From Burkholderia sp. USMB20 (GTDB lineage: Bacteria; Pseudomonadota; Gammaproteobacteria; Burkholderiales; Burkholderiaceae): 64,000 nucleotides of DNA. The translations under genes were made by a program, and so were the position numbers. Each line of letters starts with the position of its first letter. Positions within the stretch are counted from its first letter, which is position 1. The notes beneath the pieces were generated by a model. That model was not told the DNA's origin, searched no databases, and saw nothing but the letters and a program-made list of their open reading frames with translations. Below, piece by piece: positions 1-64,000 of the stretch. The DNA lies in the NCBI RefSeq assembly GCF_000949135.2, contig NZ_JTAN02000004.1, positions 1 through 64,000 on the forward strand, written 5' to 3'.

Positions 1-1
1 G

Positions 2-2340
2 GCCGCGGCCGGCATCAGCACGGCACAAAGCGGCGTGACCTCCCTGTCGACGAGCCTGACCACGACCAACAGTACCCTCGGGGCACTGTCGACCCAGGAG
101 TCGACCGATGTCGGATCGTTGTCGACCAGCGTGAATACCACCAACAGCAATGTGGCGAGTCTGTCGACGTCGGCTGCCGCCGGCATCAGCACGGCGCAAA
201 GCGGCGTGACCTCGTTGTCGACCGGCCTGAACACGACCAACAGCACCCTCAGTGCACTGTCGACGCAGGAGTCGACCGACGTCGGATCGTTGTCGACCAG
301 CGTGAATACCACCAACAGCAATGTGGCGAGTCTGTCGACGTCGGCCGCGGCCGGCATCAGCACGGCGCAAAGCGGTGTGACCTCGCTGTCGACAGGTCTG
401 AACACGACCAACAGTACCCTCGGGGCACTGTCGACTCAGGAATCGACCGACGTCGGATCGTTGTCGACCAGCGTGAATACCACCAACAGCAATGTGGCGA
501 GTCTGTCGACGTCGGCCGCGGCCGGCATCAGCACCGCGCAAAGCGGCGTGAGCTCGCTGTCGACAGGACTGAACACGACCAACAGCACCCTCGGTGCACT
601 GTCGACCCAGGAGTCGACCGACGTCGGATCGTTGTCGACCAGCTTGAATGCGACCAACGGCAACGTCAGCTCGCTGTCGACAGGTCTGAACACGACCAAC
701 AGCACCCTCAGTGCACTGTCGTCCCAGGAGTCGAGCGACGTCGGATCGCTGTCGACCAGCTTGAATACCACCAACAGCAATGTGGCGAGTCTGTCGACGT
801 CGGCTGCCGCCGGTATCAGCACGGCGCAAAGCGGCGTGACTTCCCTGTCGACAGGTCTGAACACGACCAACAGTACCCTCGGGGCACTGTCGACTCAGGA
901 GTCGACCGACGTCGGATCGTTGTCGACCAGCGTGAATACCACCAACAGCAATGTGGCAGCCTGTCGACGTCGGCTGCCGCCGTATCAGCACGGCGCAAAG
1001 CGGCGTGACTTCCCTGTCGACAGGTCTGAACACGACCAACAGTACCCTCGGGCACTGTCGACTCAGGAGTCGACCGACGTCGGATCGTTGTCGACCAGCT
1101 TGAATGCGACCAACGGCAACGTCAGCTCGTTGTCGACGGGCCTGAGCGCCACGAACAACAACGTGGCGAGTCTGTCGACTTCGGCTGCCGCCGGTATCAG
1201 CACGGCACAAAGCGGGGTGACCTCGCTGTCGACAGGTCTGAACACGACCAACAGCACCCTCGGTGCACTGTCGACTCAGGAATCGACCGACGTCGGATCG
1301 TTGTCGACCAGCTTGAATGCGACCAACGGCAACGTCAGCTCGTTGTCGACGGGCCTGAGCGCCACGAACAATAACGTGGCGAGTCTGTCGACTTCGGCTG
1401 CCGCCGGCATCAGCACGGCGCAAAGCGGCGTGAGCTCGCTGTCGACAGGTCTGAACACGACCAACAGCACCCTCGGTGCACTGTCGACCCAGGAGTCGAC
1501 CGACGTCGGATCGCTGTCGACCAGCTTGAATGCGACCAACGGCAACGTCAGCTCGCTGTCGACGGGCCTGAGCGCCACGAACAACAACGTGGCGAGTCTG
1601 TCGACGTCGGCTGCAGCCGGTATCAGCACGGCGCAAAGCGGCGTGGCCTCGCTGTCGACGGGCCTGAACACCACCAACAGCAACGTGGCGAGCCTGTCGA
1701 CCTCGACCGCCGCCGGCATCAGCACGGCGCAAAGCGGCGTGACCTCGTTGTCGACGGGCCTGAATACCACCAACAGCAAAGTGGCGAGTCTGTCGACCTC
1801 GACCGCGGCCGGCATCAGCACGGCGCAAAGCGGCGTGGCCTCGCTGTCGACGGGACTGAACACAACCAACAGCAAAGTGGCGAGCCTGTCGACCTCGACC
1901 GCGGCCGGCATCAGCACGGCGCAAAGCGGCGTAAGCTCGCTGTCGACGGGCCTGAACACCACCAACAGCAATGTGGCAAGCCTGTCGACCTCGGCCGCGG
2001 CCGGCATCAGCACCGCGCAAAGCGGCGTGACCTCCCTGTCGACAGGTCTGAACACGACCAACAGCAAAGTGGCAAGCCTGTCGACCTCGACCGCGGCCGG
2101 CATCAGCACGGCGCAAAGCGGCGTGACCTCCCTGTCGACGGGCCTGAACACCACCAACAGCAATGTGGCGAGCCTGTCGACGACGGCCGCCGCCGGCATC
2201 AGCACGGCGCAAAGCGGTGTGACCTCGCTGTCGACAGGTCTGAACACGACCAACAGCAAAGTGGCGAGCCTGTCGACCTCGACCGCGGCCGGCATCAGCA
2301 CGGCGCAAAGCGGCGTAAGCTCGCTGTCGACTGGCCTGAA
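2..2340 (+). repeat. Coding tandem repeats of the adhesin stalk
   Basis: Three kinds of unit alternate, each starting with (S/A)LST: a 14-residue unit (such as [14 protein letters not shown]), an 11-residue unit ([11 protein letters not shown]) and an 18-residue unit ([18 protein letters not shown]). The upstream part uses a 14+11+14+18 super-repeat of 57 residues (171 bp). The downstream part (about 1640-2330) uses a simpler 14+18 repeat of 32 residues (96 bp). Copies are nearly identical at DNA level, and almost every unit carries GTCGAC. This is the signature of recent duplication and of likely length variation between strains. Copy number from short reads would be unreliable here. Confidence 0.9.
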
Positions 2341-3505
2341 CACGACGAACAGCACGGTCGGCTCGCTTTCCACGAGCTTGAACACGACGACCGGCAGGGT
2401 CAACTCGCTATCAACGAGTCTGAACACGACCAACAACAACGTATCGAGCCTGTCGACATCGGCATCGACCGGAATCAGCGCGGCAGAGAACGGTGTGACT
2501 TCACTCTCCACGAGCCTGAACACGACGAACAGCAATCTGGCGTCGTTGTCGACCTCGTATTCCGGCTCGATTGCCTCCTGGCTCAACAAACTGAACGCGG
2601 TCAACAACAGCCTGTCGACGTTGAGCCTTTCCACATCGACCAGCGTGGTTCAGCTCTTCACCGGCGTTGCGTCTCTCTCGACCGGTTTGAACACAACAAA
2701 CGGCAAGGTGGCGGCGTTGAGTACCACGGTGACATCGCTGTCGACGGGGCTGGCCTCGCTGTCCACGCAGATAAACTCGCAGGGGTCCGGCAAAGTCGCG
2801 GTGCAAAGCACGAGTACGTCTACTGCTACCGCGCTCTCGACATCGACCTCGACAAGTGCCAGTACCGCGCAAAGCACCTCATCGACAGGGACGGCTTCGC
2901 TATCTACCAGTTCGACCTCGCTCTCGACCAGCACGAAGGCAGTCGTTACCGCGCAAGCAGTTCAGGGCATGTCGGCAAACCCGGTCGCGACAGGCGCCGC
3001 AGCACAGGTCGTCAACAGCTCCGCCACGGCAACGGGCACCAACGCGCTCGCCTCGGGGACGAACTCGGTTGCGCTCGGCGCGGGAGCGGTAGCAACAGCG
3101 GAGAATTCGGTCGCGCTAGGCGCGAGCTCAATCGCAAGCGAAGCGAACACGGTGTCGGTGGGCTCGCCTGGCAACGAGCGCAGGATTACGAATGTGGCGC
3201 CCGGGATGAACCCGACGGACGCGGTCAACATGTCGCAATTGGGAGCCGTGCAGTCGAACGTGAATCAGGTGGCAAGGATGGCCTATTCCGGAATTGCCAG
3301 TGCCGCCGCGCTGACGATGATTCCTGAAGTTGATCCCGGGAAGACGCTCTCGTTCGGCATAGGTACCGCCGGCTACCAGGGATATCAGGCGGTGGCCCTT
3401 GGTTTTACCGCTCGAATCACGAACAACCTGAAGGTCAAGGGAGGGGTGGCGATCAACGGTGCGGGCGGCAATACGTACGGTGCTGGCGCAGCCTACCAGT
3501 GGTAA
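2..3505 (+). CDS. Trimeric autotransporter adhesin, 3' part (5' end outside window)
   Basis: The reading frame is already open at base 2, so the N-terminus and signal peptide lie upstream. What is visible is a very long stalk of repeated (S/A)LST units, then Ala/Thr/Ser-rich sequence. Next come YadA-type head repeats around 3030-3170 ([11 protein letters not shown] and [11 protein letters not shown]), a neck motif (RRITNVAPG...DAVNMSQL) near 3180-3240, and a C-terminal YadA-anchor beta-barrel ending in AAYQW. In this family the anchor trimerises in the outer membrane and exports the fibre, which binds host or abiotic surfaces. One repeat copy (about 958-1052) is read out of frame because three single-base deletions cancel each other; the rest is coherent. 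Two DUF2827 genes follow 29 bp downstream in the same direction. Family assignment is secure; the ligand is unknown. Confidence 0.93.
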
Positions 3506-3534
3506 GCGACGCATACGCACTCGAGTGAACAATC

Positions 3535-4680
3535 ATGCGAATCGGAATTTCGGCTTTCACGCATGCCGGCCAGAACGTCTGGGAAAACGGCCTGGGCCAG
3601 AACGTGTTCTATCTGGCCCGCTTGTTGCGCACGTTGCCGTTTGTCGAAGAAGTGTTGCTGCTCAATTGTGGCGATCAGTCACACCTGCCCGATGACGTCG
3701 AGCCGGACGATGCCGGCTTTCGGCTGATTGCGCCGCAAGACACAACCGACTTGATCGACGTGGCGATCGAAATGGCGGGCGGGCTCGACGTCAATTGGCT
3801 CGACCAATTGCGCTCGAAGGGAAAGAAGGTGGTCTACCACTGCTGCGGACAGCCCTATGCAGCCCTGATCGAGCCAACGATCTTCGGCACGGAGGGCTAT
3901 GTCTCCCGTTTTGAGCGCTGCGATGAAATCTGGACCTTGCCGAGAGACCGGTGCTTTCACCCAATGCTCGAATCCCTTTACCGATGCCCGGTGTACGACG
4001 TGCCCTATTTGTGGGAACCGACATTTCTCGAGCGGCGCGCCACATTGCTGCGCAGGGACCATGCAGTCGAATTCGGATATCGTCCCCAATCTCGCAAGGA
4101 ATATACGTTTCGCGCACTCAGGGCTGCGGTATTGGAGCCGAATATCTCCGTCACCAAGACATGCAGTATTCCAATGCTGATCTGCGATGCAGCTTTTCGT
4201 GCGAACGAGGATGCCGTTGCCGAACTGCATCTGCTCAACACGATTCAGATGAAAGATCATCCGACGTTCGTGCATCTTGCCAACTCCCTGGACCTGACGA
4301 AGCGCCGGAAAGTCCGCTTCGAGCAACGGCATGATTTCGCCGGCTACATGAGCCAGTTCGGCGACGCCGTTGTCACGCATCAGTGGCAACAAGATCAGAA
4401 TACGCTCTATCTGGATGCACTTTACGGCGGATACCCGTTGATCCATAACTCGAAGTGGCTGGGGTCGGCAGGGTACTACTATCCGGACGCGGACATACCG
4501 AGCGGCGCATGTCGGCTCATCGAAGCTTCCCGAAACCACGATGAGAATTTCGATTCCTATCGGCGCTCCGCAAGCGAGTTTCTGGCCGCGCTGAGCCCGC
4601 TTCACACGATGAATCAGACTGCGTATTCGCGCAGCTTGTTGCGGTTGACATCCGTACGAGATCGGAGGGCGGCATGTTGA
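3535..4680 (+). CDS. DUF2827 family protein, possible glycosyltransferase (copy 1)
   Basis: A 381-residue cytosolic-looking protein with no signal peptide or membrane segment. It opens with RIGISAFTHAGQNVWENGLGQ and carries, about residues 290-330, ALYGGYPLIHNS followed by GYYYPDADIPSGA. Recognition as DUF2827 is from memory of this conserved pattern. The C-terminal half looks like the nucleotide-sugar binding half of a GT-B glycosyltransferase (Gly-rich loop, then an acidic residue), which is my inference. It starts 29 bp after the adhesin stop, and its end overlaps the second copy by 7 bp, so all three genes are probably co-transcribed. Given a Ser/Thr-rich adhesin just upstream, adhesin modification is the obvious hypothesis. 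No function is proven. Confidence 0.78.
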   Translation: MRIGISAFTHAGQNVWENGLGQNVFYLARLLRTLPFVEEVLLLNCGDQSHLPDDVEPDDAGFRLIAPQDTTDLIDVAIEMAGGLDVNWLDQLRSKGKKVVYHCCGQPYAALIEPTIFGTEGYVSRFERCDEIWTLPRDRCFHPMLESLYRCPVYDVPYLWEPTFLERRATLLRRDHAVEFGYRPQSRKEYTFRALRAAVLEPNISVTKTCSIPMLICDAAFRANEDAVAELHLLNTIQMKDHPTFVHLANSLDLTKRRKVRFEQRHDFAGYMSQFGDAVVTHQWQQDQNTLYLDALYGGYPLIHNSKWLGSAGYYYPDADIPSGACRLIEASRNHDENFDSYRRSASEFLAALSPLHTMNQTAYSRSLLRLTSVRDRRAAC

Positions 4681-5798
4681 ATGGTCGGGGGCTCAAGGTA
4701 GGGGTGACGCTCTTCGTGCGTTCAGGTCAGCAATCCATGTGGGAAAACGGGATCTTTCAGAACTGTTTCTTCCTGGCCATGCTGCTCGCGAAATCGCCCC
4801 TCGTCGAGGCAGTATTCCTGGTCAACGGTGGCGATGGTCGTGCCGAGGATGCACGAGAATTTCTGGCTGATGCGCCGGCGCAGGTGATCGATCTGCAAAC
4901 GGCGCGCTCGCAGCTTGATGTGATCATCGAGCTGAGCGCGCAGCTCGACCCGCAGTGGGCGCGAGACTTCCGGTCGCGCGGCGGGCGCGTCATCGGCATG
5001 CGCGTGGCCAACGATTACGCAATCGATGTCGAGCGCATGATCTTCAATCGCCCTCATGGCATGCTTGTTTCCGGTACCGGATACGACATGATCTGGACAT
5101 TGCCTGCCTTTGAAAGAACGTGCTCTGCCTATTACGAAGCAGCATTGCGTGCCCCGGTGCGAACCATGCAGCATATCTGGAGTCCGGTGCTCCTCGAACG
5201 CGCAGTCGGCCGGAGTGCGCCGACGCAGCCGTTCGGCTATACCCCCGGCCGCTCGCGCTGGCGCCTCGCCATCCTTGAACCCAACCTATGCATGGTGAAG
5301 ACCAGCCACGTTTCGATGCTGCTTGCGGATGTCGCATATCGTCAGTCGCCCGACATCATCGAGGTGCTGCGTGTATATAACTCGTTTCATCTGAAGAGCG
5401 ACCCGCTGTTTGTCGGATTCGCGACGAGCCTCGACCTCGTGCGGCACGGGCTTGCTTCATTCGAGGCGCGCTTTCCCACGTATGAAATCATGGCGTTGCA
5501 GGCTGACGCGATCATTTCTCACCATTGGGAGAATGGACAGAATTACCTGTACTACGAGGCGCTGTATGGCGGGTACCCGCTTATCCACAATTCGACGCTG
5601 CTTGGGGACAGTGGATACCGGTATACGGACTTCGACCCGCAGGACGGCGCTTTGGCGCTACGCCAGGCGTTTGCAGAGCACGATGGGCGGCTCGACGACT
5701 ACCGGTGTGCCGCGCGTGGTTTCTTGAAGACGCTTGATCCGCATGCAGAGCGCAATGTCGAGCAATACAGCGCGGCGATCGCAGAACTCTATCAGTGA
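4674..5798 (+). CDS. DUF2827 family protein, possible glycosyltransferase (copy 2)
   Basis: A 374-residue paralogue of the preceding gene. It shares the N-terminal pattern (QSMWENGIFQNCFFLA), the central LEPNLCMVKTSHVSMLL, and the C-terminal ALYGGYPLIHNS plus GYRYTDFDPQDGA. Its ATG lies 7 bp inside the upstream gene, indicating translational coupling. The two copies are clearly diverged, so they may act on different donors or acceptors, or as a heterodimer. It is the last rightward gene of the adhesin block; the next gene is on the other strand. The 251 bp after its stop (5799-6049) show no convincing gene. The enzymatic role is inferred from fold-like motifs and context only. Confidence 0.78.
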   Translation: MLNGRGLKVGVTLFVRSGQQSMWENGIFQNCFFLAMLLAKSPLVEAVFLVNGGDGRAEDAREFLADAPAQVIDLQTARSQLDVIIELSAQLDPQWARDFRSRGGRVIGMRVANDYAIDVERMIFNRPHGMLVSGTGYDMIWTLPAFERTCSAYYEAALRAPVRTMQHIWSPVLLERAVGRSAPTQPFGYTPGRSRWRLAILEPNLCMVKTSHVSMLLADVAYRQSPDIIEVLRVYNSFHLKSDPLFVGFATSLDLVRHGLASFEARFPTYEIMALQADAIISHHWENGQNYLYYEALYGGYPLIHNSTLLGDSGYRYTDFDPQDGALALRQAFAEHDGRLDDYRCAARGFLKTLDPHAERNVEQYSAAIAELYQ

Positions 5799-6049
5799 TC
5801 AAACCTTCAGTTTTTGCTCGAGACGGACGATTTATCGGCCGCTCAGCGCGCTGCGCGAAGCCGGCAAGGCACTCGGCGTGGACCCAGCGATCGTCGATCG
5901 CGCTGCCAAGCAACACCGATGGTTCGACTCGCGCCAGGCCTGCTGCGGCGCGTCGTCGAGGCCGGCCTCGCCCACAAAAATGCGGACAGGTCCCGCACCC
6001 GCGCCGATGCCTTGCGCGCAGGCCGCGAATGCTGTTCGGCGCATGCCCG

Positions 6050-6961
6050 CTACTCGACATTGTCCGCGACGTCCGTCATCCGGATCATGTGCGGCTTGAC
6101 GCCTTCGTCGTCCGCGGCCACCGCTTCCTTCGGATGGATCAGCGCTTCGAGCCGCGCCTTCGTTGCAATGAACTCGGGCGTATTGACCTGCGCATAATCG
6201 CGCGGCCGCGGCACCGGCACCTCGATCAGTTCCTGCACGCCGCCCGGGTTCGCCTTCAGCACCAGAATCCGGTCCGCCAGGAAGATCGCCTCGTCGAGGT
6301 CGTGCGTGATGAACAGGATCGTCACGTCGATATTGCGCCAGATGTCGAGCAGGTGGGTCTGCATCCGCGCACGCGTCTGCGCGTCGAGCGCGCCGAACGG
6401 CTCGTCCATCAGCAGGATCCGCGGGCGGTTCGCGAGCGCGCGGGCAATCGCCACGCGCTGCTTCATCCCGCCCGACAACTGGTGCGGATACACGTCGGCG
6501 AAACGCGTCAGCCCGACGAGATCGAGCCACTGCAGCGCCTCGCGCTCGGCCTCGCCGCTGCTGCTGCCGTTCATGCGCAGGCCGAACATCACGTTCTTCT
6601 TCACGGTGAGCCACGGAAACAGCGTATAGCCCTGGAACACCATCCCGCGGTCGGCGCCCGGCCCCTGCACGGGCTTGCCGTCCAGCAGCACCTCGCCGCT
6701 CGTCTGCGCGTCGAGCCCGGCCAGGATGCGGATCAACGTCGACTTGCCGCAGCCGGACGGGCCGATCACGCACACGAACTCGCGCCGGTGCGTACGGAAG
6801 CTGATGTCGTCGAGCGCGACGCACTCGCCCTGCGGCGTCGCGAAACGCTTGCCGACATGGCGCACGTCGAGAATCACGTCGCGGGTTTTCAGCCGCGCGA
6901 AGCGCTCGCGCACCGCGTCGGATTGAATCAGGTAATCGGGAACGGTTTGCGGATTCTGCAT
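6050..6961 (-). CDS. ABC transporter ATP-binding protein (NitT/TauT type, guanidine locus)
   Basis: A 303-residue ATPase of the nitrate/taurine/sulfonate importer class. It shows Walker [10 protein letters not shown] (about residues 67-75), the signature [14 protein letters not shown] and Walker [13 protein letters not shown], followed by the switch His in FITHDLDEA. It is the last gene of the leftward operon that begins with the two carboxyguanidine-deiminase-type genes, 45 bp downstream of its permease. Because the operon is preceded by a guanidine-I riboswitch, guanidine is the likely cargo, with the divergent gene at 16031 supplying the binding protein. Nitrate, taurine or urea cargo cannot be excluded from sequence alone. 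Confidence 0.88.
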
Positions 6962-7006
6962 GATGCCCTCTGCGAAAATCGGTCGATGGATGCGCGTCGA
7001 CGGGTG

Positions 7007-7981
7007 TCACGCCTTCAGCGTGCGATCCCACGGAAACAGCTTGCGGCCGAGCAGCCCGAGCACGATGTCGGTGCCGAGGCCGATGATCCCGATCATCAGG
7101 ATCGCCGCGTATACGTTGTCGAAATGCTGGTAGCGGGCCTGCTGGCTGATGTACCACGTGATGCCCGAACTCGTGCCGACGAGTTCGGCGACGATCAGGT
7201 AGGTCCACGCCCAGCCGAGCAGGATCCGCTGGTCGCGATACAGGTCCGGCAGCACGCCCGGAATCACGACGTGCGTGAGCAGCTTCAGCTTCTTCGTGCC
7301 GAGCGTCATCGCGGCCTCGAACAACCCGTATTCGAGCTTGCGCGTCGTGTTCGCGATGATCAGCACCTGCTGGAACAGCGTGCCGATCACGATGATCGCG
7401 ATCTTCGGCGCGTCGTAGATGCCAAGAATCGCGACCATCAGCGCGCCGAACGCCGGCGCCGGCAGGTAGCGGAAGAACTCGAGGAACGGCTCCTGCAGCC
7501 GCGCGAGCGCACTGAAGGTGCCGCAGACGATGCCGAGCGGCACGCCGATCGCGGACGAGATCACGAAGCCCCAGAAGATGATCCGGATGCTGTGCCACAG
7601 GCTCTCGTGCAGCCACACGCCGTCGCGCGATGCGGGCGGTGTCGTGAACGCCGTGTAGAACGCGCGCAGCACCTGGTGCGGCGCGGGCAGGTAGACCGGG
7701 TTCGCGCGCACGCCTTCGGGCACGGCCGCGTGCGTCGCACGCGCATGCGCGAGTTCGTCGTCGAACACGTCGCGATCGATCTGCATGCCGGCCTGGAAAT
7801 AGTCGACGCTCCCGGGATTCGTGATGCGCATCTGCGGATGCCAGACGAACGGCACATAGCTGATCAGGCACCAGACGGCGCACGGCAGCAGGAACGACGC
7901 GAGGCCGAGCGTCCATTTGCCGCGCGTCGTCAGTTCGCGGCGCACGGCCAGCCAGCCGGTCGTGTTGCGGGTCATTGACAT
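7007..7981 (-). CDS. ABC transporter permease (NitT/TauT type, guanidine locus)
   Basis: A 324-residue inner-membrane permease of the BPD_transp_1 family. The start chosen is the ATG at 7981 (MSMTRNTTGW), which has a GGAG-like ribosome site a few bases upstream; a second ATG lies two codons further in. A first membrane segment (about residues 20-40) is followed by a roughly 100-residue periplasmic insert. The core then has the EAA-type loop (EAAMTLGTKKLKLLTHVVIP) that docks on the ATPase. It sits between allophanate hydrolase and the ATPase on the same strand, so it belongs to the riboswitch-controlled operon. Substrate assignment to guanidine is inferred from that context. Confidence 0.87.
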   Translation of the reverse strand: MSMTRNTTGWLAVRRELTTRGKWTLGLASFLLPCAVWCLISYVPFVWHPQMRITNPGSVDYFQAGMQIDRDVFDDELAHARATHAAVPEGVRANPVYLPAPHQVLRAFYTAFTTPPASRDGVWLHESLWHSIRIIFWGFVISSAIGVPLGIVCGTFSALARLQEPFLEFFRYLPAPAFGALMVAILGIYDAPKIAIIVIGTLFQQVLIIANTTRKLEYGLFEAAMTLGTKKLKLLTHVVIPGVLPDLYRDQRILLGWAWTYLIVAELVGTSSGITWYISQQARYQHFDNVYAAILMIGIIGLGTDIVLGLLGRKLFPWDRTLKA

Positions 7982-8046
7982 GGGAATCTCCGTATCGTTG
8001 CGGGTGCCGGTCGCGCGCCGCCCCGGGGCCACGCGCGACCGGGCGT

Positions 8047-10077
8047 TCATTGCAATGCGCCGTCGGCGGCCTGGGCGCGGTAGGCCCGCCAGCCGCCGAA
8101 GCGCGTGATGTCCTGCGCATCGTCGAGCGCCGCGCTTTCGCACAGGAAACCCTGCACCCGCGAACCGTCCGCGAGCGTCAGCGTGCCGATGCCGAGCGGC
8201 GCCGCAATCCCGGCGACGAAGCTGCCGTACGCGTCGACCGGCATCTCCCAGATCTCGACCGCGATCGGCGCGCCGCCGTCCGGCACGCGCACGAGGCCCG
8301 GCTTGGCGAGGCCGCCGCTGGCCGCCGCGGACAGCGCGTAGAGGCGATAGGCGGCGGCCGTCGTCGTCGCGGCAACGAAACGCGCGCCCCGATCCGTGAG
8401 CTGCCCGTTCAGCGGCTCGCCACGCAGATGCGCGCCGACGACGGCCACGCACACGACACCGGACGACGCGTTGGAAGACGCGTTGAACGACGCGTTGGAC
8501 GACACACCGGACGACACGCCGGACGACACGCCGGACGACACGCCGGACGACACATCGGACGACACACCGGACGACGCGCCAGACGATGCGCCAAACGACA
8601 CATCGGACGATGCGCCGGACGCAGGCGCCGCCGGCGCTGGCGCCCCGGCATCGCCGACGCCCGCATCGCCGCCCGCGACGGCGCCGTCGACCCACGCCTG
8701 CGCGAGATCCAGCAGCCGCGCATCGTCGTGCGCGCGGCCGACGAACGTGATCCCGAATGGCAAGCCCGCATGCCGTCCGCTTTCGCACGTGCCGGCCGGC
8801 ACCGCGATCGCCGACAGGTCGAGCAGGTTGACGAAGTTCGTGTAGTAGCCGAAGCGCGAGTTGACGCCGATCGGGTCGGCTTCGAGCGCGTCGACGGTCG
8901 CGGTCGTCGCCGAGGTCGGCATCACGATCGCATCGAGCCCGCCCCATGCGCGATCGGCCTCGACGCGCAGCATCGCGAGCCGGTCGAATGCCGCGAACGC
9001 ATCGGCCGCGCTGAAACGCGACGCACCGCCGACGATCTCGCGGATCACCGGATGCAGCGCATCGGGTTCCCGCGCGGCGAATGCGCCGATCGCGGCGAGC
9101 CGCTCGGCCACCCACGGGCCTTCGTACAGCAGCCGCGCGGCGGCCAGGAACGGGCCGAAGTCGATCTCGACGACCCGCGCGCCGGTCGCGCGCAGGCGTT
9201 CGAGCGCCACGCCCCACGCCGCGCGATACGATTCGTCGCCGAAGAACTCGAGCTGATCGGCACGCGGCACGCCGAAGCGCAACTGCGCGAGCGGCCGCCC
9301 CGGATGCGCGCGCAGTCCGCTAGCGCCCGGCAGCGGCTGCCACGCGCGCCCGTACGGATCGCCTTCGGTCACGCCATGCGCGACGTCGAACACGGCCCGC
9401 GCATCGGCCGGCGAGTGCGCGAACACCGACACGCAATCGAGCGAGCGGCAGGCCGGCACGACACCGAGCGTACTCACCACGCCGCGGGTCGGCTTGAGCC
9501 CGACGAGGCCGTGGAACGCGGCCGGCACGCGCCCGGAGCCGGCCGTGTCGGTGCCGAGCGAGAACGTCGCGACGCCGAGCGCGACCGCCACCGCCGACCC
9601 GGAACTCGACCCGCCCGACGCATAGCGCGGATCGAGCGCATTGCGGCACGCGCCGTAAGGCGAGCGCTGCCCCGAGAGCCCGGTCGCGAACTGGTCGAGA
9701 TTGGTCTTGCCGACGGGAATCGCGCCGGCCGCGATCAGCCGCTCGACGACGGGCGCGCTGCGTGCGGGCGTGTACGCATAAGCCGGACAGGCCGCCGTCG
9801 TCGGGATGCCCGCGAGGTCGATGTTGTCCTTGATCGCGAACGGCACGCCGTACAGCGGCAGCGTCGCGATGTCGCGCCCGGCGAGCGCGTCGGCATACCG
9901 CGTCATCTCCGCGCGCGACAGCGGCCGGATCCACGCGTGATGCGGGTCGCCCGCGTCCAAATGCGCGGCGATCGCGTCGACGAGCGCATGCGGCGTCAGG
10001 TCGCCCGCTTCATAGCGCGCGCGCAGCGCGGCAATCGAGCGCAGCCCGGGCAGGAGGGAGCGTTCCGTCGTGTTCAT
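8047..10077 (-). CDS. atzF: Allophanate hydrolase
   Basis: A 676-residue amidase-signature enzyme that splits allophanate into ammonia and carbon dioxide, the last step of guanidine or urea degradation by carboxylation. The N-terminal amidase domain shows the catalytic Lys context (FAIKDNIDLAGIPTTA), the Gly/Ser loop GGSSSGSA and TDTAGSGRVPAAF with the cis-Ser/Ser pair. The C-terminal domain (about 540-676) carries GAHLRGEPLNGQL and GFLCESAAL, typical of this family. Its ATG overlaps the stop of the carboxylase gene by 4 bp. Between the domains lies an unusual linker of about 55 residues of repeated SSGV/SSDV/SSNA, encoded by a tandem DNA repeat; typical family members lack such a long Ser-rich stretch. 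Confidence 0.93.
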   Translation of the reverse strand: MNTTERSLLPGLRSIAALRARYEAGDLTPHALVDAIAAHLDAGDPHHAWIRPLSRAEMTRYADALAGRDIATLPLYGVPFAIKDNIDLAGIPTTAACPAYAYTPARSAPVVERLIAAGAIPVGKTNLDQFATGLSGQRSPYGACRNALDPRYASGGSSSGSAVAVALGVATFSLGTDTAGSGRVPAAFHGLVGLKPTRGVVSTLGVVPACRSLDCVSVFAHSPADARAVFDVAHGVTEGDPYGRAWQPLPGASGLRAHPGRPLAQLRFGVPRADQLEFFGDESYRAAWGVALERLRATGARVVEIDFGPFLAAARLLYEGPWVAERLAAIGAFAAREPDALHPVIREIVGGASRFSAADAFAAFDRLAMLRVEADRAWGGLDAIVMPTSATTATVDALEADPIGVNSRFGYYTNFVNLLDLSAIAVPAGTCESGRHAGLPFGITFVGRAHDDARLLDLAQAWVDGAVAGGDAGVGDAGAPAPAAPASGASSDVSFGASSGASSGVSSDVSSGVSSGVSSGVSSGVSSNASFNASSNASSGVVCVAVVGAHLRGEPLNGQLTDRGARFVAATTTAAAYRLYALSAAASGGLAKPGLVRVPDGGAPIAVEIWEMPVDAYGSFVAGIAAPLGIGTLTLADGSRVQGFLCESAALDDAQDITRFGGWRAYRAQAADGALQ
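8456..8622 (-). repeat. 12-bp-period tandem repeat encoding the allophanate hydrolase linker
   Basis: On the plus strand, units of the form GACGACACGCCG (12 bp, with single-base variants) run for about 165 bp. On the coding strand they encode repeated SSGV, SSDV, SSNA and SSGA tetrapeptides. Every unit is a multiple of three, so gain or loss of units keeps the frame. The repeat falls exactly between the amidase domain and the C-terminal domain, so length changes should be tolerated. Confidence 0.85.
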
Positions 10078-13000
10078 GCGACCTCCTCGGCAGCACCCGC
10101 CTTCATCACCATCAGCCGCTGGCCGGCCACCACCGCCGCGCCCGGCGCGCAATCGATCGTCTCGATCGTGCCGTCTTCCGTTGCCGTCACCGCCACCTCC
10201 ATCTTCATCGACTCGACGATCGCGACGACCTGTCCTTCGGTCACGCGCTCGCCCGCTTCGACCAGCACCTTCCACACGCTGCCCGACACGTCCGCGGCAA
10301 TCGCCCGCTGCGTGTCGTCGAGCGCGCCCGCCGCGCGCGCCGCCTGCCCGTCGCCCGGCTCCGCTTCGCCGACGTATTCCGCCTGCCCGGCCGCGCGCCA
10401 TCGCTCGCGCTCGGCTTCGAACGCGGTTTGCTGCGCGGCCTTGAACGTCGCGATCGACTCGGCCTCGTCGCGCAGGAAGCGGTTGTATGCGCCCAGATCG
10501 AACACGGATTCCTCGATCCTCAGCGCCGCGCGGCCCGCGATGAAATCCGCGCGCAGTGCGGTCAGCTCGGCTTCGCTGACTTCGTAGAAGCGGATCTCGT
10601 CGAAGAAGCGCAGCAGCCACGGCTTGCCGGTTTCGAATTCGCGCGTGGTGCGGTGGCGGTTCCACATCTGCACGGTCCGGCCGACGAACTGGTAACCGCC
10701 GGGCCCTTCCATCCCGTACACGCACAGATACGCGCCGCCGATGCCGACCGCGTTCTCCGGCGTCCAGGTGCGCGCGGGGTTGTACTTCGTGGTCACCAGC
10801 CGGTGCCGCGGATCGATCGGCGTCGCGACCGGCGCGCCGAGATAGACGTCGCCGAGCCCCATCACCAGATAGCGCGCGTCGAACACGATGCGCTTGACGT
10901 CGTCGATGCTCGCCAGCCCGTTGATGCGCCGGATGAACTCGATATTGCTCGGGCACCACGGCGCATCGGGCCGCACCGACTGCATGTAGCGCTCGATCGC
11001 GATGCGCGTCGACGGGTCGTCCCACGACAGCGGCAGATGCACGATGCGGTTCGGCACGCGCATGTCGGCCACGTCGGGCAGTTCGCGCTCGGCTGCCTGC
11101 AGATGCGCGAGCAGCGTGGCGAGCGGCAGCGTCCGCGCGTCGAACTGCACCTGCAGCGAACGAATCCCCGGCGTCAGGTCGAGCATGCCGGGCAGCCGGT
11201 GCGCGTCGAGCCAGCACATCAGCGCATGCACGCGAAAGCGCAGGTTCAGGTCGAGCACGAGCGGCCCGTATTCGACCAGCACGTTGCGATCGCCGGAGCG
11301 CCGGTACACCACGCCGATGCCGCCGCCGGCCGCCGGATCGCGATGCAGCACGCAATCGTCCGGCGCGCCGGCGCAAGCCGCAGGCACGACCGCGGCAGCG
11401 GCAGGCGCGGGCGACACGCGGGCGCGCACGAACTGCACGGTGTCGCCCGGCCGCAACTGCCCGAGCTTCCACAACTCGTCGCGCACGACCGTCACCGGGC
11501 ACACGAAGCCGCCCAGGCTCGGGCCGTCGGGGCCCAGGATCACCGGCATGTCGCCGGTGAAATCGACCGCACCGATCGCATACGCGTTGTCGTGGATGTT
11601 CGACGGATGCAGGCCCGCCTCGCCGCCGTCCACCCGCGCCCATTGCGGCTTCGGGCCGATCAGCCGCACGCCGGTGCGGCTGGAGTTGTAGTGGACCGTC
11701 CACTGCGTGCCGTAGAGCATCGCGATGTCGTCGGGCGTGAAGAAGTCCGGCGCGCCGTGCGGACCGTCGAGCACGCCGAGCGTCCATGCGTGCGTCAGCG
11801 CGGGAACCTCGGTCGCGGCCAGCGTCGCGCCCGCGTCGCCGCGCCCCGCGTCCGCGTGCAGATGCAGCACGTCGCCCTTGCGCAGCGCGCGCCCCGCGTG
11901 ACCGCCGAACTGGCCGAGCGTGAAGGTCGCCTTGCTGCCGAGATAGTCGGGCACCTGCAGCCCGCCCTTCACGGCCAGGCAGGCGCGCACGCCCGCGCCA
12001 GTCACGCCGCCGAGCTTGAGCACCGCGCCGGGCCGCGCGCGCAGCACCTGCCAGAACGGCGCGGGCTCGCCGTCGAGCGTGGCCGCGAGCGGCGCGCCGC
12101 CGAGCACGAACAGCGTCGCCGTGTTGAAGCGCAGCGTCGCGCCGACCATCGTGAATTCCAGCCCGGCCGCGTCGCGCGCGTTGCCGAGCAGCGCGTTCGC
12201 GAGGTCGAACGCGCGATCGTCCATCGGCCCGGACGGCGGCACGCCGACGCTCCAGTAGCCGACCCGCCCGGGGGCCTGCTGCACGGTGGTCTGCACGCCG
12301 CCGTCGAGCACGTCGATCGTGTGCGGCGCGAACGCGAAGCGCGACAGGAATGCCGTCGTCGGCGCGCCGCGCGCGAACGTGTCCGAGCCGGCGATCGCGC
12401 GCAGGTAGTCGAGGTTGGCCTCGATCCCGTACAGCTCGGTACGCGCGAGCGCGGCCTGCAATGCGGCCAGCGCGTCGCGCCGCGTATCGCCGCGCACGAT
12501 CAGCTTCGCGAGCAGCGGATCGTAATGCGCGCTGATCTCGGTGCCCGCCTCGATCCAGCCGTCGACGCGCACGTCGTCCGGAAACGCGACGTGCGTGAGC
12601 AGGCCGGCGCTCGGCAGGAACTGCTTGTGCGGATCCTCCGCATACAGCCGCACCTGGATGCTCGCGCCGCGCGGCGCGACCGCGAGCGTGTCGAGCGGCG
12701 GCAGGTCGCCTTCGGCCTGCAGGATCATCCACTCCACGAGATCGACGCCCGTCACCGCTTCGGTCACGCAATGCTCGACCTGCAGGCGCGTATTCACCTC
12801 GAGGAAATAGAACTGGCGCGCGTTCGCGTCGAACACGAATTCGACGGTGCCGGCCGATGCGTAGCCGACCGCGCGGGCGAGCCGCACCGCGCTCGCGTGC
12901 AGCGCGTCGCGCTCGGCATCGGTCAGGTCCGGCGCGGGCGTTTCCTCGATCACCTTCTGGTTGCGGCGCTGCACCGAGCAATCGCGTTCGCCGAGCGCGA

Positions 13001-13664
13001 TCGCGCCGCCCCGGCCGTCGCCGAAGATCTGCACTTCGATGTGCCGCGCGTGTTCGACGAACTTCTCGAGATAGACGCCCGCATGCGCGAAGTTCGCGTT
13101 GCCGAGCCGCACGACGGATTCGAACGCTGCCTCGAGCTGCGCGGCATCGCGGCAGAGCGACATGCCGATCCCGCCGCCGCCCGCAGTGCTTTTCAGCATC
13201 ACCGGATAGCCGATCGCGCCGGCTTCGGCGAGCGCCGTCGCCACGTCGTCGAGCAGGCCCGTGCCCGGCAACAGCGCGACGCCCTGTGCGGCGGCGAGCG
13301 CGCGCGCGGTGTGCTTGAGGCCGAACGCGCGCATGTGATCGCCGCGCGGGCCGATGAAGCGCAGGCCCGCCGCTTCGCATGCATCGGCGAAGCCCGCATG
13401 CTCGGACAGGAAGCCGTAGCCGGGATGCACGGCCTGCGCGCCGGTCTCGCGCGCGGCGGCGAGGATCGCCGCGACGTTCAGGTAGCTGTCGGCCGCAGGC
13501 GCCGGCCCGACCCGCACGGCTTCGTCGGCGAGCGCCACGTGACGCGCGTCGCGATCGGCGTCCGAATAGATCGCGACCGACGCGATGCCGAGCCGCTTCA
13601 GCGTGCGGATCACGCGGCATGCGATTTCGCCGCGGTTCGCGACGAGGACTTTGGCGAATCTCAT
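10074..13664 (-). CDS. Biotin-dependent guanidine/urea carboxylase
   Basis: A 1196-residue single-chain carboxylase. Domain order: biotin carboxylase (about 1-450, with VANRGEIACRVIRT, the Gly-rich ATP loop AGGGGIGMS and EVNTRLQVEHCVTE); a carboxyltransferase made of KipA-like then KipI-like halves (about 460-1090, beginning GYWSVGVPPSGPMDDRAFD); and a C-terminal biotinyl domain with VESMKMEV, whose Lys is biotinylated. It converts urea to allophanate or guanidine to carboxyguanidine. The upstream guanidine-I riboswitch and two carboxyguanidine-deiminase-type genes make guanidine the more likely substrate here; older annotation would call it urea carboxylase. The stop overlaps the allophanate hydrolase start by 4 bp. 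I cannot decide substrate preference from active-site residues without a structural alignment. Confidence 0.92.
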   Translation of the reverse strand: MRFAKVLVANRGEIACRVIRTLKRLGIASVAIYSDADRDARHVALADEAVRVGPAPAADSYLNVAAILAAARETGAQAVHPGYGFLSEHAGFADACEAAGLRFIGPRGDHMRAFGLKHTARALAAAQGVALLPGTGLLDDVATALAEAGAIGYPVMLKSTAGGGGIGMSLCRDAAQLEAAFESVVRLGNANFAHAGVYLEKFVEHARHIEVQIFGDGRGGAIALGERDCSVQRRNQKVIEETPAPDLTDAERDALHASAVRLARAVGYASAGTVEFVFDANARQFYFLEVNTRLQVEHCVTEAVTGVDLVEWMILQAEGDLPPLDTLAVAPRGASIQVRLYAEDPHKQFLPSAGLLTHVAFPDDVRVDGWIEAGTEISAHYDPLLAKLIVRGDTRRDALAALQAALARTELYGIEANLDYLRAIAGSDTFARGAPTTAFLSRFAFAPHTIDVLDGGVQTTVQQAPGRVGYWSVGVPPSGPMDDRAFDLANALLGNARDAAGLEFTMVGATLRFNTATLFVLGGAPLAATLDGEPAPFWQVLRARPGAVLKLGGVTGAGVRACLAVKGGLQVPDYLGSKATFTLGQFGGHAGRALRKGDVLHLHADAGRGDAGATLAATEVPALTHAWTLGVLDGPHGAPDFFTPDDIAMLYGTQWTVHYNSSRTGVRLIGPKPQWARVDGGEAGLHPSNIHDNAYAIGAVDFTGDMPVILGPDGPSLGGFVCPVTVVRDELWKLGQLRPGDTVQFVRARVSPAPAAAAVVPAACAGAPDDCVLHRDPAAGGGIGVVYRRSGDRNVLVEYGPLVLDLNLRFRVHALMCWLDAHRLPGMLDLTPGIRSLQVQFDARTLPLATLLAHLQAAERELPDVADMRVPNRIVHLPLSWDDPSTRIAIERYMQSVRPDAPWCPSNIEFIRRINGLASIDDVKRIVFDARYLVMGLGDVYLGAPVATPIDPRHRLVTTKYNPARTWTPENAVGIGGAYLCVYGMEGPGGYQFVGRTVQMWNRHRTTREFETGKPWLLRFFDEIRFYEVSEAELTALRADFIAGRAALRIEESVFDLGAYNRFLRDEAESIATFKAAQQTAFEAERERWRAAGQAEYVGEAEPGDGQAARAAGALDDTQRAIAADVSGSVWKVLVEAGERVTEGQVVAIVESMKMEVAVTATEDGTIETIDCAPGAAVVAGQRLMVMKAGAAEEVA

Positions 13665-13701
13665 GCGGCCTCCCGCGAACGATGGCGAGCGTGGGCGTGG
13701 T

Positions 13702-14358
13702 TCATTCGGCCTCCCAGATCGTGAGGCGCACGGGCGTCGGGTTGTAGCCGTTGCACGGGTTGTTGAGCTGCGGGCAGTTCGAGATCAGCACCGTGACGTC
13801 CATCTCCGCGCGCATCTCGACGTACTTGCCGGGCGCGGAAATGCCGTCCTCGAACGTGAGCCCGCCGAGCGGCGTGACGGGCACGTTCATGAAGAAGTTG
13901 ACGTTGCCGACGAGGTCGCGCTTGCCGAGCCGCGCACCCGCGCCGCACGTGCAGTGCGCGATCGCGTTGAGGAAGCTGTCGCGGCAGTTGTGCATGTAGC
14001 GCTTGTCGAGCGCATAGCGCACGGTGTTGCTCTCGGCCGCGCACGCGCCACCGAGCGTGTCGTGGCGCCCGCACGTGTCGGCGACGATCGTCACCATCGG
14101 ATTGCCCCGGCTGGACAGCAGCACGCTGCCCGCGCTCAGGTACAGGTTGCGCTGCGCGCGAATCGTGTCCTGCGCGCTGTAGCGCTCCTCAGTGTCGTCG
14201 GTGCGGTAGAACAGCGTGTCGACCGCCTGGTTGCCTTCCAGGTCGAGGATGCGGAAGACCTGGCCGCGTTTCAGGTCGTGCAGCCACGGTTCGCCCGCGT
14301 TCAGCGTGGTGTCGTGGATCGCGTCGCGCGGGTCGAGACGGCTTTCGATGATCGGCAT
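13702..14358 (-). CDS. Carboxyguanidine deiminase subunit (DUF1989, 'urea carboxylase-associated protein')
   Basis: A 218-residue DUF1989 protein, starting [13 protein letters not shown]. It is one of the two associated proteins historically annotated with urea amidolyase. Published work on such pairs (CgdAB) showed that they deiminate carboxyguanidine to allophanate. Visible conserved features are [13 protein letters not shown], a Cys-rich stretch ([18 protein letters not shown], about residues 128-145) and [10 protein letters not shown]. The Cys/His residues probably bind a metal. It is 11 bp downstream of its partner and 37 bp upstream of the carboxylase. I do not assign the A or B letter, because I cannot check which subunit is which. 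Confidence 0.87.
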
Positions 14359-14369
14359 GGTCCGGCTCC

Positions 14370-15125
14370 TTACGCGAACAGGCGGTCGGTGTTGGTGAAG
14401 CCGCGCATGTTTTCGGCGCACGCGCGCCGGCACGGGTCGTCCTCGGGCGCGGCGCCGTCCGCGGGATACGCGCGGTACGCGATCAGCTTCACGGGCTTCG
14501 GCGCATAGTCCGGACGCGGATCGAGCGGATGCGGCGCGGTCGAGAACGCCGCGAGCGTGTTCATCTCGAAGCGCAGGTCGAGCGCGCTGCCGGCCGGCGA
14601 ATGTCCGGCGACGAAATCGAGCGTGCCGTCGTCGCGCGTGTCGAGCCGGCTGAAGAAGTTGACGTTCGCGGCAAGATCGCGCGCCGACAATCCGTGTTTC
14701 GCGAGCTCGAGCACGAGGCTGTCGCGGCCGTTGCGGATCATCGCGTTGCGATCGGCCTGGTACGAGCTCGTACCGTACTTGTGCGCGAACAAGCGCGCAT
14801 CGCCGACGCCGCCGAGCGGGTCGTGCCAGCCGAGCGTGTCGGCCGTAATCGACGCGATCACGCGCCCCATGTCCGTGTACAGCGCATGACCGCGCGTGAG
14901 ATGCGCGGTGTGCTGCGCCTTCAGCGTATCGGCCATGTTGTAGCGTTCGAGCGGGTCTTCCTGGCGATGAAACACGGCGGACAGGTTCGCGCCGCCGTCG
15001 ACGTCGACGACGCGCAGCGCGAGGCCGCGGCGCAGGATGCCGGACCAGTGGGTGCCTGCGGGAATCAGCGTTTCCCACACGACGTGCGGCGGCGGGGCAA
15101 GGAGGGCTTGGGGGCTCGGCGACAT
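14370..15125 (-). CDS. Carboxyguanidine deiminase subunit (DUF1989), first gene of operon
   Basis: A 251-residue DUF1989 paralogue of the next gene, starting [18 protein letters not shown]. Shared landmarks are [28 protein letters not shown] and [10 protein letters not shown]. With its neighbour it should form the hetero-oligomeric enzyme that removes ammonia from carboxyguanidine, giving allophanate for the hydrolase. It is the promoter-proximal gene; its ATG lies about 58 nt after the guanidine-I aptamer and has a GGAG ribosome site 6 bases upstream. Everything from here to 6050 reads in the same direction with short gaps or overlaps, so one riboswitch may control the whole operon. Confidence 0.87.
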
Positions 15126-15183
15126 GGCGGCTCCGTGGAGGGTTGGACAAAAGGCGTGAGAGGGCGACCGAACGACATCGCGA

Positions 15184-15306
15184 CCTCCCGGGCTTTTATC
15201 CCTCCGTGGAGCCTCGCCGTTTCCTCGAATCGAGGCGAAGGCAAGACCGGATTGCTCTCGGACCAGTCATCGCGCGGCGCGAACGCCGCACGACCGGAAC
15301 CCTAGC
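15184..15306 (-). promoter_or_regulatory. Guanidine-I (ykkC) riboswitch controlling the leftward degradation operon
   Basis: Reading the minus strand from 15306, the conserved ykkC blocks appear in order. First CTAGGGTTCCG (15305-15295), then CTGGTCCGAGAGC shortly after, then the 3' block ACGGAGGGATAAAAGCCCGG (15208-15189) followed by GAGG. These are the hallmark conserved segments of the guanidine-I aptamer. The start codon of the first operon gene is about 58 nt further on. A CCCTCC element just before the ribosome site (complement of GGAGGG within the aptamer) could form the alternative pairing; that switching detail is speculative. Guanidine binding would turn expression on. Confidence 0.92.
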
Positions 15307-15780
15307 GATCCTGAAGATGATGCAAATTGCTTCGCACCTCTCGAGCGTCTATCAAGCGAGTTGCGTGCCAGCCGCCGTGCAACGACCACACGACGACCGC
15401 GCAACGACCGCACGACGCGGCACGACGGCGCGACGACCCGCGGCATGCACGAATCGGCGGCGGCGGCTTGCCCTCGCAGCGGGCGTGCGGCGCACCATGC
15501 GCATGCGATCGCGCACCGGCGCAGTGCGGAGCGTGCGCACCTGCGCCGCGCGTTCGGCAATGGCATGGGCATTGCTGAACGGATGCATCGTCACTCGATA
15601 TCTCACGCGTCATGAACAAGCTCGACCTGCTCCGGCGCGCATTGAGCGCGCTGTTCTCCGCCCGCTTCATCGAACTTCAGCGCGCCGCGCGGCGCCGTTG
15701 AATCGCGTGACCACGTGCCATTGGCACGCTTCTCGCTCGGCATGACGCCGAGAGGTGCGGCAGCGTCGCATCTTAGGGGT
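15307..15780. other. Divergent intergenic region between the two riboswitches
   Basis: This 474-bp stretch separates the two 5' leaders, so both promoters should lie in it. It is rich in CG/AC runs (15380-15560). No convincing gene is present. A 29-codon frame at 15612-15701 lacks a ribosome site and a recognisable family. I could not pick out clear -35/-10 elements. Confidence 0.6.
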
Positions 15781-15892
15781 GCTAGGGTTCCGGTTCATCG
15801 AACGTCTGGTCCGAGAGCAGCCCGGCGCGGGTGCGTCCGATCGCGAGACCGGACGCACCCGCGCTACACGGCGGGACAAAAGCCCGGGAGAT
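15781..15892 (+). promoter_or_regulatory. Guanidine-I (ykkC) riboswitch controlling the rightward binding-protein gene
   Basis: The plus strand carries CTAGGGTTCCG (15782-15792), then GTCTGGTCCGAGAGCAG (about 15804-15820), a GC-rich variable hairpin (GCGGGTGCGTCC pairing with GGACGCACCCGC), and ACGGCGGGACAAAAGCCCGG (15868-15887) followed by GAGA. This is the complete conserved ykkC pattern. The controlled gene is the ABC binding protein at 16031. The 138 nt between aptamer and start codon can hold an expression platform; I see GC-rich complementary segments but no clear U-tract terminator. Confidence 0.93.
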
Positions 15893-16030
15893 TGGCGATG
15901 GCAACGGCCGTCGCGCCTCTCCGTGGCCGCTTCGTTCGTTCCGCATCCGCAGGAACCGGCCACGCGGCCGGACCGCGCACAGGCGCGGTCCGAATCGACG
16001 ATCCCGATCCCGGTCTCCTGGAGAACAACG

Positions 16031-17053
16031 ATGACCCGTCCCGCCCTGGCGTTCCGCCGCCTGCCGTCCCTCCGTTTCGTCCGTCATGTATTGGGGGCCG
16101 CCGTCACGGCCGCCGCGCTGTTGACGGCGCCCGCCGTGCACGCGGCCGCGCCGCTGAAGATCGGCTACAGCGACTGGCCCGGCTGGGTCGCGTTCCAGGT
16201 CGCGCTCGACAAGGGCTGGTTCAAGGAAGCCGGCGTCGACGTCGACTTCGAATGGTTCGATTATTCGGCGTCGCTCGACGCGTTTTCCGCGGGCAAGCTC
16301 GACGCGGTCGCGGCGACCAACGGCGATGCGCTCGTCACCGGCGCGGCCGGCGCGAAGAACGTGATGATCCTGCTGACCGACTATTCGGCCGGCAACGACA
16401 TGATCGTCGCGAAGCCGCCGCTGCGCACCGTCGAAGGCCTGAAGGGCAAGAAGGTCGGCGTCGAGCTCGGCCTGGTCGATCACCTGCTGCTCGAAACCGC
16501 GCTGCAGAAGCACGGGCTCAAGGACGGCGACGTCACGCTCGTGAACGCGAAAACCAACGAACTGCCGCAGGTGCTCGGCTCGTCGTCCGACATCGCCGCG
16601 GTGGCCGCCTGGCAGCCGAACGCGGGCGAGGCACTGAAGCGCGCACCGGGCGCACGGGCGATCTTCACGTCGGCGGATGCGCCGGGGCTGATCTACGATG
16701 CGATCACGGTCGCGCCGGCGAGCCTCGCCGCACGCCGGGCCGACTGGGCGAAGGTGGTCAAGGTCTGGTACCGCTGCGTCGCGTACATCAACGACCCGAA
16801 GACGCAGGCCGACGCGGTCAGGATCATGTCCGCGCGTGTCGGGCTCGCGCCGGAACAATACCTTCCGCTGCTGAAGGGCACGCACCTGCTCGACGAGGCT
16901 GCCGCGAAGCGTGCGTTCCGCAAGGGCGACGGGCTCGATTCGATCTATGGCTCGACGCGCAACGCGAATGCGTTCAACGTGCGTAACGCCGTGTACAAAC
17001 AGTCGCAGGACGTCGACGCGTATATCGATCCGCGCTTCACCGCGCCGCACTGA
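16031..17053 (+). CDS. ABC transporter substrate-binding protein of the guanidine locus
   Basis: A 340-residue periplasmic binding protein of the NMT1/SsuA-like type. Residues 1-37 form a signal peptide ending near APAVHA; mature sequence begins around APLKIGYSDWPGWVAFQ, the classic first strand of this family. The start ATG at 16031 has GGAGA 8 bases upstream; earlier in-frame starts lie inside the riboswitch leader and are rejected. It is divergent from the permease, ATPase and enzymes but under its own guanidine-I riboswitch. It is therefore most likely the guanidine receptor for the importer at 6050-7981, although commonly annotated as a urea ABC transporter protein. Confidence 0.9.
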   Translation: MTRPALAFRRLPSLRFVRHVLGAAVTAAALLTAPAVHAAAPLKIGYSDWPGWVAFQVALDKGWFKEAGVDVDFEWFDYSASLDAFSAGKLDAVAATNGDALVTGAAGAKNVMILLTDYSAGNDMIVAKPPLRTVEGLKGKKVGVELGLVDHLLLETALQKHGLKDGDVTLVNAKTNELPQVLGSSSDIAAVAAWQPNAGEALKRAPGARAIFTSADAPGLIYDAITVAPASLAARRADWAKVVKVWYRCVAYINDPKTQADAVRIMSARVGLAPEQYLPLLKGTHLLDEAAAKRAFRKGDGLDSIYGSTRNANAFNVRNAVYKQSQDVDAYIDPRFTAPH

Positions 17054-17384
17054 CCGTCGCGGGTTCGCTTGCAGGCCGGGCCGGGCATGCCGGTGGCGGG
17101 TCCGGCCCGCTGACCACGGACATCCGGGCACGCTCGTGCCCGATGGAGATCGAAGCAGCAGGACGCGGGAATCGTGCGCGGGCCGAACGGTTCCCGCGCA
17201 TGCCGACCGCTCGCCGCGGCAAGCGTCCGGCCGTCGGCAAGCCGCGACGCCGCCATGCACGGCGCTCATGCGCTGCATGAAAACTAATCGATTGTTGGCA
17301 GCGCCGATCGACCCCGACAATCCGCTTCATGCCCGTTGCTTGCGGTACGGGCCACTCCCCCTCCCAATCGGCACGTCACGATCC
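17054..17384. other. Intergenic region before the arginine module, possible LysR site
   Basis: There is no gene in this 331-bp gap. An imperfect inverted repeat with arms ATTGTTGG (from 17291) and CCCGACAAT (ending 17321) lies about 60 bp before the decarboxylase start. Its size and ATTGT/ACAAT ends would suit a LysR-type regulator such as the one encoded at 27793. An alternative upstream start for the next gene (ATG near 17277) would overlap this element. Assignment is tentative. Confidence 0.3.
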
Positions 17385-19079
17385 ATGAACCATCCCGCCC
17401 CTGTCTCCTGCATTGCCGAGGCCTGCGCGGCCACGGCCGCTCCGTTCCATGCGCGCCCCCGCACCTGCGGCGAAGCGCTCGTCGATCTCCTCGAACGCCA
17501 GGGTGTCGAATGCGTGTTCGGCATTCCCGGCGTGCATACCGTCGAGCTCTATCGCGGCCTCGCGGCATCGTCGATCCGTCATGTGACGCCGCGCCACGAA
17601 CAGGGGGCCGGATTCATGGCCGACGGCTATGCCCGCGTCACGGGCCGGCCGGGGGTCTGCTTCATCATCACCGGGCCGGGGATGACCAATATCGCGACCG
17701 CGATGGCACAGGCCTACGCGGATTCGATTCCGATGCTCGTGATCTCGAGCGTCAACGCGCGGCGCGAACTCGGCAGCGGCGACGGCCGCCTGCACGAGCT
17801 GCCGTCGCAGCGCGACGTGTTCGCGGGGCTCACCGCGTTCTCGCACACGCTGCTCGACGCGGCCGACCTGCCGCAGGTCCTCGCGCGCGCCTTCGCGGTG
17901 TTCGAAAGCGCGCGTCCGCGCCCCGTGCATATCGAGATCCCGCTCGACGTGATCGTGATGCCGGCGCCCGCGCTGCCCGCCACGCCGCTCGCGCTGCCCG
18001 CGCGCCCCGCGCCGGATGCGAACGCGCTCGCGGCAGCCGCCGACCTGCTCGCGCAGGCCCGGCGGCCATTGATCCTGGCCGGCGGCGGCGCGATCCACGC
18101 CGCGACGGAACTGCGCGAACTCGCCGAACGCCTGCACGCGCCCGTCGCGCTGACGATCAACGCGAAGGGCCTGCTGCCGGCCGGCCACCCGTTGCTGATC
18201 GGCTCCACCCAGTCGCTGCCGGCCACGCGCGCGGCGATCCGCGAGGCCGACGTGGTGCTCGCGGTCGGCACCGAACTCGGCGAAACGGATTACGACGTCA
18301 CGTTCGACGGCGGCTTCGCGATCGACGGCCGGCTGATCCGCATCGACATCGACGCGCAACAGCTGATGCGCAACGCGCGCGCCGAAATCGCCATCGCCGG
18401 CGATGCACGGCTGGCGCTCGGCGCGCTGTCGACCCGCGTGCACGAACGGCCGGCGCCGGCACCCGAGCCCGGCTGGGGCGCGCCGCGGGTGGCCGCCGTG
18501 CGCGCCGCGATCGCGGCCGGCCACGACGACGCCGCGCGTGCCCAGGCACGGCTGATCGAGACCATCGTCACCGCACTGCCCGGCGCGATCATCGCCGGCG
18601 ATTCGACGAGCCCCGTCTACGTCGGCAATTTCACGCACGATGCGCCGGCACCGCGCAGCTGGTTCAACTCGTCGACCGGCTACGGCACGCTCGGCTACGG
18701 GCTGCCCGCCGCGATCGGCGCAAAGCTCGCCGCACCTGCGCGGCCCGTGGTGTGCCTGATCGGCGACGGCGGCCTGCAATTCACGCTGCCGGAGCTCGCG
18801 AGCGCGGTCGAGGCTCGCGTGCCGGTGATCGTGATCGTCTGGAACAACCGCGGTTACGGCGAGATCCGCAAATACATGGTCGAGCGCGACATCACGCCGG
18901 TCGGCGTCGATCCGTATACGCCCGATTTCCAGACGCTCGCACGCGGCTTCGGCTGCGCGGCGCAGGCGGCCGCGACGCCCGACGCGCTGGCCGACGCGCT
19001 GCGCGATGCGACGGCACGCCCGATGCCGACCGTGATCGAAATCGACGAGGCAACCTGGTTCGGTCAGGTGCGGCCATGA
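17385..19079 (+). CDS. aruI: Thiamine-diphosphate decarboxylase, 5-guanidino-2-oxopentanoate decarboxylase type
   Basis: A 564-residue ThDP enzyme with the three acetolactate-synthase-fold domains. The N-terminal PYR domain has the catalytic Glu in TPRHEQGAGFMADGYA; a central domain follows, and the C-terminal PP domain has the Mg/ThDP motif GDGG...NNRGYGEI (about 465-500). The opening GEALVDLLERQGVECVFGIPGVHTVELYRG matches my recollection of AruI-type proteins, which decarboxylate 5-guanidino-2-oxopentanoate to 4-guanidinobutanal in the arginine transaminase pathway. The next gene, an aldehyde dehydrogenase, overlaps by 4 bp and would oxidise that product. The ATG at 17385 has a poor ribosome site. 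General acetolactate synthase activity is the alternative. Confidence 0.8.
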   Translation: MNHPAPVSCIAEACAATAAPFHARPRTCGEALVDLLERQGVECVFGIPGVHTVELYRGLAASSIRHVTPRHEQGAGFMADGYARVTGRPGVCFIITGPGMTNIATAMAQAYADSIPMLVISSVNARRELGSGDGRLHELPSQRDVFAGLTAFSHTLLDAADLPQVLARAFAVFESARPRPVHIEIPLDVIVMPAPALPATPLALPARPAPDANALAAAADLLAQARRPLILAGGGAIHAATELRELAERLHAPVALTINAKGLLPAGHPLLIGSTQSLPATRAAIREADVVLAVGTELGETDYDVTFDGGFAIDGRLIRIDIDAQQLMRNARAEIAIAGDARLALGALSTRVHERPAPAPEPGWGAPRVAAVRAAIAAGHDDAARAQARLIETIVTALPGAIIAGDSTSPVYVGNFTHDAPAPRSWFNSSTGYGTLGYGLPAAIGAKLAAPARPVVCLIGDGGLQFTLPELASAVEARVPVIVIVWNNRGYGEIRKYMVERDITPVGVDPYTPDFQTLARGFGCAAQAAATPDALADALRDATARPMPTVIEIDEATWFGQVRP

Positions 19080-20548
19080 GCACGACGCCCGATCTCGCGT
19101 TCGATCCGCCGCTGCACACGCGCCATTTCATCGACGGTACGTGGCGCACGAGCTTCGGCGGCGCGACGCTACCCGTCGTCGACCCGTCGACGGAAATGGT
19201 CATCGCCGAGGTCAGCGCAGGCGACGACGCCGACGTCGAGCATGCCGTGCAAGCCGCCTCGCGCGCGTTTCGCGACTGGAAACGCACGACGGGCGCCACG
19301 CGCGCGGCGCTGCTGCGTGCCATCGCGCGCGGCGTCGACGCACGGCGCACGCGGCTCGCGACACTGCAGTCGCTCAACAACGGCAAGCCGTTCGCCGAAG
19401 CCGAGATCGACGTCGCCGACGTGATCGCCACCTTCGACTACTACGCGGGCCTCGCGGAGGCCCTCGACACCGACGGCGAAACCGAGATCGCGCTGCCCGG
19501 CGGCGACCATCGCGCGTGGATCCGGCGCGAACCGGCCGGCGTCGCCGCGCTGATCGTGCCGTGGAATTTCCCGATGGTCACGACCGCATGGAAGCTCGCG
19601 CCCGCGCTCGCCGCCGGCTGCACCGTCGTGCTGAAGCCGTCCGAGATCACGCCGCTGCCCGAGCTCGAACTCGCCGCGATCGTCGCCGAAGCGGGCCTGC
19701 CGCCCGGCGTGCTGAACGTCGTGACGGGCACCGGCCACGAGGTCGGTGCCCGGCTGTGCGCGCATCCGCTCGTCGCGAAGGTGTCGTTTACCGGCAGCAC
19801 GGCAGTCGGCGCGCAGGTCATGAAGACGGCCGCGGACACGATCAAGGGCGTCGGTCTCGAACTCGGCGGCAAATCGTCGATCGTCGTGTTCGACGACGCC
19901 GACCTCGATCACGCGGTCGACCTGATCGCGGGCGGCGGCCTGTTCAACGCCGGGCAGATGTGTTCGGCGACCTCGCGCGTGCTCGTGGCCGCCCCGCTCG
20001 CCGACGACCTGATCGCGCGCCTCGCGCGACGGATCGAGACGACCGTCGTCGGCCCGCCGTTCGCACCCGGCGTGCAGATGGGCCCGCTGACGAACCGCGC
20101 GCAATACGAACGCGTGAAGCGCCACATCGCACAGGGCCGCGCCGACGGCGCGCGGCTCGTGACGGGCGGCGACGCGCTCGCCGGCCCCGGCTACTTCATC
20201 CGGCCCGCGCTGTTCGCCGACGTGCCGGCCGGCTGCGCGCTATGGCGCGACGAAATTTTCGGGCCGGTGCTGTGCGTGCGCGCGTTCGACGCCGAGGACG
20301 ACGCGATCGCGGCCGCCAACGATACCGAATACGGGCTCGTCGCAACCGTCGTCACGCGCGACGCCGCGCGCGGCAGGCGGGTCGCCAATGCGCTCGAGGC
20401 GGGCGTCGTGTGGATCAACACACCGCAACTGATCTATCCGCAAACCTCATGGGGCGGCTACAAGCGCAGCAGCGTCGGGCGCGAGCTCGGCCCGTTCGGG
20501 CTGGCCGCCTTCCAGGAGATCAAGCAGGTCATGACGGCGGCCCGCTGA
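19076..20548 (+). CDS. NAD(P)-dependent aldehyde dehydrogenase (probably 4-guanidinobutanal)
   Basis: A 490-residue class I aldehyde dehydrogenase. Visible motifs are PWNFPMVTTAWKLAPALAAG (cofactor site), the general-base Glu in LELGGKSSIVVF (about residue 263) and the catalytic Cys in FNAGQMCSATSR (about 297), plus EIFGPVLCV near the C-terminus. It is translationally coupled to the ThDP decarboxylase (ATGA overlap). By analogy with KauB of the arginine transaminase pathway it would form 4-guanidinobutyrate. Betaine or aminobutyraldehyde dehydrogenase activity is the family alternative. A guanidinobutyrase and the arginine:pyruvate transaminase are not in this window. Confidence 0.87.
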   Translation: MSTTPDLAFDPPLHTRHFIDGTWRTSFGGATLPVVDPSTEMVIAEVSAGDDADVEHAVQAASRAFRDWKRTTGATRAALLRAIARGVDARRTRLATLQSLNNGKPFAEAEIDVADVIATFDYYAGLAEALDTDGETEIALPGGDHRAWIRREPAGVAALIVPWNFPMVTTAWKLAPALAAGCTVVLKPSEITPLPELELAAIVAEAGLPPGVLNVVTGTGHEVGARLCAHPLVAKVSFTGSTAVGAQVMKTAADTIKGVGLELGGKSSIVVFDDADLDHAVDLIAGGGLFNAGQMCSATSRVLVAAPLADDLIARLARRIETTVVGPPFAPGVQMGPLTNRAQYERVKRHIAQGRADGARLVTGGDALAGPGYFIRPALFADVPAGCALWRDEIFGPVLCVRAFDAEDDAIAAANDTEYGLVATVVTRDAARGRRVANALEAGVVWINTPQLIYPQTSWGGYKRSSVGRELGPFGLAAFQEIKQVMTAAR

Positions 20549-20697
20549 GGCTGGCGACCCATGCGTTTATGTCATGGCGCGCATGCGGATATTTCGTTTG
20601 TTGCGGAAATTTGACCTCCCTACAGTTCATCCACACCCCGCGCCGCCTTTCGGCGACCGGCATCGAACCACACGGCATCGTTTATCAGGAGACGGCC

Positions 20698-21795
20698 ATG
20701 CAACACTTCAAGGCGGGCAGAAGGCAGGTGATCAAAACCCTCGGCACGGCACTCGCCGCATCCGCCATTCCGATGCCGTTCATCAGGACTGCGAAGGCTC
20801 AGTCTGGAAACTTTTCCGGAAAGACGCTGCGCCTGCTCACCTGGTCCGACGATACCGGCGCGGCCGCGCTGCGCAACATCGCGGAAACCTTCAGCAAGCA
20901 GACCGGCGCGCGCGTGATCGCCGATCGCGCGGACGGCACGTCGGGGATGGTCGCGAAGGTCAAGGCCGCGGGCGAGCGGCCGACCTACGACGTCATCACG
21001 CTCGCGGGCGTCGGCGCGGCCGGCCTCGCCGACGCCGGCCTGCTCGCGAAGCCCGACCTGAACCGGCTGCCGAACCTGAAGGACGTCGCGCCGCAATACC
21101 GCACGGGCGCGAACGGCTTCGGCATCGGCTACCTGCTGTGGTCGGACGGGCTGATCTACAACACGGCGACCGTGAAGAGCGCGCCGTCGAGCTACGAGGC
21201 ACTGTGGGATCCGAAATATGCGGGGCGGCTGTTCCTGCCGCCGCCGGAGTGGGCCGAAGCGGTCGACCTCGCGATCATCGCCGCGAAGCTGGCCGGCGGC
21301 TCGCAGCAGAACATCGATCCGGGGTTCCGGAAGCTCGCGCAGCTCAAGGATCGCGTGATGACCCTCGGCGAGAACCCGAACCAGGTCGCCGACCTGTTCC
21401 GCACCGGCTCGCTCGACATCGGCGGCATCTATTCGCCGGCGTTCTTCCCGGACCAGATCCGCAAGCCCGACTACAAGTTGGGCGTGACGTACGGCATGAA
21501 GGAAGGCTTCGCGACGCAACTGATGTTCACGGTGATCCCGAAGGCGCATCCGGGCGACCTCGACCTGATCCACGCGTTCATCAACCATTCGCTCGACGCG
21601 GGCGTGCAGGGCCGGATGGCGGCCGACGTGCTGAACGGGCCCGTGAACGGCAAGGCCGTGATTCCCGCGGAAAGCCGCGCGTTCGTGCCGTCGCCGCAGC
21701 AGATCGCGGAGAAGGCCGTGCTGCACGACGACAAGGCGCTCGCCGTCGTCCAGCCGGCGTGGATCAAGCGCTACACGGGCCTCTTCGCGGCGTAA
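20698..21795 (+). CDS. ABC transporter substrate-binding protein (spermidine/putrescine-like)
   Basis: A 365-residue extracytoplasmic binding protein of the SBP_bac_8 (PotD/PotF-like) group. The N-terminus KAGRRQVIKTLG followed by a hydrophobic stretch ending in AKAQS is a twin-arginine export signal, so it is probably exported folded. Mature sequence begins KTLRLLTWSDDTGAAAL. It heads a four-gene importer (this gene, two permeases, ATPase) 149 bp after the aldehyde dehydrogenase. A guanidinium- or amine-bearing cargo (arginine, agmatine, guanidinobutyrate or polyamine) is suggested by context only. Confidence 0.88.
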   Translation: MQHFKAGRRQVIKTLGTALAASAIPMPFIRTAKAQSGNFSGKTLRLLTWSDDTGAAALRNIAETFSKQTGARVIADRADGTSGMVAKVKAAGERPTYDVITLAGVGAAGLADAGLLAKPDLNRLPNLKDVAPQYRTGANGFGIGYLLWSDGLIYNTATVKSAPSSYEALWDPKYAGRLFLPPPEWAEAVDLAIIAAKLAGGSQQNIDPGFRKLAQLKDRVMTLGENPNQVADLFRTGSLDIGGIYSPAFFPDQIRKPDYKLGVTYGMKEGFATQLMFTVIPKAHPGDLDLIHAFINHSLDAGVQGRMAADVLNGPVNGKAVIPAESRAFVPSPQQIAEKAVLHDDKALAVVQPAWIKRYTGLFAA

Positions 21796-21799
21796 CGAC

Positions 21800-22726
21800 A
21801 TGGCCTCCCTGTCCTCCCCCCGCGACGCGGCGCCGGCCGCCGGCACACCGGCCGGCGCCGGCTCGGACGCCGGGCCCGCGCTGGCCGGCGTGCCGCCGTG
21901 GCTGCTGCTCGCGCCGATCCTCGCGTTCCTCGCGGTGCTCGCCGCCGCGACGCTCACCGTGTTGCGCATGAGCGTCGGCGTATCCGGCGACGAATGGCGG
22001 ACCTTCACGCTGCAGAACTACGCCGATCTCGCGGACCCGTACTTCACGAAATCGCTGTGGCTCACACTGCGCCTCGCGTTCCAGAGCATGGTGTGCGCGG
22101 TGCTGCTCGCGATCCCGGTCGCGCTCGCGATGGCGCGCACCGAATCGCGGCTCGCGCGCCGGCTGATGCTCGCCGGCGTGTTGCTGCCGCTGCTCGTGAA
22201 CCTGCTGCTGCAAGGTTATGGCTGGCTCGTGATGCTCGGCCCGGCGGGATTGCTCAATCGCGCGCTGCTGGCCTCGGGCGTCGTCGATCGGCCGCTGCAA
22301 CTGCTGTACCGCGAGCACGGCGTGCTGCTCGGGCTGATCCAGACCGCGTTCCCGCTCGCCGTGCTGCCGCTGTCGAGCGCGCTGCGCGCGGTGTCCCGCG
22401 CATACGACGAAGCCGCCGCGACACTCGGCGCGAGCCGCTGGCAGACGCTGCGGCACGTGACGCTGCCGCTCGCGATGCCCGGCCTCGTCGCCGGCGCGCT
22501 GCTCGTGTTCGCGTACAACGCCAGCGCATTCGCGGTGCCGCTGCTGCTCGGCGGCCGACGCGTGCCGATGCTCGCGGTGCTCGTGCACGACCAGGTCGCG
22601 CCGCTGCTCAACTGGCCGGCCGCGTCGGCATCGGGCGTCGTGCTGATGGCCGCGACGCTCGTCGTGATGGCGGTGTCCCAGCGCCTCGTGCGCACCCTGC
22701 AACGTGCCGGCGAGGTGAGCCGATGA
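21800..22726 (+). CDS. ABC transporter permease (PotB-like)
   Basis: A 308-residue inner-membrane permease with about six membrane spans. A first span (about residues 35-60) is followed by a short periplasmic segment and the BPD_transp_1 core. The cytoplasmic EAA loop is visible as EAAATLGASRWQTLRHVTLP. It starts 4 bp after the binding-protein stop and its own stop overlaps the next permease start (ATGA), so the importer genes are tightly coupled. It pairs with the next gene to form the heterodimeric membrane channel. Confidence 0.9.
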   Translation: MASLSSPRDAAPAAGTPAGAGSDAGPALAGVPPWLLLAPILAFLAVLAAATLTVLRMSVGVSGDEWRTFTLQNYADLADPYFTKSLWLTLRLAFQSMVCAVLLAIPVALAMARTESRLARRLMLAGVLLPLLVNLLLQGYGWLVMLGPAGLLNRALLASGVVDRPLQLLYREHGVLLGLIQTAFPLAVLPLSSALRAVSRAYDEAAATLGASRWQTLRHVTLPLAMPGLVAGALLVFAYNASAFAVPLLLGGRRVPMLAVLVHDQVAPLLNWPAASASGVVLMAATLVVMAVSQRLVRTLQRAGEVSR

Positions 22727-23565
22727 ATACCCTGCTCTTGCGTACGCCCCTGCCCGGCCGCCTCGGCCGCGCGACGGGCACGCTCGCGACGCTCGTGCTG
22801 TTGCTCGCCGCGCTGCCGATCCTGACGATGATCACGATGTCGTTCGGCGCATCGGGCACGCTCGAATTCCCGCCGCGCGAGTTCAGCCTGCACTGGTATC
22901 GCGCCGCCTGGCAGACGTTCGTGTCGTCCGATGCGGGCAGCGCGCAGTCGATGGGCGCCGCGTTGACGACCAGCCTCGTCGTCGCGGTCGCGACGATGCT
23001 GATCGCGACCGCCGTGTCGGTGCCCGCGGCCTACGCGCTGTCGCGCTGCCGCTTCCGCGGCAAGGCGCTCGTCGAGCAGCTCGTCGCGTTGCCGATCGTC
23101 TATCCGCTCGTGATGCTCGGCCTCGCGCTGCTGATCGTGTTCAACGCGCTGCCGGTCGAGCTCGGCATCGTGCGGCTCGTCGTCGCGCACGTGATCCTGA
23201 CGCTGCCTTTCACCGTGAAGAACTGCGCGGCCTCGGTTGCGTCGATCGGCCCCGACTTCGAGGAAGCCGCGTGCGTGATGGGCGCGAGCCCGTGGCGCGC
23301 GCTCGTCGACGTCGTGCTGCCGCTGATGCGGCCCGGGATTCTCGCCGGGATGCTGTTCGCGTTCATCGTGTCGTTCAACGAATTCACGGTGACGTTCTTC
23401 CTGTACAGCATCGACACGATGACCCTGCCGGTCTGGCTCTACAGCCGCACCGTGTCGTCGCTCGACCCGACCGTGTTCTGCTTCGCCGTGTTCACGGTCG
23501 CGATCGACTTCGCGCTGATCTGGATGCTCGAAAAACTCGTCGGCGACAAGGGCGTCGCGCTCTGA
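22723..23565 (+). CDS. ABC transporter permease (PotC-like)
   Basis: A 280-residue permease with six predicted spans. The EAA loop reads EAACVMGASPWRALVDVVLP, and the C-terminal spans run through VWLYSRTVSSLDPTVFCFAVF. It overlaps the upstream permease by 4 bp. Together they form the transmembrane unit for the PotA-like ATPase that follows 40 bp downstream. Confidence 0.9.
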   Translation: MNTLLLRTPLPGRLGRATGTLATLVLLLAALPILTMITMSFGASGTLEFPPREFSLHWYRAAWQTFVSSDAGSAQSMGAALTTSLVVAVATMLIATAVSVPAAYALSRCRFRGKALVEQLVALPIVYPLVMLGLALLIVFNALPVELGIVRLVVAHVILTLPFTVKNCAASVASIGPDFEEAACVMGASPWRALVDVVLPLMRPGILAGMLFAFIVSFNEFTVTFFLYSIDTMTLPVWLYSRTVSSLDPTVFCFAVFTVAIDFALIWMLEKLVGDKGVAL

Positions 23566-23605
23566 TGCGCGCACGGCCTCGCCCTCGACCATGCAAGGAA
23601 CCGTC

Positions 23606-24679
23606 ATGACCCAGCTCATCCTCCAGAACGTGACCAAGCGCTTCAATCAGGCGTGTGCGGTCGACCACGTCGACCTGTCGGTGCCGGACGGCAAGCTCGT
23701 CTGCTTTCTCGGCCCGTCCGGCTGCGGCAAGACCACGCTGATGCGGATCATCGCCGGCCTCGACACGCCGACCTCCGGCACGGTGACGTTCGCCGGCCGC
23801 GACCTCACGCACGTACCCGCCAACCGGCGCGACTTCGGCATGGTGTTCCAGTCGCTCGCGCTGTTTCCGCACATGACGGTCGCGCAGAACATCGCGTACC
23901 CGCTGCGGCTGCGCAAGACGGCGCGGGCCGCGCAGGCGCGGCGCGTCGCCGAGCTGCTGGAGCTGATCCAGCTGCCGCACATGGCCGACCGGCTCGTCAC
24001 GCAGCTGTCGGGCGGGCAGCGCCAGCGCGTCGCGATCGCGCGCGCGATCGCGTCGTCGCCGCGCCTGCTGCTGCTCGACGAGCCGCTGTCGGCGCTCGAC
24101 GCGAAGCTGCGCGAGGCGATGCAGGTCGAGATCCGGCTGCTCCAGCAACGGCTCGGCATCACGACGATCATGGTCACGCACGACCAGCGCGAAGCGATGA
24201 CGATGGCCGACGAGATCGTCGTGATGGAGAAAGGCCGCATCCAGCAGGTCGGCCGGCCGCTCGACATCTATCGCGACCCGGTCAACGAATTCGTCGCCGA
24301 CTTCATCGGCCTCGGCAACATCCTGCCGGTCGCGCGCGACGGCGACGACGCGATCGTCCTGCCGGGCGGACAGCGCCTCTCGATCGGGCGCGCGCCCGAC
24401 ACGCCACACGCGCCCGACGCCGTGCGCCTGCTGATTCGTCCCGAGGACGTATGCGTGCGCCCGGGCGCGACGGCGTCGGGCGCGCCGAACACGCTCGCCG
24501 GCACGATCACGTTCGTGCGCGACGTCGGCGCGTCGATCGAGGCGACCATCGATTGCCGCGGCTTCACGCTGACGGCCGCGACCACGCCGCGCGAGACACC
24601 CGACCTGCACGTCGGCATGCCGGTTGCCGCCGAACTGCCGGCACACGCATGCAAGCTGATCGCCGCACGCGGCGCCTGA
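23606..24679 (+). CDS. ABC transporter ATP-binding protein (PotA-like)
   Basis: A 357-residue ATPase with Walker A GPSGCGKTT, the signature [14 protein letters not shown], Walker B LLLLDEPLSALD and the switch region MVTHDQREAM. A C-terminal TOBE regulatory domain is typical of spermidine/putrescine importers. The ATG at 23606 (MTQLILQNVTKRF) is preferred because AAGGA lies 6 bases upstream; an in-frame ATG five codons earlier has no clear ribosome site. It completes the first importer of this operon and, unlike the ATPase at 27040, is intact. Confidence 0.9.
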   Translation: MTQLILQNVTKRFNQACAVDHVDLSVPDGKLVCFLGPSGCGKTTLMRIIAGLDTPTSGTVTFAGRDLTHVPANRRDFGMVFQSLALFPHMTVAQNIAYPLRLRKTARAAQARRVAELLELIQLPHMADRLVTQLSGGQRQRVAIARAIASSPRLLLLDEPLSALDAKLREAMQVEIRLLQQRLGITTIMVTHDQREAMTMADEIVVMEKGRIQQVGRPLDIYRDPVNEFVADFIGLGNILPVARDGDDAIVLPGGQRLSIGRAPDTPHAPDAVRLLIRPEDVCVRPGATASGAPNTLAGTITFVRDVGASIEATIDCRGFTLTAATTPRETPDLHVGMPVAAELPAHACKLIAARGA

Positions 24680-24719
24680 TTTTCCTTTCGTTCCCCAACG
24701 CAGCAACAAGGATCCCGCC

Positions 24720-25538
24720 ATGAACGCATCGACCCAAGCCAACCGCCTCGTGCGACGCCTGCTCGCCCGTACCGCCCTCCTCTGCGCCTGCGCCACGGGC
24801 GTAGCCGCCGTCGCGCCGCTCGCGCACGCCGACGCGCTCGACACGATCGCCAAATCGGGCGTCGTGCGCATCGGCGTATTCGAGGATTACCCGCCGTTCG
24901 GTTCGATCGGCCCCGACATGAAGCCGCAGGGCTACGACATCGACATGGCGAACCTGATCGGCAAGGCGCTCAACGCGAAGGTCGAACTCGTGCAGGTCAC
25001 CGGCGACAACCGGATGGCGTATCTCGCCGACCGCAAGACCGACATGCTGCTGTCGGTCGGACAGACGCCGGAGCGCGCGAAGGTGATCGACTTCTCGAAC
25101 GCGTATGCGCCGTACTACCTCGCGGTGTTCGGTCCGAAGTCGCTCGCCGTGAAGGGCAACGCCGATCTCGCCGGCAAATCGGTCGCGGTCGCGCGCGGCA
25201 CGCTCGAGGACCTGAGCATCAGCAAGGTCGCGCCGCCGAGCGCGACGATCAAGCGCTTCGACGACCCGAACGGCGCGATCGCGGCGTTCCTGTCGGGACA
25301 GGCGCAACTGCTGGTGGTCGGCAACGACGTGGGCGCCACGATCATCGCGCGTCATCCGTCGATCGATCCGGAACAGAAGTTCTCGCTGTTCAGCTCGCCC
25401 GACCACGTCGGCCTGAACAAGAACGAGCCGCGCCTGATGCAGAAGGTCAACGACGCGATCGCCGGCGCGAAGAAGAACGGCGCGCTGAACACCCTGTCGC
25501 AGAAGTGGCTGCACGCTGCCCTGCCGGCCGATCTGTGA
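24720..25538 (+). CDS. Polar amino-acid ABC transporter substrate-binding protein (family 3)
   Basis: A 272-residue SBP_bac_3 protein. Residues 1-37 form a signal peptide ending near LAHA; the mature chain begins DALDTIAKSGVVRIGVFEDYPPFG, and DRKTDMLLSVGQTPERAKVIDFSNAY is the typical second landmark. It opens a second importer cassette (this gene, permeases at 25582 and 26343, ATPase at 27040). Family 3 proteins bind amino acids or opines, so a guanidino-amino acid such as arginine would fit the neighbouring enzymes. Confidence 0.89.
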   Translation: MNASTQANRLVRRLLARTALLCACATGVAAVAPLAHADALDTIAKSGVVRIGVFEDYPPFGSIGPDMKPQGYDIDMANLIGKALNAKVELVQVTGDNRMAYLADRKTDMLLSVGQTPERAKVIDFSNAYAPYYLAVFGPKSLAVKGNADLAGKSVAVARGTLEDLSISKVAPPSATIKRFDDPNGAIAAFLSGQAQLLVVGNDVGATIIARHPSIDPEQKFSLFSSPDHVGLNKNEPRLMQKVNDAIAGAKKNGALNTLSQKWLHAALPADL

Positions 25539-25581
25539 TGCGCAGCGCCTTCGCCCCGCACGCTCGACCCAAGGCATCGCG

Positions 25582-26346
25582 ATGAGCTACGTGTTCGACT
25601 TCAGCGATTTCGGTCTCTACGCCGGCATGCTCGCGCGCGGCGTCGGCGTGACGCTCGGCCTGACCTCGGCCGCGACCGTGCTCGGCGGCCTGCTCGGCAC
25701 CGGCGGCGCGTGGATCGCGCTCGCCGGCCCGCGCTGGGCGCGCGCGCTCGCCGCGTCCTACGTCGAGCTGATCCGCAATACGCCGTTCCTGGTCCAGTTG
25801 TTCTTCATCTTCTTCGGGCTGCCCGCGCTCGGCGTACACCTCGACGAAGCGCAGGCGGCCGTGCTCGCGATGACGGTCAACCTGGGCGCCTATGCGGTCG
25901 AGATCCTGCGCGCCGGGATCGAATCGGTGCCGCACGGGCAAGTGCAGGCCGCGCGGGCGCTCGGGCTGCACGGCCGGCAGGTGTTCGGCCACGTCGTGCT
26001 GCCGCAGGCGCTCGCGAACGTGTACCCCGCGCTGCTCGGGCAGGTCCTGATCGTGATGCTCGGCTCGGCGGTCGTGTCGCAGATCTCGGTGCCCGACCTG
26101 ACCTACGCGGCCAACTTCATCCAGTCGCGCAATTTCCGCGCGTTCGAGATCTACATCGTCGTGACCGCGATCTACCTGCTGCTGTCGATCGCGCTGCGCA
26201 TGCTGCTCAATCGCGTCGGCCGGCGGCTGTTCGCCGGTCGCACGCGCCACGGCGCGGCTGCCGCACCGCGGCGCACGCGGGTTGCCCGCTTCACGTGGCG
26301 CGCCCGCTCCCCTGAAACCCACCTGCCGACGGAACGTGCGCGATGA
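25582..26346 (+). CDS. Polar amino-acid ABC transporter permease 1
   Basis: A 254-residue HisM/GlnP-type permease. LIRNTPFLVQLFFIFFGLPALG and the EAA-like region (AARALGLHGRQVFGHVVLPQ) are diagnostic for polar amino-acid importers. The C-terminal tail after about residue 215 is Arg/Ala-rich and extends beyond the usual membrane core. Its stop overlaps the next permease start by 4 bp. Confidence 0.9.
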   Translation: MSYVFDFSDFGLYAGMLARGVGVTLGLTSAATVLGGLLGTGGAWIALAGPRWARALAASYVELIRNTPFLVQLFFIFFGLPALGVHLDEAQAAVLAMTVNLGAYAVEILRAGIESVPHGQVQAARALGLHGRQVFGHVVLPQALANVYPALLGQVLIVMLGSAVVSQISVPDLTYAANFIQSRNFRAFEIYIVVTAIYLLLSIALRMLLNRVGRRLFAGRTRHGAAAAPRRTRVARFTWRARSPETHLPTERAR

Positions 26347-26999
26347 TCGAATTCACCTTCCAGGACATTGCATGGAACCTGCTGCTCGCCGCGCGCTGGA
26401 CCGTGCTGCTGTCGCTGATCACGTTTGCCGGCGGCGGCCTCGCCGGGTTCGCGCTGCTGGCAATGCGCATCTCGCCCGTGCCGGCGCTGCGCCGCTTCGT
26501 GATCCTGTACATCGAACTGTTCCAGGGCACGCCGTTGCTGATGCAACTGTTCCTCGGCTTCTTCGGATTGCCGCTCGTCGGCATCGACGTGACGCCGTGG
26601 GTCGCGGCGTCGGTCGTGCTGACGCTAAATGCCAGCGCCTGTCTGGCCGACATCTGGCGCGGCTGCGTCGACGCGGTCCCGCACGGCCAGTGGCACGCGG
26701 CGGCCAGCCTCGGCATGACGTGGACCCAGCGGCTACGCTACGTGGTGTGGCCGCAGGCGTGGAAGATCGCGCTGGCGCCGACCGTCGGCTTCCTCGTGCA
26801 GGCGGTGAAGAGCACCGCGCTCACGTCGATCATCGGGCTGACCGAACTGACCAAGACCGGCAACATCATCACCAACGCGGTATTCAAGCCGTTTCCGATC
26901 TACGCGATGGTCGCGCTGCTGTACTTCGCGATGTGCTTCCCGCTGACGTGGTATGCGCGCACGCTCGAGCGCCGCTATCGCGTCGCGAAGGCGCGCTGA
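26343..26999 (+). CDS. Polar amino-acid ABC transporter permease 2
   Basis: A 218-residue HisQ/GlnP-type permease. It contains YIELFQGTPLLMQLFLGFFG, AAASLGMTWTQRLRYVVWPQ (EAA loop) and VKSTALTSIIGLTELTKTGN. It forms the heterodimeric membrane part with the preceding gene. The partner ATPase gene begins 40 bp downstream but is broken in this sequence. Confidence 0.9.
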   Translation: MIEFTFQDIAWNLLLAARWTVLLSLITFAGGGLAGFALLAMRISPVPALRRFVILYIELFQGTPLLMQLFLGFFGLPLVGIDVTPWVAASVVLTLNASACLADIWRGCVDAVPHGQWHAAASLGMTWTQRLRYVVWPQAWKIALAPTVGFLVQAVKSTALTSIIGLTELTKTGNIITNAVFKPFPIYAMVALLYFAMCFPLTWYARTLERRYRVAKAR

Positions 27000-27039
27000 A
27001 CCGGCGCCGCGCGCGCCTCATTACGATGCAGGGACTTTC

Positions 27040-27761
27040 ATGATTTCCATCAGCAACGTTTCCAAGTGGTACGGCCAGTTTCAGGTCCTCGCCGAGTGCA
27101 CGACCGAGGTGAAGAAAGGCGAGGTGGTGGTCGTGTGCGGCCCGTCCGGCTCGGGCAAGTCGACGCTGATCAAGACCGTGAACGGCTCGAGCCGTTCCAG
27201 CAGGGCGAGATCCTCGTGAACGGCCAGTCGGTCGGCGACAGGAAGACGAACCTGTCGACGCTGCGCTCGAAGGTCGGGATGGTGTTCCAGCATTTCGAGC
27301 TGTTCCCGCACCTGTCGATCGCCGCGAACCTGACGCTCGCGCAGGTCAAGGTGCTCGGCCGCGGCAAGGACGAAGCGGCCGAGAAGGCATGAAGCTGCTC
27401 GATCGCGTCGGCCTGAAGGCGCATGCGCACAAGTTTCCGGGCCAGCTGTCGGGCGGCCAGCAGCAGCGGGTCGCGATCGCGCGCGCTGTCGATGGACCCG
27501 ATCGCGATGCTGTTCGACGAGCCGACGTCCGCACTCGATCCCGAGATGATCAACGAAGTGCTCGACGTGATGGTCGAACTCGCGCAGGAAGGGATGACGA
27601 TGATGGTCGTCACGCACGAGATGGGCTTCGCGAAGAAGGTCGCCCATCGCGTGATCTTCATGGACCAAGGCGCAATCGTCGAGGACGACCGCAAGGACGA
27701 TTTCTTCTCGAATCCGAAGTCGGATCGCGCGAAGGACTTCCTCGCGAAAATCCTGCACTGA
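27040..27761 (+). pseudogene. Polar amino-acid ABC transporter ATPase (GlnQ-like), three frameshifts
   Basis: The gene starts normally (MISISNVSKWYGQFQV, Walker A CGPSGSGKST), but the frame breaks at three places. A C is missing near 27186 (the expected [10 protein letters not shown] becomes NGSSRSS). A G is missing near 27388 (the expected [11 protein letters not shown] hits TGA). Two bases are missing near 27482, within the expected ARALSMDPI. All the pieces of a normal ATPase of about 240 residues are present across the frames: [48 protein letters not shown] and a normal C-terminus FLAKILH. Both flanking genes are intact and the codons otherwise look functional. Recent inactivation or sequencing error are both possible. 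Confidence 0.85.
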
Positions 27762-27792
27762 GCGATCCCGCGCCGCCGCCCGTTCCACGCCG

Positions 27793-28752
27793 ATGCTCCC
27801 GATGAAACGACTGCCTTCCCTCAATGCGCTGCAGGTCTTCGACGTCGTCGCGCGACACGGCAGCTTCACGCGCGCCGCCGGGCACCTGTGCCTGACCCAG
27901 GGCGCCGTGAGCCGGCAAATCCTCGCGCTCGAAAGCTTCTATCAGTTTCCGCTGTTCAAGCGCACGCCCAAGGGGCTGACGCTGACGGCCGAGGGCGAGC
28001 TCCTGTTGCCGACGGTGCGCGAAAGCTTCGCGCGCATCGAGGAAGTGTCGATGCGCCTGTCGCGCAGGCGCACCGAACTCGCGCTGAAGGTGCCGACCTG
28101 CATGATGCAGTGGATGCTGCCGCGCATCATGCGGTTCCAGGCCGAGCATCCCGAACTCCAGGTGCAGATCACCACCACCTGGGAGCATCACGTCGATTTC
28201 CGCATGGAGCCGTTCGACGCCGCGGTGATCTACGCGCCCGGCGCCGGCCCCGACATGCATGCGATCCCGTTGTTCGAGGAACGGCTCACGCCTGTCTGTG
28301 CGCCGAGCCTGCTGGAGCGGCAACCGCTCGCGAGTCTCGAAGACCTGCTCCGTCACACGCTGCTGCATCCGACGCGCGATCACCGCGACTGGAAGCGGTG
28401 GCTCGACCATGCGGGCGCGCCGCACGTCGACTCGACGCGCGGGTTGAGCTTCGAGACGCTGGATCTCGCCACACACGCGGCGATCGACGGTTACGGCATC
28501 GCGATCGGCGACCGGACGCTGGTGGACGAGAGCGTGGCCGCGCACCGGCTCGTGATGCCGTTCGACGTATCGTTGCCGACGGGGATGGGTTATTACTTCG
28601 TGTATCCGCGCGGGTCCGAACAGCAGCAGAAGATCCAGCTGTTCGGCGACTGGATCGCGGACGAACGCGCGTGGCGCTGCGTCGACACGCCGGCCGTGCC
28701 GCCGTCTCGGCCATCGCCATCGCCATCGCCATCGCCGAAACTTCCGGACTGA
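27793..28752 (+). CDS. LysR-family transcriptional regulator (GcvA-like)
   Basis: A 319-residue LysR regulator. The N-terminal winged helix-turn-helix (about 10-65) reads [20 protein letters not shown]...[13 protein letters not shown]; an effector domain follows. The start could be the ATG at 27793 or one three codons later. It is last in the rightward arginine and transport block and is the natural candidate to control it, but the inducer is unknown. The C-terminus ends in a Pro-Ser repeat (PSPSPSPSP) encoded by CCATCG hexamers, unlike typical members. Confidence 0.88.
28711..28736 (+). repeat. CCATCG hexamer repeat at the end of the LysR gene
   Basis: Four perfect CCATCG units followed by a partial unit encode Pro-Ser repeats in the LysR tail. 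Gain or loss of hexamers keeps the frame, so this is a candidate length-variable site. It is short and lies outside the predicted folded domains. Confidence 0.75.
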
Positions 28753-28789
28753 ACCACGTCATGCGAGCGCCGCTCGCGTACTCGGACCT

Positions 28790-29130
28790 GTCCGGTCATG
28801 CGGTCGACGAATCCCGGAGTGAGGAAAACGGTTGTCGTTCCTTTCTCCGCCATCGTCGGCGACGTAGCGCTCCCACCTGAAACCTGTCGACCAGACGGCC
28901 GGCCTCGTCGCGCGAAGCCGCGTGCGCGATCTGCGGATGCTCCGCGCCGTCGATTTCCGGCGTCTCGGACAGGAGCGCCGTGCCGCCGATGCGTTTCAGC
29001 AGATCGACGGCCGCGCCGCGCGCGGAATTCCGCGGTCGTCCCCGACTAGCCGTCGGACCCGCCCCATCGCAGGCCGGCCGTCAGCCGCGAGGCCGGCACG
29101 GTGCTGCACCGCGCGCCGATCCTCCAGTCA
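28790..29130 (-). pseudogene. Remnant of an altronate/galactarate dehydratase (UxaA family)
   Basis: Translating the minus strand and allowing frame changes gives pieces that match the central and C-terminal signature of UxaA/GarD dehydratases. These are LTAGLRWGGSDG followed by an in-frame TAG where the family has Tyr, then SGTTA, then after a shift AAVDLLKRIGGTALLSETPE and IDGAEHPQIAHAASRDEAGR, and after another shift WERYVADDGGE. The family pattern is roughly GLQCGGSDGYSG...AILSETPEIYGAEHLL...WWEDY. No start and no usable frame remain. It suggests that a sugar-acid catabolic gene once stood between the LysR gene and the TonB receptor. Recognition is by eye. Confidence 0.7.
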
Positions 29131-29188
29131 TGCCGATGGGTGTCCCTGCGCGATTCAACCCGGACACAACAACCGCAAACTTACGATT

Positions 29189-29207
29189 GAAAATAACTCT
29201 CATTTGC
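29189..29207 (+). promoter_or_regulatory. Fur box upstream of the TonB receptor gene
   Basis: GAAAATAACTCTCATTTGC agrees with the 19-bp Fur consensus GATAATGATAATCATTATC at 12 positions and stands out as an AT-rich patch in GC-rich DNA. It lies 98 bp before the start codon of a TonB-dependent receptor, where iron-responsive repression is expected. Confidence 0.65.
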
Positions 29208-29304
29208 ATTAAATTCCGGCGCGCAAATGTACCGTTTGGAACACGGATGCCGGCGCAACGCGGCTCGTGGTGCCCGAACGCGAACCAATTTCTCAGGGAC
29301 GGGT

Positions 29305-31410
29305 ATGAGCAGAAAGAACTGGGCGGCCGCACCGGTGGCCATCGCCGTCGGCACGGTCGGGCTGAACGTCGCCAATGCGCAGGAGCTGGTGCTTCCGGCC
29401 GTCGAGATCTCGGCGCAGCGCACGAAGGCACCGTTTCGCGCGCCCGACTCGACGAGCGCGACGCGCACCGAGGCGGACGTGATGGAGATCCCGTTCGCGG
29501 TCAGCAGCGTCGATACGAAACTGATCCAGACCGTGGCCGCCACCCGCGGCGAAGACCTGTACGACTGGGTCGCCGGCGTCGCGCGGCAGAACAACTTCGG
29601 CGGGCTGTGGGACAACTATGCGGTGCGCGGCTTTGCCGGCGACGGCAACACGTCCGGCACCGACTACCTCGTCAACGGCTTCTCGTGGAATCGCGGCATC
29701 AGCGTGCCGCGCGACACCGCGACGCTCGAGCGCATGGAAGTCCTCAAGGGCCCCGCGTCCGCGCTGTACGGCCGCGGCGACCCCGGCGGGCTCATCAGCT
29801 ACACGACGAAGCAGCCGCAGTTCAAGCGCTCGAACACGATCGGCGTGTCGGCCGGCAGCTACGGCGCGCTGCGCGAGACGCTCGATTCGACCGGCCCCGT
29901 CACGCAGTCGCTCGCGTACCGCTTCATCGCGATGAACGAGGACAACGGCAGCTTCCGCGACACGGTGTCGAGCAAGCGCTACCTGTTCGCGCCGTCGTTC
30001 ACCTGGGATATCGGCGCCGACACGACGCTCCACTACGAATTCGAGACCGCGCGCCAGCGCGCGCCGCTCGATCGCGGCGTGGTCGCGGTCGGCGGCCAGC
30101 TCGGTGCGGTGCCGGCGTCGCGGTTCCTGGGCGAGCCGCGCGACGGCGACTACGACGTGCGCAACTCGGGGCACCAGTTCACGCTCGAACATCGCTTCGA
30201 TGCCGACTGGTCGGTCAACGCCGGCTTCGCGCAGCGCGACACCGACCTGTCCGGCCGCTCGTCCGAAGCGTTCGCGCTGCAGCCGGACGGCCGCACGCTG
30301 TGGCGCCGCTACCGGCAGGTCGCGTTTCACTCGAACGACGTGCAGGGGCGCGTCGAAGTGGCCGGCAAGGCCCGCACGGGCGCCATCGACCATGCGTTCG
30401 TGATGGGCGTCGATGCGTATCGCTTCAACTACGACCAGTTCGTCGCGCGCTCGACGCCGACAGCCGCGGCGCCGTATGCGATCGACATCTTCGATCCGGT
30501 GTACGGCCAGCCGGCGCCCGTGCCGCGCACCGCGACGAACCTGCTCGAGCGCGACGACGGCCAGGGCCTGTACGCGCAGGACACGCTCGCGTTCGGGCCG
30601 CACTGGAAAGTGCTCGCCGGGCTGCGCTGGGACCGCTTTCACCAGTCGGTCGAGAATCGCCTGAAGGGCGTGACGACGAGCCAGCTGCAAACGGCGCTGA
30701 GCCCGCGGCTCGGCATCGTGTACGAGGCCAGCGCAGCGCTGTCGCTGTATGCGAACACCGCGTACTCGTTCCGGCCGAACAACGGCGCCGGCGCGAACGG
30801 CCACGCGTTCGACCCCGAGAAGGGGCACGGCTACGAAGCCGGCGTGAAGTGGGCCGGCACGCGCTGGCTCGCGACCGTCGCCGCGTTCTACGTGAACAAG
30901 CGCAACGTGCTGACCGCCGATCCGGCGAATGCCGGGTTCTCGCGTGCGGCCGGCGAAGTGCGCAGCCGCGGCGTCGAATTCGAATGGAACGGCGAACTGG
31001 GCCACGGCTTGCGCGGCATCGTCAACCTCGCCTACGTCGACGCGCAGGTCACGCGCGACACCGTCCTGACGCCGGGCGCGCGCCTCGTCGACATTCCGCG
31101 CCTGAGCGGCAGCGCGCTGCTGATGTACGAAACCGCGCTGCCGCTGGTCGACAAGGCCGGCGCGGGCGCGGGCGTGATCTACGTCGGGCGCCGCGCGGGC
31201 AACACCGCGAACACGCAGGACGGCTTCGACCTGCCCGCCTACGCGACCGTGCAGCTCAACGGCTACGTGCAGGTCAACAAGCATCTGCGCGCGTCGGTCG
31301 TGCTGAACAACCTGTTCAACCGCACGTACTACGTCAGCTCGTACAACAGCCTGTGGGTCACGCCCGGCGCGCCGCGCAGCCTGTTCGCGTCATTGGCGTA
31401 TTCGTTCTAG
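29305..31410 (+). CDS. TonB-dependent siderophore receptor
   Basis: A 701-residue outer-membrane receptor. The ATG at 29305 (MSRKNWAAAPVAIAVG) gives a clean signal peptide ending at NVANA; the longer frame from 29227 adds sequence that is not signal-like. A plug domain (about 45-170) shows PFAVSSVDTKLIQ, the VRGF-type motif AVRGFAGDG and RMEVLKGPASALYGRGDPGG. A 22-strand barrel follows, ending with SLFASLAYSF, whose terminal Phe is the assembly signal. It is probably a ferric hydroxamate-type receptor (FhuA/FoxA group); the exact siderophore is not readable. A Fur box precedes it. No biosynthesis or inner-membrane importer genes are adjacent, so it may take up a foreign siderophore. Confidence 0.92.
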   Translation: MSRKNWAAAPVAIAVGTVGLNVANAQELVLPAVEISAQRTKAPFRAPDSTSATRTEADVMEIPFAVSSVDTKLIQTVAATRGEDLYDWVAGVARQNNFGGLWDNYAVRGFAGDGNTSGTDYLVNGFSWNRGISVPRDTATLERMEVLKGPASALYGRGDPGGLISYTTKQPQFKRSNTIGVSAGSYGALRETLDSTGPVTQSLAYRFIAMNEDNGSFRDTVSSKRYLFAPSFTWDIGADTTLHYEFETARQRAPLDRGVVAVGGQLGAVPASRFLGEPRDGDYDVRNSGHQFTLEHRFDADWSVNAGFAQRDTDLSGRSSEAFALQPDGRTLWRRYRQVAFHSNDVQGRVEVAGKARTGAIDHAFVMGVDAYRFNYDQFVARSTPTAAAPYAIDIFDPVYGQPAPVPRTATNLLERDDGQGLYAQDTLAFGPHWKVLAGLRWDRFHQSVENRLKGVTTSQLQTALSPRLGIVYEASAALSLYANTAYSFRPNNGAGANGHAFDPEKGHGYEAGVKWAGTRWLATVAAFYVNKRNVLTADPANAGFSRAAGEVRSRGVEFEWNGELGHGLRGIVNLAYVDAQVTRDTVLTPGARLVDIPRLSGSALLMYETALPLVDKAGAGAGVIYVGRRAGNTANTQDGFDLPAYATVQLNGYVQVNKHLRASVVLNNLFNRTYYVSSYNSLWVTPGAPRSLFASLAYSF

Positions 31411-31498
31411 GCCGGCGCGGCGCGTCGACGGGCAGGCGCGGGGCGCGATTCGGCGATGCGTCGACGTGCCGGGGCGCGCATCCGGCCATCTCGAATCG

Positions 31499-32545
31499 TC
31501 AGGCAGCCAGCCACTGCGCCGCATCCGCCACATCCACCGGAATCTCCGGATTGAACCGCGTCATGCAGTTCAGGTCGAGCGCTCGGATCTGCTCGGTCAT
31601 GAAGTCGACGAAGATCCGGATGCGCGTCGGCAGATGTTGCCGGCTCAGATAGCAGATGTAGTGGCCGCGATCCTGCGGCACATGCTGCGCCAGCGCGACG
31701 ACGAGTTCGTTCGACGCGAGATGGTCGCGGATCTGGTAGCCGGCCATCTGCGCGATGCCCGATCCGTTCAGCACCGCGCGCAACACGAGATCGGCGTCGT
31801 TGAACGTGCGGCGCGCCGTCGGCAGGTACTTCTGCACGCGGCCGTCCACGTTGAATTCCCATTCGAACAGGCGCCCGCTCGCGAACCGGAAATTGATGCA
31901 CGCGTGGCGGTCGAGGTCCTCGATGCGTTGCGGGAGCCCGTGCGCCGCCACATACGACGGCGCCGCGCAGAGCGCCATCTGCATCGGAATCAGTTGCCGG
32001 GCGATGATGCTGGAGTCCTCGATGCGCCCGTTGCGGAACGACACGTCGATCCGCTCGGACACCAGGTCGACGGGCCGGTCGTCGAGCAGCAGATCGACGA
32101 TGATGTCCGGATAGGCGTCCGCAAACTTCTCCAGCAGCGGCGCCACGATCTTCCTGCCGAACCCCGCGGCCGAGCTGATGCGGATGAGGCCGCGCGGCGG
32201 CCCCTGCCGCAACTCGAGCATGTCGTTCATCGCTTCGACGATCTGCGCCACGCCCTGATGGCAGTTCTCGAAGAATCGCCGGCCCTCGCACGTCAGCTCG
32301 GTCGTGCGCGTGGTCCGCTGGAACAGCCGCGTACTCAGTTGCGCCTCCAGCTTCTGCACATTGCGGCTCACGGCCGGCCGCCCGACGCCGAGCAGTTCGG
32401 CGGCCTTCGTGAAGCTCCCCTCGCTCGCCACCGCAACGAACGCGAGGATGCCCGCATAGCTCGCACCGAAGCTCGCCGACAGCGCATCGGCGCGACCGGC
32501 CAGGTCGCGACGAACGTCGGGCTCCGATGTTTCCGAATGATTCAT
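31499..32545 (-). CDS. LysR-family transcriptional regulator
   Basis: A 348-residue LysR regulator. The HTH is at about 35-95 (FVAVASEGSFTKAAELLGVGRPAVSRNVQKLE), about 30 residues further in than usual, so the first 30 residues are an extension. I chose the ATG at 32545; a TTG at 32560 is possible. The effector domain resembles the PA2877/YafC-type group. It converges on the TonB receptor and is followed leftward by no gene of its own strand within 6 kb. Target genes are not evident; the NAD(P)-binding gene behind it on the same strand is a candidate. Confidence 0.88.
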   Translation of the reverse strand: MNHSETSEPDVRRDLAGRADALSASFGASYAGILAFVAVASEGSFTKAAELLGVGRPAVSRNVQKLEAQLSTRLFQRTTRTTELTCEGRRFFENCHQGVAQIVEAMNDMLELRQGPPRGLIRISSAAGFGRKIVAPLLEKFADAYPDIIVDLLLDDRPVDLVSERIDVSFRNGRIEDSSIIARQLIPMQMALCAAPSYVAAHGLPQRIEDLDRHACINFRFASGRLFEWEFNVDGRVQKYLPTARRTFNDADLVLRAVLNGSGIAQMAGYQIRDHLASNELVVALAQHVPQDRGHYICYLSRQHLPTRIRIFVDFMTEQIRALDLNCMTRFNPEIPVDVADAAQWLAA

Positions 32546-32628
32546 TTCCGCTGCCCCCAAGCATGCTGCTCATACGGATTGGCGCGTCGCCGGCATGCGC
32601 CGGCCAAGCGCCTGCGTGCGAACGTGAT

Positions 32629-33372
32629 TCAGCGCCCCGCCAGCCACGCGTCGAGGCCGATGCGCCCGAGCCGCGCCGCGCCGAGCGGCACCAGCGACGT
32701 TGCCTCGACGCGGCCGCCGTAGTAGCGGGCGTCGCGATCGGTCACCACCGCGCGTGTGTCGCCGACCGACTTCAGATAGCGCGCGACGATTTCCGCGAAC
32801 GGCGCGCGATCCGGGCCCGCGATCTCTATCGTGCCGTTCTGCGGCCCGGCGAGCGCGGCCTGCGCGACGAGGGCCGACACGTCCTCCGCGGCGATCGGCT
32901 GGAACAGTCCATCACCGATGCGCACGGTGCCGTCTTCCGTGCCGGCATCTGCGATGCCGCCGATGAATTCCATGAACTGCGTCGCGCGCACGATCGTGTA
33001 CGGCACGCCCGCCGCCTCGATCGCCTGCTCCTGCGCGACCTTGGCCAGGAAATAGCCGTTCTCCGGCATGCGGTCGCAGCCGACGATCGACAGCGCGACG
33101 TGATGGCGCACGCCCGCGGCCACTTCGGCCTTGCCGAGATTGCGCGCCGACGTGCGGAAGAAATCGAGCACCGCCTGCGGCTCCCATGACGGTGCATTCG
33201 CGACGTCCACGACGACGTCGGCGTCCGTCAATGCGTCGGTCAGGCCTTCGCCCGTGATGGTATTGACGCCGGTGCGCGGCGATGCGGCGAGCGCCTGATG
33301 GCCGGCTTCCTCGAGCAGCGTGACGACACGCGAGCCGATCAGGCCCGAACCGCCGATGACGACGATCTTCAT
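32629..33372 (-). CDS. NAD(P)-binding atypical SDR (NmrA-like)
   Basis: A 247-residue single-domain Rossmann protein. The nucleotide-binding motif VIGGSGLIGSRV is at the extreme N-terminus; VALSIVGCDRMPENGYFLAK has the SDR-like Tyr/Lys spacing, and IVRATQFMEFIGGI is typical of NmrA/ycbL-type reductases. It is divergent from the MocR regulator at 33565, an arrangement in which MocR proteins often control the neighbour. The substrate is unknown. Confidence 0.87.
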   Translation of the reverse strand: MKIVVIGGSGLIGSRVVTLLEEAGHQALAASPRTGVNTITGEGLTDALTDADVVVDVANAPSWEPQAVLDFFRTSARNLGKAEVAAGVRHHVALSIVGCDRMPENGYFLAKVAQEQAIEAAGVPYTIVRATQFMEFIGGIADAGTEDGTVRIGDGLFQPIAAEDVSALVAQAALAGPQNGTIEIAGPDRAPFAEIVARYLKSVGDTRAVVTDRDARYYGGRVEATSLVPLGAARLGRIGLDAWLAGR

Positions 33373-33564
33373 CGCAAAATCTCCTGACGAATGAACTGCA
33401 GTGGAATGTGACGGGGCGTGACGGCTGCCGGATCGGGTGAACGCGGCGATGACCGTCCATCGCTTGGCGCAATTGTGGAAGAATCATGTCCTATCCAGCA
33501 GTGCCAAGAATCGTCGATCGGACTGATCCATGCCGTGCCTGTCCCCGTCATCCGCGAGACCGTC

Positions 33565-35085
33565 ATGTCTGAGCACCCCTCCACCCTGACCATCGAAATC
33601 GACCGGCAGCATCGGTTGCCGATCTATCTGCAGATCTGCGAGCGGTTCAGAACCGCGATCGCCGCGGGCCACCTGCGTCCCGGCGATCGCGTGCCCGCGC
33701 TGCGCGGCCTCGCGACGCAGCTGAACACCGCGCGCGGCACCGTCGAACAGGCATACACGATCCTGGTCGACGAGGGCTATCTGCAGATGCGCGGCGCGGC
33801 CGGCACGTTCGTCTCGCCGTCGCTGCCGAATTCAGTGACGCGGGCGGCGCCCTCGCGTGCCGACGATCCGGTCCGGCACGCCGAGGATGCCGGCCTGCGC
33901 CAGCCGCCGGGCATGTCACGCGACAGCCCGCCGCCGCGGCGCGCGCAACCGATCGCCGTCGCGCTGAGCGGCGAGCCGCGCCCGCTGCAGCCCGGGCTGC
34001 CCGCGCTCGACGCGTTTCCGCGCAAGGTATGGCACCGGCTCGTGTCGCTGCGCGCGCGCAGCGCCGACCGCGCGCTGCTGGGCTACCCGAATCCGGCCGG
34101 CTACCGGCCGCTGCGCGAGCACATCGCCACCTATCTGGGGCTGTCGCGCGGCGTCACCTGCGTGCCCGAACAGGTGTTCGTCACCAGCGGCTACCGCGCG
34201 ACGCTGGAACTCGTGCTGCGCAGCCTCGCGCGCCCGAACGACCGTGTGTGGTTCGAGGACCCCGGCTATCTGCTCGCACGCAGCTTCCTGTCCGAGACCG
34301 GCGTGGAACTCGTCCCGGTGCCGGTAGACGCCGACGGAATCGACGTCGAGCGCGGCCTGCAGCTGGACGCGCACGCGCGCTTCGCGCTCGTGACGCCGTC
34401 GCGGCAGAGCCCGCTCGGCCATACGCTGTCGCTGTCGCGGCGCATCGCGCTGCTGGACTGGGCCGAAAAGACGTCGGGCTGGATCGTCGAGGACGACTAC
34501 GACAGCGAGTTTCGCTATCTCGGCCGCCCGCTGCCGGCGCTGAAGAGTCTCGACCGGCGCGATCACGTGATTTATTGCAGCACCTTCAGCAAGGCGATGT
34601 ATCCCGGCTTGCGGCTCGCGTATGCGGTCGTGCCGGAACGCGCGGTGGAACGCGTCGAACGCGTGGCCTGCAGCATGAACGCCGGCTCGCCGACGCTCCT
34701 GCAGGCGGCCCTCGCGGATTTCATCGAACAGGGGCACTTCGCCCGGCACCTGAAGCGCATGCGCACGCTGTACGGCGAGCGCCGCACGCTGATCGTGAAC
34801 GCGTTGCGACAGGTGTTCGGCAAGCGGATGATCGTCGAACTGCCGGTGGGCGGCATCCAGTTCGCGGTGCGGTTCACCGACGGCCCCGACGGGCCGGTCG
34901 ACGACGTCGCCGTCGCCGCACGCGCGCGCGACGCGGGGCTCGCGGTCGTGCCGCTGTCGATCTGGTACACGAACAGCCATACGCAGCAAACGCCGCGCGG
35001 CCTCGTCATCGGGTTCGCGAACGTCGCCGACGCGGACGAAGCGCACCGTCATGCACGGACGCTCCTTGCGTGCCTCGGCGGCTGA
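33565..35085 (+). CDS. MocR/PdxR-type regulator (GntR HTH fused to aminotransferase domain)
   Basis: A 506-residue chimeric regulator. The N-terminal GntR winged helix (about 15-85) contains LPIYLQICERFRTAIAAGHL. A Pro/Arg-rich linker leads to a fold-type I aminotransferase domain whose PLP Lys is in YCSTFSKAMYPGLRL (about residue 340). Start at MSEHPSTL is preferred over the long upstream extension. The 192-bp divergent gap to the NAD(P)-binding gene holds two AAGAATC direct repeats (33479 and 33506), a spacing plausible for MocR binding. In this family PLP or an amino acid is the effector. The downstream peroxide-type genes could also be targets. Confidence 0.9.
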   Translation: MSEHPSTLTIEIDRQHRLPIYLQICERFRTAIAAGHLRPGDRVPALRGLATQLNTARGTVEQAYTILVDEGYLQMRGAAGTFVSPSLPNSVTRAAPSRADDPVRHAEDAGLRQPPGMSRDSPPPRRAQPIAVALSGEPRPLQPGLPALDAFPRKVWHRLVSLRARSADRALLGYPNPAGYRPLREHIATYLGLSRGVTCVPEQVFVTSGYRATLELVLRSLARPNDRVWFEDPGYLLARSFLSETGVELVPVPVDADGIDVERGLQLDAHARFALVTPSRQSPLGHTLSLSRRIALLDWAEKTSGWIVEDDYDSEFRYLGRPLPALKSLDRRDHVIYCSTFSKAMYPGLRLAYAVVPERAVERVERVACSMNAGSPTLLQAALADFIEQGHFARHLKRMRTLYGERRTLIVNALRQVFGKRMIVELPVGGIQFAVRFTDGPDGPVDDVAVAARARDAGLAVVPLSIWYTNSHTQQTPRGLVIGFANVADADEAHRHARTLLACLGG

Positions 35086-35099
35086 CGCGCGGCGTGCGG

Positions 35100-35268
35100 C
35101 CGGGCCTCCGGCGTGGCCCGCTCGGACGACGGCAATCTCGCCGTCGATCTGCGCCTGCCCGCCGAGTTCGGCGGTCCCGGCACCGGGACCCATCCGGAAC
35201 AGCTGTTCGCGGCGGCCTTCGCCGCGTGCTTCCACGGCGCGCGATTGGTTCCGAAGCGGCAATAGAGT
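35100..35268 (+). pseudogene. Remnant of an OsmC/Ohr peroxide-resistance gene
   Basis: One frame reads ASGVARSDDGNLAVDLRLP, AEFGGPGTGTHPEQLFAAAF and AACFHGARLVPKRQ, then stops at TAG. This matches the middle of Ohr proteins (SSDGxLDVKL...GGxGxGTNPEQLFAAGYSACF), including the first catalytic Cys. The N-terminal and C-terminal thirds, with the second Cys, are missing and there is no start codon or ribosome site. It sits directly after the MocR gene and before an AhpD-like gene, so a peroxide-defence gene was probably lost from this operon. Confidence 0.75.
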
Positions 35269-35391
35269 GCGCACCTTCCCGGCACTACTGGCCCGTGGGA
35301 CCTGCAATTACGATGGTCGCCAGGCAGGTCGCGCAATGAATGGTCATGCGCAGCGCCGATAGCCCTGCTTCAGCAATCAGGAGAACGTATC

Positions 35392-35871
35392 ATGACGCAA
35401 CGTATCAACTACTTTCAGCAATCGCCGGAGCTGACGAAGAAGCTCGTCGAACTCGACGGGCTGCTTCAGAAGACGACGATCGAAGTGCCGGTTCGCGAAC
35501 TCGTCGAGATTCGCGCGTCACAGCTCAACGGCTGCGCGTTCTGCGTCGACATGCATATCAAGATGGCCAGGATCCACGGCGAGCGCGAACTGCGCGTGCA
35601 TCACGTCGCGATCTGGCGCGAGTCGCCGCTGTTCTCGCCGCGCGAGCGCGCCGCGCTCGAATGGACCGAAGCGCTGACGCAGCTTTCGCCGCACGGCGTG
35701 CCGGACGATCTCTACGATCGCGTGCGCGCCCACTTTGCCGAGAAGGAGCTGTCGGATCTCACCGTCCTCGTCGGTGCGATCAACTGCTGGAACCGCCTGA
35801 ACGTCGCGTTCCGGATGGTGCCCGGCTCGTTCGACAAGATGTTCGGTCTCGACAAGGCCAACCTGGAGTAA
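35392..35871 (+). CDS. AhpD-like carboxymuconolactone decarboxylase family protein
   Basis: A 159-residue helical protein with the redox CxxC in NGCAFCVDMHIKMAR (about 44-58), the signature of AhpD-type alkylhydroperoxidase/CMD proteins. A good ribosome site (AGGAGAA) precedes the ATG. It forms a two-gene unit with a secreted cupin 4 bp downstream, after the remains of an ohr gene. Peroxidase-like redox activity is expected from the family; true carboxymuconolactone decarboxylase activity is unlikely with a CxxC. Confidence 0.9.
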   Translation: MTQRINYFQQSPELTKKLVELDGLLQKTTIEVPVRELVEIRASQLNGCAFCVDMHIKMARIHGERELRVHHVAIWRESPLFSPRERAALEWTEALTQLSPHGVPDDLYDRVRAHFAEKELSDLTVLVGAINCWNRLNVAFRMVPGSFDKMFGLDKANLE

Positions 35872-35875
35872 CGAC

Positions 35876-36280
35876 ATGAAACGCATCGTGCTCGCGCTTG
35901 CACCGCTTGCGCTGTCGCCGCTGATGCCCGTTCCGCCGGCTGCCGCCGCACCGCAAGCCAAGGTGACGCAACTGACCACGGAGCCGCTGCCCGAGTATCC
36001 GGGCAAGGAAGTGGAGATGATCGTCGTCGATTATCCGCCCGGCAGCGTCGACCCCGTTCATCGCCACGACGCGCACGCGTTCGTCTATGTGCTCGACGGC
36101 AGCATCGTGATGGGCCTGAACGGCGGCAAGACGGTCACGCTGCACGCGGGCGACACGTTCCACGAAGGCCCCGACGACGTGCACACGGTCGGACGCAACG
36201 CCAGCAGCACGAAGCCGGCGAAATTCGTCGTGTTCCTGATCAAGAACAAGGACGCGCCGGTCCTCACGCCGGTGAAGTAG
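35876..36280 (+). CDS. Exported cupin-domain protein
   Basis: A 134-residue protein with an N-terminal signal peptide (about 1-23, ending PPAAAA) and a single cupin. Cupin motif 1 is VDPVHRHDAHAFVYVLDGSIV and motif 2 is HEGPDDVHTV, giving the His/His/Glu-like metal set. It starts 4 bp after the AhpD-like stop, so the two are co-translated. The pairing of a CMD protein and a cupin is common in oxidative or aromatic metabolism clusters; the specific function is unknown. Confidence 0.85.
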   Translation: MKRIVLALAPLALSPLMPVPPAAAAPQAKVTQLTTEPLPEYPGKEVEMIVVDYPPGSVDPVHRHDAHAFVYVLDGSIVMGLNGGKTVTLHAGDTFHEGPDDVHTVGRNASSTKPAKFVVFLIKNKDAPVLTPVK

Positions 36281-36630
36281 CGGGGTCGTCGTCGAGGCGC
36301 CAGGTCGGCCGGCAACGGCAGCTCGGCTGCCACGAGCGCACGCGTTCCGCAACGCGACGGCTTGCCTGGGCTGGCCGGCCGTCGCCGTCTCGGCCGGCGC
36401 ACGGCCGGCAAGCGAGCCTGCAAACCGCATGCCCCGCCTTTGAAGGCCCTTCGCTGAAAAGCCGGGATCGACTGCGTACAGCCGGATGCCCGATGCGGGA
36501 AAGCCGCAGACATGAGTGTGCCGCACGGAAAGCCTTGCCCGGAAATATTCGACGCCGGCATGCGGCGTCCGGCCGGCATTTATCTGACGTAGCGCGGCCC
36601 GATCAACGCATCATCGGGAAATCGCCGGGT
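36281..36630. other. Gene-free GC-rich stretch upstream of the gfa promoter region
   Basis: About 350 bp with several GGCCGGC repeats and no supportable gene on either strand. I see no recognisable terminator with a T-tract after the cupin gene. Confidence 0.5.
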
Positions 36631-36670
36631 ATACTCCCCACCAGTATCGCCATATACTCCCCCCCAGTTT
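36631..36670 (+). promoter_or_regulatory. Two tandem FrmR/RcnR-type operators upstream of gfa
   Basis: ATACTCCCCACCAGTAT (36631-36647) and ATACTCCCCCCCAGTTT (36654-36670) are two 17-bp copies of the TACT-C-tract-AGTA pattern bound by CsoR/RcnR/FrmR-family repressors. They are 23 bp apart start to start and lie 131 bp before the gfa start. A formaldehyde-sensing FrmR acting on a glutathione-dependent formaldehyde gene would be logical. No FrmR gene is visible in the window. Confidence 0.7.
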
Positions 36671-36800
36671 CATTCGACGAATGAAATGCCACATGATCGG
36701 GGCTCTGCACGCCAGTTCCGTCTGGTCGCCGGGCCGATGCGCGAAGGGAATTCGATCCGAACCGTCGTTCACTGCCGAAGCACCGAAAAGGAGCATGACC

Positions 36801-37376
36801 ATGTCCGTCGCCATTCATCCCACTGTCGATCGCGGTATCCAGAAGGGCGCCGATCCGTTCGCGAGCGGTACGCTGCGCTGCCTGTGCACGCAGGATCCGG
36901 TCGAGGTCCGGGTCGATACGCAGGTCGCATTCAATCACGCGTGCGGCTGCACGAAATGCTGGAAGCCGGCCGGTGCGCTGTTTGCCGTCGTGGGCGTCGT
37001 GCCGCGCGACAAGGTCTCCGTCACCGCGCATGGCGAGAAATTGCGCGTCGTCGACGACAAGGCGCTGATCCAGCGTCATGCCTGCTCCACGTGCGGCACG
37101 CATCTGTTCGGGCGCATCGAGAATCGCGACCATGCGTTTTACGGCCTGGATTTCATCCATACCGAACTGTCGCAGGATGCCGGCTGGGATGGCCCGGGTT
37201 TCGCCGCGTTCGTGTCGTCGATCATCGAAAGCGGCACGCCGCCGTCGTTGATGGCGGATGTGCGCGACACGCTGCGCAGCAAGGGGCTGGAGCCCTACGA
37301 TTGCCTGAGCCCGGCGCTGATGGACGTGCTGGCGACGCATACGGCCAAGGCTAAAGGAACTTACCGGGAGGCGTGA
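36801..37376 (+). CDS. gfa: Gfa-family protein, S-(hydroxymethyl)glutathione synthase
   Basis: A 191-residue zinc-binding GFA protein. Cys groups are visible as [16 protein letters not shown] and [12 protein letters not shown], which bind the two structural and catalytic zinc ions. The ATG at 36801 is preferred to one 6 bp upstream because AAGGAG then lies about 7 bases away. In the family, Gfa speeds the condensation of formaldehyde with glutathione before oxidation by the class III alcohol dehydrogenase. That dehydrogenase is not in the window. Tandem FrmR-type operators upstream support a formaldehyde role. It marks the last ordinary high-GC gene before the low-GC island. Confidence 0.87.
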
Positions 37377-37767
37377 GGCCAGCGCCCGTGCCGGTGCGCG
37401 GCGGCCGGCTGCCGCGCACCGGCGCATCGTCGTCGCACCGTTGGAAGTCAGTGGCGTTACTTCCTCGACCTACTTCACGTTTTGCTCGTGAGAACGGCCG
37501 GGCAGCCGGTCAATGCGGACCCGAGTCCAGACAAAAGGGTGTGCTTCGCGGATTTCCATGGATGGCGCTTTCCGACCCGGAGCGGACGGCCGCCCTTCTA
37601 CAAAGCAGCCATTCGCTTCAGATGGGCCAAACGCCGCGCGAAAGTTTACAACTCATTCGGATTGACGTGTGTGAAATGCAATGGGGTTAACGATTCCTTG
37701 AAAACTCCGCTGCCATTGCATCTAATTGCTATCAAACGCAACAATCAAAGCTTGGCGGGGTAGCATC
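37377..37767. other. Transition zone into the low-GC island, no clear gene
   Basis: GC content falls progressively across this 391-bp stretch. Short frames exist (such as one at 37482 containing FADFHGWRFPTRSG), but none has a ribosome site with a recognisable family. It may contain the left boundary of the acquired DNA; I see no direct repeat or tRNA end. Confidence 0.5.
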
Positions 37768-38097
37768 ATGAAGAAAATTGCCTTGCATTTGATGGACGCC
37801 GCATTGGTCTCGGCGGTTTTGTTTTTTTACTACGTTCGCGCATTTTACGGTCACGGTCGAGCACCAATATCAACCCAAATGGCTCATTGGCGAGACGTAT
37901 GCTTCGTCTTGACGCTTATCGCGATGTTTGTCATTCCATTTCGAGTAAAAAAATCATATCCGAGCATATATAACTTCGCTACATTTAACGCAAAAGGAGA
38001 GAGAAGAAAAACAATATTAATTCCATTATTGACAACGATTACGATCATCATCGGCACGGTGGCAATAATTCGAATATTCATTGTGGCGGCGCCGTAA
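37768..38097 (+). CDS. Small low-GC integral membrane protein, unknown function
   Basis: A 109-residue protein (MKKIALHLMDAALVSAVLFF) with three predicted membrane spans at about 5-25, 42-62 and 83-107. Loops contain several Lys/Arg, and codon use is AT-rich, quite unlike the rest of the window. The ATG at 37768 follows a GGCGGGG ribosome-like stretch; an in-frame ATG 14 codons upstream is less likely. I do not recognise the family. Its base composition groups it with the reverse transcriptase 2 kb away as acquired DNA. Confidence 0.65.
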   Translation: MKKIALHLMDAALVSAVLFFYYVRAFYGHGRAPISTQMAHWRDVCFVLTLIAMFVIPFRVKKSYPSIYNFATFNAKGERRKTILIPLLTTITIIIGTVAIIRIFIVAAP

Positions 38098-38439
38098 ACA
38101 GGGGGGCGTTAATAGTTGTGAATACATCTTCATATCCGAGTCCACTGTGATCATACCTGCACCTTATCTGACAAGACGCAGATCACAAACCTACGCCGAG
38201 ACCTACGCCAGACGTTTCAGCGATGGGCCGTTACCGACCCGTTGCAGACTCCGGCAGCCGTGATACGAACGTCGTTTGAGCCTGAGGAAGCGGTCGTTCG
38301 CGTCGTCTACGCAAAGCAGGACACGACGACTTTGACACTGGGGTCGCTCTTGCGAGGGCCTCTCACGTGGTAATCTATAGAATCGACCTGCCCACGTTGC
38401 GCCGACGCGAATTCAATTCCCCCCCTTTTTTGACTCGCC
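38098..38439. other. Intergenic region before the AraC gene
   Basis: 342 bp of moderate GC with no supportable gene. The sequence just before the AraC start (38345-38440) is comparatively AT-rich and likely holds its promoter. Confidence 0.5.
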
Positions 38440-39267
38440 ATGCCCCGAAAAGCTGCCTCCGCGCGCCCAGACTGGGTGATGCGTACCCAACCGACAGAAG
38501 GCATAGAGCGCATTGAGGCCTGGTTTCATGGCAAAGCGTATGCCATGCATCGCCACGATACGTACGCGGTCGGACGCACGCTCGCAGGGGTGCAGAGTTT
38601 CAGTTATCGACGCAGTCGCCGCGACAGCCTGCCGGGCAACACCATCGTGCTACACCCTGACGAAGCACATGATGGTCAGGCGGGTACGTGCGAGGGCTTC
38701 CGTTACCGCATGATTTACGTGGAGCCAGCACTTTTTCAAGACGTGTTGGGTGGCCAGGCGCTTCCGTTCCTCGAAGACGGTGTGACAACTGACCCACGCA
38801 TCGCAGCGGCAACGGAAACCCTGCTTCAACGTGTAGACCATACGTTCGAGCCGCTTGAGCAGAGCGACGCGCTAGCCGAGCTTGCGCATGCGCTCGCCGC
38901 CGTCTCTGGCATGCAGCGCGAACGAGGCAAGGGCGATTATTTCGCGGCACGCCGTGCTCGCGATTTTTTGCACGCGAACTTCACGCGAGTAGTCACGCTC
39001 GAAGAAGTGGAAATCGCAACGGGCCGCGACCGTTGGAGCCTCTCGCATGATTTCCGCACGTTCTACGGCACGAGTCCGTATCGCTACCTCACCATGCGTC
39101 GGCTTGATGCGGTGCGGCGCTCACTGCTCTCGGGCATCTCGCTAGCGAGTGCTGCGGCAGACGCAGGCTTTGCAGATCAGAGTCACATGACGCGTCATTT
39201 CCTGAAGGCCTTCGGCCTAACGCCGGGAGTCTGGCTCCAGATAGTGGACAACGTGCCCCTCGATTGA
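38440..39267 (+). CDS. AraC-family transcriptional regulator
   Basis: A 275-residue regulator. The N-terminal cupin-like sensing domain (about 20-120) has YAMHRHDTYAVG and HPDEAHDGQAG. The C-terminal AraC double HTH (about 170-270) has DFLHANFTRVVTLEEVEIA and AGFADQSHMTRHFLKAFGLTP. A cupin gene begins 81 bp downstream in the same direction and is its likely target or partner. GC content and codon choice are below those of the flanking operons, so it is probably part of the acquired island. Confidence 0.9.
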   Translation: MPRKAASARPDWVMRTQPTEGIERIEAWFHGKAYAMHRHDTYAVGRTLAGVQSFSYRRSRRDSLPGNTIVLHPDEAHDGQAGTCEGFRYRMIYVEPALFQDVLGGQALPFLEDGVTTDPRIAAATETLLQRVDHTFEPLEQSDALAELAHALAAVSGMQRERGKGDYFAARRARDFLHANFTRVVTLEEVEIATGRDRWSLSHDFRTFYGTSPYRYLTMRRLDAVRRSLLSGISLASAAADAGFADQSHMTRHFLKAFGLTPGVWLQIVDNVPLD

Positions 39268-39348
39268 ACTGTCACCCACGATCGTTCAATACGGCGCTCT
39301 GATGGCTGAGTATTCTCGACGGCACATCCATACCGAACGGAGAGAACG

Positions 39349-39774
39349 ATGTCCACTTCAACATATTCCCTCACAGCCCCCGCCTCACGCGGTCAATGCG
39401 AAGCAATCGACCTGACTGGCAAGATCGCGTTGATTGACGGGCACTGGCAACCGCGCGTGGTTGCGGAAATGAACGATTATCAGTTCAAGGTCGTCAAGCT
39501 CGAAGGTGAATTCGTTTGGCACAAGCACGCTGATACAGATGAGACCTTTATCGTGCTAGACGGTGAATTGCGAATCGACTTTCGTGGCGAACCATCGGGA
39601 GACGGCTCTATCGTGTTGCGTGCGGGTCAGATGGCCGTCGTGCCGAAAGGCGTCGAACACAAGCCTTGCGCGCCTGCCGAAGTGAAACTGTTGCTGATCG
39701 AACCGCGCGGTGTCGTGAATACCGGCGACAGCGCAACAAGCGAACGCACTGTACTAAACGATCAGTGGATTTAA
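39349..39774 (+). CDS. Cupin-domain protein
   Basis: A 141-residue cytosolic cupin (no signal peptide). Motif 1 is GEFVWHKHADTDETFIVLDGELRID with the His-His-Glu metal ligands, and motif 2 is VPKGVEHKP. A strong GGAGAGA ribosome site precedes the ATG. It lies 81 bp after an AraC regulator in the same direction. This AraC-plus-cupin arrangement is common, but the reaction or ligand is not known. Lower GC than the flanking chromosome. Confidence 0.85.
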   Translation: MSTSTYSLTAPASRGQCEAIDLTGKIALIDGHWQPRVVAEMNDYQFKVVKLEGEFVWHKHADTDETFIVLDGELRIDFRGEPSGDGSIVLRAGQMAVVPKGVEHKPCAPAEVKLLLIEPRGVVNTGDSATSERTVLNDQWI

Positions 39775-40108
39775 GCGCCCGCGTTTGAAAGAAGGCGGCG
39801 CAGATGCATGCCCCCTTTTTTCGAATCTACGCTAAATGTCCGCTGCGCGTCGGAAAGCCGCCGTCCACTCCACCGTCACGAATGTCAGATGGTGGCCGAA
39901 CCCGGAAGCTCGAAGTTGGTCGACAGTCGCGCTCTGGCACCGGCCCCCCCCGACTTCCGCTGTCGACCCTGAACGGCCAGTCCGGCCGTCGCGAACTCAG
40001 CGGCCGGTTTAAATGGGACAACGGCCAAGCGCTTTACTGGAGCGGCACAACTTTAATTTCGTTCAGCGCGATTATTTCGCTTCCGAAAATTGGCGCCGTT
40101 GAAAGTGT
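39775..40108. other. Intergenic region downstream of the reverse transcriptase gene
   Basis: No gene is supportable. A 9-bp inverted repeat GGTCGACAG (39918-39926) and CTGTCGACC (39960-39968) flanks a loop with an 8-C tract. It lies about 140 bp past the reverse transcriptase stop, and also downstream of the cupin on the other strand. It could be a bidirectional terminator hairpin or part of an eroded element. Confidence 0.4.
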
Positions 40109-41797
40109 TTAGACTGCGCCATTTTCAACAGAAGGCTTCGGTGGAGAGAAAAACTGGAAACCCTTCTTCTTCAGGTTAGCGAGAAAACCTTGCCCGTTTC
40201 CTGAGAGTTCGGCCTCAGACCAAACTTGATAAATCAATAGCCAATGTTTGTCTTTTTCACGCGCATCCGCTTTCAGCAGCGCGTTTGTCCTATTTTTTAC
40301 TGCTTTTGCTATCTTTTTGCGGTCTCGAAGCAATGCGTACTCGAGTAGCAATACATTCACAACGCAATCATCTAGAGCTATGACGTCGATGAGCTCCTTG
40401 TCGTCCAAGTCGAGAACCAAGTTGTGCTTGAGAACAAGGAACAAAGCATGGGCTATGGTGTCCGGATATAGCTTGCGCAGTCCTATTCTGATCAACTCCC
40501 TGGAGAATTCAGCTATTTTTTCCAGCGCGCCATCATGCCAGTACGGTGCAAAAACGTGCTCGTCCAAAAGTGGAACAAGGTACGGGTAAGCTAACGCAAG
40601 ATTCATTGCTTCCTGCGTATACATTCGCTTCGCCCTCAAACTGAGATTTCGCGGGGCGATTCCATCTGGATCTCCAGGACTCTTCTTCGTGCGCGTCTTC
40701 GCCAGCACCTTGATTGCGTAGTTCAGTGGGGTCGACTTACCTATAGTTTGGCCGCAAGTTAATGCGAGATCCAAATATGAACGGATTTCAGAAAACTTGA
40801 GTTCGTCGTTAGGAAATTTGAATCGATTAAGCACCAATATCCAATCCTCGTCGCTTGGACGGGGAAGAGACAAAATTTTGGTTTTTTTCTCGTTTAGCGA
40901 CATCTCGAAAGCACGCAACCCCAACCCTAAATCCTTGATAAACCGCTCTGCCTCTTCGAAATTTGCAGCGTAGAAGCTGTAATCATCCACATGTCGCTTA
41001 ACCTTGCGATACCCCTTTTTCTGTAAGTCGGCATCAATCTGCGTCAAGATGATCTCCGAGATGATGTTCGACGCATGAGGGCCTATCAGCAATCCGTTGG
41101 TCTGACGGTCGCGCGTGTTCTGGGTGCATCTATCAAGTAGGTTTCCTGCAAAGTTGATCAAGCTGTCGCTTCCCTTTGCGGCCTCCTTACCATGGAGCGC
41201 CCAAGGAACAGAGTGTGTGTATATGCTCGGGAAGCAAGTGGCGATGTCGGCGGCAACAACAAATTGTGCGCCGGACATCCATCGAAGCTCATCTTCTTCG
41301 AATTGGAAGCGCTCGTCACCCTTATAGTTCATCTCGAAGATCTTACCGTCTCCGACATGCCGCACATAAATTCGGCTGAAAGCCGGATCCGGCTTATTGC
41401 AATGAATGGCGATGGTTTCCCAGTGCTTAGAGATCGCCAGTGCCTGAGCTGCATATGCTTGTGGATGCGGGATACCCAGATGCCTCGGAATATTGCTGTC
41501 CCGCAACGCCTCGTATCTCACGTAGTCGTGAGCACATTTGCCAATTTCTTTTTTTAGCGTCGATTCATCAAGTTCGTCAAGAAGGCTGCCCATCGCGCCC
41601 AAAACGATTTGAGTTAAACCCGCGCTGGAAAAGCATGGCGGAATTTTCTCATTAAACAAGCCGTGATCTAGCAAACCATACAATACATCGGAAGGGCTCA
41701 GTTGCTCCTTGGTGGCGTCGTACCAGGGAATTTCTAGATTTTCGAGAAGTTCGTCAAACTCTATTGCGGGGGCAGAGGCGATGCCGGTTGAATTCAC
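40109..41797 (-). CDS. Stand-alone defence-type reverse transcriptase (UG/retron-like group)
   Basis: A 562-residue protein with a GTG start preceded by AAGGT at good spacing. RT landmarks: motif A VVAADIATCFPSIYTHSVPW (about 183-202), motif B NGLLIGPHASNIISEIIL, motif C KRHVDDYSFY (about 262-271, HVDD where most RTs have YxDD or FVDD), and motif D LNEKKTKIL. About 240 further residues form an alpha-helical C-terminal region with no maturase, integrase or endonuclease motif. This is the style of 'unknown group' antiphage RTs (DRT systems) rather than of group II introns or DGRs. I do not assign a DRT type. It is clearly lower in GC than its surroundings and stands alone between a cupin and an IclR gene. 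Confidence 0.85.
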   Translation of the reverse strand: MNSTGIASAPAIEFDELLENLEIPWYDATKEQLSPSDVLYGLLDHGLFNEKIPPCFSSAGLTQIVLGAMGSLLDELDESTLKKEIGKCAHDYVRYEALRDSNIPRHLGIPHPQAYAAQALAISKHWETIAIHCNKPDPAFSRIYVRHVGDGKIFEMNYKGDERFQFEEDELRWMSGAQFVVAADIATCFPSIYTHSVPWALHGKEAAKGSDSLINFAGNLLDRCTQNTRDRQTNGLLIGPHASNIISEIILTQIDADLQKKGYRKVKRHVDDYSFYAANFEEAERFIKDLGLGLRAFEMSLNEKKTKILSLPRPSDEDWILVLNRFKFPNDELKFSEIRSYLDLALTCGQTIGKSTPLNYAIKVLAKTRTKKSPGDPDGIAPRNLSLRAKRMYTQEAMNLALAYPYLVPLLDEHVFAPYWHDGALEKIAEFSRELIRIGLRKLYPDTIAHALFLVLKHNLVLDLDDKELIDVIALDDCVVNVLLLEYALLRDRKKIAKAVKNRTNALLKADAREKDKHWLLIYQVWSEAELSGNGQGFLANLKKKGFQFFSPPKPSVENGAV

Positions 41798-42211
41798 GTT
41801 CGCACCTTATGGCAGGTCGCTGAAAAGATGATCACCGGATCTTACACTTTTTGATGTTCTGACAGGTCCTTTCATGCATATGCGGTATGAAATGCCGATG
41901 CCATAGACCTCTGGCAACGCCGCAGTGATTCCCAGCGTTCCCCGTGCCCTTTTGTCTCTTGTAGGGTGAAAAGCGGCCCTTCGAATCACTACGTGGAAAC
42001 GCTCGTTAGCGTCCGGACTTGGCCGATCGCCGACATTTCGCACCGCGCTCCCCGGAAATCCGCGATGACCCAATAAAAACGACAACGTCATCGAACAAGG
42101 CAACGGCATACAGATCAACCGCCGTGAATTCAACCCCCATACAGCCCCGTCGAATACACAAGCCTTCCCGCCCAAACGAAACGCGTCGCGCCAACATCCG
42201 GGCGCGACACA
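41798..42211. other. 414-bp non-coding leader upstream of the reverse transcriptase
   Basis: No gene is supportable. The stretch has mixed GC and small hairpin potential, such as ACGCT-CGTT-AGCGT near 42000. It lies directly upstream of the RT on the same strand. Some defence RTs are accompanied by a templating non-coding RNA in this position, so it is the place to look for one, but I cannot fold it here. Confidence 0.45.
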
Positions 42212-43075
42212 CTAGCGCTTTGAAGCACGCCCGCGCGTCGTCGCCTTTGCTGCCGCAACCGGCGCCACTTCCGCCGGGGCAGCCGCCGTGCCCGTCCGCT
42301 TGAACCACGGCGAACCCAGCGTGGCCGCGCTCATGTCCGACGCAGCCGCGAGCAACAGCGGCGCGAGTTCCTTCAGGCGCGACTCCGGCAGGCGGCTCGT
42401 CGGCCCGGCGAGGCTCACGATACCGACCACTTCGTTCGTGACCGGATTGCGCACGGCTGCCGCGATCGACGTCATGCCGACCTCGTACGTCTCGATCGCC
42501 ATCCCGTAGCCACGCGCGCGTGCGCCGTTCAAATCCTTCAGGAACTGCTGGATCGTCTTCGGTGCGCGCGGTACATTCTGCACCTTCGCGCTGAGCCCGC
42601 CCTGCCTCGACACCAGTTCGATCGCGCGCTCGTCGGGCAGCGTCGCGAGCCACGCCTGGCCGCTCGCGGTGCAATGCAGCGGCGGCTGGCTGCCCATGTC
42701 CGGGTCGTAACGCAGGCCGGACTTCGCACCCTGCGCCTTGCCGACGAACGTGATGTGATCGTCCTCGACCACGCCCAGCCGCGCCAGTTCGCCCGACGAC
42801 TCGGCCAGGCGATCGAGCACCGGCTGGGAAATGTCGAATACCCCGCTCGTCGACAAATAGATCAGCGCGAGCGACACCAGCTTCAGCGCCAGCATGTATT
42901 CGCCGTGCTCCTCGTCCTGACGGACGAACCCCTCGTCGATCAGCATCGACAGCAGGCGATGCGTGCCGCTGCGGGGAATGTTCAGCGTATCGGCAATGGT
43001 GGCCAGCGGCATGCGGCCGCCGTTCTTTGCCAGCAATTCCAGCACTGCGAGCGCACGCTCGAGATTTCCTGCCAT
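42212..43075 (-). CDS. IclR-family transcriptional regulator of the catabolic regulon
   Basis: A 287-residue IclR regulator. The N-terminal winged helix is at about 1-65 (LERALAVLELLAKNGGRMPLATIAD...RSGTHRLLSMLIDEG). The effector domain follows, with LHCTASGQAWLATLP and IVSLAGPTSRLPESRL. An Ala/Lys/Arg-rich tail of about 25 residues ends ATTRGRASKR. A site resembling the regulon operator (43109-43123) lies 34 bp upstream, suggesting autoregulation, and further copies precede the neighbouring catabolic transcripts up to 56.3 kb. It is therefore the likely master regulator of 43-59 kb. The effector is unknown. Confidence 0.9.
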   Translation of the reverse strand: MAGNLERALAVLELLAKNGGRMPLATIADTLNIPRSGTHRLLSMLIDEGFVRQDEEHGEYMLALKLVSLALIYLSTSGVFDISQPVLDRLAESSGELARLGVVEDDHITFVGKAQGAKSGLRYDPDMGSQPPLHCTASGQAWLATLPDERAIELVSRQGGLSAKVQNVPRAPKTIQQFLKDLNGARARGYGMAIETYEVGMTSIAAAVRNPVTNEVVGIVSLAGPTSRLPESRLKELAPLLLAAASDMSAATLGSPWFKRTGTAAAPAEVAPVAAAKATTRGRASKR

Positions 43076-43108
43076 GGCGCCTTCTCGTCCGTATGGTGAA
43101 TGTCAAAT

Positions 43109-43123
43109 AAGAACACAATTCCA
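43109..43123. promoter_or_regulatory. Putative IclR operator, site a (own promoter)
   Basis: AAGAACACAATTCCA matches the operator TGGAAT-N3-ATTCCA of the neighbouring sites, with an intact right half (ATTCCA) and a degenerate left half. A second overlapping palindrome, AATTCCATACTGGAATT (43118-43134), is also present. Position just before the IclR start fits negative autoregulation. Confidence 0.55.
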
Positions 43124-43183
43124 TACTGGAATTCAAGAGAATTTGCGCGACACCGCCCCCCCGCCGTGGCGCCGCGCTCGCCG

Positions 43184-44590
43184 TCAGTGGCCGGCAGCCC
43201 CGCTCACGGCCACGAACCTTCCGCGATGGCGCGCGCCCTTGAGCAGCACCGCCGCACCGCCCACGGCCGCCGGCACCGCAAGCGCCGCGAAGACCTGGCC
43301 GAAGCTCCAGTTCGCATGGAGCATGGCCGCGCCCAGCATCGCGCCCGCGATGCCGCCGAAACGGCCGACTCCGAGCATCCAGCTCGTCCCGGTGGCCCGC
43401 ATCTCGGTCGGATAGGAGCCGGCCGCCAGCGCGCAGAAGCCCGTATTCGAACCGTTCATGCAGTACCCGATGCCGAACGCGAGCACGCAGATCACGCCGA
43501 ACGGATGAGCCGACACACCCATGTACCAGGCCAGCGCGCCGCCGGCGAGCACGGTCGCGCCGAGCGCGGCGTGCGGATTGAATCGGTCCATCTGCCAGCC
43601 GATCAGCAACGAGCCGACCGTTCCGCCCGCCTGGAACAGCGCGCCGACGATCGCCGCCTCGGCCAGCGAAAACCCCAGACCGCGAATCAGCGTCGGCAGC
43701 CAGTTGCCGAGCAGATAGACGGTCAGCAATCCCGCGAAGTAGCAGATCCACAGCATCACCGTGCCGAATGCATGTTCGCGCGACAGAATCGCGCGAACGG
43801 GGCTGCGCACGTCGCGCACCGGTTCGGCGGACACGAACCGCGTCCGTGCGTCGGCGACCGCCGGCTGTATGCGATTCAGCACGCCGATGAGCCGTGCGCG
43901 GCGCCGCTCCGACAGCGCGAGATACCGCGCCGATTCCGGCAGCCATTTGACGAGGATGGGCACGTACGCGATCGGCAGCACGCCGCCGAGCAGCAGGACC
44001 GAATGCCAGCCCCACGCTTCGATCATCCACGCGCTCACGAAGCCGCCGCCCGCCGCGCCGAACGTGAAGCCGCAGAACACGGCCGTCACCATCAGCGCGC
44101 GCCGCCGCGGCGGCGCATATTCGGCCATCAGCGTGGCCGCGTTCGGCATCGACGCGCCCAGGCCGATGCCGGTCAGGAAGCGCAGCACCGTCAGCGACAC
44201 CACGCCGGTCGCAAACGCCGATGCAATGCTCCACAGGCCGAAGAACATCACCGCGCTGACCATCACCGTCTTGCGGCCGAAGCGGTCGGACATCGGGCCG
44301 GCCGTGAGCGCGCCGAACGCGAGGCCGAGCAGGCCACCGCTCATCACCGGGCCCAGCGCGTCACGCGGAATCGACCACGCGCCGGAAATCGACGGCGCGA
44401 TGAAGCCGATCATTACCGTGTCGAGCCCGTCGAGCATCACGATCAGCATGCACAACACCAGCACGAGCCACTGGAACCGGCCCACCGGCCGCGTATCGAG
44501 AAATTGCTGAACGTCGAGTGAGCGCGCGTCATTCGATTCGCTTTCCTGAATGAAATGTTTCGGCCGTCGGGCCGTCTGCGAGGAAGTCAT
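43184..44590 (-). CDS. MFS transporter, aromatic acid:H+ symporter type (AAHS)
   Basis: A 468-residue 12-span major facilitator. The start at 44590 has GGAGA 7 bases upstream. MVMLDGLDTVMIGFIAPSIS in the first span (with the Asp typical of AAHS) and GPMSDRFGRKTVM between spans 2 and 3 (MFS motif A) support an aromatic or hydroaromatic acid importer such as PcaK, MhpT or a shikimate/vanillate carrier. It is the last gene of the leftward catabolic operon (47932 to 43184). With the ABC importer at 50-55 kb it gives the cluster two uptake systems. Confidence 0.88.
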   Translation of the reverse strand: MTSSQTARRPKHFIQESESNDARSLDVQQFLDTRPVGRFQWLVLVLCMLIVMLDGLDTVMIGFIAPSISGAWSIPRDALGPVMSGGLLGLAFGALTAGPMSDRFGRKTVMVSAVMFFGLWSIASAFATGVVSLTVLRFLTGIGLGASMPNAATLMAEYAPPRRRALMVTAVFCGFTFGAAGGGFVSAWMIEAWGWHSVLLLGGVLPIAYVPILVKWLPESARYLALSERRRARLIGVLNRIQPAVADARTRFVSAEPVRDVRSPVRAILSREHAFGTVMLWICYFAGLLTVYLLGNWLPTLIRGLGFSLAEAAIVGALFQAGGTVGSLLIGWQMDRFNPHAALGATVLAGGALAWYMGVSAHPFGVICVLAFGIGYCMNGSNTGFCALAAGSYPTEMRATGTSWMLGVGRFGGIAGAMLGAAMLHANWSFGQVFAALAVPAAVGGAAVLLKGARHRGRFVAVSGAAGH

Positions 44591-44705
44591 GCTGATGTCT
44601 CCGGAGATGCTGTTCTTGTTGTCGTATCGAATGCCCGATCCGCGCGCCGGCGCGATGCCTGGCGCCGATCGGGCCCGTTGCGTCGAGAAGGCGGCCGCCA
44701 CGCGA

Positions 44706-45539
44706 TCAGGCCGGCACGGCCGCCGCATCGATCACGGCAACGGTGGCTTCACGCAGGCGGCGCGCGCGCTCGACGGCAGGCGTCGTCTTCGCCCACGCCT
44801 CGTTCGGCACCTCGACGCTCACCGGCAGGTGAGCGGGCAGCGCGCGCAGGATGCCCGCAAGGTCGAGACCGCCATCGCCCGGCACCATCCGCGCGCAGCG
44901 TGCCTGGAACAGCAGCGTGTCGACGTCGGTCGGTCGGTCGGCCGGCGCATCGCAGAACTGGACGTAGCCGAAGTACGCGTGCGGCAACGCGCGCAACGCG
45001 TCGAGCGACGAGCCGGCACGATCGAAGTGGATCGGATCGACGATCAATCCGGTGTTGCGCCGGCCGCACGCGTCGACGATGCGCGCGCCGGCGCCGATGT
45101 CCTTCACGTCGGTCCACGGCATCGGCTCCAGCGACGGCGACAGGCCGAGCGGCGCGGCCAGGTCGCACAGCCGGCCGAGCCGGTCGACGGTGCGCGCCTC
45201 GTCGGGATCGTTGCCGGCCACGAGGACGTAGCGCGCGCCGAGCTCCGCCGCCGTTTCGAGCATCGGCAGGTAGTGCGTCACGTCGGTATCGGGCTTCAGG
45301 CGCGCGATCTCGACGTCGAGCACGCGCATGCCCGTATCGCGCAGGACCGCCAGCGTTTCGCGCCTGAGCGGCGTATCGCCGACGATCTCGTGGCGAACCT
45401 CGGTGTCGGTGGCCGGCAGCAGTCGCAGGCCGACGTAGTCGTAGCCGGCGTCGACGGCGCATCGCACCATCTGCGGCGGGCTCAGTTCGAGCACGGTCAG
45501 CGCCGACAGCGACAGCGCGCGGAATTGAGGCTGGGTCAT
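44706..45539 (-). CDS. Sugar-phosphate isomerase/epimerase-fold protein (AP endonuclease 2 family TIM barrel)
   Basis: A 277-residue xylose-isomerase-like TIM barrel. Metal-binding Glu, Asp and His residues fall at LGLSPSLEPMPW, GLIVDPIHFDRAG and FGYVQFCDAP, with VSVEVPNEAW near the end. This fold includes inosose and dehydroshikimate dehydratases as well as sugar isomerases and epimerases. In this cluster, beside an AroE-like enzyme, a dehydratase or epimerase on a cyclic polyol or hydroaromatic acid is plausible. The start MTQPQFRALSL is chosen because the upstream extension is not family-like. Confidence 0.86.
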   Translation of the reverse strand: MTQPQFRALSLSALTVLELSPPQMVRCAVDAGYDYVGLRLLPATDTEVRHEIVGDTPLRRETLAVLRDTGMRVLDVEIARLKPDTDVTHYLPMLETAAELGARYVLVAGNDPDEARTVDRLGRLCDLAAPLGLSPSLEPMPWTDVKDIGAGARIVDACGRRNTGLIVDPIHFDRAGSSLDALRALPHAYFGYVQFCDAPADRPTDVDTLLFQARCARMVPGDGGLDLAGILRALPAHLPVSVEVPNEAWAKTTPAVERARRLREATVAVIDAAAVPA

Positions 45540-45578
45540 ATCGTCTCCTTGAGCGTCATGGCGCACTACGCGGCACGT

Positions 45579-46190
45579 TCAGCGCAACGGCGAAAACGGC
45601 GCGGGCACGCAGATCGTCGATTCCATGGTCGTGAGGTGGGCCGGGCCGCCCTTCGGCGGCCAGATGCCGTCCTTGACCGCTTCGGCGCGAATGCGCGAAC
45701 GCTCGTCCACGCTCGCATACGGCCAGATGTTCAGGAACCGCGGCGTGTCGCCGTCGAGCGCATACATCGCGCCGACCAGCGGCGAGCGGCGGGTGCGCTC
45801 CGGCACCGCCTGCTCCCACACGTCGATCGTGTGCTGCAGGCTGCCGAGCTTCGTGCCGTACACGCGCATCTCGTAGATGCCGCCGTGCACGGCCGGTTCG
45901 ATCGGCGGCAGGAACGGGAACAGCGCATAGCTGGCCGTCTTCACGTCGATGATCGATTCGCCGCAGCCGAACGGGTTGCCTTCGAGCAGCATCCGTTTGC
46001 GCTCGGCGACGAGCGCGGCCTCCGATTCATAACCGCGCAGCACCAGCACCTGACCGAGCGTGCCGATGTCCGAGTACCACGCGCCGAGCAGCCTGCCGCC
46101 GTGCGGATCGCCGCTGGCCTGAATCCCTTCGAAGACCTGCGCGTTCGCGCCGATCTTCACCGTGAGCGTCACTACGTCATACAGTCTCAT
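45579..46190 (-). CDS. NIPSNAP-family protein, two tandem domains
   Basis: A 203-residue protein made of two NIPSNAP-like ferredoxin-fold repeats: MRLYDVVTLTVKIG (first half) and GIYEMRVYGTKLGSL (second half, from about residue 107). Each pairs with a Trp/Tyr region (LLGAWYSDIGTLGQV and PRFLNIWPYASVDERS). Its ATG overlaps the flavoprotein stop by 4 bp. NIPSNAP proteins in bacterial catabolic operons are usually of unknown enzymatic role; a rearrangement or auxiliary function next to the flavoprotein is possible. Confidence 0.85.
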   Translation of the reverse strand: MRLYDVVTLTVKIGANAQVFEGIQASGDPHGGRLLGAWYSDIGTLGQVLVLRGYESEAALVAERKRMLLEGNPFGCGESIIDVKTASYALFPFLPPIEPAVHGGIYEMRVYGTKLGSLQHTIDVWEQAVPERTRRSPLVGAMYALDGDTPRFLNIWPYASVDERSRIRAEAVKDGIWPPKGGPAHLTTMESTICVPAPFSPLR

Positions 46191-47932
46191 TGCGTTGTCC
46201 TCGTGGATGAATCGATGCCGGCACGCGCGGATTCGGGCGCGGCGTCGGCGAGAGAAAGGCCGGCGAGATAACCGAACGTCATCGCCGGGCCGAGTGTGAT
46301 GCCGCCGCTGGGATAGCAGCCGCCCATCATGCTGGCGGAATCGTTGCCGACCGCGTAGAGGCCGGCGATCGCACGGCCGGCGTGGTCGAGCACGCGCGCG
46401 TCGCGGTCGGTGGCCAGGCCCGCGAACGTGCCGAGGCTGCCCGGCAGCAGCTTCACCGCATAGAACGGCCCCGCGTCGATCGGCGCGAGACACGGGTTCG
46501 GCTGCCGGTCGGCATCGCCCTGCACGCGGTTGTACGGCGTCGAGCCCTTGTGAAACGCCGGATCGCAACCCTGCTTCGCGTACTGGTTGTAGGCCGATAC
46601 CGTGTCCACCAGCGAAGCGGCGTCGATTCCGCATTCGCGCGCTAGCGCGTCGAGCGTCGCGCCGCGCTTCAGATAGCCCGAGCGCCGGTACGGGCCGGTC
46701 GGGAACGGAAACGGCTTCGAGAAACCGAGCCCGTAGCGCCGCTGAAAGCGATGGTCGCAGACGAGCCACGCGCACACTTCCTCGCCGGCCGGCGTCGTGT
46801 CGAGCAGCGCGGCAATGAAGTCGTGATACGACGATGCCTCGTTCACGAAGCGCTTGCCCGCGCGTGTCACCGCGATCACGCCCGGCTTCGCGCGTTCGAT
46901 CAGATGCGGAAACGCGACGGCGTCGCCGCCCGGTTGCGGCACCAGCGAGACGGGCGCCCACGCGGCCGGCGCATCGAGCGACCGGTCGAAATGCGCGCCG
47001 ATCGATTCGCCGAGCCGGATCCCGTCGCCGGTATTGCAGAGCGGCGCCGCCGACCAGTGTTCGCGGCCCGACGGCGTATACGCGAACGTCTGCGCACGCC
47101 GCGCCCGATCGTGAGGGAAGCCTCCGCAAGCCAGCACGACGCCGCGCGCCGCGCGCACCTCGTGCACGATGCCGTCGATCGCCACGCGGGCGCCGGTCAC
47201 GCGCACGTCGTCGCGCAGCAGGCCGATCGCCTTCGCATGGGTGCGCAGGTCGACCCCGCGATCGGCGGCCGACTTCAACAGGCGCGCGACGAGCGCATTG
47301 CCGTTGACGAGATGCATCGAGCGCCCGTAACGCAGCTTGTGCCACGCGAACGCGGCCAGCCGGCGGCCGACATGCAGCGCGGAGCTCAGCGAGCGCGTCG
47401 CGCGATAGAAATGCGCGAGATCCTGGCCGGACGCGAGTGCCATCCCCTTGAGCGTCGTCACCGACAGCGGTGTGCGCAGCTTGTCGAGCAGCGGGCCCAG
47501 TTCACGGCCGTCGTACGGCATCGCGCAGACCGAGCGCCCGCCCGTGCCGGCGCCCGGCGTGGTGTGGAAATCGGGAATGCGGTTGCCGTCGACGAAGCGC
47601 AGCGCCGTGTTCCGCTCGAAGAATTCGATCATCTCCGGGCCGCGTTCGAGCAGCGCATCGGCCTTCGCCGCATCGAACTGCGCGCCCAGCTCGTTCTTCA
47701 GGTACGTGCGCGGCGCATCGATGTCCTCGCGAATGCCGGCACGCGTAGCGAGCGGATTGCGCGGAATCCACATCCATCCGCCCGACCACGCGGTGGTGCC
47801 GCCGAACACGGCCTCCTTCTCGGCGACGATCACGCCCAGGCCCCGCGCCGCCGCCGTGACGGCCGCCGCGAGGCCGCCCGCGCCGGAGCCCAGTACCAGC
47901 ACGTCGCAATCGAGTATCGGTTCACGCTTCAT
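46187..47932 (-). CDS. FAD-binding dehydrogenase (KstD / flavocytochrome-c type)
   Basis: A 581-residue flavoprotein. The FAD dinucleotide motif is VLVLGSGAGGLAAAVTAAARG (11-31), then GGTTAWSGGWMWIP. A mid-protein RGVVLACGGFPHD precedes the substrate-domain return, and GLYAVGNDSASMMGG...SGGITLGPAM closes the FAD site. This is the architecture of 3-ketosteroid 1-dehydrogenase and related ring-dehydrogenating or fumarate-reductase-like enzymes. No signal peptide or haem-binding CxxCH is seen. It is the first gene of the leftward operon, directly downstream of two IclR operators. A second family member is at 56313. Confidence 0.9.
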   Translation of the reverse strand: MKREPILDCDVLVLGSGAGGLAAAVTAAARGLGVIVAEKEAVFGGTTAWSGGWMWIPRNPLATRAGIREDIDAPRTYLKNELGAQFDAAKADALLERGPEMIEFFERNTALRFVDGNRIPDFHTTPGAGTGGRSVCAMPYDGRELGPLLDKLRTPLSVTTLKGMALASGQDLAHFYRATRSLSSALHVGRRLAAFAWHKLRYGRSMHLVNGNALVARLLKSAADRGVDLRTHAKAIGLLRDDVRVTGARVAIDGIVHEVRAARGVVLACGGFPHDRARRAQTFAYTPSGREHWSAAPLCNTGDGIRLGESIGAHFDRSLDAPAAWAPVSLVPQPGGDAVAFPHLIERAKPGVIAVTRAGKRFVNEASSYHDFIAALLDTTPAGEEVCAWLVCDHRFQRRYGLGFSKPFPFPTGPYRRSGYLKRGATLDALARECGIDAASLVDTVSAYNQYAKQGCDPAFHKGSTPYNRVQGDADRQPNPCLAPIDAGPFYAVKLLPGSLGTFAGLATDRDARVLDHAGRAIAGLYAVGNDSASMMGGCYPSGGITLGPAMTFGYLAGLSLADAAPESARAGIDSSTRTTQ

Positions 47933-47990
47933 GTTCAGTCCTGCCCGTTCAGTGTCTCCAACGCCGGATGCGACACGATCGCGACGCCTA

Positions 47991-48023
47991 TGGAATATCA
48001 TTGCGAAGTGGAATACTATTCCA
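47991..48023. promoter_or_regulatory. Putative IclR operators, sites b1 and b2 (divergent promoter)
   Basis: b1 is TGGAATATCATTGCG (47991-48005, degenerate right half). b2 is TGGAATACTATTCCA (48009-48023), embedded in the 19-bp palindrome AGTGGAATACTATTCCACT (48007-48025). Centres are 18 bp apart. They lie in the 138-bp divergent region between the flavoprotein operon and the epimerase-type gene, so one cluster of sites could control both. Confidence 0.75.
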
Positions 48024-48070
48024 CTCAATCGGATTTCGCAAAGACTTTGTGACGACAGGGAGGCAATGCA

Positions 48071-48967
48071 ATGCGAGTACTGGTAACGGGCGGCAGCGGT
48101 TTTCTCGGCGCATGGATCATCAGGAGGCTGCTGGCGCGCGGCATGGAATGCGTGAGCTTCGACGTGCGCACGAACCCGCGCCTCGTCGAGGCGCTCGCGC
48201 CCGAACGGGCTGCGGCCGTACGCTGGCGCACCGGCGACATCGCCGACGCGGCCGCCACGGCGCACGCCTTCGACGGCTGCGACGCGGCGATCCATCTCGC
48301 AGGCATCCTCACGCCCGACTGCGCGGCCGATCCCGTGCGCGGCGCGCGGGTCAACCTGATCGGCACGCTGAACGTATTCGAGGCCGCACGCTCGGCCGGG
48401 CTGCGACGCGTGCTCTATGCGAGCAGCGCCGGCGTATTCGGCCCCGACGACGGCGCCGTGCCGTTGCCGCAAACCCACTACGGCGCGTTCAAGCTGGCGT
48501 GCGAAGGATCGGCGCGCGCGTACTGGCACGACCACGGGATCGCGAGCGTGGGCTTCCGTCCGCTCGTGGTCTATGGGGCCGGACGCGAGACCGGATCGAG
48601 CGCGGGGCCGAGCCTGGCCTGTCGGGCGGCCGCGCGCGGCGAGCGCTACACGATTCCGTTTACCGGCGCGACGGGCCTCGTGTTCGCCGACGACGTCGCC
48701 GCCGCTTACGAGGCCGCGCTGCTGGCCGACATCGAAGGCGCACACGCCTTCACGCTGGCGGGCGAGATCACCCCGGTGAACACACTGATCGAACGGATCG
48801 CGGCCCTCGTGCCGGGTGCGCACATCGATGCCGGCGGCCCGCCGCTGCCGATCGCGACGGCGTTCCCCGACGACCCCGCGCTCGACCGCCTGCTGCCCGG
48901 CCTGCCGCGGACCGCGCTCGACGACGGACTGCGGCAGACGGTGGCGTTCTACCGGCGCCAGCGCTAG
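48071..48967 (+). CDS. NAD-dependent epimerase/dehydratase-family oxidoreductase (extended SDR)
   Basis: A 298-residue extended SDR. It shows the NAD motif VTGGSGFLGAWIIRRL, YASSAGVFGP with the catalytic Ser, and Tyr/Lys in THYGAFKLACEG (about 138-146). Such proteins act on nucleotide sugars, lactones or ring alcohols. It is the only rightward gene of the divergent promoter; the convergent Gfo/Idh gene ends 21 bp after it. Role in the pathway is unassigned. Confidence 0.88.
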   Translation: MRVLVTGGSGFLGAWIIRRLLARGMECVSFDVRTNPRLVEALAPERAAAVRWRTGDIADAAATAHAFDGCDAAIHLAGILTPDCAADPVRGARVNLIGTLNVFEAARSAGLRRVLYASSAGVFGPDDGAVPLPQTHYGAFKLACEGSARAYWHDHGIASVGFRPLVVYGAGRETGSSAGPSLACRAAARGERYTIPFTGATGLVFADDVAAAYEAALLADIEGAHAFTLAGEITPVNTLIERIAALVPGAHIDAGGPPLPIATAFPDDPALDRLLPGLPRTALDDGLRQTVAFYRRQR

Positions 48968-48988
48968 GCCGGCGCCCGCTCCCCGCGG

Positions 48989-50035
48989 CTACGCGACGAC
49001 GTCCGCGGGTGCAACGCCCGTGCGCGTCGCAGCCGCGCGATGCACGGCGAGCGTCGCCGCGAGCGTGCGCGCGGCGTCGTCGGCCGGACACAGCGGCGCC
49101 TCGGCGCCCGCGATCACCGCCGCGAAGTGGCGCAACTGCTCGTGATACGGATCGGCGCCATGCGGCGTGCAGCGCTCGACCGTCAACGGATCGTGCCAGC
49201 CCTTCCCGCTGCGGTATTCCCACAGATCGAGCTGCGGCAGCGTGAGCGACGCATCGGTGCCGATCAGGAAATGCGTGTTCACCTGCTGGCGCGGATAGTG
49301 CGCGGCCTCGCCCGCCGCGAGATCCCAGTTCCACGGCGAGGTCGCGCAGTCGGACACGGCCAGCGTGCCGAGCGCGCCGCTGTCGAAGCGCAGCAGCACG
49401 GCGGCCGTGTCTTCCACGTCGAAGCCGCGCACGCGATTGGACGCCTGGGCCTGCACCTCGACGATCTCGCCGAGCAGGAACCGCATGATGTCGATGTCGT
49501 GAATCAGGTTGATCAACACCGGGCCGCCGCCCGCGCGACGACGCCATTCGACGTCGAAATACGCATCGGGCTTGTAGAACGTCGCGAGCGCATTGGCCGC
49601 GACGGGCTTGCCGAGCCGCCCCGACTGCACGATCTCTCGCGCGCGCCGCAAGATCGGATTGTGGCGGCGATGGTGGCCGACCAGCAGCGGCACGCCGGCT
49701 TCGCGTGCGGCGCGACCGAGGCCCGCCGCCGCCGCGACGCTGTCCGACACCGGCTTCTCGATCAGCGCCGGCACGCCGCGCGCGATGCAGGCAAGGCCGA
49801 CCTCGACATGCGTCGCATTCGGCGTCGCGACGATCGCGCCGTCCGGGCGCATCGCGTCGAGCATCGTCGCGTAGTCGGCGAACCAGCGCAGCCCCTCGGC
49901 ACGCGCGAACTGCTCGGCCGCCGGCGACGGATCGGCGATCGCCGCGACTTCCACCTGCGCATGCGTGCGCGCGCGCTCCACGTGCATCCGCCCGATTGCG
50001 CCTGCACCGATCACTGCCAGCCGTCTTCTTGCCAT
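48989..50035 (-). CDS. Gfo/Idh/MocA-family oxidoreductase
   Basis: A 348-residue NAD(P)-dependent oxidoreductase. The N-terminal Rossmann domain has AVIGAGAIGRMHVERA; the catalytic signature EKPVSDS is at about 93-99. The C-terminal alpha/beta domain has the active-site His in LINLIHDIDIMRFLLGE. The family oxidises sugars, inositols and related cyclic polyols. It is transcribed toward the epimerase-type gene from a promoter region shared with the ABC importer (site c at 50137). It probably oxidises the imported compound or an intermediate. Confidence 0.9.
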   Translation of the reverse strand: MARRRLAVIGAGAIGRMHVERARTHAQVEVAAIADPSPAAEQFARAEGLRWFADYATMLDAMRPDGAIVATPNATHVEVGLACIARGVPALIEKPVSDSVAAAAGLGRAAREAGVPLLVGHHRRHNPILRRAREIVQSGRLGKPVAANALATFYKPDAYFDVEWRRRAGGGPVLINLIHDIDIMRFLLGEIVEVQAQASNRVRGFDVEDTAAVLLRFDSGALGTLAVSDCATSPWNWDLAAGEAAHYPRQQVNTHFLIGTDASLTLPQLDLWEYRSGKGWHDPLTVERCTPHGADPYHEQLRHFAAVIAGAEAPLCPADDAARTLAATLAVHRAAATRTGVAPADVVA

Positions 50036-50136
50036 CGCTTCATCTCCGTTGTGCGGGGCGTACGTGTCGCGTCGAGCCGTTCGTCTTCCGGATCGACCGG
50101 GTGAATACCCCGATTTATTGAAACCATCTTTGATTG

Positions 50137-50151
50137 TTGAATGCTATTCCA
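50137..50151. promoter_or_regulatory. Putative IclR operator, site c (divergent promoter of ABC importer and Gfo/Idh gene)
   Basis: TTGAATGCTATTCCA keeps the right half ATTCCA and most of the left half of TGGAAT-N3-ATTCCA. It lies in the 214-bp divergent gap, 99 bp before the binding-protein start and 102 bp before the oxidoreductase start. Confidence 0.6.
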
Positions 50152-50249
50152 CTTCTAACCATAATTCACGAAAATTCGACACGTGTCGCGCGGCCCGCCC
50201 ACGGACCGCACGGAATCGAACCTTGACCAGGAAACAGGAGGCCAGACAC

Positions 50250-51548
50250 ATGACTGATCAGCACGAGCAGAACGACACCCTTTCCGGCGCCCCGGCAGAC
50301 GTGCCCGACCACCCGGCGGCGTCGCGCCGCGCGTGGCTCGTCACCGCGGGCAAGGCGCTCGCGGGCGGGGCCGCGGCGCTCGCCGCGCCGGCGATCGTGC
50401 GCGCGCAGGGCGAGCAACCGCTGAAGCTGGGCCTGCTGATGGCCAAGCAGGGTGTGTGGACCGAACAGGGCGAAGTGATCGCGAACGGCGTCAAGCTCGC
50501 GCTCGACGAGGCGGGCAACCAGGCGCGCGGCCGGCGCGTCGATCTCGTCTGGTACGACGAACCGAACCCGCAGTCGGCGCAGCAGAACATGCAGAAGCTC
50601 GTCGAGCAGGACCACGCGATCGCGGTGATCGGCGGCACGAACAGCGGCACGTCGCTCGCGATGTCGTCGGTCGCATGGCGCACCAGGACGCCTTACATCG
50701 CGCCGAACGCCGCCGCGCGCGAGCTGACCGGCAGCAGTTGCAACCCGTACACGTTCCGCGTGCTGAGCCCGACGCCCGTCGCATGCCGCGCACTCGCACC
50801 GTCGATGCTCGCGATCGGCAAGAAATGGCACTTCCTCGTCGCGAACTATGCGTACGGGCAGGACATTCAGCGCGCGATGTCCGACTTGTTGAAACAGGCC
50901 GGCGGCGTCATCACCGGCGCCGACGTCACGCCGCTCAACACCACCGACTTCAGCTCGTTCATCCTGAAGATCCGCCAGTCGAAACCCGATGTCGTGCTGC
51001 TCGGGCTGCCGGGCGGCGACCTGTCGACGTTCCTGAAGCAATACGCGGAAATGGGCATGAAAGGCCGCATCCCGGTGGCGTGCCCGATCATCGGCGACTC
51101 GGATCTCTGGTCGATCAACGCCGACGCCGCCACCGGCTACTACGGCAAGCCGTGGCATTTCAGCTCGCCGGGCCATGCGCCGGAAGAAGTTGCGTTCATC
51201 AGGAAGTACACGGCGAAGTACGGCAAGCCGCCGGCCGACAAGGCCTGGATCGGCTGGTTCACGGCGCGCGCACTGCTGCAGGCGATCAACCACGCGAAGA
51301 GCACGTCCGGCGCGGACATCGTGCAGAGCCTGGAGACCATTCAGCTCGCCGACGGCAGCGGCGCCGCCTACTTCCGCCCGTGGGACCACCAGTTGTTGCG
51401 GCGCTGGAGCGTGTTCAAGGTGAAGGACCGGATCGGCGACAAATGGGACTGGCTCGACCCGATCTCCGTCGTGCCGCAGAACCCCGGCGACCTCGACCGT
51501 CTGTTCGGCACACGCGAAGAGATCGGCTGCAAGATGGCCGCGCGCTGA
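50250..51548 (+). CDS. Branched-chain-type ABC transporter substrate-binding protein (LivK-like)
   Basis: A 432-residue periplasmic-binding protein type I. The N-terminus is long and polar for about 25 residues, then SRRAWLVTAGKALAGGAAAL and an AxA site before QGEQPLKLGLL. That is a twin-arginine-like export signal. The mature chain has the LivJ landmarks VIGGTNSGTSLAMSSVAW and GYYGKPWHFSS. It heads the importer operon (SBP, LivH, fused LivMGF, AroE-like). LivK-like proteins commonly bind amino acids but also aromatic or alicyclic acids and amides. Confidence 0.9.
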   Translation: MTDQHEQNDTLSGAPADVPDHPAASRRAWLVTAGKALAGGAAALAAPAIVRAQGEQPLKLGLLMAKQGVWTEQGEVIANGVKLALDEAGNQARGRRVDLVWYDEPNPQSAQQNMQKLVEQDHAIAVIGGTNSGTSLAMSSVAWRTRTPYIAPNAAARELTGSSCNPYTFRVLSPTPVACRALAPSMLAIGKKWHFLVANYAYGQDIQRAMSDLLKQAGGVITGADVTPLNTTDFSSFILKIRQSKPDVVLLGLPGGDLSTFLKQYAEMGMKGRIPVACPIIGDSDLWSINADAATGYYGKPWHFSSPGHAPEEVAFIRKYTAKYGKPPADKAWIGWFTARALLQAINHAKSTSGADIVQSLETIQLADGSGAAYFRPWDHQLLRRWSVFKVKDRIGDKWDWLDPISVVPQNPGDLDRLFGTREEIGCKMAAR

Positions 51549-51655
51549 GCCCGCGCGCCGCCGCCAAGCGTATCCCGCGCGCGTCGCGGCCCGCCGCTCG
51601 CCCGTCACGACGGGCCGCGGCGCGGCGGCGGCGAGCCGCACTCTGGAGTAAGGGC

Positions 51656-52525
51656 ATGGCTGAAATGTTGTTGTCCCAGGTCGCCAACGGACTGGTGCTG
51701 GGATTCCTCTATGTATTGCTCGCGATCGGACTGTCGATCATCTGCGGGCTGCTGGGCATCGTGAATTTCGCGCATGGCGCGCTCTTCGCGCTCGGCGCGT
51801 ATTTCGCGATCGCACTGTCGACGCAGTTCGGATGGGCCGCCGTCGTGCTCGCACCGGTGCTCGTCGCGGCGGTGGGCATGCTGATCGAAGTGGTGTTCAT
51901 CCGGCGCCTGTACGGCAAGGAGCCGCTCCTCGGCCTGATCGTCACGTTCGCGCTGTCGCTGCTGCTCACCGCACTGGTTCGCCTCGTGTGGGGCGCGGGC
52001 GGGCTGCCGTTCAGTCCGCCCGGGATGCTCAACGGGTTTCTCGTATACGGGCCGCTGCTGATCACGAAGTATCGACTGTTCGTGCTCGCCGCGACGATCG
52101 CGATCCTCGTCGTGCTGTGGTGGTTCATGAACTACACGCCATACGGGCGGATCCTGCGCGCCGGCAGCCGCGATCCTGAAATGGTCGGCCTGCTCGGCAT
52201 CAACCTGCCGCGCGTGCTGACCGGCGCGTTCGCGCTCGGCGCGCTGCTGGCGGGTGCCGCGGGCGTGCTCGCGGCGCCGCTCGTCACGGTCACGCCGGGG
52301 ATGGCGACGACCGCCGTGATGCCCGCGTTCGTGATCGTCACGATCGGCGGGCTCGGCTCGTTCGCCGGTGCGGTGGTCGCGGGCCTGCTGGTCGGCATCG
52401 CAACCGCGCTGGCCGTCCAGTTCTTTCCGGCGGCCTCGTCGGTCGCGATGTACGCGCTGATGGCACTCGTCCTTCTCGTGCGCCCTCGCGGGCTGTTTGG
52501 TGAACGCTGGGAGCGCTTCGAATGA
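51656..52525 (+). CDS. livH: Branched-chain-type ABC transporter permease (LivH-like)
   Basis: A 289-residue permease with about eight membrane spans. LSIICGLLGIVNFAHGALFALG is the typical LivH opening, and GILRAGSRDPEMVGLLGINL is the cytoplasmic coupling loop. The ATG at 51656 follows GGAGTAAGG. Its stop overlaps the start of the fused LivMGF gene by 4 bp. It should heterodimerise with the LivM part of that fusion. Confidence 0.91.
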   Translation: MAEMLLSQVANGLVLGFLYVLLAIGLSIICGLLGIVNFAHGALFALGAYFAIALSTQFGWAAVVLAPVLVAAVGMLIEVVFIRRLYGKEPLLGLIVTFALSLLLTALVRLVWGAGGLPFSPPGMLNGFLVYGPLLITKYRLFVLAATIAILVVLWWFMNYTPYGRILRAGSRDPEMVGLLGINLPRVLTGAFALGALLAGAAGVLAAPLVTVTPGMATTAVMPAFVIVTIGGLGSFAGAVVAGLLVGIATALAVQFFPAASSVAMYALMALVLLVRPRGLFGERWERFE

Positions 52526-55077
52526 AATTCGACTATCTGACCCGCCATCCGGTTGCAGTGCTGACCACCGCGCTCGTCCTCGTGTCGCTTGCCCTCACCG
52601 CGACCGGCACGCCGCTCGAGCGCGCAACCCAGATCGCGATCTACACGCTCTACGGGATGGGCGTGAACCTGCTGGTCGCGTATACGGGGCTCGTCCCGTT
52701 CGGCGCATCGGTGTTCTTCGGCACGGCCACGTACCTGGTCGCCGTGTCGCTGCTGCGCGTGCTGGGCAACGAGCTGCTCGCGCTGGCGGCCACCGTGATC
52801 GTGACGACCGTGCTCGCCGCGCTGATCGGCGCGGTTGTGTTGCGCCGGCGCGGGCTCTACTTCTCGCTGCTCACCCTCGCCTGTTCGCAGATCGCGTTCG
52901 AGATCGCGTTCAAGTGGACCGATGTGACCGGCGGCGAAAACGGCCTGCAGAACGTGCCGCGCCCGACCTTCCCGACGACCGTCGGCTTCCACGTATTCGC
53001 ATGCGTGACGGTGATCGCCATCGCCTGTCTGCTATGGCGCCTCGTGCACGCGCCGTTCGGACGGGCGCTGCAGGCACTGCGCGACAACGAGCAGCGCGCG
53101 GCGAGCCTCGGCTACGACACGTATCGGCTCAAGCTGCGCGCGTTCGTGATCTCGGCTGCCGTGATCGGCTATGCGGGCGGCCTGCTGTGCCTGATGCTGC
53201 AGGGCGCGTACGCGAACAACCTGAGCTGGGAGCACGCGGGCGACAGCCTGCTGATGACCGTGCTCGGCGGTGTCCACCAGTTTCTCGGGCCGCTGTGGGG
53301 CGTGATTGCGTTCATCCTGCTCGAAGACAAGCTCAGCAGCCTGACCGAGCACTGGTGGCTGATCTTCGCGCCGATCGTCATCGCGTTCGCGTTCTTTTCG
53401 CCCGAGGGCATCCACGGCATCGCGCAGCGGCTGTTGCGACGTCCGCGCTGGACCCTCGTGCGCGACACGATTCCCGCGCGCCCCGCCACGATCGCGCCGT
53501 ATCGCGCGGGCGGCGTCGAGACCGATCCCGCCACGCCCGTGCTGAGCGTGCGCGGATTGACGAAGCGTTTCGGCTCGCTCGTGACCGCCGAACGGATCGA
53601 CCTCGACGTCCATCCGTGCCGGCTGCACAGCTTCATCGGCCCGAACGGTGCGGGCAAGACCACGTTCTTCAACATGCTGACGGGCGTGCTGTCGCCGACG
53701 GCCGGCACGATCACGTTCGACGGCAAGGACGTGACGAAGCTCGCCATGTTCCGCCGCGTGCGGCTCGGCATGAGCCGCTCGTTCCAGATCCTCAGCGTAT
53801 TTCGCAATCTCACCGTGTTCGAGAACGTGCGCGTCGCGGTGCAGGCCGCGCAGCACGATCGCCTCGGCCTGTGGCGCGACGCGCACACGCTCGGCGAACA
53901 GAACGAGATGACCTGGTCGCTGCTCGCGGCGGTCGGGCTGGCCGAGCGCGCGGCGCATGGTTGCGAAAGCCTGTCGCACGGCGAGCAGCGCCTGCTCGAA
54001 ATCGCGCTGTCGCTCGCGACTCGCGCACGCCTGCTGCTGCTCGACGAGCCGCTCGCGGGGCTTGCCGAAGCCGACCGCGTGCGCGTGGCGGCGATCATCC
54101 GCGAGCTGGCGAACCATCACGCGGTGCTGCTGATCGAGCACGACATCGATCGCGTGCTGACGATTTCCGATCGCGTCAGCGTGCTCCATCGCGGCCGGCT
54201 GATCGCCGACGGCTCGCCGGCCGAAGTCGCGCGCCATCCCGAGGTGATCGAAGCCTACCTGGGCCACGCGAAGGGCGAGCGGCCGGTCGATGCGAGGCTG
54301 GCCGCCCGACGCGGCGCACAGCACGAAGATGCCGCACCGGCACGCCGCCCGCTGCTGCGCCTCGAAGGCGTGAAGGCCGGTTATACCGGCAACACGATCC
54401 TCGACGGCATCGACCTCACGCTCCACGAAGGCGAAGTGATCGCGATCCTCGGACGCAACGGCGTCGGCAAGACGACGACGTTGCGCGCCGCGACCGGCGT
54501 CGCCGACGTGACGGCCGGGCGCATCGTGTTCGACGGCCACGACATCACCGGGCGCCCCGCGCACGAGATCAATCGACTCGGCCTCGCGATGGTCCCCGAG
54601 GGCCGCCGCCTGTTCCCGAACCTCACGGTCGCCGAGAACTTGCGGCTCGCCGCACGCAAGGGCGGCGCGAGCGTCGACGAGATGTTCGCGCTGTTCCCGC
54701 GACTCGCGACGCGCAAGGATGCGCGCGCCGAACATCTGTCCGGCGGCGAACGACAGATGGTGGCGATCGCGCGCGCGCTGATGGCGCCGGCGAAGGCGAT
54801 CCTGCTCGACGAACCGTTCGAGGGGCTCGCGCCCGCCGTCGTACAGGAAGTGCTCGACGCGGTAGTCAAGCTGCGCGAGCGCGCGAGCGTCGTGATCGTC
54901 GAGCACCAGGCCGACATGGTGCTGCCGATCGCGGATCGCGCGTACGTGCTCGTCAACGGTCGCGTCGCGCACGAAAGCAGCGCAGTCGCGCTCGAACAGG
55001 ACACCGCCACCCAGGCGCAATTGCTCGGCATCGTACACGACGAGGCCGGTTCCACCCAGGAGATGAAAACAGCATGA
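52522..55077 (+). CDS. Fused ABC permease and two ATPases (LivM-LivG-LivF in one chain)
   Basis: An 851-residue protein with three normally separate subunits. Residues about 1-310 are a LivM-type permease (NLLVAYTGLVPFGASVFFG and the loop QALRDNEQRAASLGYD). Residues about 335-585 are a LivG ATPase (Walker A GPNGAGKTT, signature LSHGEQRLLEIA, Walker B LLLLDEPLAGL). Residues about 610-850 are a LivF ATPase (GRNGVGKTT, LSGGERQMVAIA, ILLDEPFEGL). The frame is continuous with no stop at either junction, and linkers are Pro/Arg/Ala-rich. The whole importer thus needs only three genes. The stop overlaps the AroE-like start by 4 bp. Confidence 0.92.
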   Translation: MKFDYLTRHPVAVLTTALVLVSLALTATGTPLERATQIAIYTLYGMGVNLLVAYTGLVPFGASVFFGTATYLVAVSLLRVLGNELLALAATVIVTTVLAALIGAVVLRRRGLYFSLLTLACSQIAFEIAFKWTDVTGGENGLQNVPRPTFPTTVGFHVFACVTVIAIACLLWRLVHAPFGRALQALRDNEQRAASLGYDTYRLKLRAFVISAAVIGYAGGLLCLMLQGAYANNLSWEHAGDSLLMTVLGGVHQFLGPLWGVIAFILLEDKLSSLTEHWWLIFAPIVIAFAFFSPEGIHGIAQRLLRRPRWTLVRDTIPARPATIAPYRAGGVETDPATPVLSVRGLTKRFGSLVTAERIDLDVHPCRLHSFIGPNGAGKTTFFNMLTGVLSPTAGTITFDGKDVTKLAMFRRVRLGMSRSFQILSVFRNLTVFENVRVAVQAAQHDRLGLWRDAHTLGEQNEMTWSLLAAVGLAERAAHGCESLSHGEQRLLEIALSLATRARLLLLDEPLAGLAEADRVRVAAIIRELANHHAVLLIEHDIDRVLTISDRVSVLHRGRLIADGSPAEVARHPEVIEAYLGHAKGERPVDARLAARRGAQHEDAAPARRPLLRLEGVKAGYTGNTILDGIDLTLHEGEVIAILGRNGVGKTTTLRAATGVADVTAGRIVFDGHDITGRPAHEINRLGLAMVPEGRRLFPNLTVAENLRLAARKGGASVDEMFALFPRLATRKDARAEHLSGGERQMVAIARALMAPAKAILLDEPFEGLAPAVVQEVLDAVVKLRERASVVIVEHQADMVLPIADRAYVLVNGRVAHESSAVALEQDTATQAQLLGIVHDEAGSTQEMKTA

Positions 55078-55922
55078 CAGCCCCCTTGACCCCGACTGCC
55101 CCGGTTTCGCTCGACGAAGGCCTGAGCGGTGCGACCCGCATCCATTTCATCGTCGGCGATCCGATCGCGCAGGTCCGTTCGCCGAAAGGCGTGACGGCCG
55201 CGCTGCGCGAGGCCGGACTCGACGCGCTGGTCGTTCCCGCTCATGTCGCACCGGACGATCTTGCGGCGTTCTTCGCGGGCATCACACCGATGCGCAACGT
55301 CGACGGCGTGATCATCACCGTGCCGCACAAATTCAGCGCCGCCGGGTTCTGCTCGCGCCTGTCCGATGAAGCGGCATTCCTCGGCGCGGCGAATACGCTA
55401 CGACGCACCGCCGAAGGCGGCTGGCACGGCGGCATGTTCGACGGCACCGGTTTCGTCGCCGCGCTCGGCGACGAAGGCTGCGACCTGCGCGGCAAGCGCG
55501 CGCTGCTGGTCGGCGCGGGCGGCGCAGGCTCGGCGATCGGCCATGCGCTGGTGATGGCGGGTGTCGCGTCGCTCGACGTGCGCGACAACGATGCCGCCCG
55601 CACCGCGTCGCTGGTCGAGCGGCTGGCCACGCTGCAACGCGGCACGGTGCGCGTCGCCGGCGCGGAGGTCGCAGCCGAATCGTTCGACGTGATCGTCAAT
55701 GCGTCGCCGATGGGCATGCGGCCGGACGATCCGCTGCCCGTCGACGTCTCGCGCGTGCCGGCCACCGCGTTCGTCGGCGACGTCGTCACGAAGCCGCCGC
55801 TCACGCCGTTCATCGAGGCAGCGCGTGCTCGCGGTTGCCGAACCGTCACGGGCACGCAGATGTTCGCGCGGGTCTGCGATCGAATGGTCGCATTCCTGGT
55901 CGATACCGATACCGCCGCCTAA
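55074..55922 (+). CDS. Shikimate/quinate dehydrogenase-like protein (AroE family)
   Basis: A 282-residue AroE-fold protein. The substrate domain has FIVGDPIAQVRSPKGVT and the catalytic Lys in VIITVPHKFSAAG (about residue 85), with the paired Asp in GMFDGTGFV. The NAD(P) motif is LLVGAGGAGSAIGHAL, and IVNASPMGM is the usual following block. The canonical SxSxSP substrate loop is altered to AQVRSP, so the substrate may not be shikimate itself. It is the last gene of the importer operon and translationally coupled to LivMGF, so a catabolic rather than biosynthetic role is likely. Confidence 0.88.
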   Translation: MTAPLTPTAPVSLDEGLSGATRIHFIVGDPIAQVRSPKGVTAALREAGLDALVVPAHVAPDDLAAFFAGITPMRNVDGVIITVPHKFSAAGFCSRLSDEAAFLGAANTLRRTAEGGWHGGMFDGTGFVAALGDEGCDLRGKRALLVGAGGAGSAIGHALVMAGVASLDVRDNDAARTASLVERLATLQRGTVRVAGAEVAAESFDVIVNASPMGMRPDDPLPVDVSRVPATAFVGDVVTKPPLTPFIEAARARGCRTVTGTQMFARVCDRMVAFLVDTDTAA

Positions 55923-56203
55923 GTGCATGTGGACAGGTCGCGATCGTCATGCGCGGCGCGGCCTGCCGAATCGTTTCCGCCGAACGACGGTGACGCGGCG
56001 TGCCGCGCCGCCGTTCCTGCCTGCCTCATCACGACCATCCGACGACAACCCATGCATCCCGGGCGTACCTCGCCCGGGCGCCTGGCGCGCAGCGCCGCCC
56101 GGCTCGCCGCCGCACCGGCGTCGACGCGCAGCCAGTTCGCAGCCGGTGTGGGCAGCGTGCACCGGTTCTGAACGAAGTCGCGCTTCGTCTCTCGATCATA
56201 TTT
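55923..56203. other. Intergenic region after the importer operon
   Basis: No gene. A GC hairpin CCCGGGCG (56058-56065), loop, CGCCCGGG (56071-56078) could act as a terminator, but there is no T-tract. Confidence 0.4.
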
Positions 56204-56246
56204 CGGAACACTATTCCACTTTGTTGTTTATTGGAATAACATTCCA
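56204..56246. promoter_or_regulatory. Putative IclR operators, sites d1 and d2 (flavoprotein/aldo-keto reductase operon)
   Basis: d1 is CGGAACACTATTCCA (56204-56218) and d2 is the perfect TGGAATAACATTCCA (56232-56246), with centres 28 bp apart in an AT-rich patch. They lie 67-109 bp before the start of the second flavoprotein gene. Sequence and pairing resemble sites b1/b2, supporting common control. Confidence 0.75.
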
Positions 56247-56312
56247 AAACGGTCGAAGCCTCTTCCGCCACGCGCCGAATCCGGACGTGCGGCGGAACGA
56301 AACGAAGGAGAC

Positions 56313-58109
56313 ATGGACATGGCTGCAGTGCAACAGGGTTGGGACGAAGAGGTGGACCTGCTGGTGTTCGGCGCAGGTGCGGCGGGCATGACCGCCGCGC
56401 TCGTCGCGCATCACGAGGGGCTCGCCGTCCTGATATGCGAAAAAACCGCCGCGGTGGGCGGCATCACGTCCACGTCGGGCGGCACGACCTGGGTGCCGGG
56501 CACACGCTTGAGCGTCGCCGCGGGCGTGCCCGACAGCGTCGACGATGCGCGCCGCTTCCTGCAGTCGGTGGTCGGCGCGCGCGGCGGCGACGACGCGCGC
56601 GAAGCATTTCTGCAAAGCGGCCCCGACGCGATCGACGAACTCGCGCGCATCAGCGACGTGAAGTTCGTCGCCGCCACCGCACATCCCGATTACGTCAACG
56701 GCCCGGGCGCGGCCTACGGCGGCCGGGCGCTCGTGCCCGCGCCGTTCGATGCGCGCGTGCTCGGCCGCGCGTTCGCGCGCGTGCGCCCGCCGCGCAAGGA
56801 ATTCATGGGCCTCGGCGGCATGATGGTCGCGCGTGCCGACCTCAATGCGCTGCTCGCGCCGTTCGCGTCCGTCGCGAACTTCAAGCGCACGATCGCGGTC
56901 GTCGGGCGCTATGCGATGGATCGCCTGCGTTTTCCGCGCGGCACGCAGCTGGTGATGGGCAACGCGCTCGCCGCCCGGCTCTATTACAGCCTGCTCAAAC
57001 GCCAGGTCGAGATTCGCTTCGACACGCCGCTGCTCGAACTGGTACGCGAGAACGGCCGCGTCACCGGCGCCATCGTCACGACACCGGATGGCGGTCGCAA
57101 GCGAATCGGCGCGCGGCGCGGCGTGGTGCTCGCGACCGGCGGCATCGCGCGCCATCCGTCGCTGCGCCGGCAGTTCTTCCCTGCCGCGGCCCAGCCGCTG
57201 TCGCTGTCGCCGAATACGCATACCGGCGACGGCGTCGACCGCGCACAGCGCGTCAATGCGCGGGTCGAAAACGGCGGCGACAGCCCGGGGCTGTGGATGC
57301 CGTGTTCGATCCGCCGCGCACCGGGCGCCCCCCCGGGCGGCGACGGCGACAGCGTCTGGCCGCACATCATTCTCGATCGCGCGAAGCCCGGCCTCATCGC
57401 GGTCAACAGCCGCGGCGAGCGCTTCGTCAACGAATCGAACTCGTACCACGACTTCGTGATGGGCATGCTGCGCGACAGCGGCAACGGTCCGAGCGTGCCC
57501 GCCCATCTGATCGTCGATGCGGCGTTCATTCGCACCTATGGCCTCGGCCTGCTGATGCCGGCGCGCAGTGCGGCCCGCATCGCCGAATTCGAACGCGCCG
57601 GCTATCTGGTGAAAGGTGCAACGCTGGCCGAGCTGGCGGCTAAGTTGCAGGTGGACGCGAACAGTCTCACGCGCACCGTCGCGACCTACAATCGCGACGC
57701 CGCCAATGGCGAGGATCCGGCATTCCAGCGCGGCAGCAGCCCGATGAGCCGCTTCAACGGCGATCCGGCGCAACAGCCGAATCCGTGCATCCGCCCCATC
57801 GGCGCCGGCCCCTACTATGCGCTGACCGTATGGCCGGCCGATCTCGCGTGCAGCGCGGGGTTGAGCGGCACGGCGAACGGCGAGGTGATCGATGTCGACG
57901 GGCGCGTGATCCCCGGCCTGTTCGCGTGCGGCAACGATCTCGCGTCGATCTTCCGCGGCACGTACCCCGGCCCCGGCACGACGCTCGGCCCGGCCATCGT
58001 ATTCGGCTGGCGCATCGCGAAGTTCGTCGCGCGACGCGAAGCGGCATCGACGGGCACATCACCCGCGGCCGCGGTGCACCGCTCGACCTGCGACAGCGCG
58101 CAACGCTGA
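56313..58109 (+). CDS. FAD-binding dehydrogenase (KstD / flavocytochrome-c type), second copy
   Basis: A 598-residue paralogue of the flavoprotein at 46187. It has the FAD motif LLVFGAGAAGMTAALVAHHEG (14-34), then GGITSTSGGTTWVPG, a mid-chain GVVLATGGIARHP, and GLFACGNDLASIFRGTYPGPGTTLGP at the end. AAGGAGAC precedes the ATG. The two copies differ strongly in the substrate domain, so they probably act on different intermediates. It has its own operator pair upstream and an aldo/keto reductase 62 bp downstream. Confidence 0.9.
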   Translation: MDMAAVQQGWDEEVDLLVFGAGAAGMTAALVAHHEGLAVLICEKTAAVGGITSTSGGTTWVPGTRLSVAAGVPDSVDDARRFLQSVVGARGGDDAREAFLQSGPDAIDELARISDVKFVAATAHPDYVNGPGAAYGGRALVPAPFDARVLGRAFARVRPPRKEFMGLGGMMVARADLNALLAPFASVANFKRTIAVVGRYAMDRLRFPRGTQLVMGNALAARLYYSLLKRQVEIRFDTPLLELVRENGRVTGAIVTTPDGGRKRIGARRGVVLATGGIARHPSLRRQFFPAAAQPLSLSPNTHTGDGVDRAQRVNARVENGGDSPGLWMPCSIRRAPGAPPGGDGDSVWPHIILDRAKPGLIAVNSRGERFVNESNSYHDFVMGMLRDSGNGPSVPAHLIVDAAFIRTYGLGLLMPARSAARIAEFERAGYLVKGATLAELAAKLQVDANSLTRTVATYNRDAANGEDPAFQRGSSPMSRFNGDPAQQPNPCIRPIGAGPYYALTVWPADLACSAGLSGTANGEVIDVDGRVIPGLFACGNDLASIFRGTYPGPGTTLGPAIVFGWRIAKFVARREAASTGTSPAAAVHRSTCDSAQR

Positions 58110-58171
58110 CGAACGCGCCGGCACGGCACGCGCAGGCCGCGCCGGCTCACCCCATCGAGAAGGAGTCGTTC

Positions 58172-59002
58172 ATGCAACGCATCGTCAACCGCCATCGATT
58201 GAACATGCCGAAACTGGGGCTCGGCACATGGCCCATGCTCGGCGACGAATGCACGCGCGCGGTCGCGCTCGCACTGGAGTCGGGTTATCGCCATATCGAT
58301 ACCGCAGCCGCGTACGAGAACGAAGCGGCGGTCGGCAACGCCATCGCCGCTTCGAACGTCCAGCGCGAGCAGATTCACGTGACCAGCAAGGTATGGTGGG
58401 ACCAGTTGAACCCCGAACGCATGCGGAAATCGCTCGACGACACCTTGCGCGCGCTGCGCTGCGACTACGTGGACCTGTTCCTGATCCACTGGCCGGCGCC
58501 CGACTGGAATCTTGCCGAGACGATCGACACGCTCGTTTCGTTCAAGGAGCAGGGACGCGCCCGAGCGATCGGCGTCGCGAACTTTCCGCTTGCGCTGTTG
58601 CGCGCCGTCGTCGAACAGATGCAGGCGCCACTGGCCGCGATACAGGTCGAGTATCACGTGCTGCTCGGTCAGGCGCGGCTGCTGCAATTCGCGCGCCAAC
58701 ATGACATGGCGCTGATCGCGTACAGCCCGCTCGCGCGCAACCGCGTGTCGGAGATCCCGGAACTGCAGCGGATCGCCGACAAGCATCGCGTGCTGCCGAG
58801 CCAGGTGGCGCTGAAATGGCTGCTCGACCAGCCGAACGTGGCCGCCGTGCCGAAGGCGGCCGGGCAACGCAATCAGCTCGCCAATCTGGCATCGCTCGAC
58901 GTGAACCTGGACGACGCTGATCGTGCACTGATCGCCGGCCTGCCGAAGAATCAGCGACTCGTGAGTCCGGCGTTCGCGCCGCAGTGGGATCCGGCCGTGT
59001 AA
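58172..59002 (+). CDS. Aldo/keto reductase
   Basis: A 276-residue (beta/alpha)8 NADPH-dependent reductase. The catalytic tetrad is visible: Asp and Tyr in GYRHIDTAAAYENE, Lys in VTSKVWWDQ, His in FLIHWPAP. The cofactor-binding end has AAVPKAAG. It is similar in size to 2,5-diketo-D-gluconate reductase-type enzymes (275-280). AAGGAG lies 8 bp before the ATG. It is the last gene of the operon starting at 56313 and would interconvert a carbonyl and an alcohol in the same pathway. Confidence 0.9.
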   Translation: MQRIVNRHRLNMPKLGLGTWPMLGDECTRAVALALESGYRHIDTAAAYENEAAVGNAIAASNVQREQIHVTSKVWWDQLNPERMRKSLDDTLRALRCDYVDLFLIHWPAPDWNLAETIDTLVSFKEQGRARAIGVANFPLALLRAVVEQMQAPLAAIQVEYHVLLGQARLLQFARQHDMALIAYSPLARNRVSEIPELQRIADKHRVLPSQVALKWLLDQPNVAAVPKAAGQRNQLANLASLDVNLDDADRALIAGLPKNQRLVSPAFAPQWDPAV

Positions 59003-59125
59003 GGAACAGCGTGTGGGTCGGCGATCGTTGCGGGCACGGGATGAATCGCGACTTCGGCACGCCTGTCGCCCACGCCGCGCCGCCCTTCACCTGGGTGCCG
59101 GCCCGATCACGGGCGCCGGAACCGA

Positions 59126-59154
59126 TCGGCGTCGACGAAATCAGTCGACGCCGA
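59126..59154 (+). terminator. Strong hairpin downstream of the aldo/keto reductase operon
   Basis: TCGGCGTCGAC, loop GAAATCA, GTCGACGCCGA form a perfect 11-bp stem. It lies 124 bp after the reductase stop in otherwise gene-free DNA (59003-59357). No T-tract follows, so it may be a protein-dependent or processing terminator, or an operator-like palindrome. Confidence 0.4.
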
Positions 59155-59357
59155 CGGACCGGAGATCGCACTGGCCAGCACTGGGGCTTTGCATCGCGCC
59201 TGCATCGCGAGCCAATGCCCGCAAGGCATTCAGATCCGGCCCCATAAATCAGAATTTGTGCCGGTAAACACCTGACCGATCAAGACCTGGCACCCGCCAT
59301 CTTCCGCAAGCATGTCTTTCCGGGGTTTACCTAACTGACTGGACGCCGAGCGCATGC

Positions 59358-59384
59358 TTAAATAAATCAACTTGATTTATTTAA
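59358..59384. promoter_or_regulatory. 27-bp perfect palindrome, likely operator of the ROK repressor
   Basis: Arms TTAAATAAATCAA (59358-59370) and TTGATTTATTTAA (59372-59384) are exact inverted copies around a single C. The AT-only character is extreme for this genome. It ends 35 bp before the ROK regulator start, so it probably overlaps the promoter and mediates autoregulation. ROK repressors of the NagC/Mlc/XylR group typically bind long AT-rich palindromes. Confidence 0.8.
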
Positions 59385-59419
59385 TGCGCCGAAAGCGGCG
59401 CCACATGGAGGGAGACGCC

Positions 59420-60667
59420 ATGCGAAGCCCGCACATCGGCCAGGGCAGCAACTCGGTCAACGTGCGCCGTTACAACGAGCGCCTGCTGCTGAAGACGCTG
59501 CGCCGTACCGGCAGCGCGTCGAAGGCCGACCTCGCCCGCCACGCGAACATGACGAGTGCGGCTGTCGGCGGCATCATCGCGTCGCTCGCCGACGCGAAGC
59601 TGATCGAATTCGCCGGCCGCACCGAAGGCCAGCGCGGCCAGCCGGCGTCGCTGATTCGTCTCGATCCGAATGGGGCATTCGGCATCGGCGTCCGCATCGA
59701 CCGCATGCGCATCGAAACGGCGCTGGTCAACTTCGCGGGCGAGATCATCGGCTGCCGCTCCCACGACACCCTGCTCCCTCCGCCCGCGACCGTGCTCGAA
59801 CTGGTTCGCAGCGACATCGAAGAGATGCAACGGCTGCTGCCCGCGCAGGATCGCGATCGGCTGGCGGGCGTCGGCGTGGCCCATCCGTTCAACCTGGGAA
59901 GTTGGCTGCGCGAACTCGGCCTGCCGGCCGAAGCCTTCCGCGCGTGGGCCGAGATCGACCTGGCCCGGGAACTCGCCAATGTCATTCCGCTGCCGGTGTT
60001 CAGCGAAAACGACGGCAACGCGGCCGCGATCGCCGAACTGTTCTATGGCTGCGGCCGGCAACGCGACAATTTCGTCTATCTGTTCCTCGGACCGGTGATC
60101 GGCGGCGGCATCGCGATCGACGGCGACTGCCTGCACGGCCGCACCGGCAACGCCGGCGATTTCGCCGTGATGCCCGTACACCCGAGCCGCCTGCCGTCGG
60201 CGCCCGCGCCGCACGGCGCGTGGGACATCCTCCTGACGCGTGCGTCGTTGAGCGCGCTGATTCGTCATCTGCGCCATTGCGGCGAGCGGGTCGAGAACCG
60301 CGCGGATCTCAACGACTGCATCGCACGCAACGTGCCGGCCGTCGACGAATGGATCGACGATTGCGTCGATGCGCTCGCGTTCGCGCTGCGCGGGGCGCTA
60401 TCCGTACTCGATTTGCCGGTCGTCGTCCTTGATTCGGACGTTGACGCCGGCCTGCTCGACACGCTCATGCAACGCCTGGGCGTGGCGCTCGCCGACATCA
60501 CGCCGGAAGCCCGCAGCGCGCCGGAACTCGTGCGCGGCTCGTTCGGCGCCGACGCCGGCGCGATCGGCGCCGCGACGCTGCCGATGTTCTTCAACTTCTC
60601 TCCACGCTCCGGCATCCTGCGCGGTGCAGGCCTGGATACGCAAGAGGTCGCTTATGTCGCGTTCTGA
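59420..60667 (+). CDS. ROK-family transcriptional repressor
   Basis: A 415-residue protein. The N-terminal winged HTH (about 20-75) reads [20 protein letters not shown]. The ROK sugar-kinase-like domain follows, with [17 protein letters not shown] and [22 protein letters not shown]. The usual CxCGxxGC zinc motif after the glycine-rich loop is absent here, which is uncommon. The ATG at 59420 has GGAGGGAG upstream. The next gene, a sugar-importer ATPase, overlaps by 14 bp but is truncated after about 30 codons, so the repressor has lost its operon. Confidence 0.88.
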
Positions 60668-60742
60668 GTCCCCCCGGCCGCTGCTCGAGATGCGCGGCAT
60701 CAGCAAGACCTTCCCGGCCGTGCGCGCGCTCGACAACGTCAG
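60654..60742 (+). pseudogene. 5' stump of a sugar ABC transporter ATPase (RbsA/XylG-like)
   Basis: The frame starts [20 protein letters not shown] and continues [10 protein letters not shown], the standard opening of RbsA/MglA/XylG-type ATPases, then loses all similarity near 60742. From there the frame is the antisense of a different transporter gene and ends at 60812. No Walker A remains. It overlaps the ROK repressor, as expected for a sugar-uptake operon under that repressor. Confidence 0.8.
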
Positions 60743-61274
60743 CCACGGCGTCAGGTGGAAGCCGCGCGACACTTCGCTCAGGTCGCGCGGCACCGTGCGC
60801 AGCGACTGGTAGAAGCTGAACGTCATGTTCCACGCCTGGCTCGTGAAGATCGCGAAGATCGCCGCGAGCTCGGCGCCGAGCACGCGGCCCGGGAACAGTG
60901 CGAGGAAGAACGTGACCGTAAACGAGATATAGCCGAGCACCGGCACCGACTGCAGGATGCGAGGATCGGGATCAGCACCATGCCGGCACGGCGGCTTTCG
61001 CGCGGCGTGCCGTTTACAAGCGTGATACCAGCGACGCGACCATCGCCGGCGAGCATCCGCAGGTGGTGCCCACGCAGTATTCGGGCAGGTCGACGGGCGA
61101 GCGAGATCTTCTGCGTCTGCAGCACGGCGATCGGCGCCATTGCGATGAACGCCGACGATCGCCATTGCGAGTATCCGATGATCAGCGGAAACGCGACCGC
61201 ATCCCAGCGGTTGGGAGCACGCGCCACGCGGACGCGTTGGCGGTGCGATTCGGATCGAAGAAACTGATATCCAT
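60743..61274 (-). pseudogene. Decayed ABC permease (NitT/TauT-type), N-terminal part
   Basis: Reading leftward from an ATG at 61274 gives MDISFFDPNRTANASAWRVL, then the frame breaks. Later pieces in other frames are PNRWDAVAFPLIIGYSQW, AVLQTQKISLA, SRRAGMVLIPIL, LQSVPVLGYISFTVTFFLAL and [20 protein letters not shown], ending at GFHLTPW by 60743. Together these match the first half of a two-part permease, with several small deletions and an in-frame TAA. Its 3' half is replaced by the sugar ATPase stump in tail-to-tail orientation, as if one deletion removed both gene ends. Confidence 0.75.
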
Positions 61275-61354
61275 CGGTAGCGTCTTGGTCGAATTGAAAA
61301 TCGATGGGATCGGCCGCGTGACGCGCGGCCGGATGCGCCGTTAGCCGGCGCGGC

Positions 61355-61609
61355 TCAGAACGGCTTGTGGCGCGCCCGGTACAGGACCGCCGAACGCGCG
61401 ATCGACGCAGGCAAGACCAGCACCCGCGCGACGGCGGGCAGCATGATCGGCAGGACCGAACCCTCCTTGACCGGACCGGGATCCGCGCTCAGCTGAACGC
61501 CGACGTAGACGACGCCGCAGGCAACGATCGGCAAGAACGGCGCGAAGCCGATGGTGCGCGTGCGATGACCGCCCGCACCGCTGGTTTCCGTTGCCGCGAG
61601 ATTCGGCAT
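61355..61609 (-). pseudogene. Possible internally deleted phosphate permease (PiT-like)
   Basis: An open frame of 84 residues, MPNLAATETSGAGG to RARHKPF. The first 55 or so residues resemble a permease N-terminus with one membrane span (TIGFAPFLPIVACGVVYVGV). The last 25 (VLVLPASIARSAVLY) resemble the C-terminal span of PiT phosphate permeases. A full PiT has several hundred residues between such ends, so an internal deletion is my reading. It could instead be a genuine small two-span membrane protein. It lies beside two other truncated transporter genes. Confidence 0.4.
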
Positions 61610-61853
61610 GAGGGGCTCCGGAGAAGTGATTCGGTGTCGCAGGCTATCGGGCGGACATGACGCAAACGTGACGTGTCACTTACAGGACATTGACAGGTCA
61701 TCCGCCGGTGGTCCGTCATTGCGCCGCAAGCCGCGAGCAACCTCGCAACGCGCGGGAATAAATCCGCCGCCGCAGCGGTATGGCATACGAAGGCGCCGGC
61801 TTATTCCAGGACGATCCGGCCGTCCGGTTCCGTCACACGAATGCGAGGCTCAC

Positions 61854-62798
61854 ATGTCTTCATCGAATCCCACCCGCCCGTCGCGTCGCAAGGCCCTGCA
61901 ATGCATGGCGTTCGGCGGCCTCGGCACGCTGTTTACGCTGTCGGGCGGCATCCTGACGCCGTTCGACCTCGCGCTCGCGCAAAGCGGCGCCGCACTCCCC
62001 GCGGACAAGGGCCGGCCGCTGTTCGTGCAGATCAGCGACACGCACATCGGCTTCAACAAGGACGCGAATCCCGACGTCGCGGCCACGCTGCGGCAGACCA
62101 TCGAGCTCGTCAACGCGATGCCTGCCACGCCCGCGCTCGCGATCCATACCGGCGACATCACGCACCTGTCCAAGGCAGCGGAGTTCGACCAGGCGTCGCA
62201 GCTGCTGTCCGCGCTGCGCGTGCCGGAGCTGCATACGGTGCCCGGCGAACACGACGTGACCGACGGCTCGGGTGCCGAATATTTCAGCCGCTTCGGCAAG
62301 GCGTCGGACAACCGCGGCTACTACAGCTTCGATCACGCGGGCGTGCACTTCGTCGCGCTCGTCAACGTGATGCACTTCAAGCCGAACGGGCTCGGCAGCT
62401 TCGGCGACGAGCAGCTCGCGTGGCTCGCGCAGGATCTGAAGGGGCAATCGTCGAGCACGCCGATCGTCGTGTTCTCGCACATGCCGATGTGGACCATCTA
62501 CGAGCCGTGGGGCTGGGGCACCGGCGACGCACCGCAGACGATGGCGCTGCTGCGCCGCTTCGGCTCGGTCACCGTGCTGAACGGGCACATTCACCAGATC
62601 GTGTCGAAGGTCGAAGGCAACGTGACGTTCCACACCGCGCGCTCCACCGCGTTCCCGCAGCCGACCGCCGGCAACGGCCCCGGCCCGGTGCCGCTCACCG
62701 TGCCGCGCGACCGGCTGCCCGCGATGCTCGGCGTGACGACCGTCGACTTCGCCGGCCATCCCGTGGCGGCGTCGCTGCGCGACACGACGCTGGCCTGA
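61854..62798 (+). CDS. Tat-exported metallophosphoesterase
   Basis: A 314-residue calcineurin-like phosphoesterase. The N-terminus RPSRRKALQCMAFGG followed by a hydrophobic stretch and a site near LALAQS is a twin-arginine signal. Metal-binding blocks are QISDTHIG, HTGDITH, PGEHD (Glu in place of the usual Asn of GNHD), FSHMPMW and NGHIHQ. It precedes a cupredoxin by 47 bp in the same direction. The two are likely co-expressed and both act in the periplasm. Physiological substrate unknown. Confidence 0.9.
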   Translation: MSSSNPTRPSRRKALQCMAFGGLGTLFTLSGGILTPFDLALAQSGAALPADKGRPLFVQISDTHIGFNKDANPDVAATLRQTIELVNAMPATPALAIHTGDITHLSKAAEFDQASQLLSALRVPELHTVPGEHDVTDGSGAEYFSRFGKASDNRGYYSFDHAGVHFVALVNVMHFKPNGLGSFGDEQLAWLAQDLKGQSSSTPIVVFSHMPMWTIYEPWGWGTGDAPQTMALLRRFGSVTVLNGHIHQIVSKVEGNVTFHTARSTAFPQPTAGNGPGPVPLTVPRDRLPAMLGVTTVDFAGHPVAASLRDTTLA

Positions 62799-62845
62799 TC
62801 CCTCGCCTGATCCCTCGCCCGATTCCGCTACGCAAGGAGACCGAC

Positions 62846-63187
62846 ATGACCTTCCTCAAGCCCTCGACGCTGCTGGCGGCGCTGACCCTGTGCGCGGCCG
62901 CCGCCGGCACGCCGCTCGCCGCATTCGCGCAACCCCCGGCCGGCCCGCTCGTGACGATCCACAACTTCATGTTTTCGCCGATGTCGACCACGATCAAGGC
63001 CGGCACGACGGTCACGTGGAAGAACCTCGACGCGGAACCGCATACCGTCGTCAACGACGCGGGCATCTTCCATTCGAACGCGCTCGACCAGGACGAGACC
63101 TACTCGTTCCGCTTCGACAAGCCGGGGGTCTACAAGGTGTTCTGCGGGATTCATCCGTACATGAAGGAGACCATCACCGTGGAATGA
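62846..63187 (+). CDS. Periplasmic cupredoxin (plastocyanin/amicyanin-like)
   Basis: A 113-residue type-1 copper protein. The signal peptide (about 1-29) ends LAAFAQ. The copper ligands are His in DAEPHTVV and Cys, His and Met in VFCGIHPYM. AAGGAGA precedes the ATG at good spacing. As a small electron carrier it could serve the upstream exported phosphoesterase pathway or a copper-linked oxidase. The pairing of metallophosphoesterase and cupredoxin is seen in several proteobacteria, but the joint function is not known to me. Confidence 0.9.
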   Translation: MTFLKPSTLLAALTLCAAAAGTPLAAFAQPPAGPLVTIHNFMFSPMSTTIKAGTTVTWKNLDAEPHTVVNDAGIFHSNALDQDETYSFRFDKPGVYKVFCGIHPYMKETITVE

Positions 63188-63310
63188 CGCGGCGCAGCGC
63201 GCCGCACCATGCGCGCGAAGATCCGGCACCGCAGAGCGACGCCCGCCGATCGCCTACACTGGTTCCAACCGGCCGGCCCCCGCCGGCCGTCACCGACCAC
63301 GAGGCAAGCG

Positions 63311-64000
63311 ATGACGGCAAGTCAACCCGCACACCCGAAGCTACCCGGACAGGTCGTGCTCGTGCTCCAGGGCGGCGGCGCACTGGGCGCATACCAGCTC
63401 GGCGTATTCGAGGCAATGGACGCGGCGGGCATCCAGCCAGACTGGGTAATCGGCACGTCGATCGGCGCGATCAACGCGGCGCTGATCGCCGGCAACGCTC
63501 CCGCGCGCCGCGCGCAACGAATGGCCGAATTCTGGCGCCACGTCACCGAACGGCCCGCCGTGACCGTGCCGGGCTTCCCGACGAGCTGGGACAAGATCGG
63601 CTCGGAACTCGCGGTGATCGGCGCGGGCCTCACGGGATTCTTCCGGCCGAATCCCGCCGCGTGGCTCGGGCCGCTCGCGCGGGTCGGCGTCGAGCACGCG
63701 TCGTACTACGTGGTCGAGCCGCTGCGCGACACGCTCGCGTCGCTGATCGACCTCGACCTGCTGAATGCGTGCCGGCCGCGACTGACCGTCGGCGCGGTCA
63801 ACGCGTGCACCGGCACGATGCGCTATTTCGATTCGCGCGACCGGCCGCTCGACATCGACCACGTGATGAGCTCGGGCGCGCTGCCGCCCGCGTTCCCGGC
63901 CGTGCGGATCGACGGCGCGCCCTACTGGGACGGCGGCATCTATTCGAATACGCCGGTCGAGGTCGTGCTCGACGATGCGCCGCGCCGCAGCTCGATCATT
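63311..64000 (+). CDS. Patatin-like phospholipase, 5' part (runs off the window)
   Basis: 230 codons are visible and the frame is open at the window end. Patatin landmarks are all present: the oxyanion loop LQGGGALGAYQLG (20-32), the nucleophile elbow IGTSIGAINAAL (about 47-58) and the Asp of the dyad in YWDGGIYSNTP (about 208-218). The family hydrolyses phospholipid acyl chains; some members are secreted toxins, others act in the cytoplasm. No signal peptide is seen. Confidence 0.9.
   Translation, partial: MTASQPAHPKLPGQVVLVLQGGGALGAYQLGVFEAMDAAGIQPDWVIGTSIGAINAALIAGNAPARRAQRMAEFWRHVTERPAVTVPGFPTSWDKIGSELAVIGAGLTGFFRPNPAAWLGPLARVGVEHASYYVVEPLRDTLASLIDLDLLNACRPRLTVGAVNACTGTMRYFDSRDRPLDIDHVMSSGALPPAFPAVRIDGAPYWDGGIYSNTPVEVVLDDAPRRSSII

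Follow-up and report, generated by a model that had tools for sequence, protein, structure and literature searches.

Two Escherichia coli members of the IclR family, IclR (acetate/glyoxylate operon repressor) and AllR (allantoin repressor), have consensus operators that share the arrangement TGGAA-N5-TTCCA (PMC8222616, table 1), namely the 15-bp box TGGAAATNATTTCCA with outer halves TGGAA/TTCCA for IclR and the AT-rich-cored box KTTGGAAWAWTWTTCCAAC for AllR. In E. coli K-12, the site TGGAAATCATTTTCA is located just upstream of iclR, and two TGGAA-N5-TTCCA sites for AllR are located in the all/gcl region. As described by Suvorova and Gelfand 2021 (PMC8222616) for 181 orthologous groups, group 2 motifs of the family have the form TGRAA...TTYCA, tandem sites are spaced by 18-22 bp and are less strongly overrepresented near three and four turns, three-box sites occur for PcaU, PobR and HmgR, and the regulons include Liv-type importers and quinate/shikimate genes.

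Here, we describe a catabolic gene cluster in a stretch of 64,000 nucleotides (the window) from Burkholderia sp. USMB20, in which the palindrome TGGAAT-N3-ATTCCA recurs in four promoter regions. We consider it highly probable, judging from sequence comparison, that these sites serve as operators for the adjacent IclR-family protein, which would repress the cluster. The cluster comprises 13 genes, instead of the about 14 estimated in a preliminary description. The regulon is new, and its kind of control is well known.

The IclR-family protein and the gene cluster

The protein has an N-terminal HTH_IclR domain and a C-terminal IclR_C domain, as does E. coli IclR, and a length of 287 aa (typically about 250 aa in the family). 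The region of its recognition helix resembles that of E. coli IclR and AllR, with which it shares 71 of 250 and 81 of 252 aligned residues, respectively. Judged by the NCBIfam cutoffs, it is not an orthologue of E. coli IclR, AllR, KdgR, PcaR/PcaU/PobR or BhcR, all scores being under them (IclR 117.5, cutoff 380; AllR 112.5, cutoff 406; BhcR, the best among the equivalogs tested, 139.9, cutoff 350). The proposed targets also differ from those of E. coli IclR. The operators have the outer halves of the E. coli IclR box, and here too an element is found upstream of iclR, but the inner bases are T-A-N-T-A instead of A-T-N-A-T, and the inner bases of the AllR consensus likewise differ, although its TGGAA-N5-TTCCA form and AT-rich core are similar. 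Compared with group 2 as described, the TGRAA/TTYCA halves, the overall length of 15-16 bp and the tandem spacing (18 and 28 bp between centres, against 18-22 bp or about three turns) agree, whereas the inner CA-N1-2-TG is missing, the core being of the TA-N-TA type. In control stretches from K-12, the AllR-type sites were perfect and one site with one mismatch adjoined iclR, while upstream of aceB there was no site at one mismatch or fewer.

The features are summarized in Table 1. The first FAD-dependent dehydrogenase also matched a 3-oxosteroid 1-dehydrogenase structure (7e-99), the family of the AroE-like gene is clear with a score under the equivalog cutoffs, and the TIM barrel scored 33.6 bits against QuiC (cutoff 1200). 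From these enzyme families, our guess is that the substrate may be a ring-shaped organic acid. The literature titles and abstract openings that we searched do not name the cluster, and an earlier prediction may stand in supplementary tables; the main text of PMC6449761 contains no TGGAA string. In Paraburkholderia phymatum STM815, a non-pathogenic laboratory relative, NC_010625 matches 53% of window positions 42000-60000 at the DNA level.

Table 1. Genes and (putative) operators of the cluster
Feature	Position	Strand	Basis or remark
IclR-family regulator, 287 aa	42212..43075	-	HTH_IclR 2.7e-16, IclR_C 3.6e-31
Three-box operator upstream of iclR	43109..43141	-	conserved in 43/45 orthologous loci; three mismatches to TGGAAT-N3-ATTCCA
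PcaK-like aromatic acid/H+ symporter (MFS), inferred start	43184..44590	-	MFS_1; PcaK model 497.6 bits, under cutoff of 770
TIM-barrel isomerase/dehydratase-like enzyme, inferred start	44706..45539	-	AP_endonuc_2 1.7e-20; weakly like QuiC, IolI
NIPSNAP-family protein, inferred start	45579..46190	-	NIPSNAP 1e-26
First FAD-dependent dehydrogenase, ketosteroid-dehydrogenase type	46187..47932	-	NF004789 852.8 bits, above cutoff of 747
Partner operator, one good half (TGGAATATCATTGCG)	47991..48005	+	two mismatches; 18 bp from 48009 site
Perfect operator, divergent flavoprotein/epimerase promoter	48009..48023	+	no mismatch; conserved
SDR/epimerase-type gene	48071..48967	+	Epimerase 9.9e-35
Gfo/Idh/MocA oxidoreductase	48989..50035	-	GFO_IDH_MocA 2.5e-24
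Operator, divergent importer/Gfo-Idh promoter	50137..50151	+	one mismatch; left half TTGAAT also -35-like hexamer
Degenerate tandem partner over -10-like hexamer	50155..50168	+	sequence context in relatives
ABC importer substrate-binding protein	50250..51548	+	resembles branched-chain amino acid-type binding proteins
LivH-type permease	51656..52525	+	BPD_transp_2 2.4e-35
Permease fused to two ATPase domains, LivM-G-F type	52522..55077	+	BPD_transp_2 4.2e-33; ABC_tran 7.9e-61, 2 stretches
Shikimate/quinate dehydrogenase-like (AroE-like) gene, inferred start	55074..55922	+	PDB 4k28 5.7e-42
Operator, first of 28-bp tandem pair	56204..56218	+	two mismatches; 28-bp pair in relatives
Perfect operator, second of 28-bp pair	56232..56246	+	no mismatch; conserved block
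Second FAD-dependent dehydrogenase	56313..58109	+	FAD_binding_2 3.4e-81
Aldo/keto reductase, last cluster gene, inferred start	58172..59002	+	Aldo_ket_red 8.5e-51 over 58229-59002

Putative operators in the window and in related genomes

On both strands of the whole window, TGGAAT-N3-ATTCCA with up to two mismatches matched six times (48009 and 56232 with none, 50137 with one, and 47991, 56204 and 52518 with two), compared with an average of 0.64 over 100 dinucleotide shuffles, which never gave as many as six. With up to three mismatches there were 16 matches versus 7.85 expected, a count that none of the 100 shuffles attained, although about eight of the 16 are expected by chance and a single three-mismatch match thus carries little weight. 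Six sites had been claimed, of which the five at 47991, 48009, 50137, 56204 and 56232 are present, whereas 43109, with three mismatches, was rejected as a copy of the palindrome and is a three-box element instead. The sites are indeed AT-rich in GC-rich surroundings (66.8% GC in the window), but the claim that they are only intergenic requires qualification: the match at 52518 sits at a livH/livM-type gene junction. In the fetched relatives that span this junction, no match with up to two mismatches was found there, and we rejected 52518 as an operator.

Among 45 orthologous loci from Burkholderia, Paraburkholderia, Caballeronia and Pararobbsia, we found 82 sites with at most one mismatch, compared with 0, 0, 1, 0 and 1 for five permuted palindromes and with 1, 1 and 0 in three Markov simulations. 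At least one such site was present in 42 of the 45 loci; one locus (L014) lacked both a site and any recognised cluster gene. Sixty-eight of the 82 sites were placed upstream of a cluster gene and two within a cluster-gene match, and the script left 12 unassigned. Allowing two mismatches gave 111 matches versus 1-18 for permuted palindromes, which calls for caution on the weak sites of the window. The operators lay on conserved columns at iclR, at Gfo/importer and at flavoprotein 2, and less clearly at flavoprotein 1. The sharing of the repeat by four promoter regions is partly confirmed, the iclR region having the differing three-box form. On the minus strand, this element reads TTGAATTCC-N4-(T)GGAAT-N2-TGTTC upstream of iclR in the relatives, and TTGAATTCC-N4-TGGAATTGTGTTC within its interval in the window.

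Paired sites had been described in two regions; the pairs exist, but this was an understatement, as a partner element is found in all four. The spacing is about 18 bp at 43109, 48009 and 50137, the partners at 43109 and 50137 being degenerate in the window, and 28 bp at 56204/56232, before the second flavoprotein gene. The counterpart of 50155..50168 is a clear TGAAC...GTTCA palindrome in some relatives. In the orthologous loci, site pairs were separated by 28 bp in 12 loci and by 18 bp in 15 loci, with a few at 17, 25 and 53 bp; of 40 orthologous sites, 32 had a half-site exactly at +18, and the other offsets from +2 to +49 gave none. No TGGAA-type half was found at 18 bp on the opposite side of 72 full sites, indicating that the partner is one-sided at those sites.

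The genome-wide motif scan proposed in the preliminary description was run on 44 of the genomes that carry these loci, where perfect motifs were rare (57 sites, 0-3 in each genome), although a few lie outside the cluster. The claim that the regulon is self-contained is based on these relatives. No cluster gene was found near the perfect sites L058-L062, from relatives having the cluster, or L063-L065, from genomes without the orthologue. Further perfect sites were observed at G023:C10, G010:C78 and G042:C23, the last two about 16 kb from iclR if their contigs are those of the loci L011 and L043.

Sense of regulation and identity of the binding protein

The 50137 site is part of a promoter match (TTGAAT-17-CATAAT). 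In relatives, 36 of 50 importer-type operators have a -10-like hexamer at a spacing of 17 bp to the TTGAA(T/C) half, and no other spacing between 10 and 30 was seen in more than 4 of the 50; a good -10 at 17 bp was lacking in 14 of these TTGAA-type sites. A generic promoter scan gave 1 site versus 0.9 expected, and this single match counts only because the spacing is fixed in relatives. Of 36 flavoprotein-type sites, 30 are preceded at 19-20 bases by a supposed -35 box with a poor match to the consensus; the CTTKGC box is missing in 6. Since the importer-type operators overlap promoter-like hexamers, repression can be proposed, and the fixed 17-bp spacing points to it.

PcaU and PobR are activators, and it is conceivable, if rather improbable, that the local protein binds the sites but is an activator or a dual regulator like these two. 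Its best match among solved structures is a Pca-regulon protein (8eju), and the iclR promoter has the three-box form reported for PcaU, PobR and HmgR (PMC8222616). However, the importer-type operators lie on the -35/-10-like hexamers and not upstream of them, and TGGAA-type boxes belong to E. coli IclR and AllR, which are annotated repressors.

We regard it as quite unlikely that the true binder is another regulator, of the same or a different family and encoded elsewhere, with the linked iclR serving other genes. A first look with the IclR query gave 22-61 candidate stretches in each Burkholderia genome, so that paralogues could bind the same boxes, and 11 of the 58 genomes without the iclR orthologue still have one perfect site. 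Against this, iclR itself has a related element, and of 65 Burkholderia genomes compared, the 7 that have the orthologue (at least 86% identity) each contain a single copy of the 18-bp composite, which is absent from the 58 others. This co-occurrence may partly mirror linkage, because the genomes are related and the sites move with the regulator as a single cluster. Moreover, one of the 11 sites (in G088) precedes a 47% homologue by about 300 bases; such sites adjoin two remoter IclR homologues (47% and 52%). That the sites are chance AT-rich palindromes without a regulatory role can practically be dismissed: 43109 as first described is just such a three-mismatch match as chance supplies, but the shuffles and permuted palindromes fall far below the real counts, and the conservation at four promoter regions speaks strongly against it.

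Proposed regulation and its significance

The reading of the cluster as an IclR regulon is the most plausible one, with motif and regulator together in nearly all 45 loci, perfect motifs rare in the genomes of relatives and a motif of a known IclR-family type, once the three-box element, the gene number and the partners in four regions are amended. The IclR-family protein is most likely a repressor of its own gene and of five nearby transcription units with presumed limits: flavoprotein 1/NIPSNAP/TIM barrel/MFS; the epimerase; Gfo-Idh; the ABC importer with the AroE-like gene; and flavoprotein 2 with the aldo/keto reductase. One dimer would bind TGGAAT-N3-ATTCCA and a second the weaker partner element, at a distance of about 18 bp or, at flavoprotein 2, of 28 bp, which is one extra helical turn; the bound form is probably a tetramer. 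At the importer-type promoters, where the site covers the -35/-10-like hexamers, the bound repressor would block RNA polymerase. The inducer may be the imported ring acid, similar to shikimate, quinate or oxocyclohexane-carboxylate, or a product thereof, and would free the repressor and turn on the uptake and oxidation genes together. More tentatively, and with somewhat less than even confidence, we suggest that a full palindrome with a lone or degraded half at 18 or 28 bp, together with a hexamer doubling as operator half and -35 with the partner on the -10, forms a conserved graded tetramer code, which would set a separate strength for each promoter of one uncharacterised alicyclic-acid regulon.

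The regulon leaves the knowledge of the IclR family unchanged. It provides a compact regulon for an uncharacterised catabolic cluster common to many Burkholderiaceae and links the regulator to its likely targets, and its natural 18-bp and 28-bp tandem operators lend themselves to studies of how spacing is read by IclR-family proteins.

Operators and gene content of the cluster

Thirteen genes form the catabolic cluster, for which the preliminary description had proposed an IclR regulon of about 14; the cluster was recovered and the count revised. Operon limits were inferred from gene order. In the one annotated relative compared (L066, Paraburkholderia), the gene set is the same, minus the MFS transporter and the aldo/keto reductase and plus an extra SDR.

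Features of the window
Feature	Position	Strand	Remark
Tandem arrays	1-2435		long; units of 171, 213 and 96 bp
ABC-transporter ATPase	27066-27761		seemingly split in two open frames
Gene cluster	42212-59002		13 genes
iclR	42212-43075	-	287 aa
Operator	43109		
PcaK-like MFS transporter, TIM-barrel enzyme, NIPSNAP		-	
Flavoprotein 1	46187-47932	-	FAD-dependent dehydrogenase
Operator	48009		
Epimerase-type SDR		+	
Gfo/Idh/MocA oxidoreductase		-	divergent from importer
Operator	50137		
Liv-type ABC importer	from 50250	+	with shikimate-dehydrogenase-like gene
Operator	56232		
Flavoprotein 2	56313-58109	+	with aldo/keto reductase; FAD-dependent dehydrogenase

In the window (66.8% GC), TGGAAT-N3-ATTCCA was matched six times at two or fewer mismatches against 0.64 expected, a number reached in none of 100 shuffles, and two copies were perfect (48009 and 56232). 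The repetition of the motif claimed from six sites was thus upheld, although one of those sites, 43109, has three mismatches. On the minus strand, 43109 reads TTGAATTCC-AGTA-TGGAATTGTGTTC, that is, three half-sites in alternating directions. This three-box pattern starts 58-64 bases before the iclR start codon in 43 of 45 orthologous loci; the exceptions are L014, where the first box is absent, and L039, whose central box is altered. Three-box IclR-family sites have been predicted in 32 orthologous groups, according to PMC8222616.

Elsewhere in the window, the tandem arrays apparently belong to a gene for a repetitive protein, perhaps surface-exposed, and the split ATPase (ABC_tran in one frame, AAA-type in the other) is possibly a frameshift or a pseudogene.

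Conservation and genomic distribution of the operators

With the IclR protein as query, 45 loci were retrieved from Burkholderia, Paraburkholderia, Caballeronia and Pararobbsia. They contain 82 sites at one or no mismatch (38 perfect); for comparison, the counts were 0, 0, 1, 0 and 1 for five permuted palindromes and 1, 1 and 0 for three Markov simulations. At two or fewer mismatches the counts were 111 against 1-18 for the permuted palindromes, so that weak sites are less certain. At least one site at one or no mismatch occurs in 42 loci; among the other three, L009 and L044 have two-mismatch sites and L014 is without a recognised cluster gene. By a placement rule that mapped cluster genes only, 68 of the 82 sites lie upstream of a cluster gene, two within a cluster-gene match, and 12 received no assignment. 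Eight of these 12, all from Caballeronia and about 4.84-4.95 kb into their loci, lie in front of a further flavoprotein with 42-43% identity to flavoprotein 2, and the remaining four are near the left-hand ends of L016, L021 and L023. An extra flavoprotein, sharing about 41-44% identity with flavoprotein 2, directly follows the operator in Caballeronia loci, for instance L017 (4846-6620). Where gene order is altered, sites still precede the same genes, as with the AroE-like genes of 18 loci. Column conservation climbs over the operators of iclR (46 sequences), Gfo/importer (21 sequences) and flavoprotein 2 (12 sequences). The picture is less clear for flavoprotein 1, where the 43 aligned sequences come from loci with differing neighbours.

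The motif had been described as defining a self-contained regulon. Scanning 44 relatives' genomes (that of L004 was left out) yielded 57 perfect sites, 0-3 per genome, with at least one in 39; the motif is rare, but it is not restricted to the cluster, since five of the 57 sit in regions without any cluster gene (L058-L062). Among 65 genomes from the genus of G003, seven have an iclR orthologue of at least 86% identity and one has a 47% homologue. Each of the seven contains the composite TGGAA-N5-TTCCA-N13-TTCCA once, and the other 58 all lack it. Perfect sites numbered 28, spread over 18 genomes: 17 in the seven orthologue genomes (15 within about 15 kb of iclR, two elsewhere) and 11 in the other 58, of which one, in G088, precedes the 47% homologue by about 300 bases. 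Such co-occurrence is not independent proof of binding, because sites linked to genes are co-inherited with them.

In G088 (L057, 9587-10725), the 47% identical IclR homologue and a 56% identical flavoprotein are divergently oriented, and the stretch separating them contains TGGAATTGAATTCCA and TGGAACAAACTTCCA. Seven genomes (G051, G052, G053, G077, G081, G093 and G102) share, away from the cluster, the perfect palindrome TGGAATCCGATTCCA in one orientation or the other; the G051 copy (L063) lies in a region without any cluster gene.

Tandem spacing and promoter overlap

Of 40 sites ending in ATTCCA, 32 are followed at exactly 18 bp by a TTCYA half, and no such half was seen at other offsets from +2 to +49. 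Pairs at 18 bp occur in 15 loci, some of which share a genome; pairs at 17, 25 or 53 bp are few. Upstream of flavoprotein 2, two sites are 28 bp apart, and pairs with this spacing occur in 12 loci (L006 and L046-L056), the partner in L050 having three mismatches; the 18-bp and 28-bp spacings differ by one helical turn. For 94 orthologous groups, PMC8222616 predicts tandem IclR-family sites at 18-22 bp, together with a lesser excess at spacings of three and four turns.

The region of 50137 has a single sigma-70-type match (TTGAAT-17-CATAAT; about one expected by chance), and its -35-like hexamer coincides with the operator's left half, TTGAAT. Fifty TTGAA(T/C) sites from the window's cluster and the 45 loci were examined for a -10-like hexamer, defined by at least four of six matches to TATAAT with A at position 2 and T at position 6. 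It was present exactly 17 bp on in 36 of them; three more had the A and T with three matches and 11 failed. When the other spacings between 10 and 30 were put to the same test as a control, no more than four of 50 passed at any of them. One hexamer may thus serve polymerase and repressor alike, which would be why 50137 is imperfect as an operator, and its tandem partner would cover the -10. In 30 of 36 flavoprotein-type sites, the operator is preceded, at a distance of 19-20 bases, by a CTTKGC-like box that is weak as a -35; if used as one, it would place a TAGTAT-type -10 inside the operator. Both layouts favour repression by occlusion but do not amount to proof of it.

Relation to known IclR-family systems

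TGGAA-N5-TTCCA is common to two E. coli consensuses, that of IclR (TGGAAATNATTTCCA) and that of AllR (PMC8222616, table 1). In the K-12 stretches, the allA-gcl region contains two such sites, and a further one, with a mismatch, is directly upstream of iclR; upstream of aceB there was none at one or no mismatch. The recognition helix region is alike in the window's IclR (IPRSGTHRLL), E. coli IclR (LPNSTTHRLL) and AllR (LPLSTTFRLL), and the window's protein scores under every listed NCBIfam cutoff. A second, diverged cluster copy in a Pararobbsia genome (L054 in G008; IclR 52% identical) has its 28-bp pair before the iclR-like gene, and the second member, TGGAAATTATTTCCA, is an exact match to the E. 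coli IclR consensus.

The operator set is real and well conserved across the loci, and its assignment to the adjacent IclR protein, as proposed in the preliminary description, is very probably correct, with the protein acting as a repressor. Our literature search found no earlier account of the cluster's regulon, which as far as that search goes is undescribed, its kind being thoroughly known. The flavoproteins resemble ketosteroid and oxocyclohexane-carboxylate dehydrogenases, another enzyme is shikimate-dehydrogenase-like, and the TIM barrel has a weak likeness to QuiC and IolI; these family likenesses suggest that the cluster enzymes may oxidise a six-membered ring acid.
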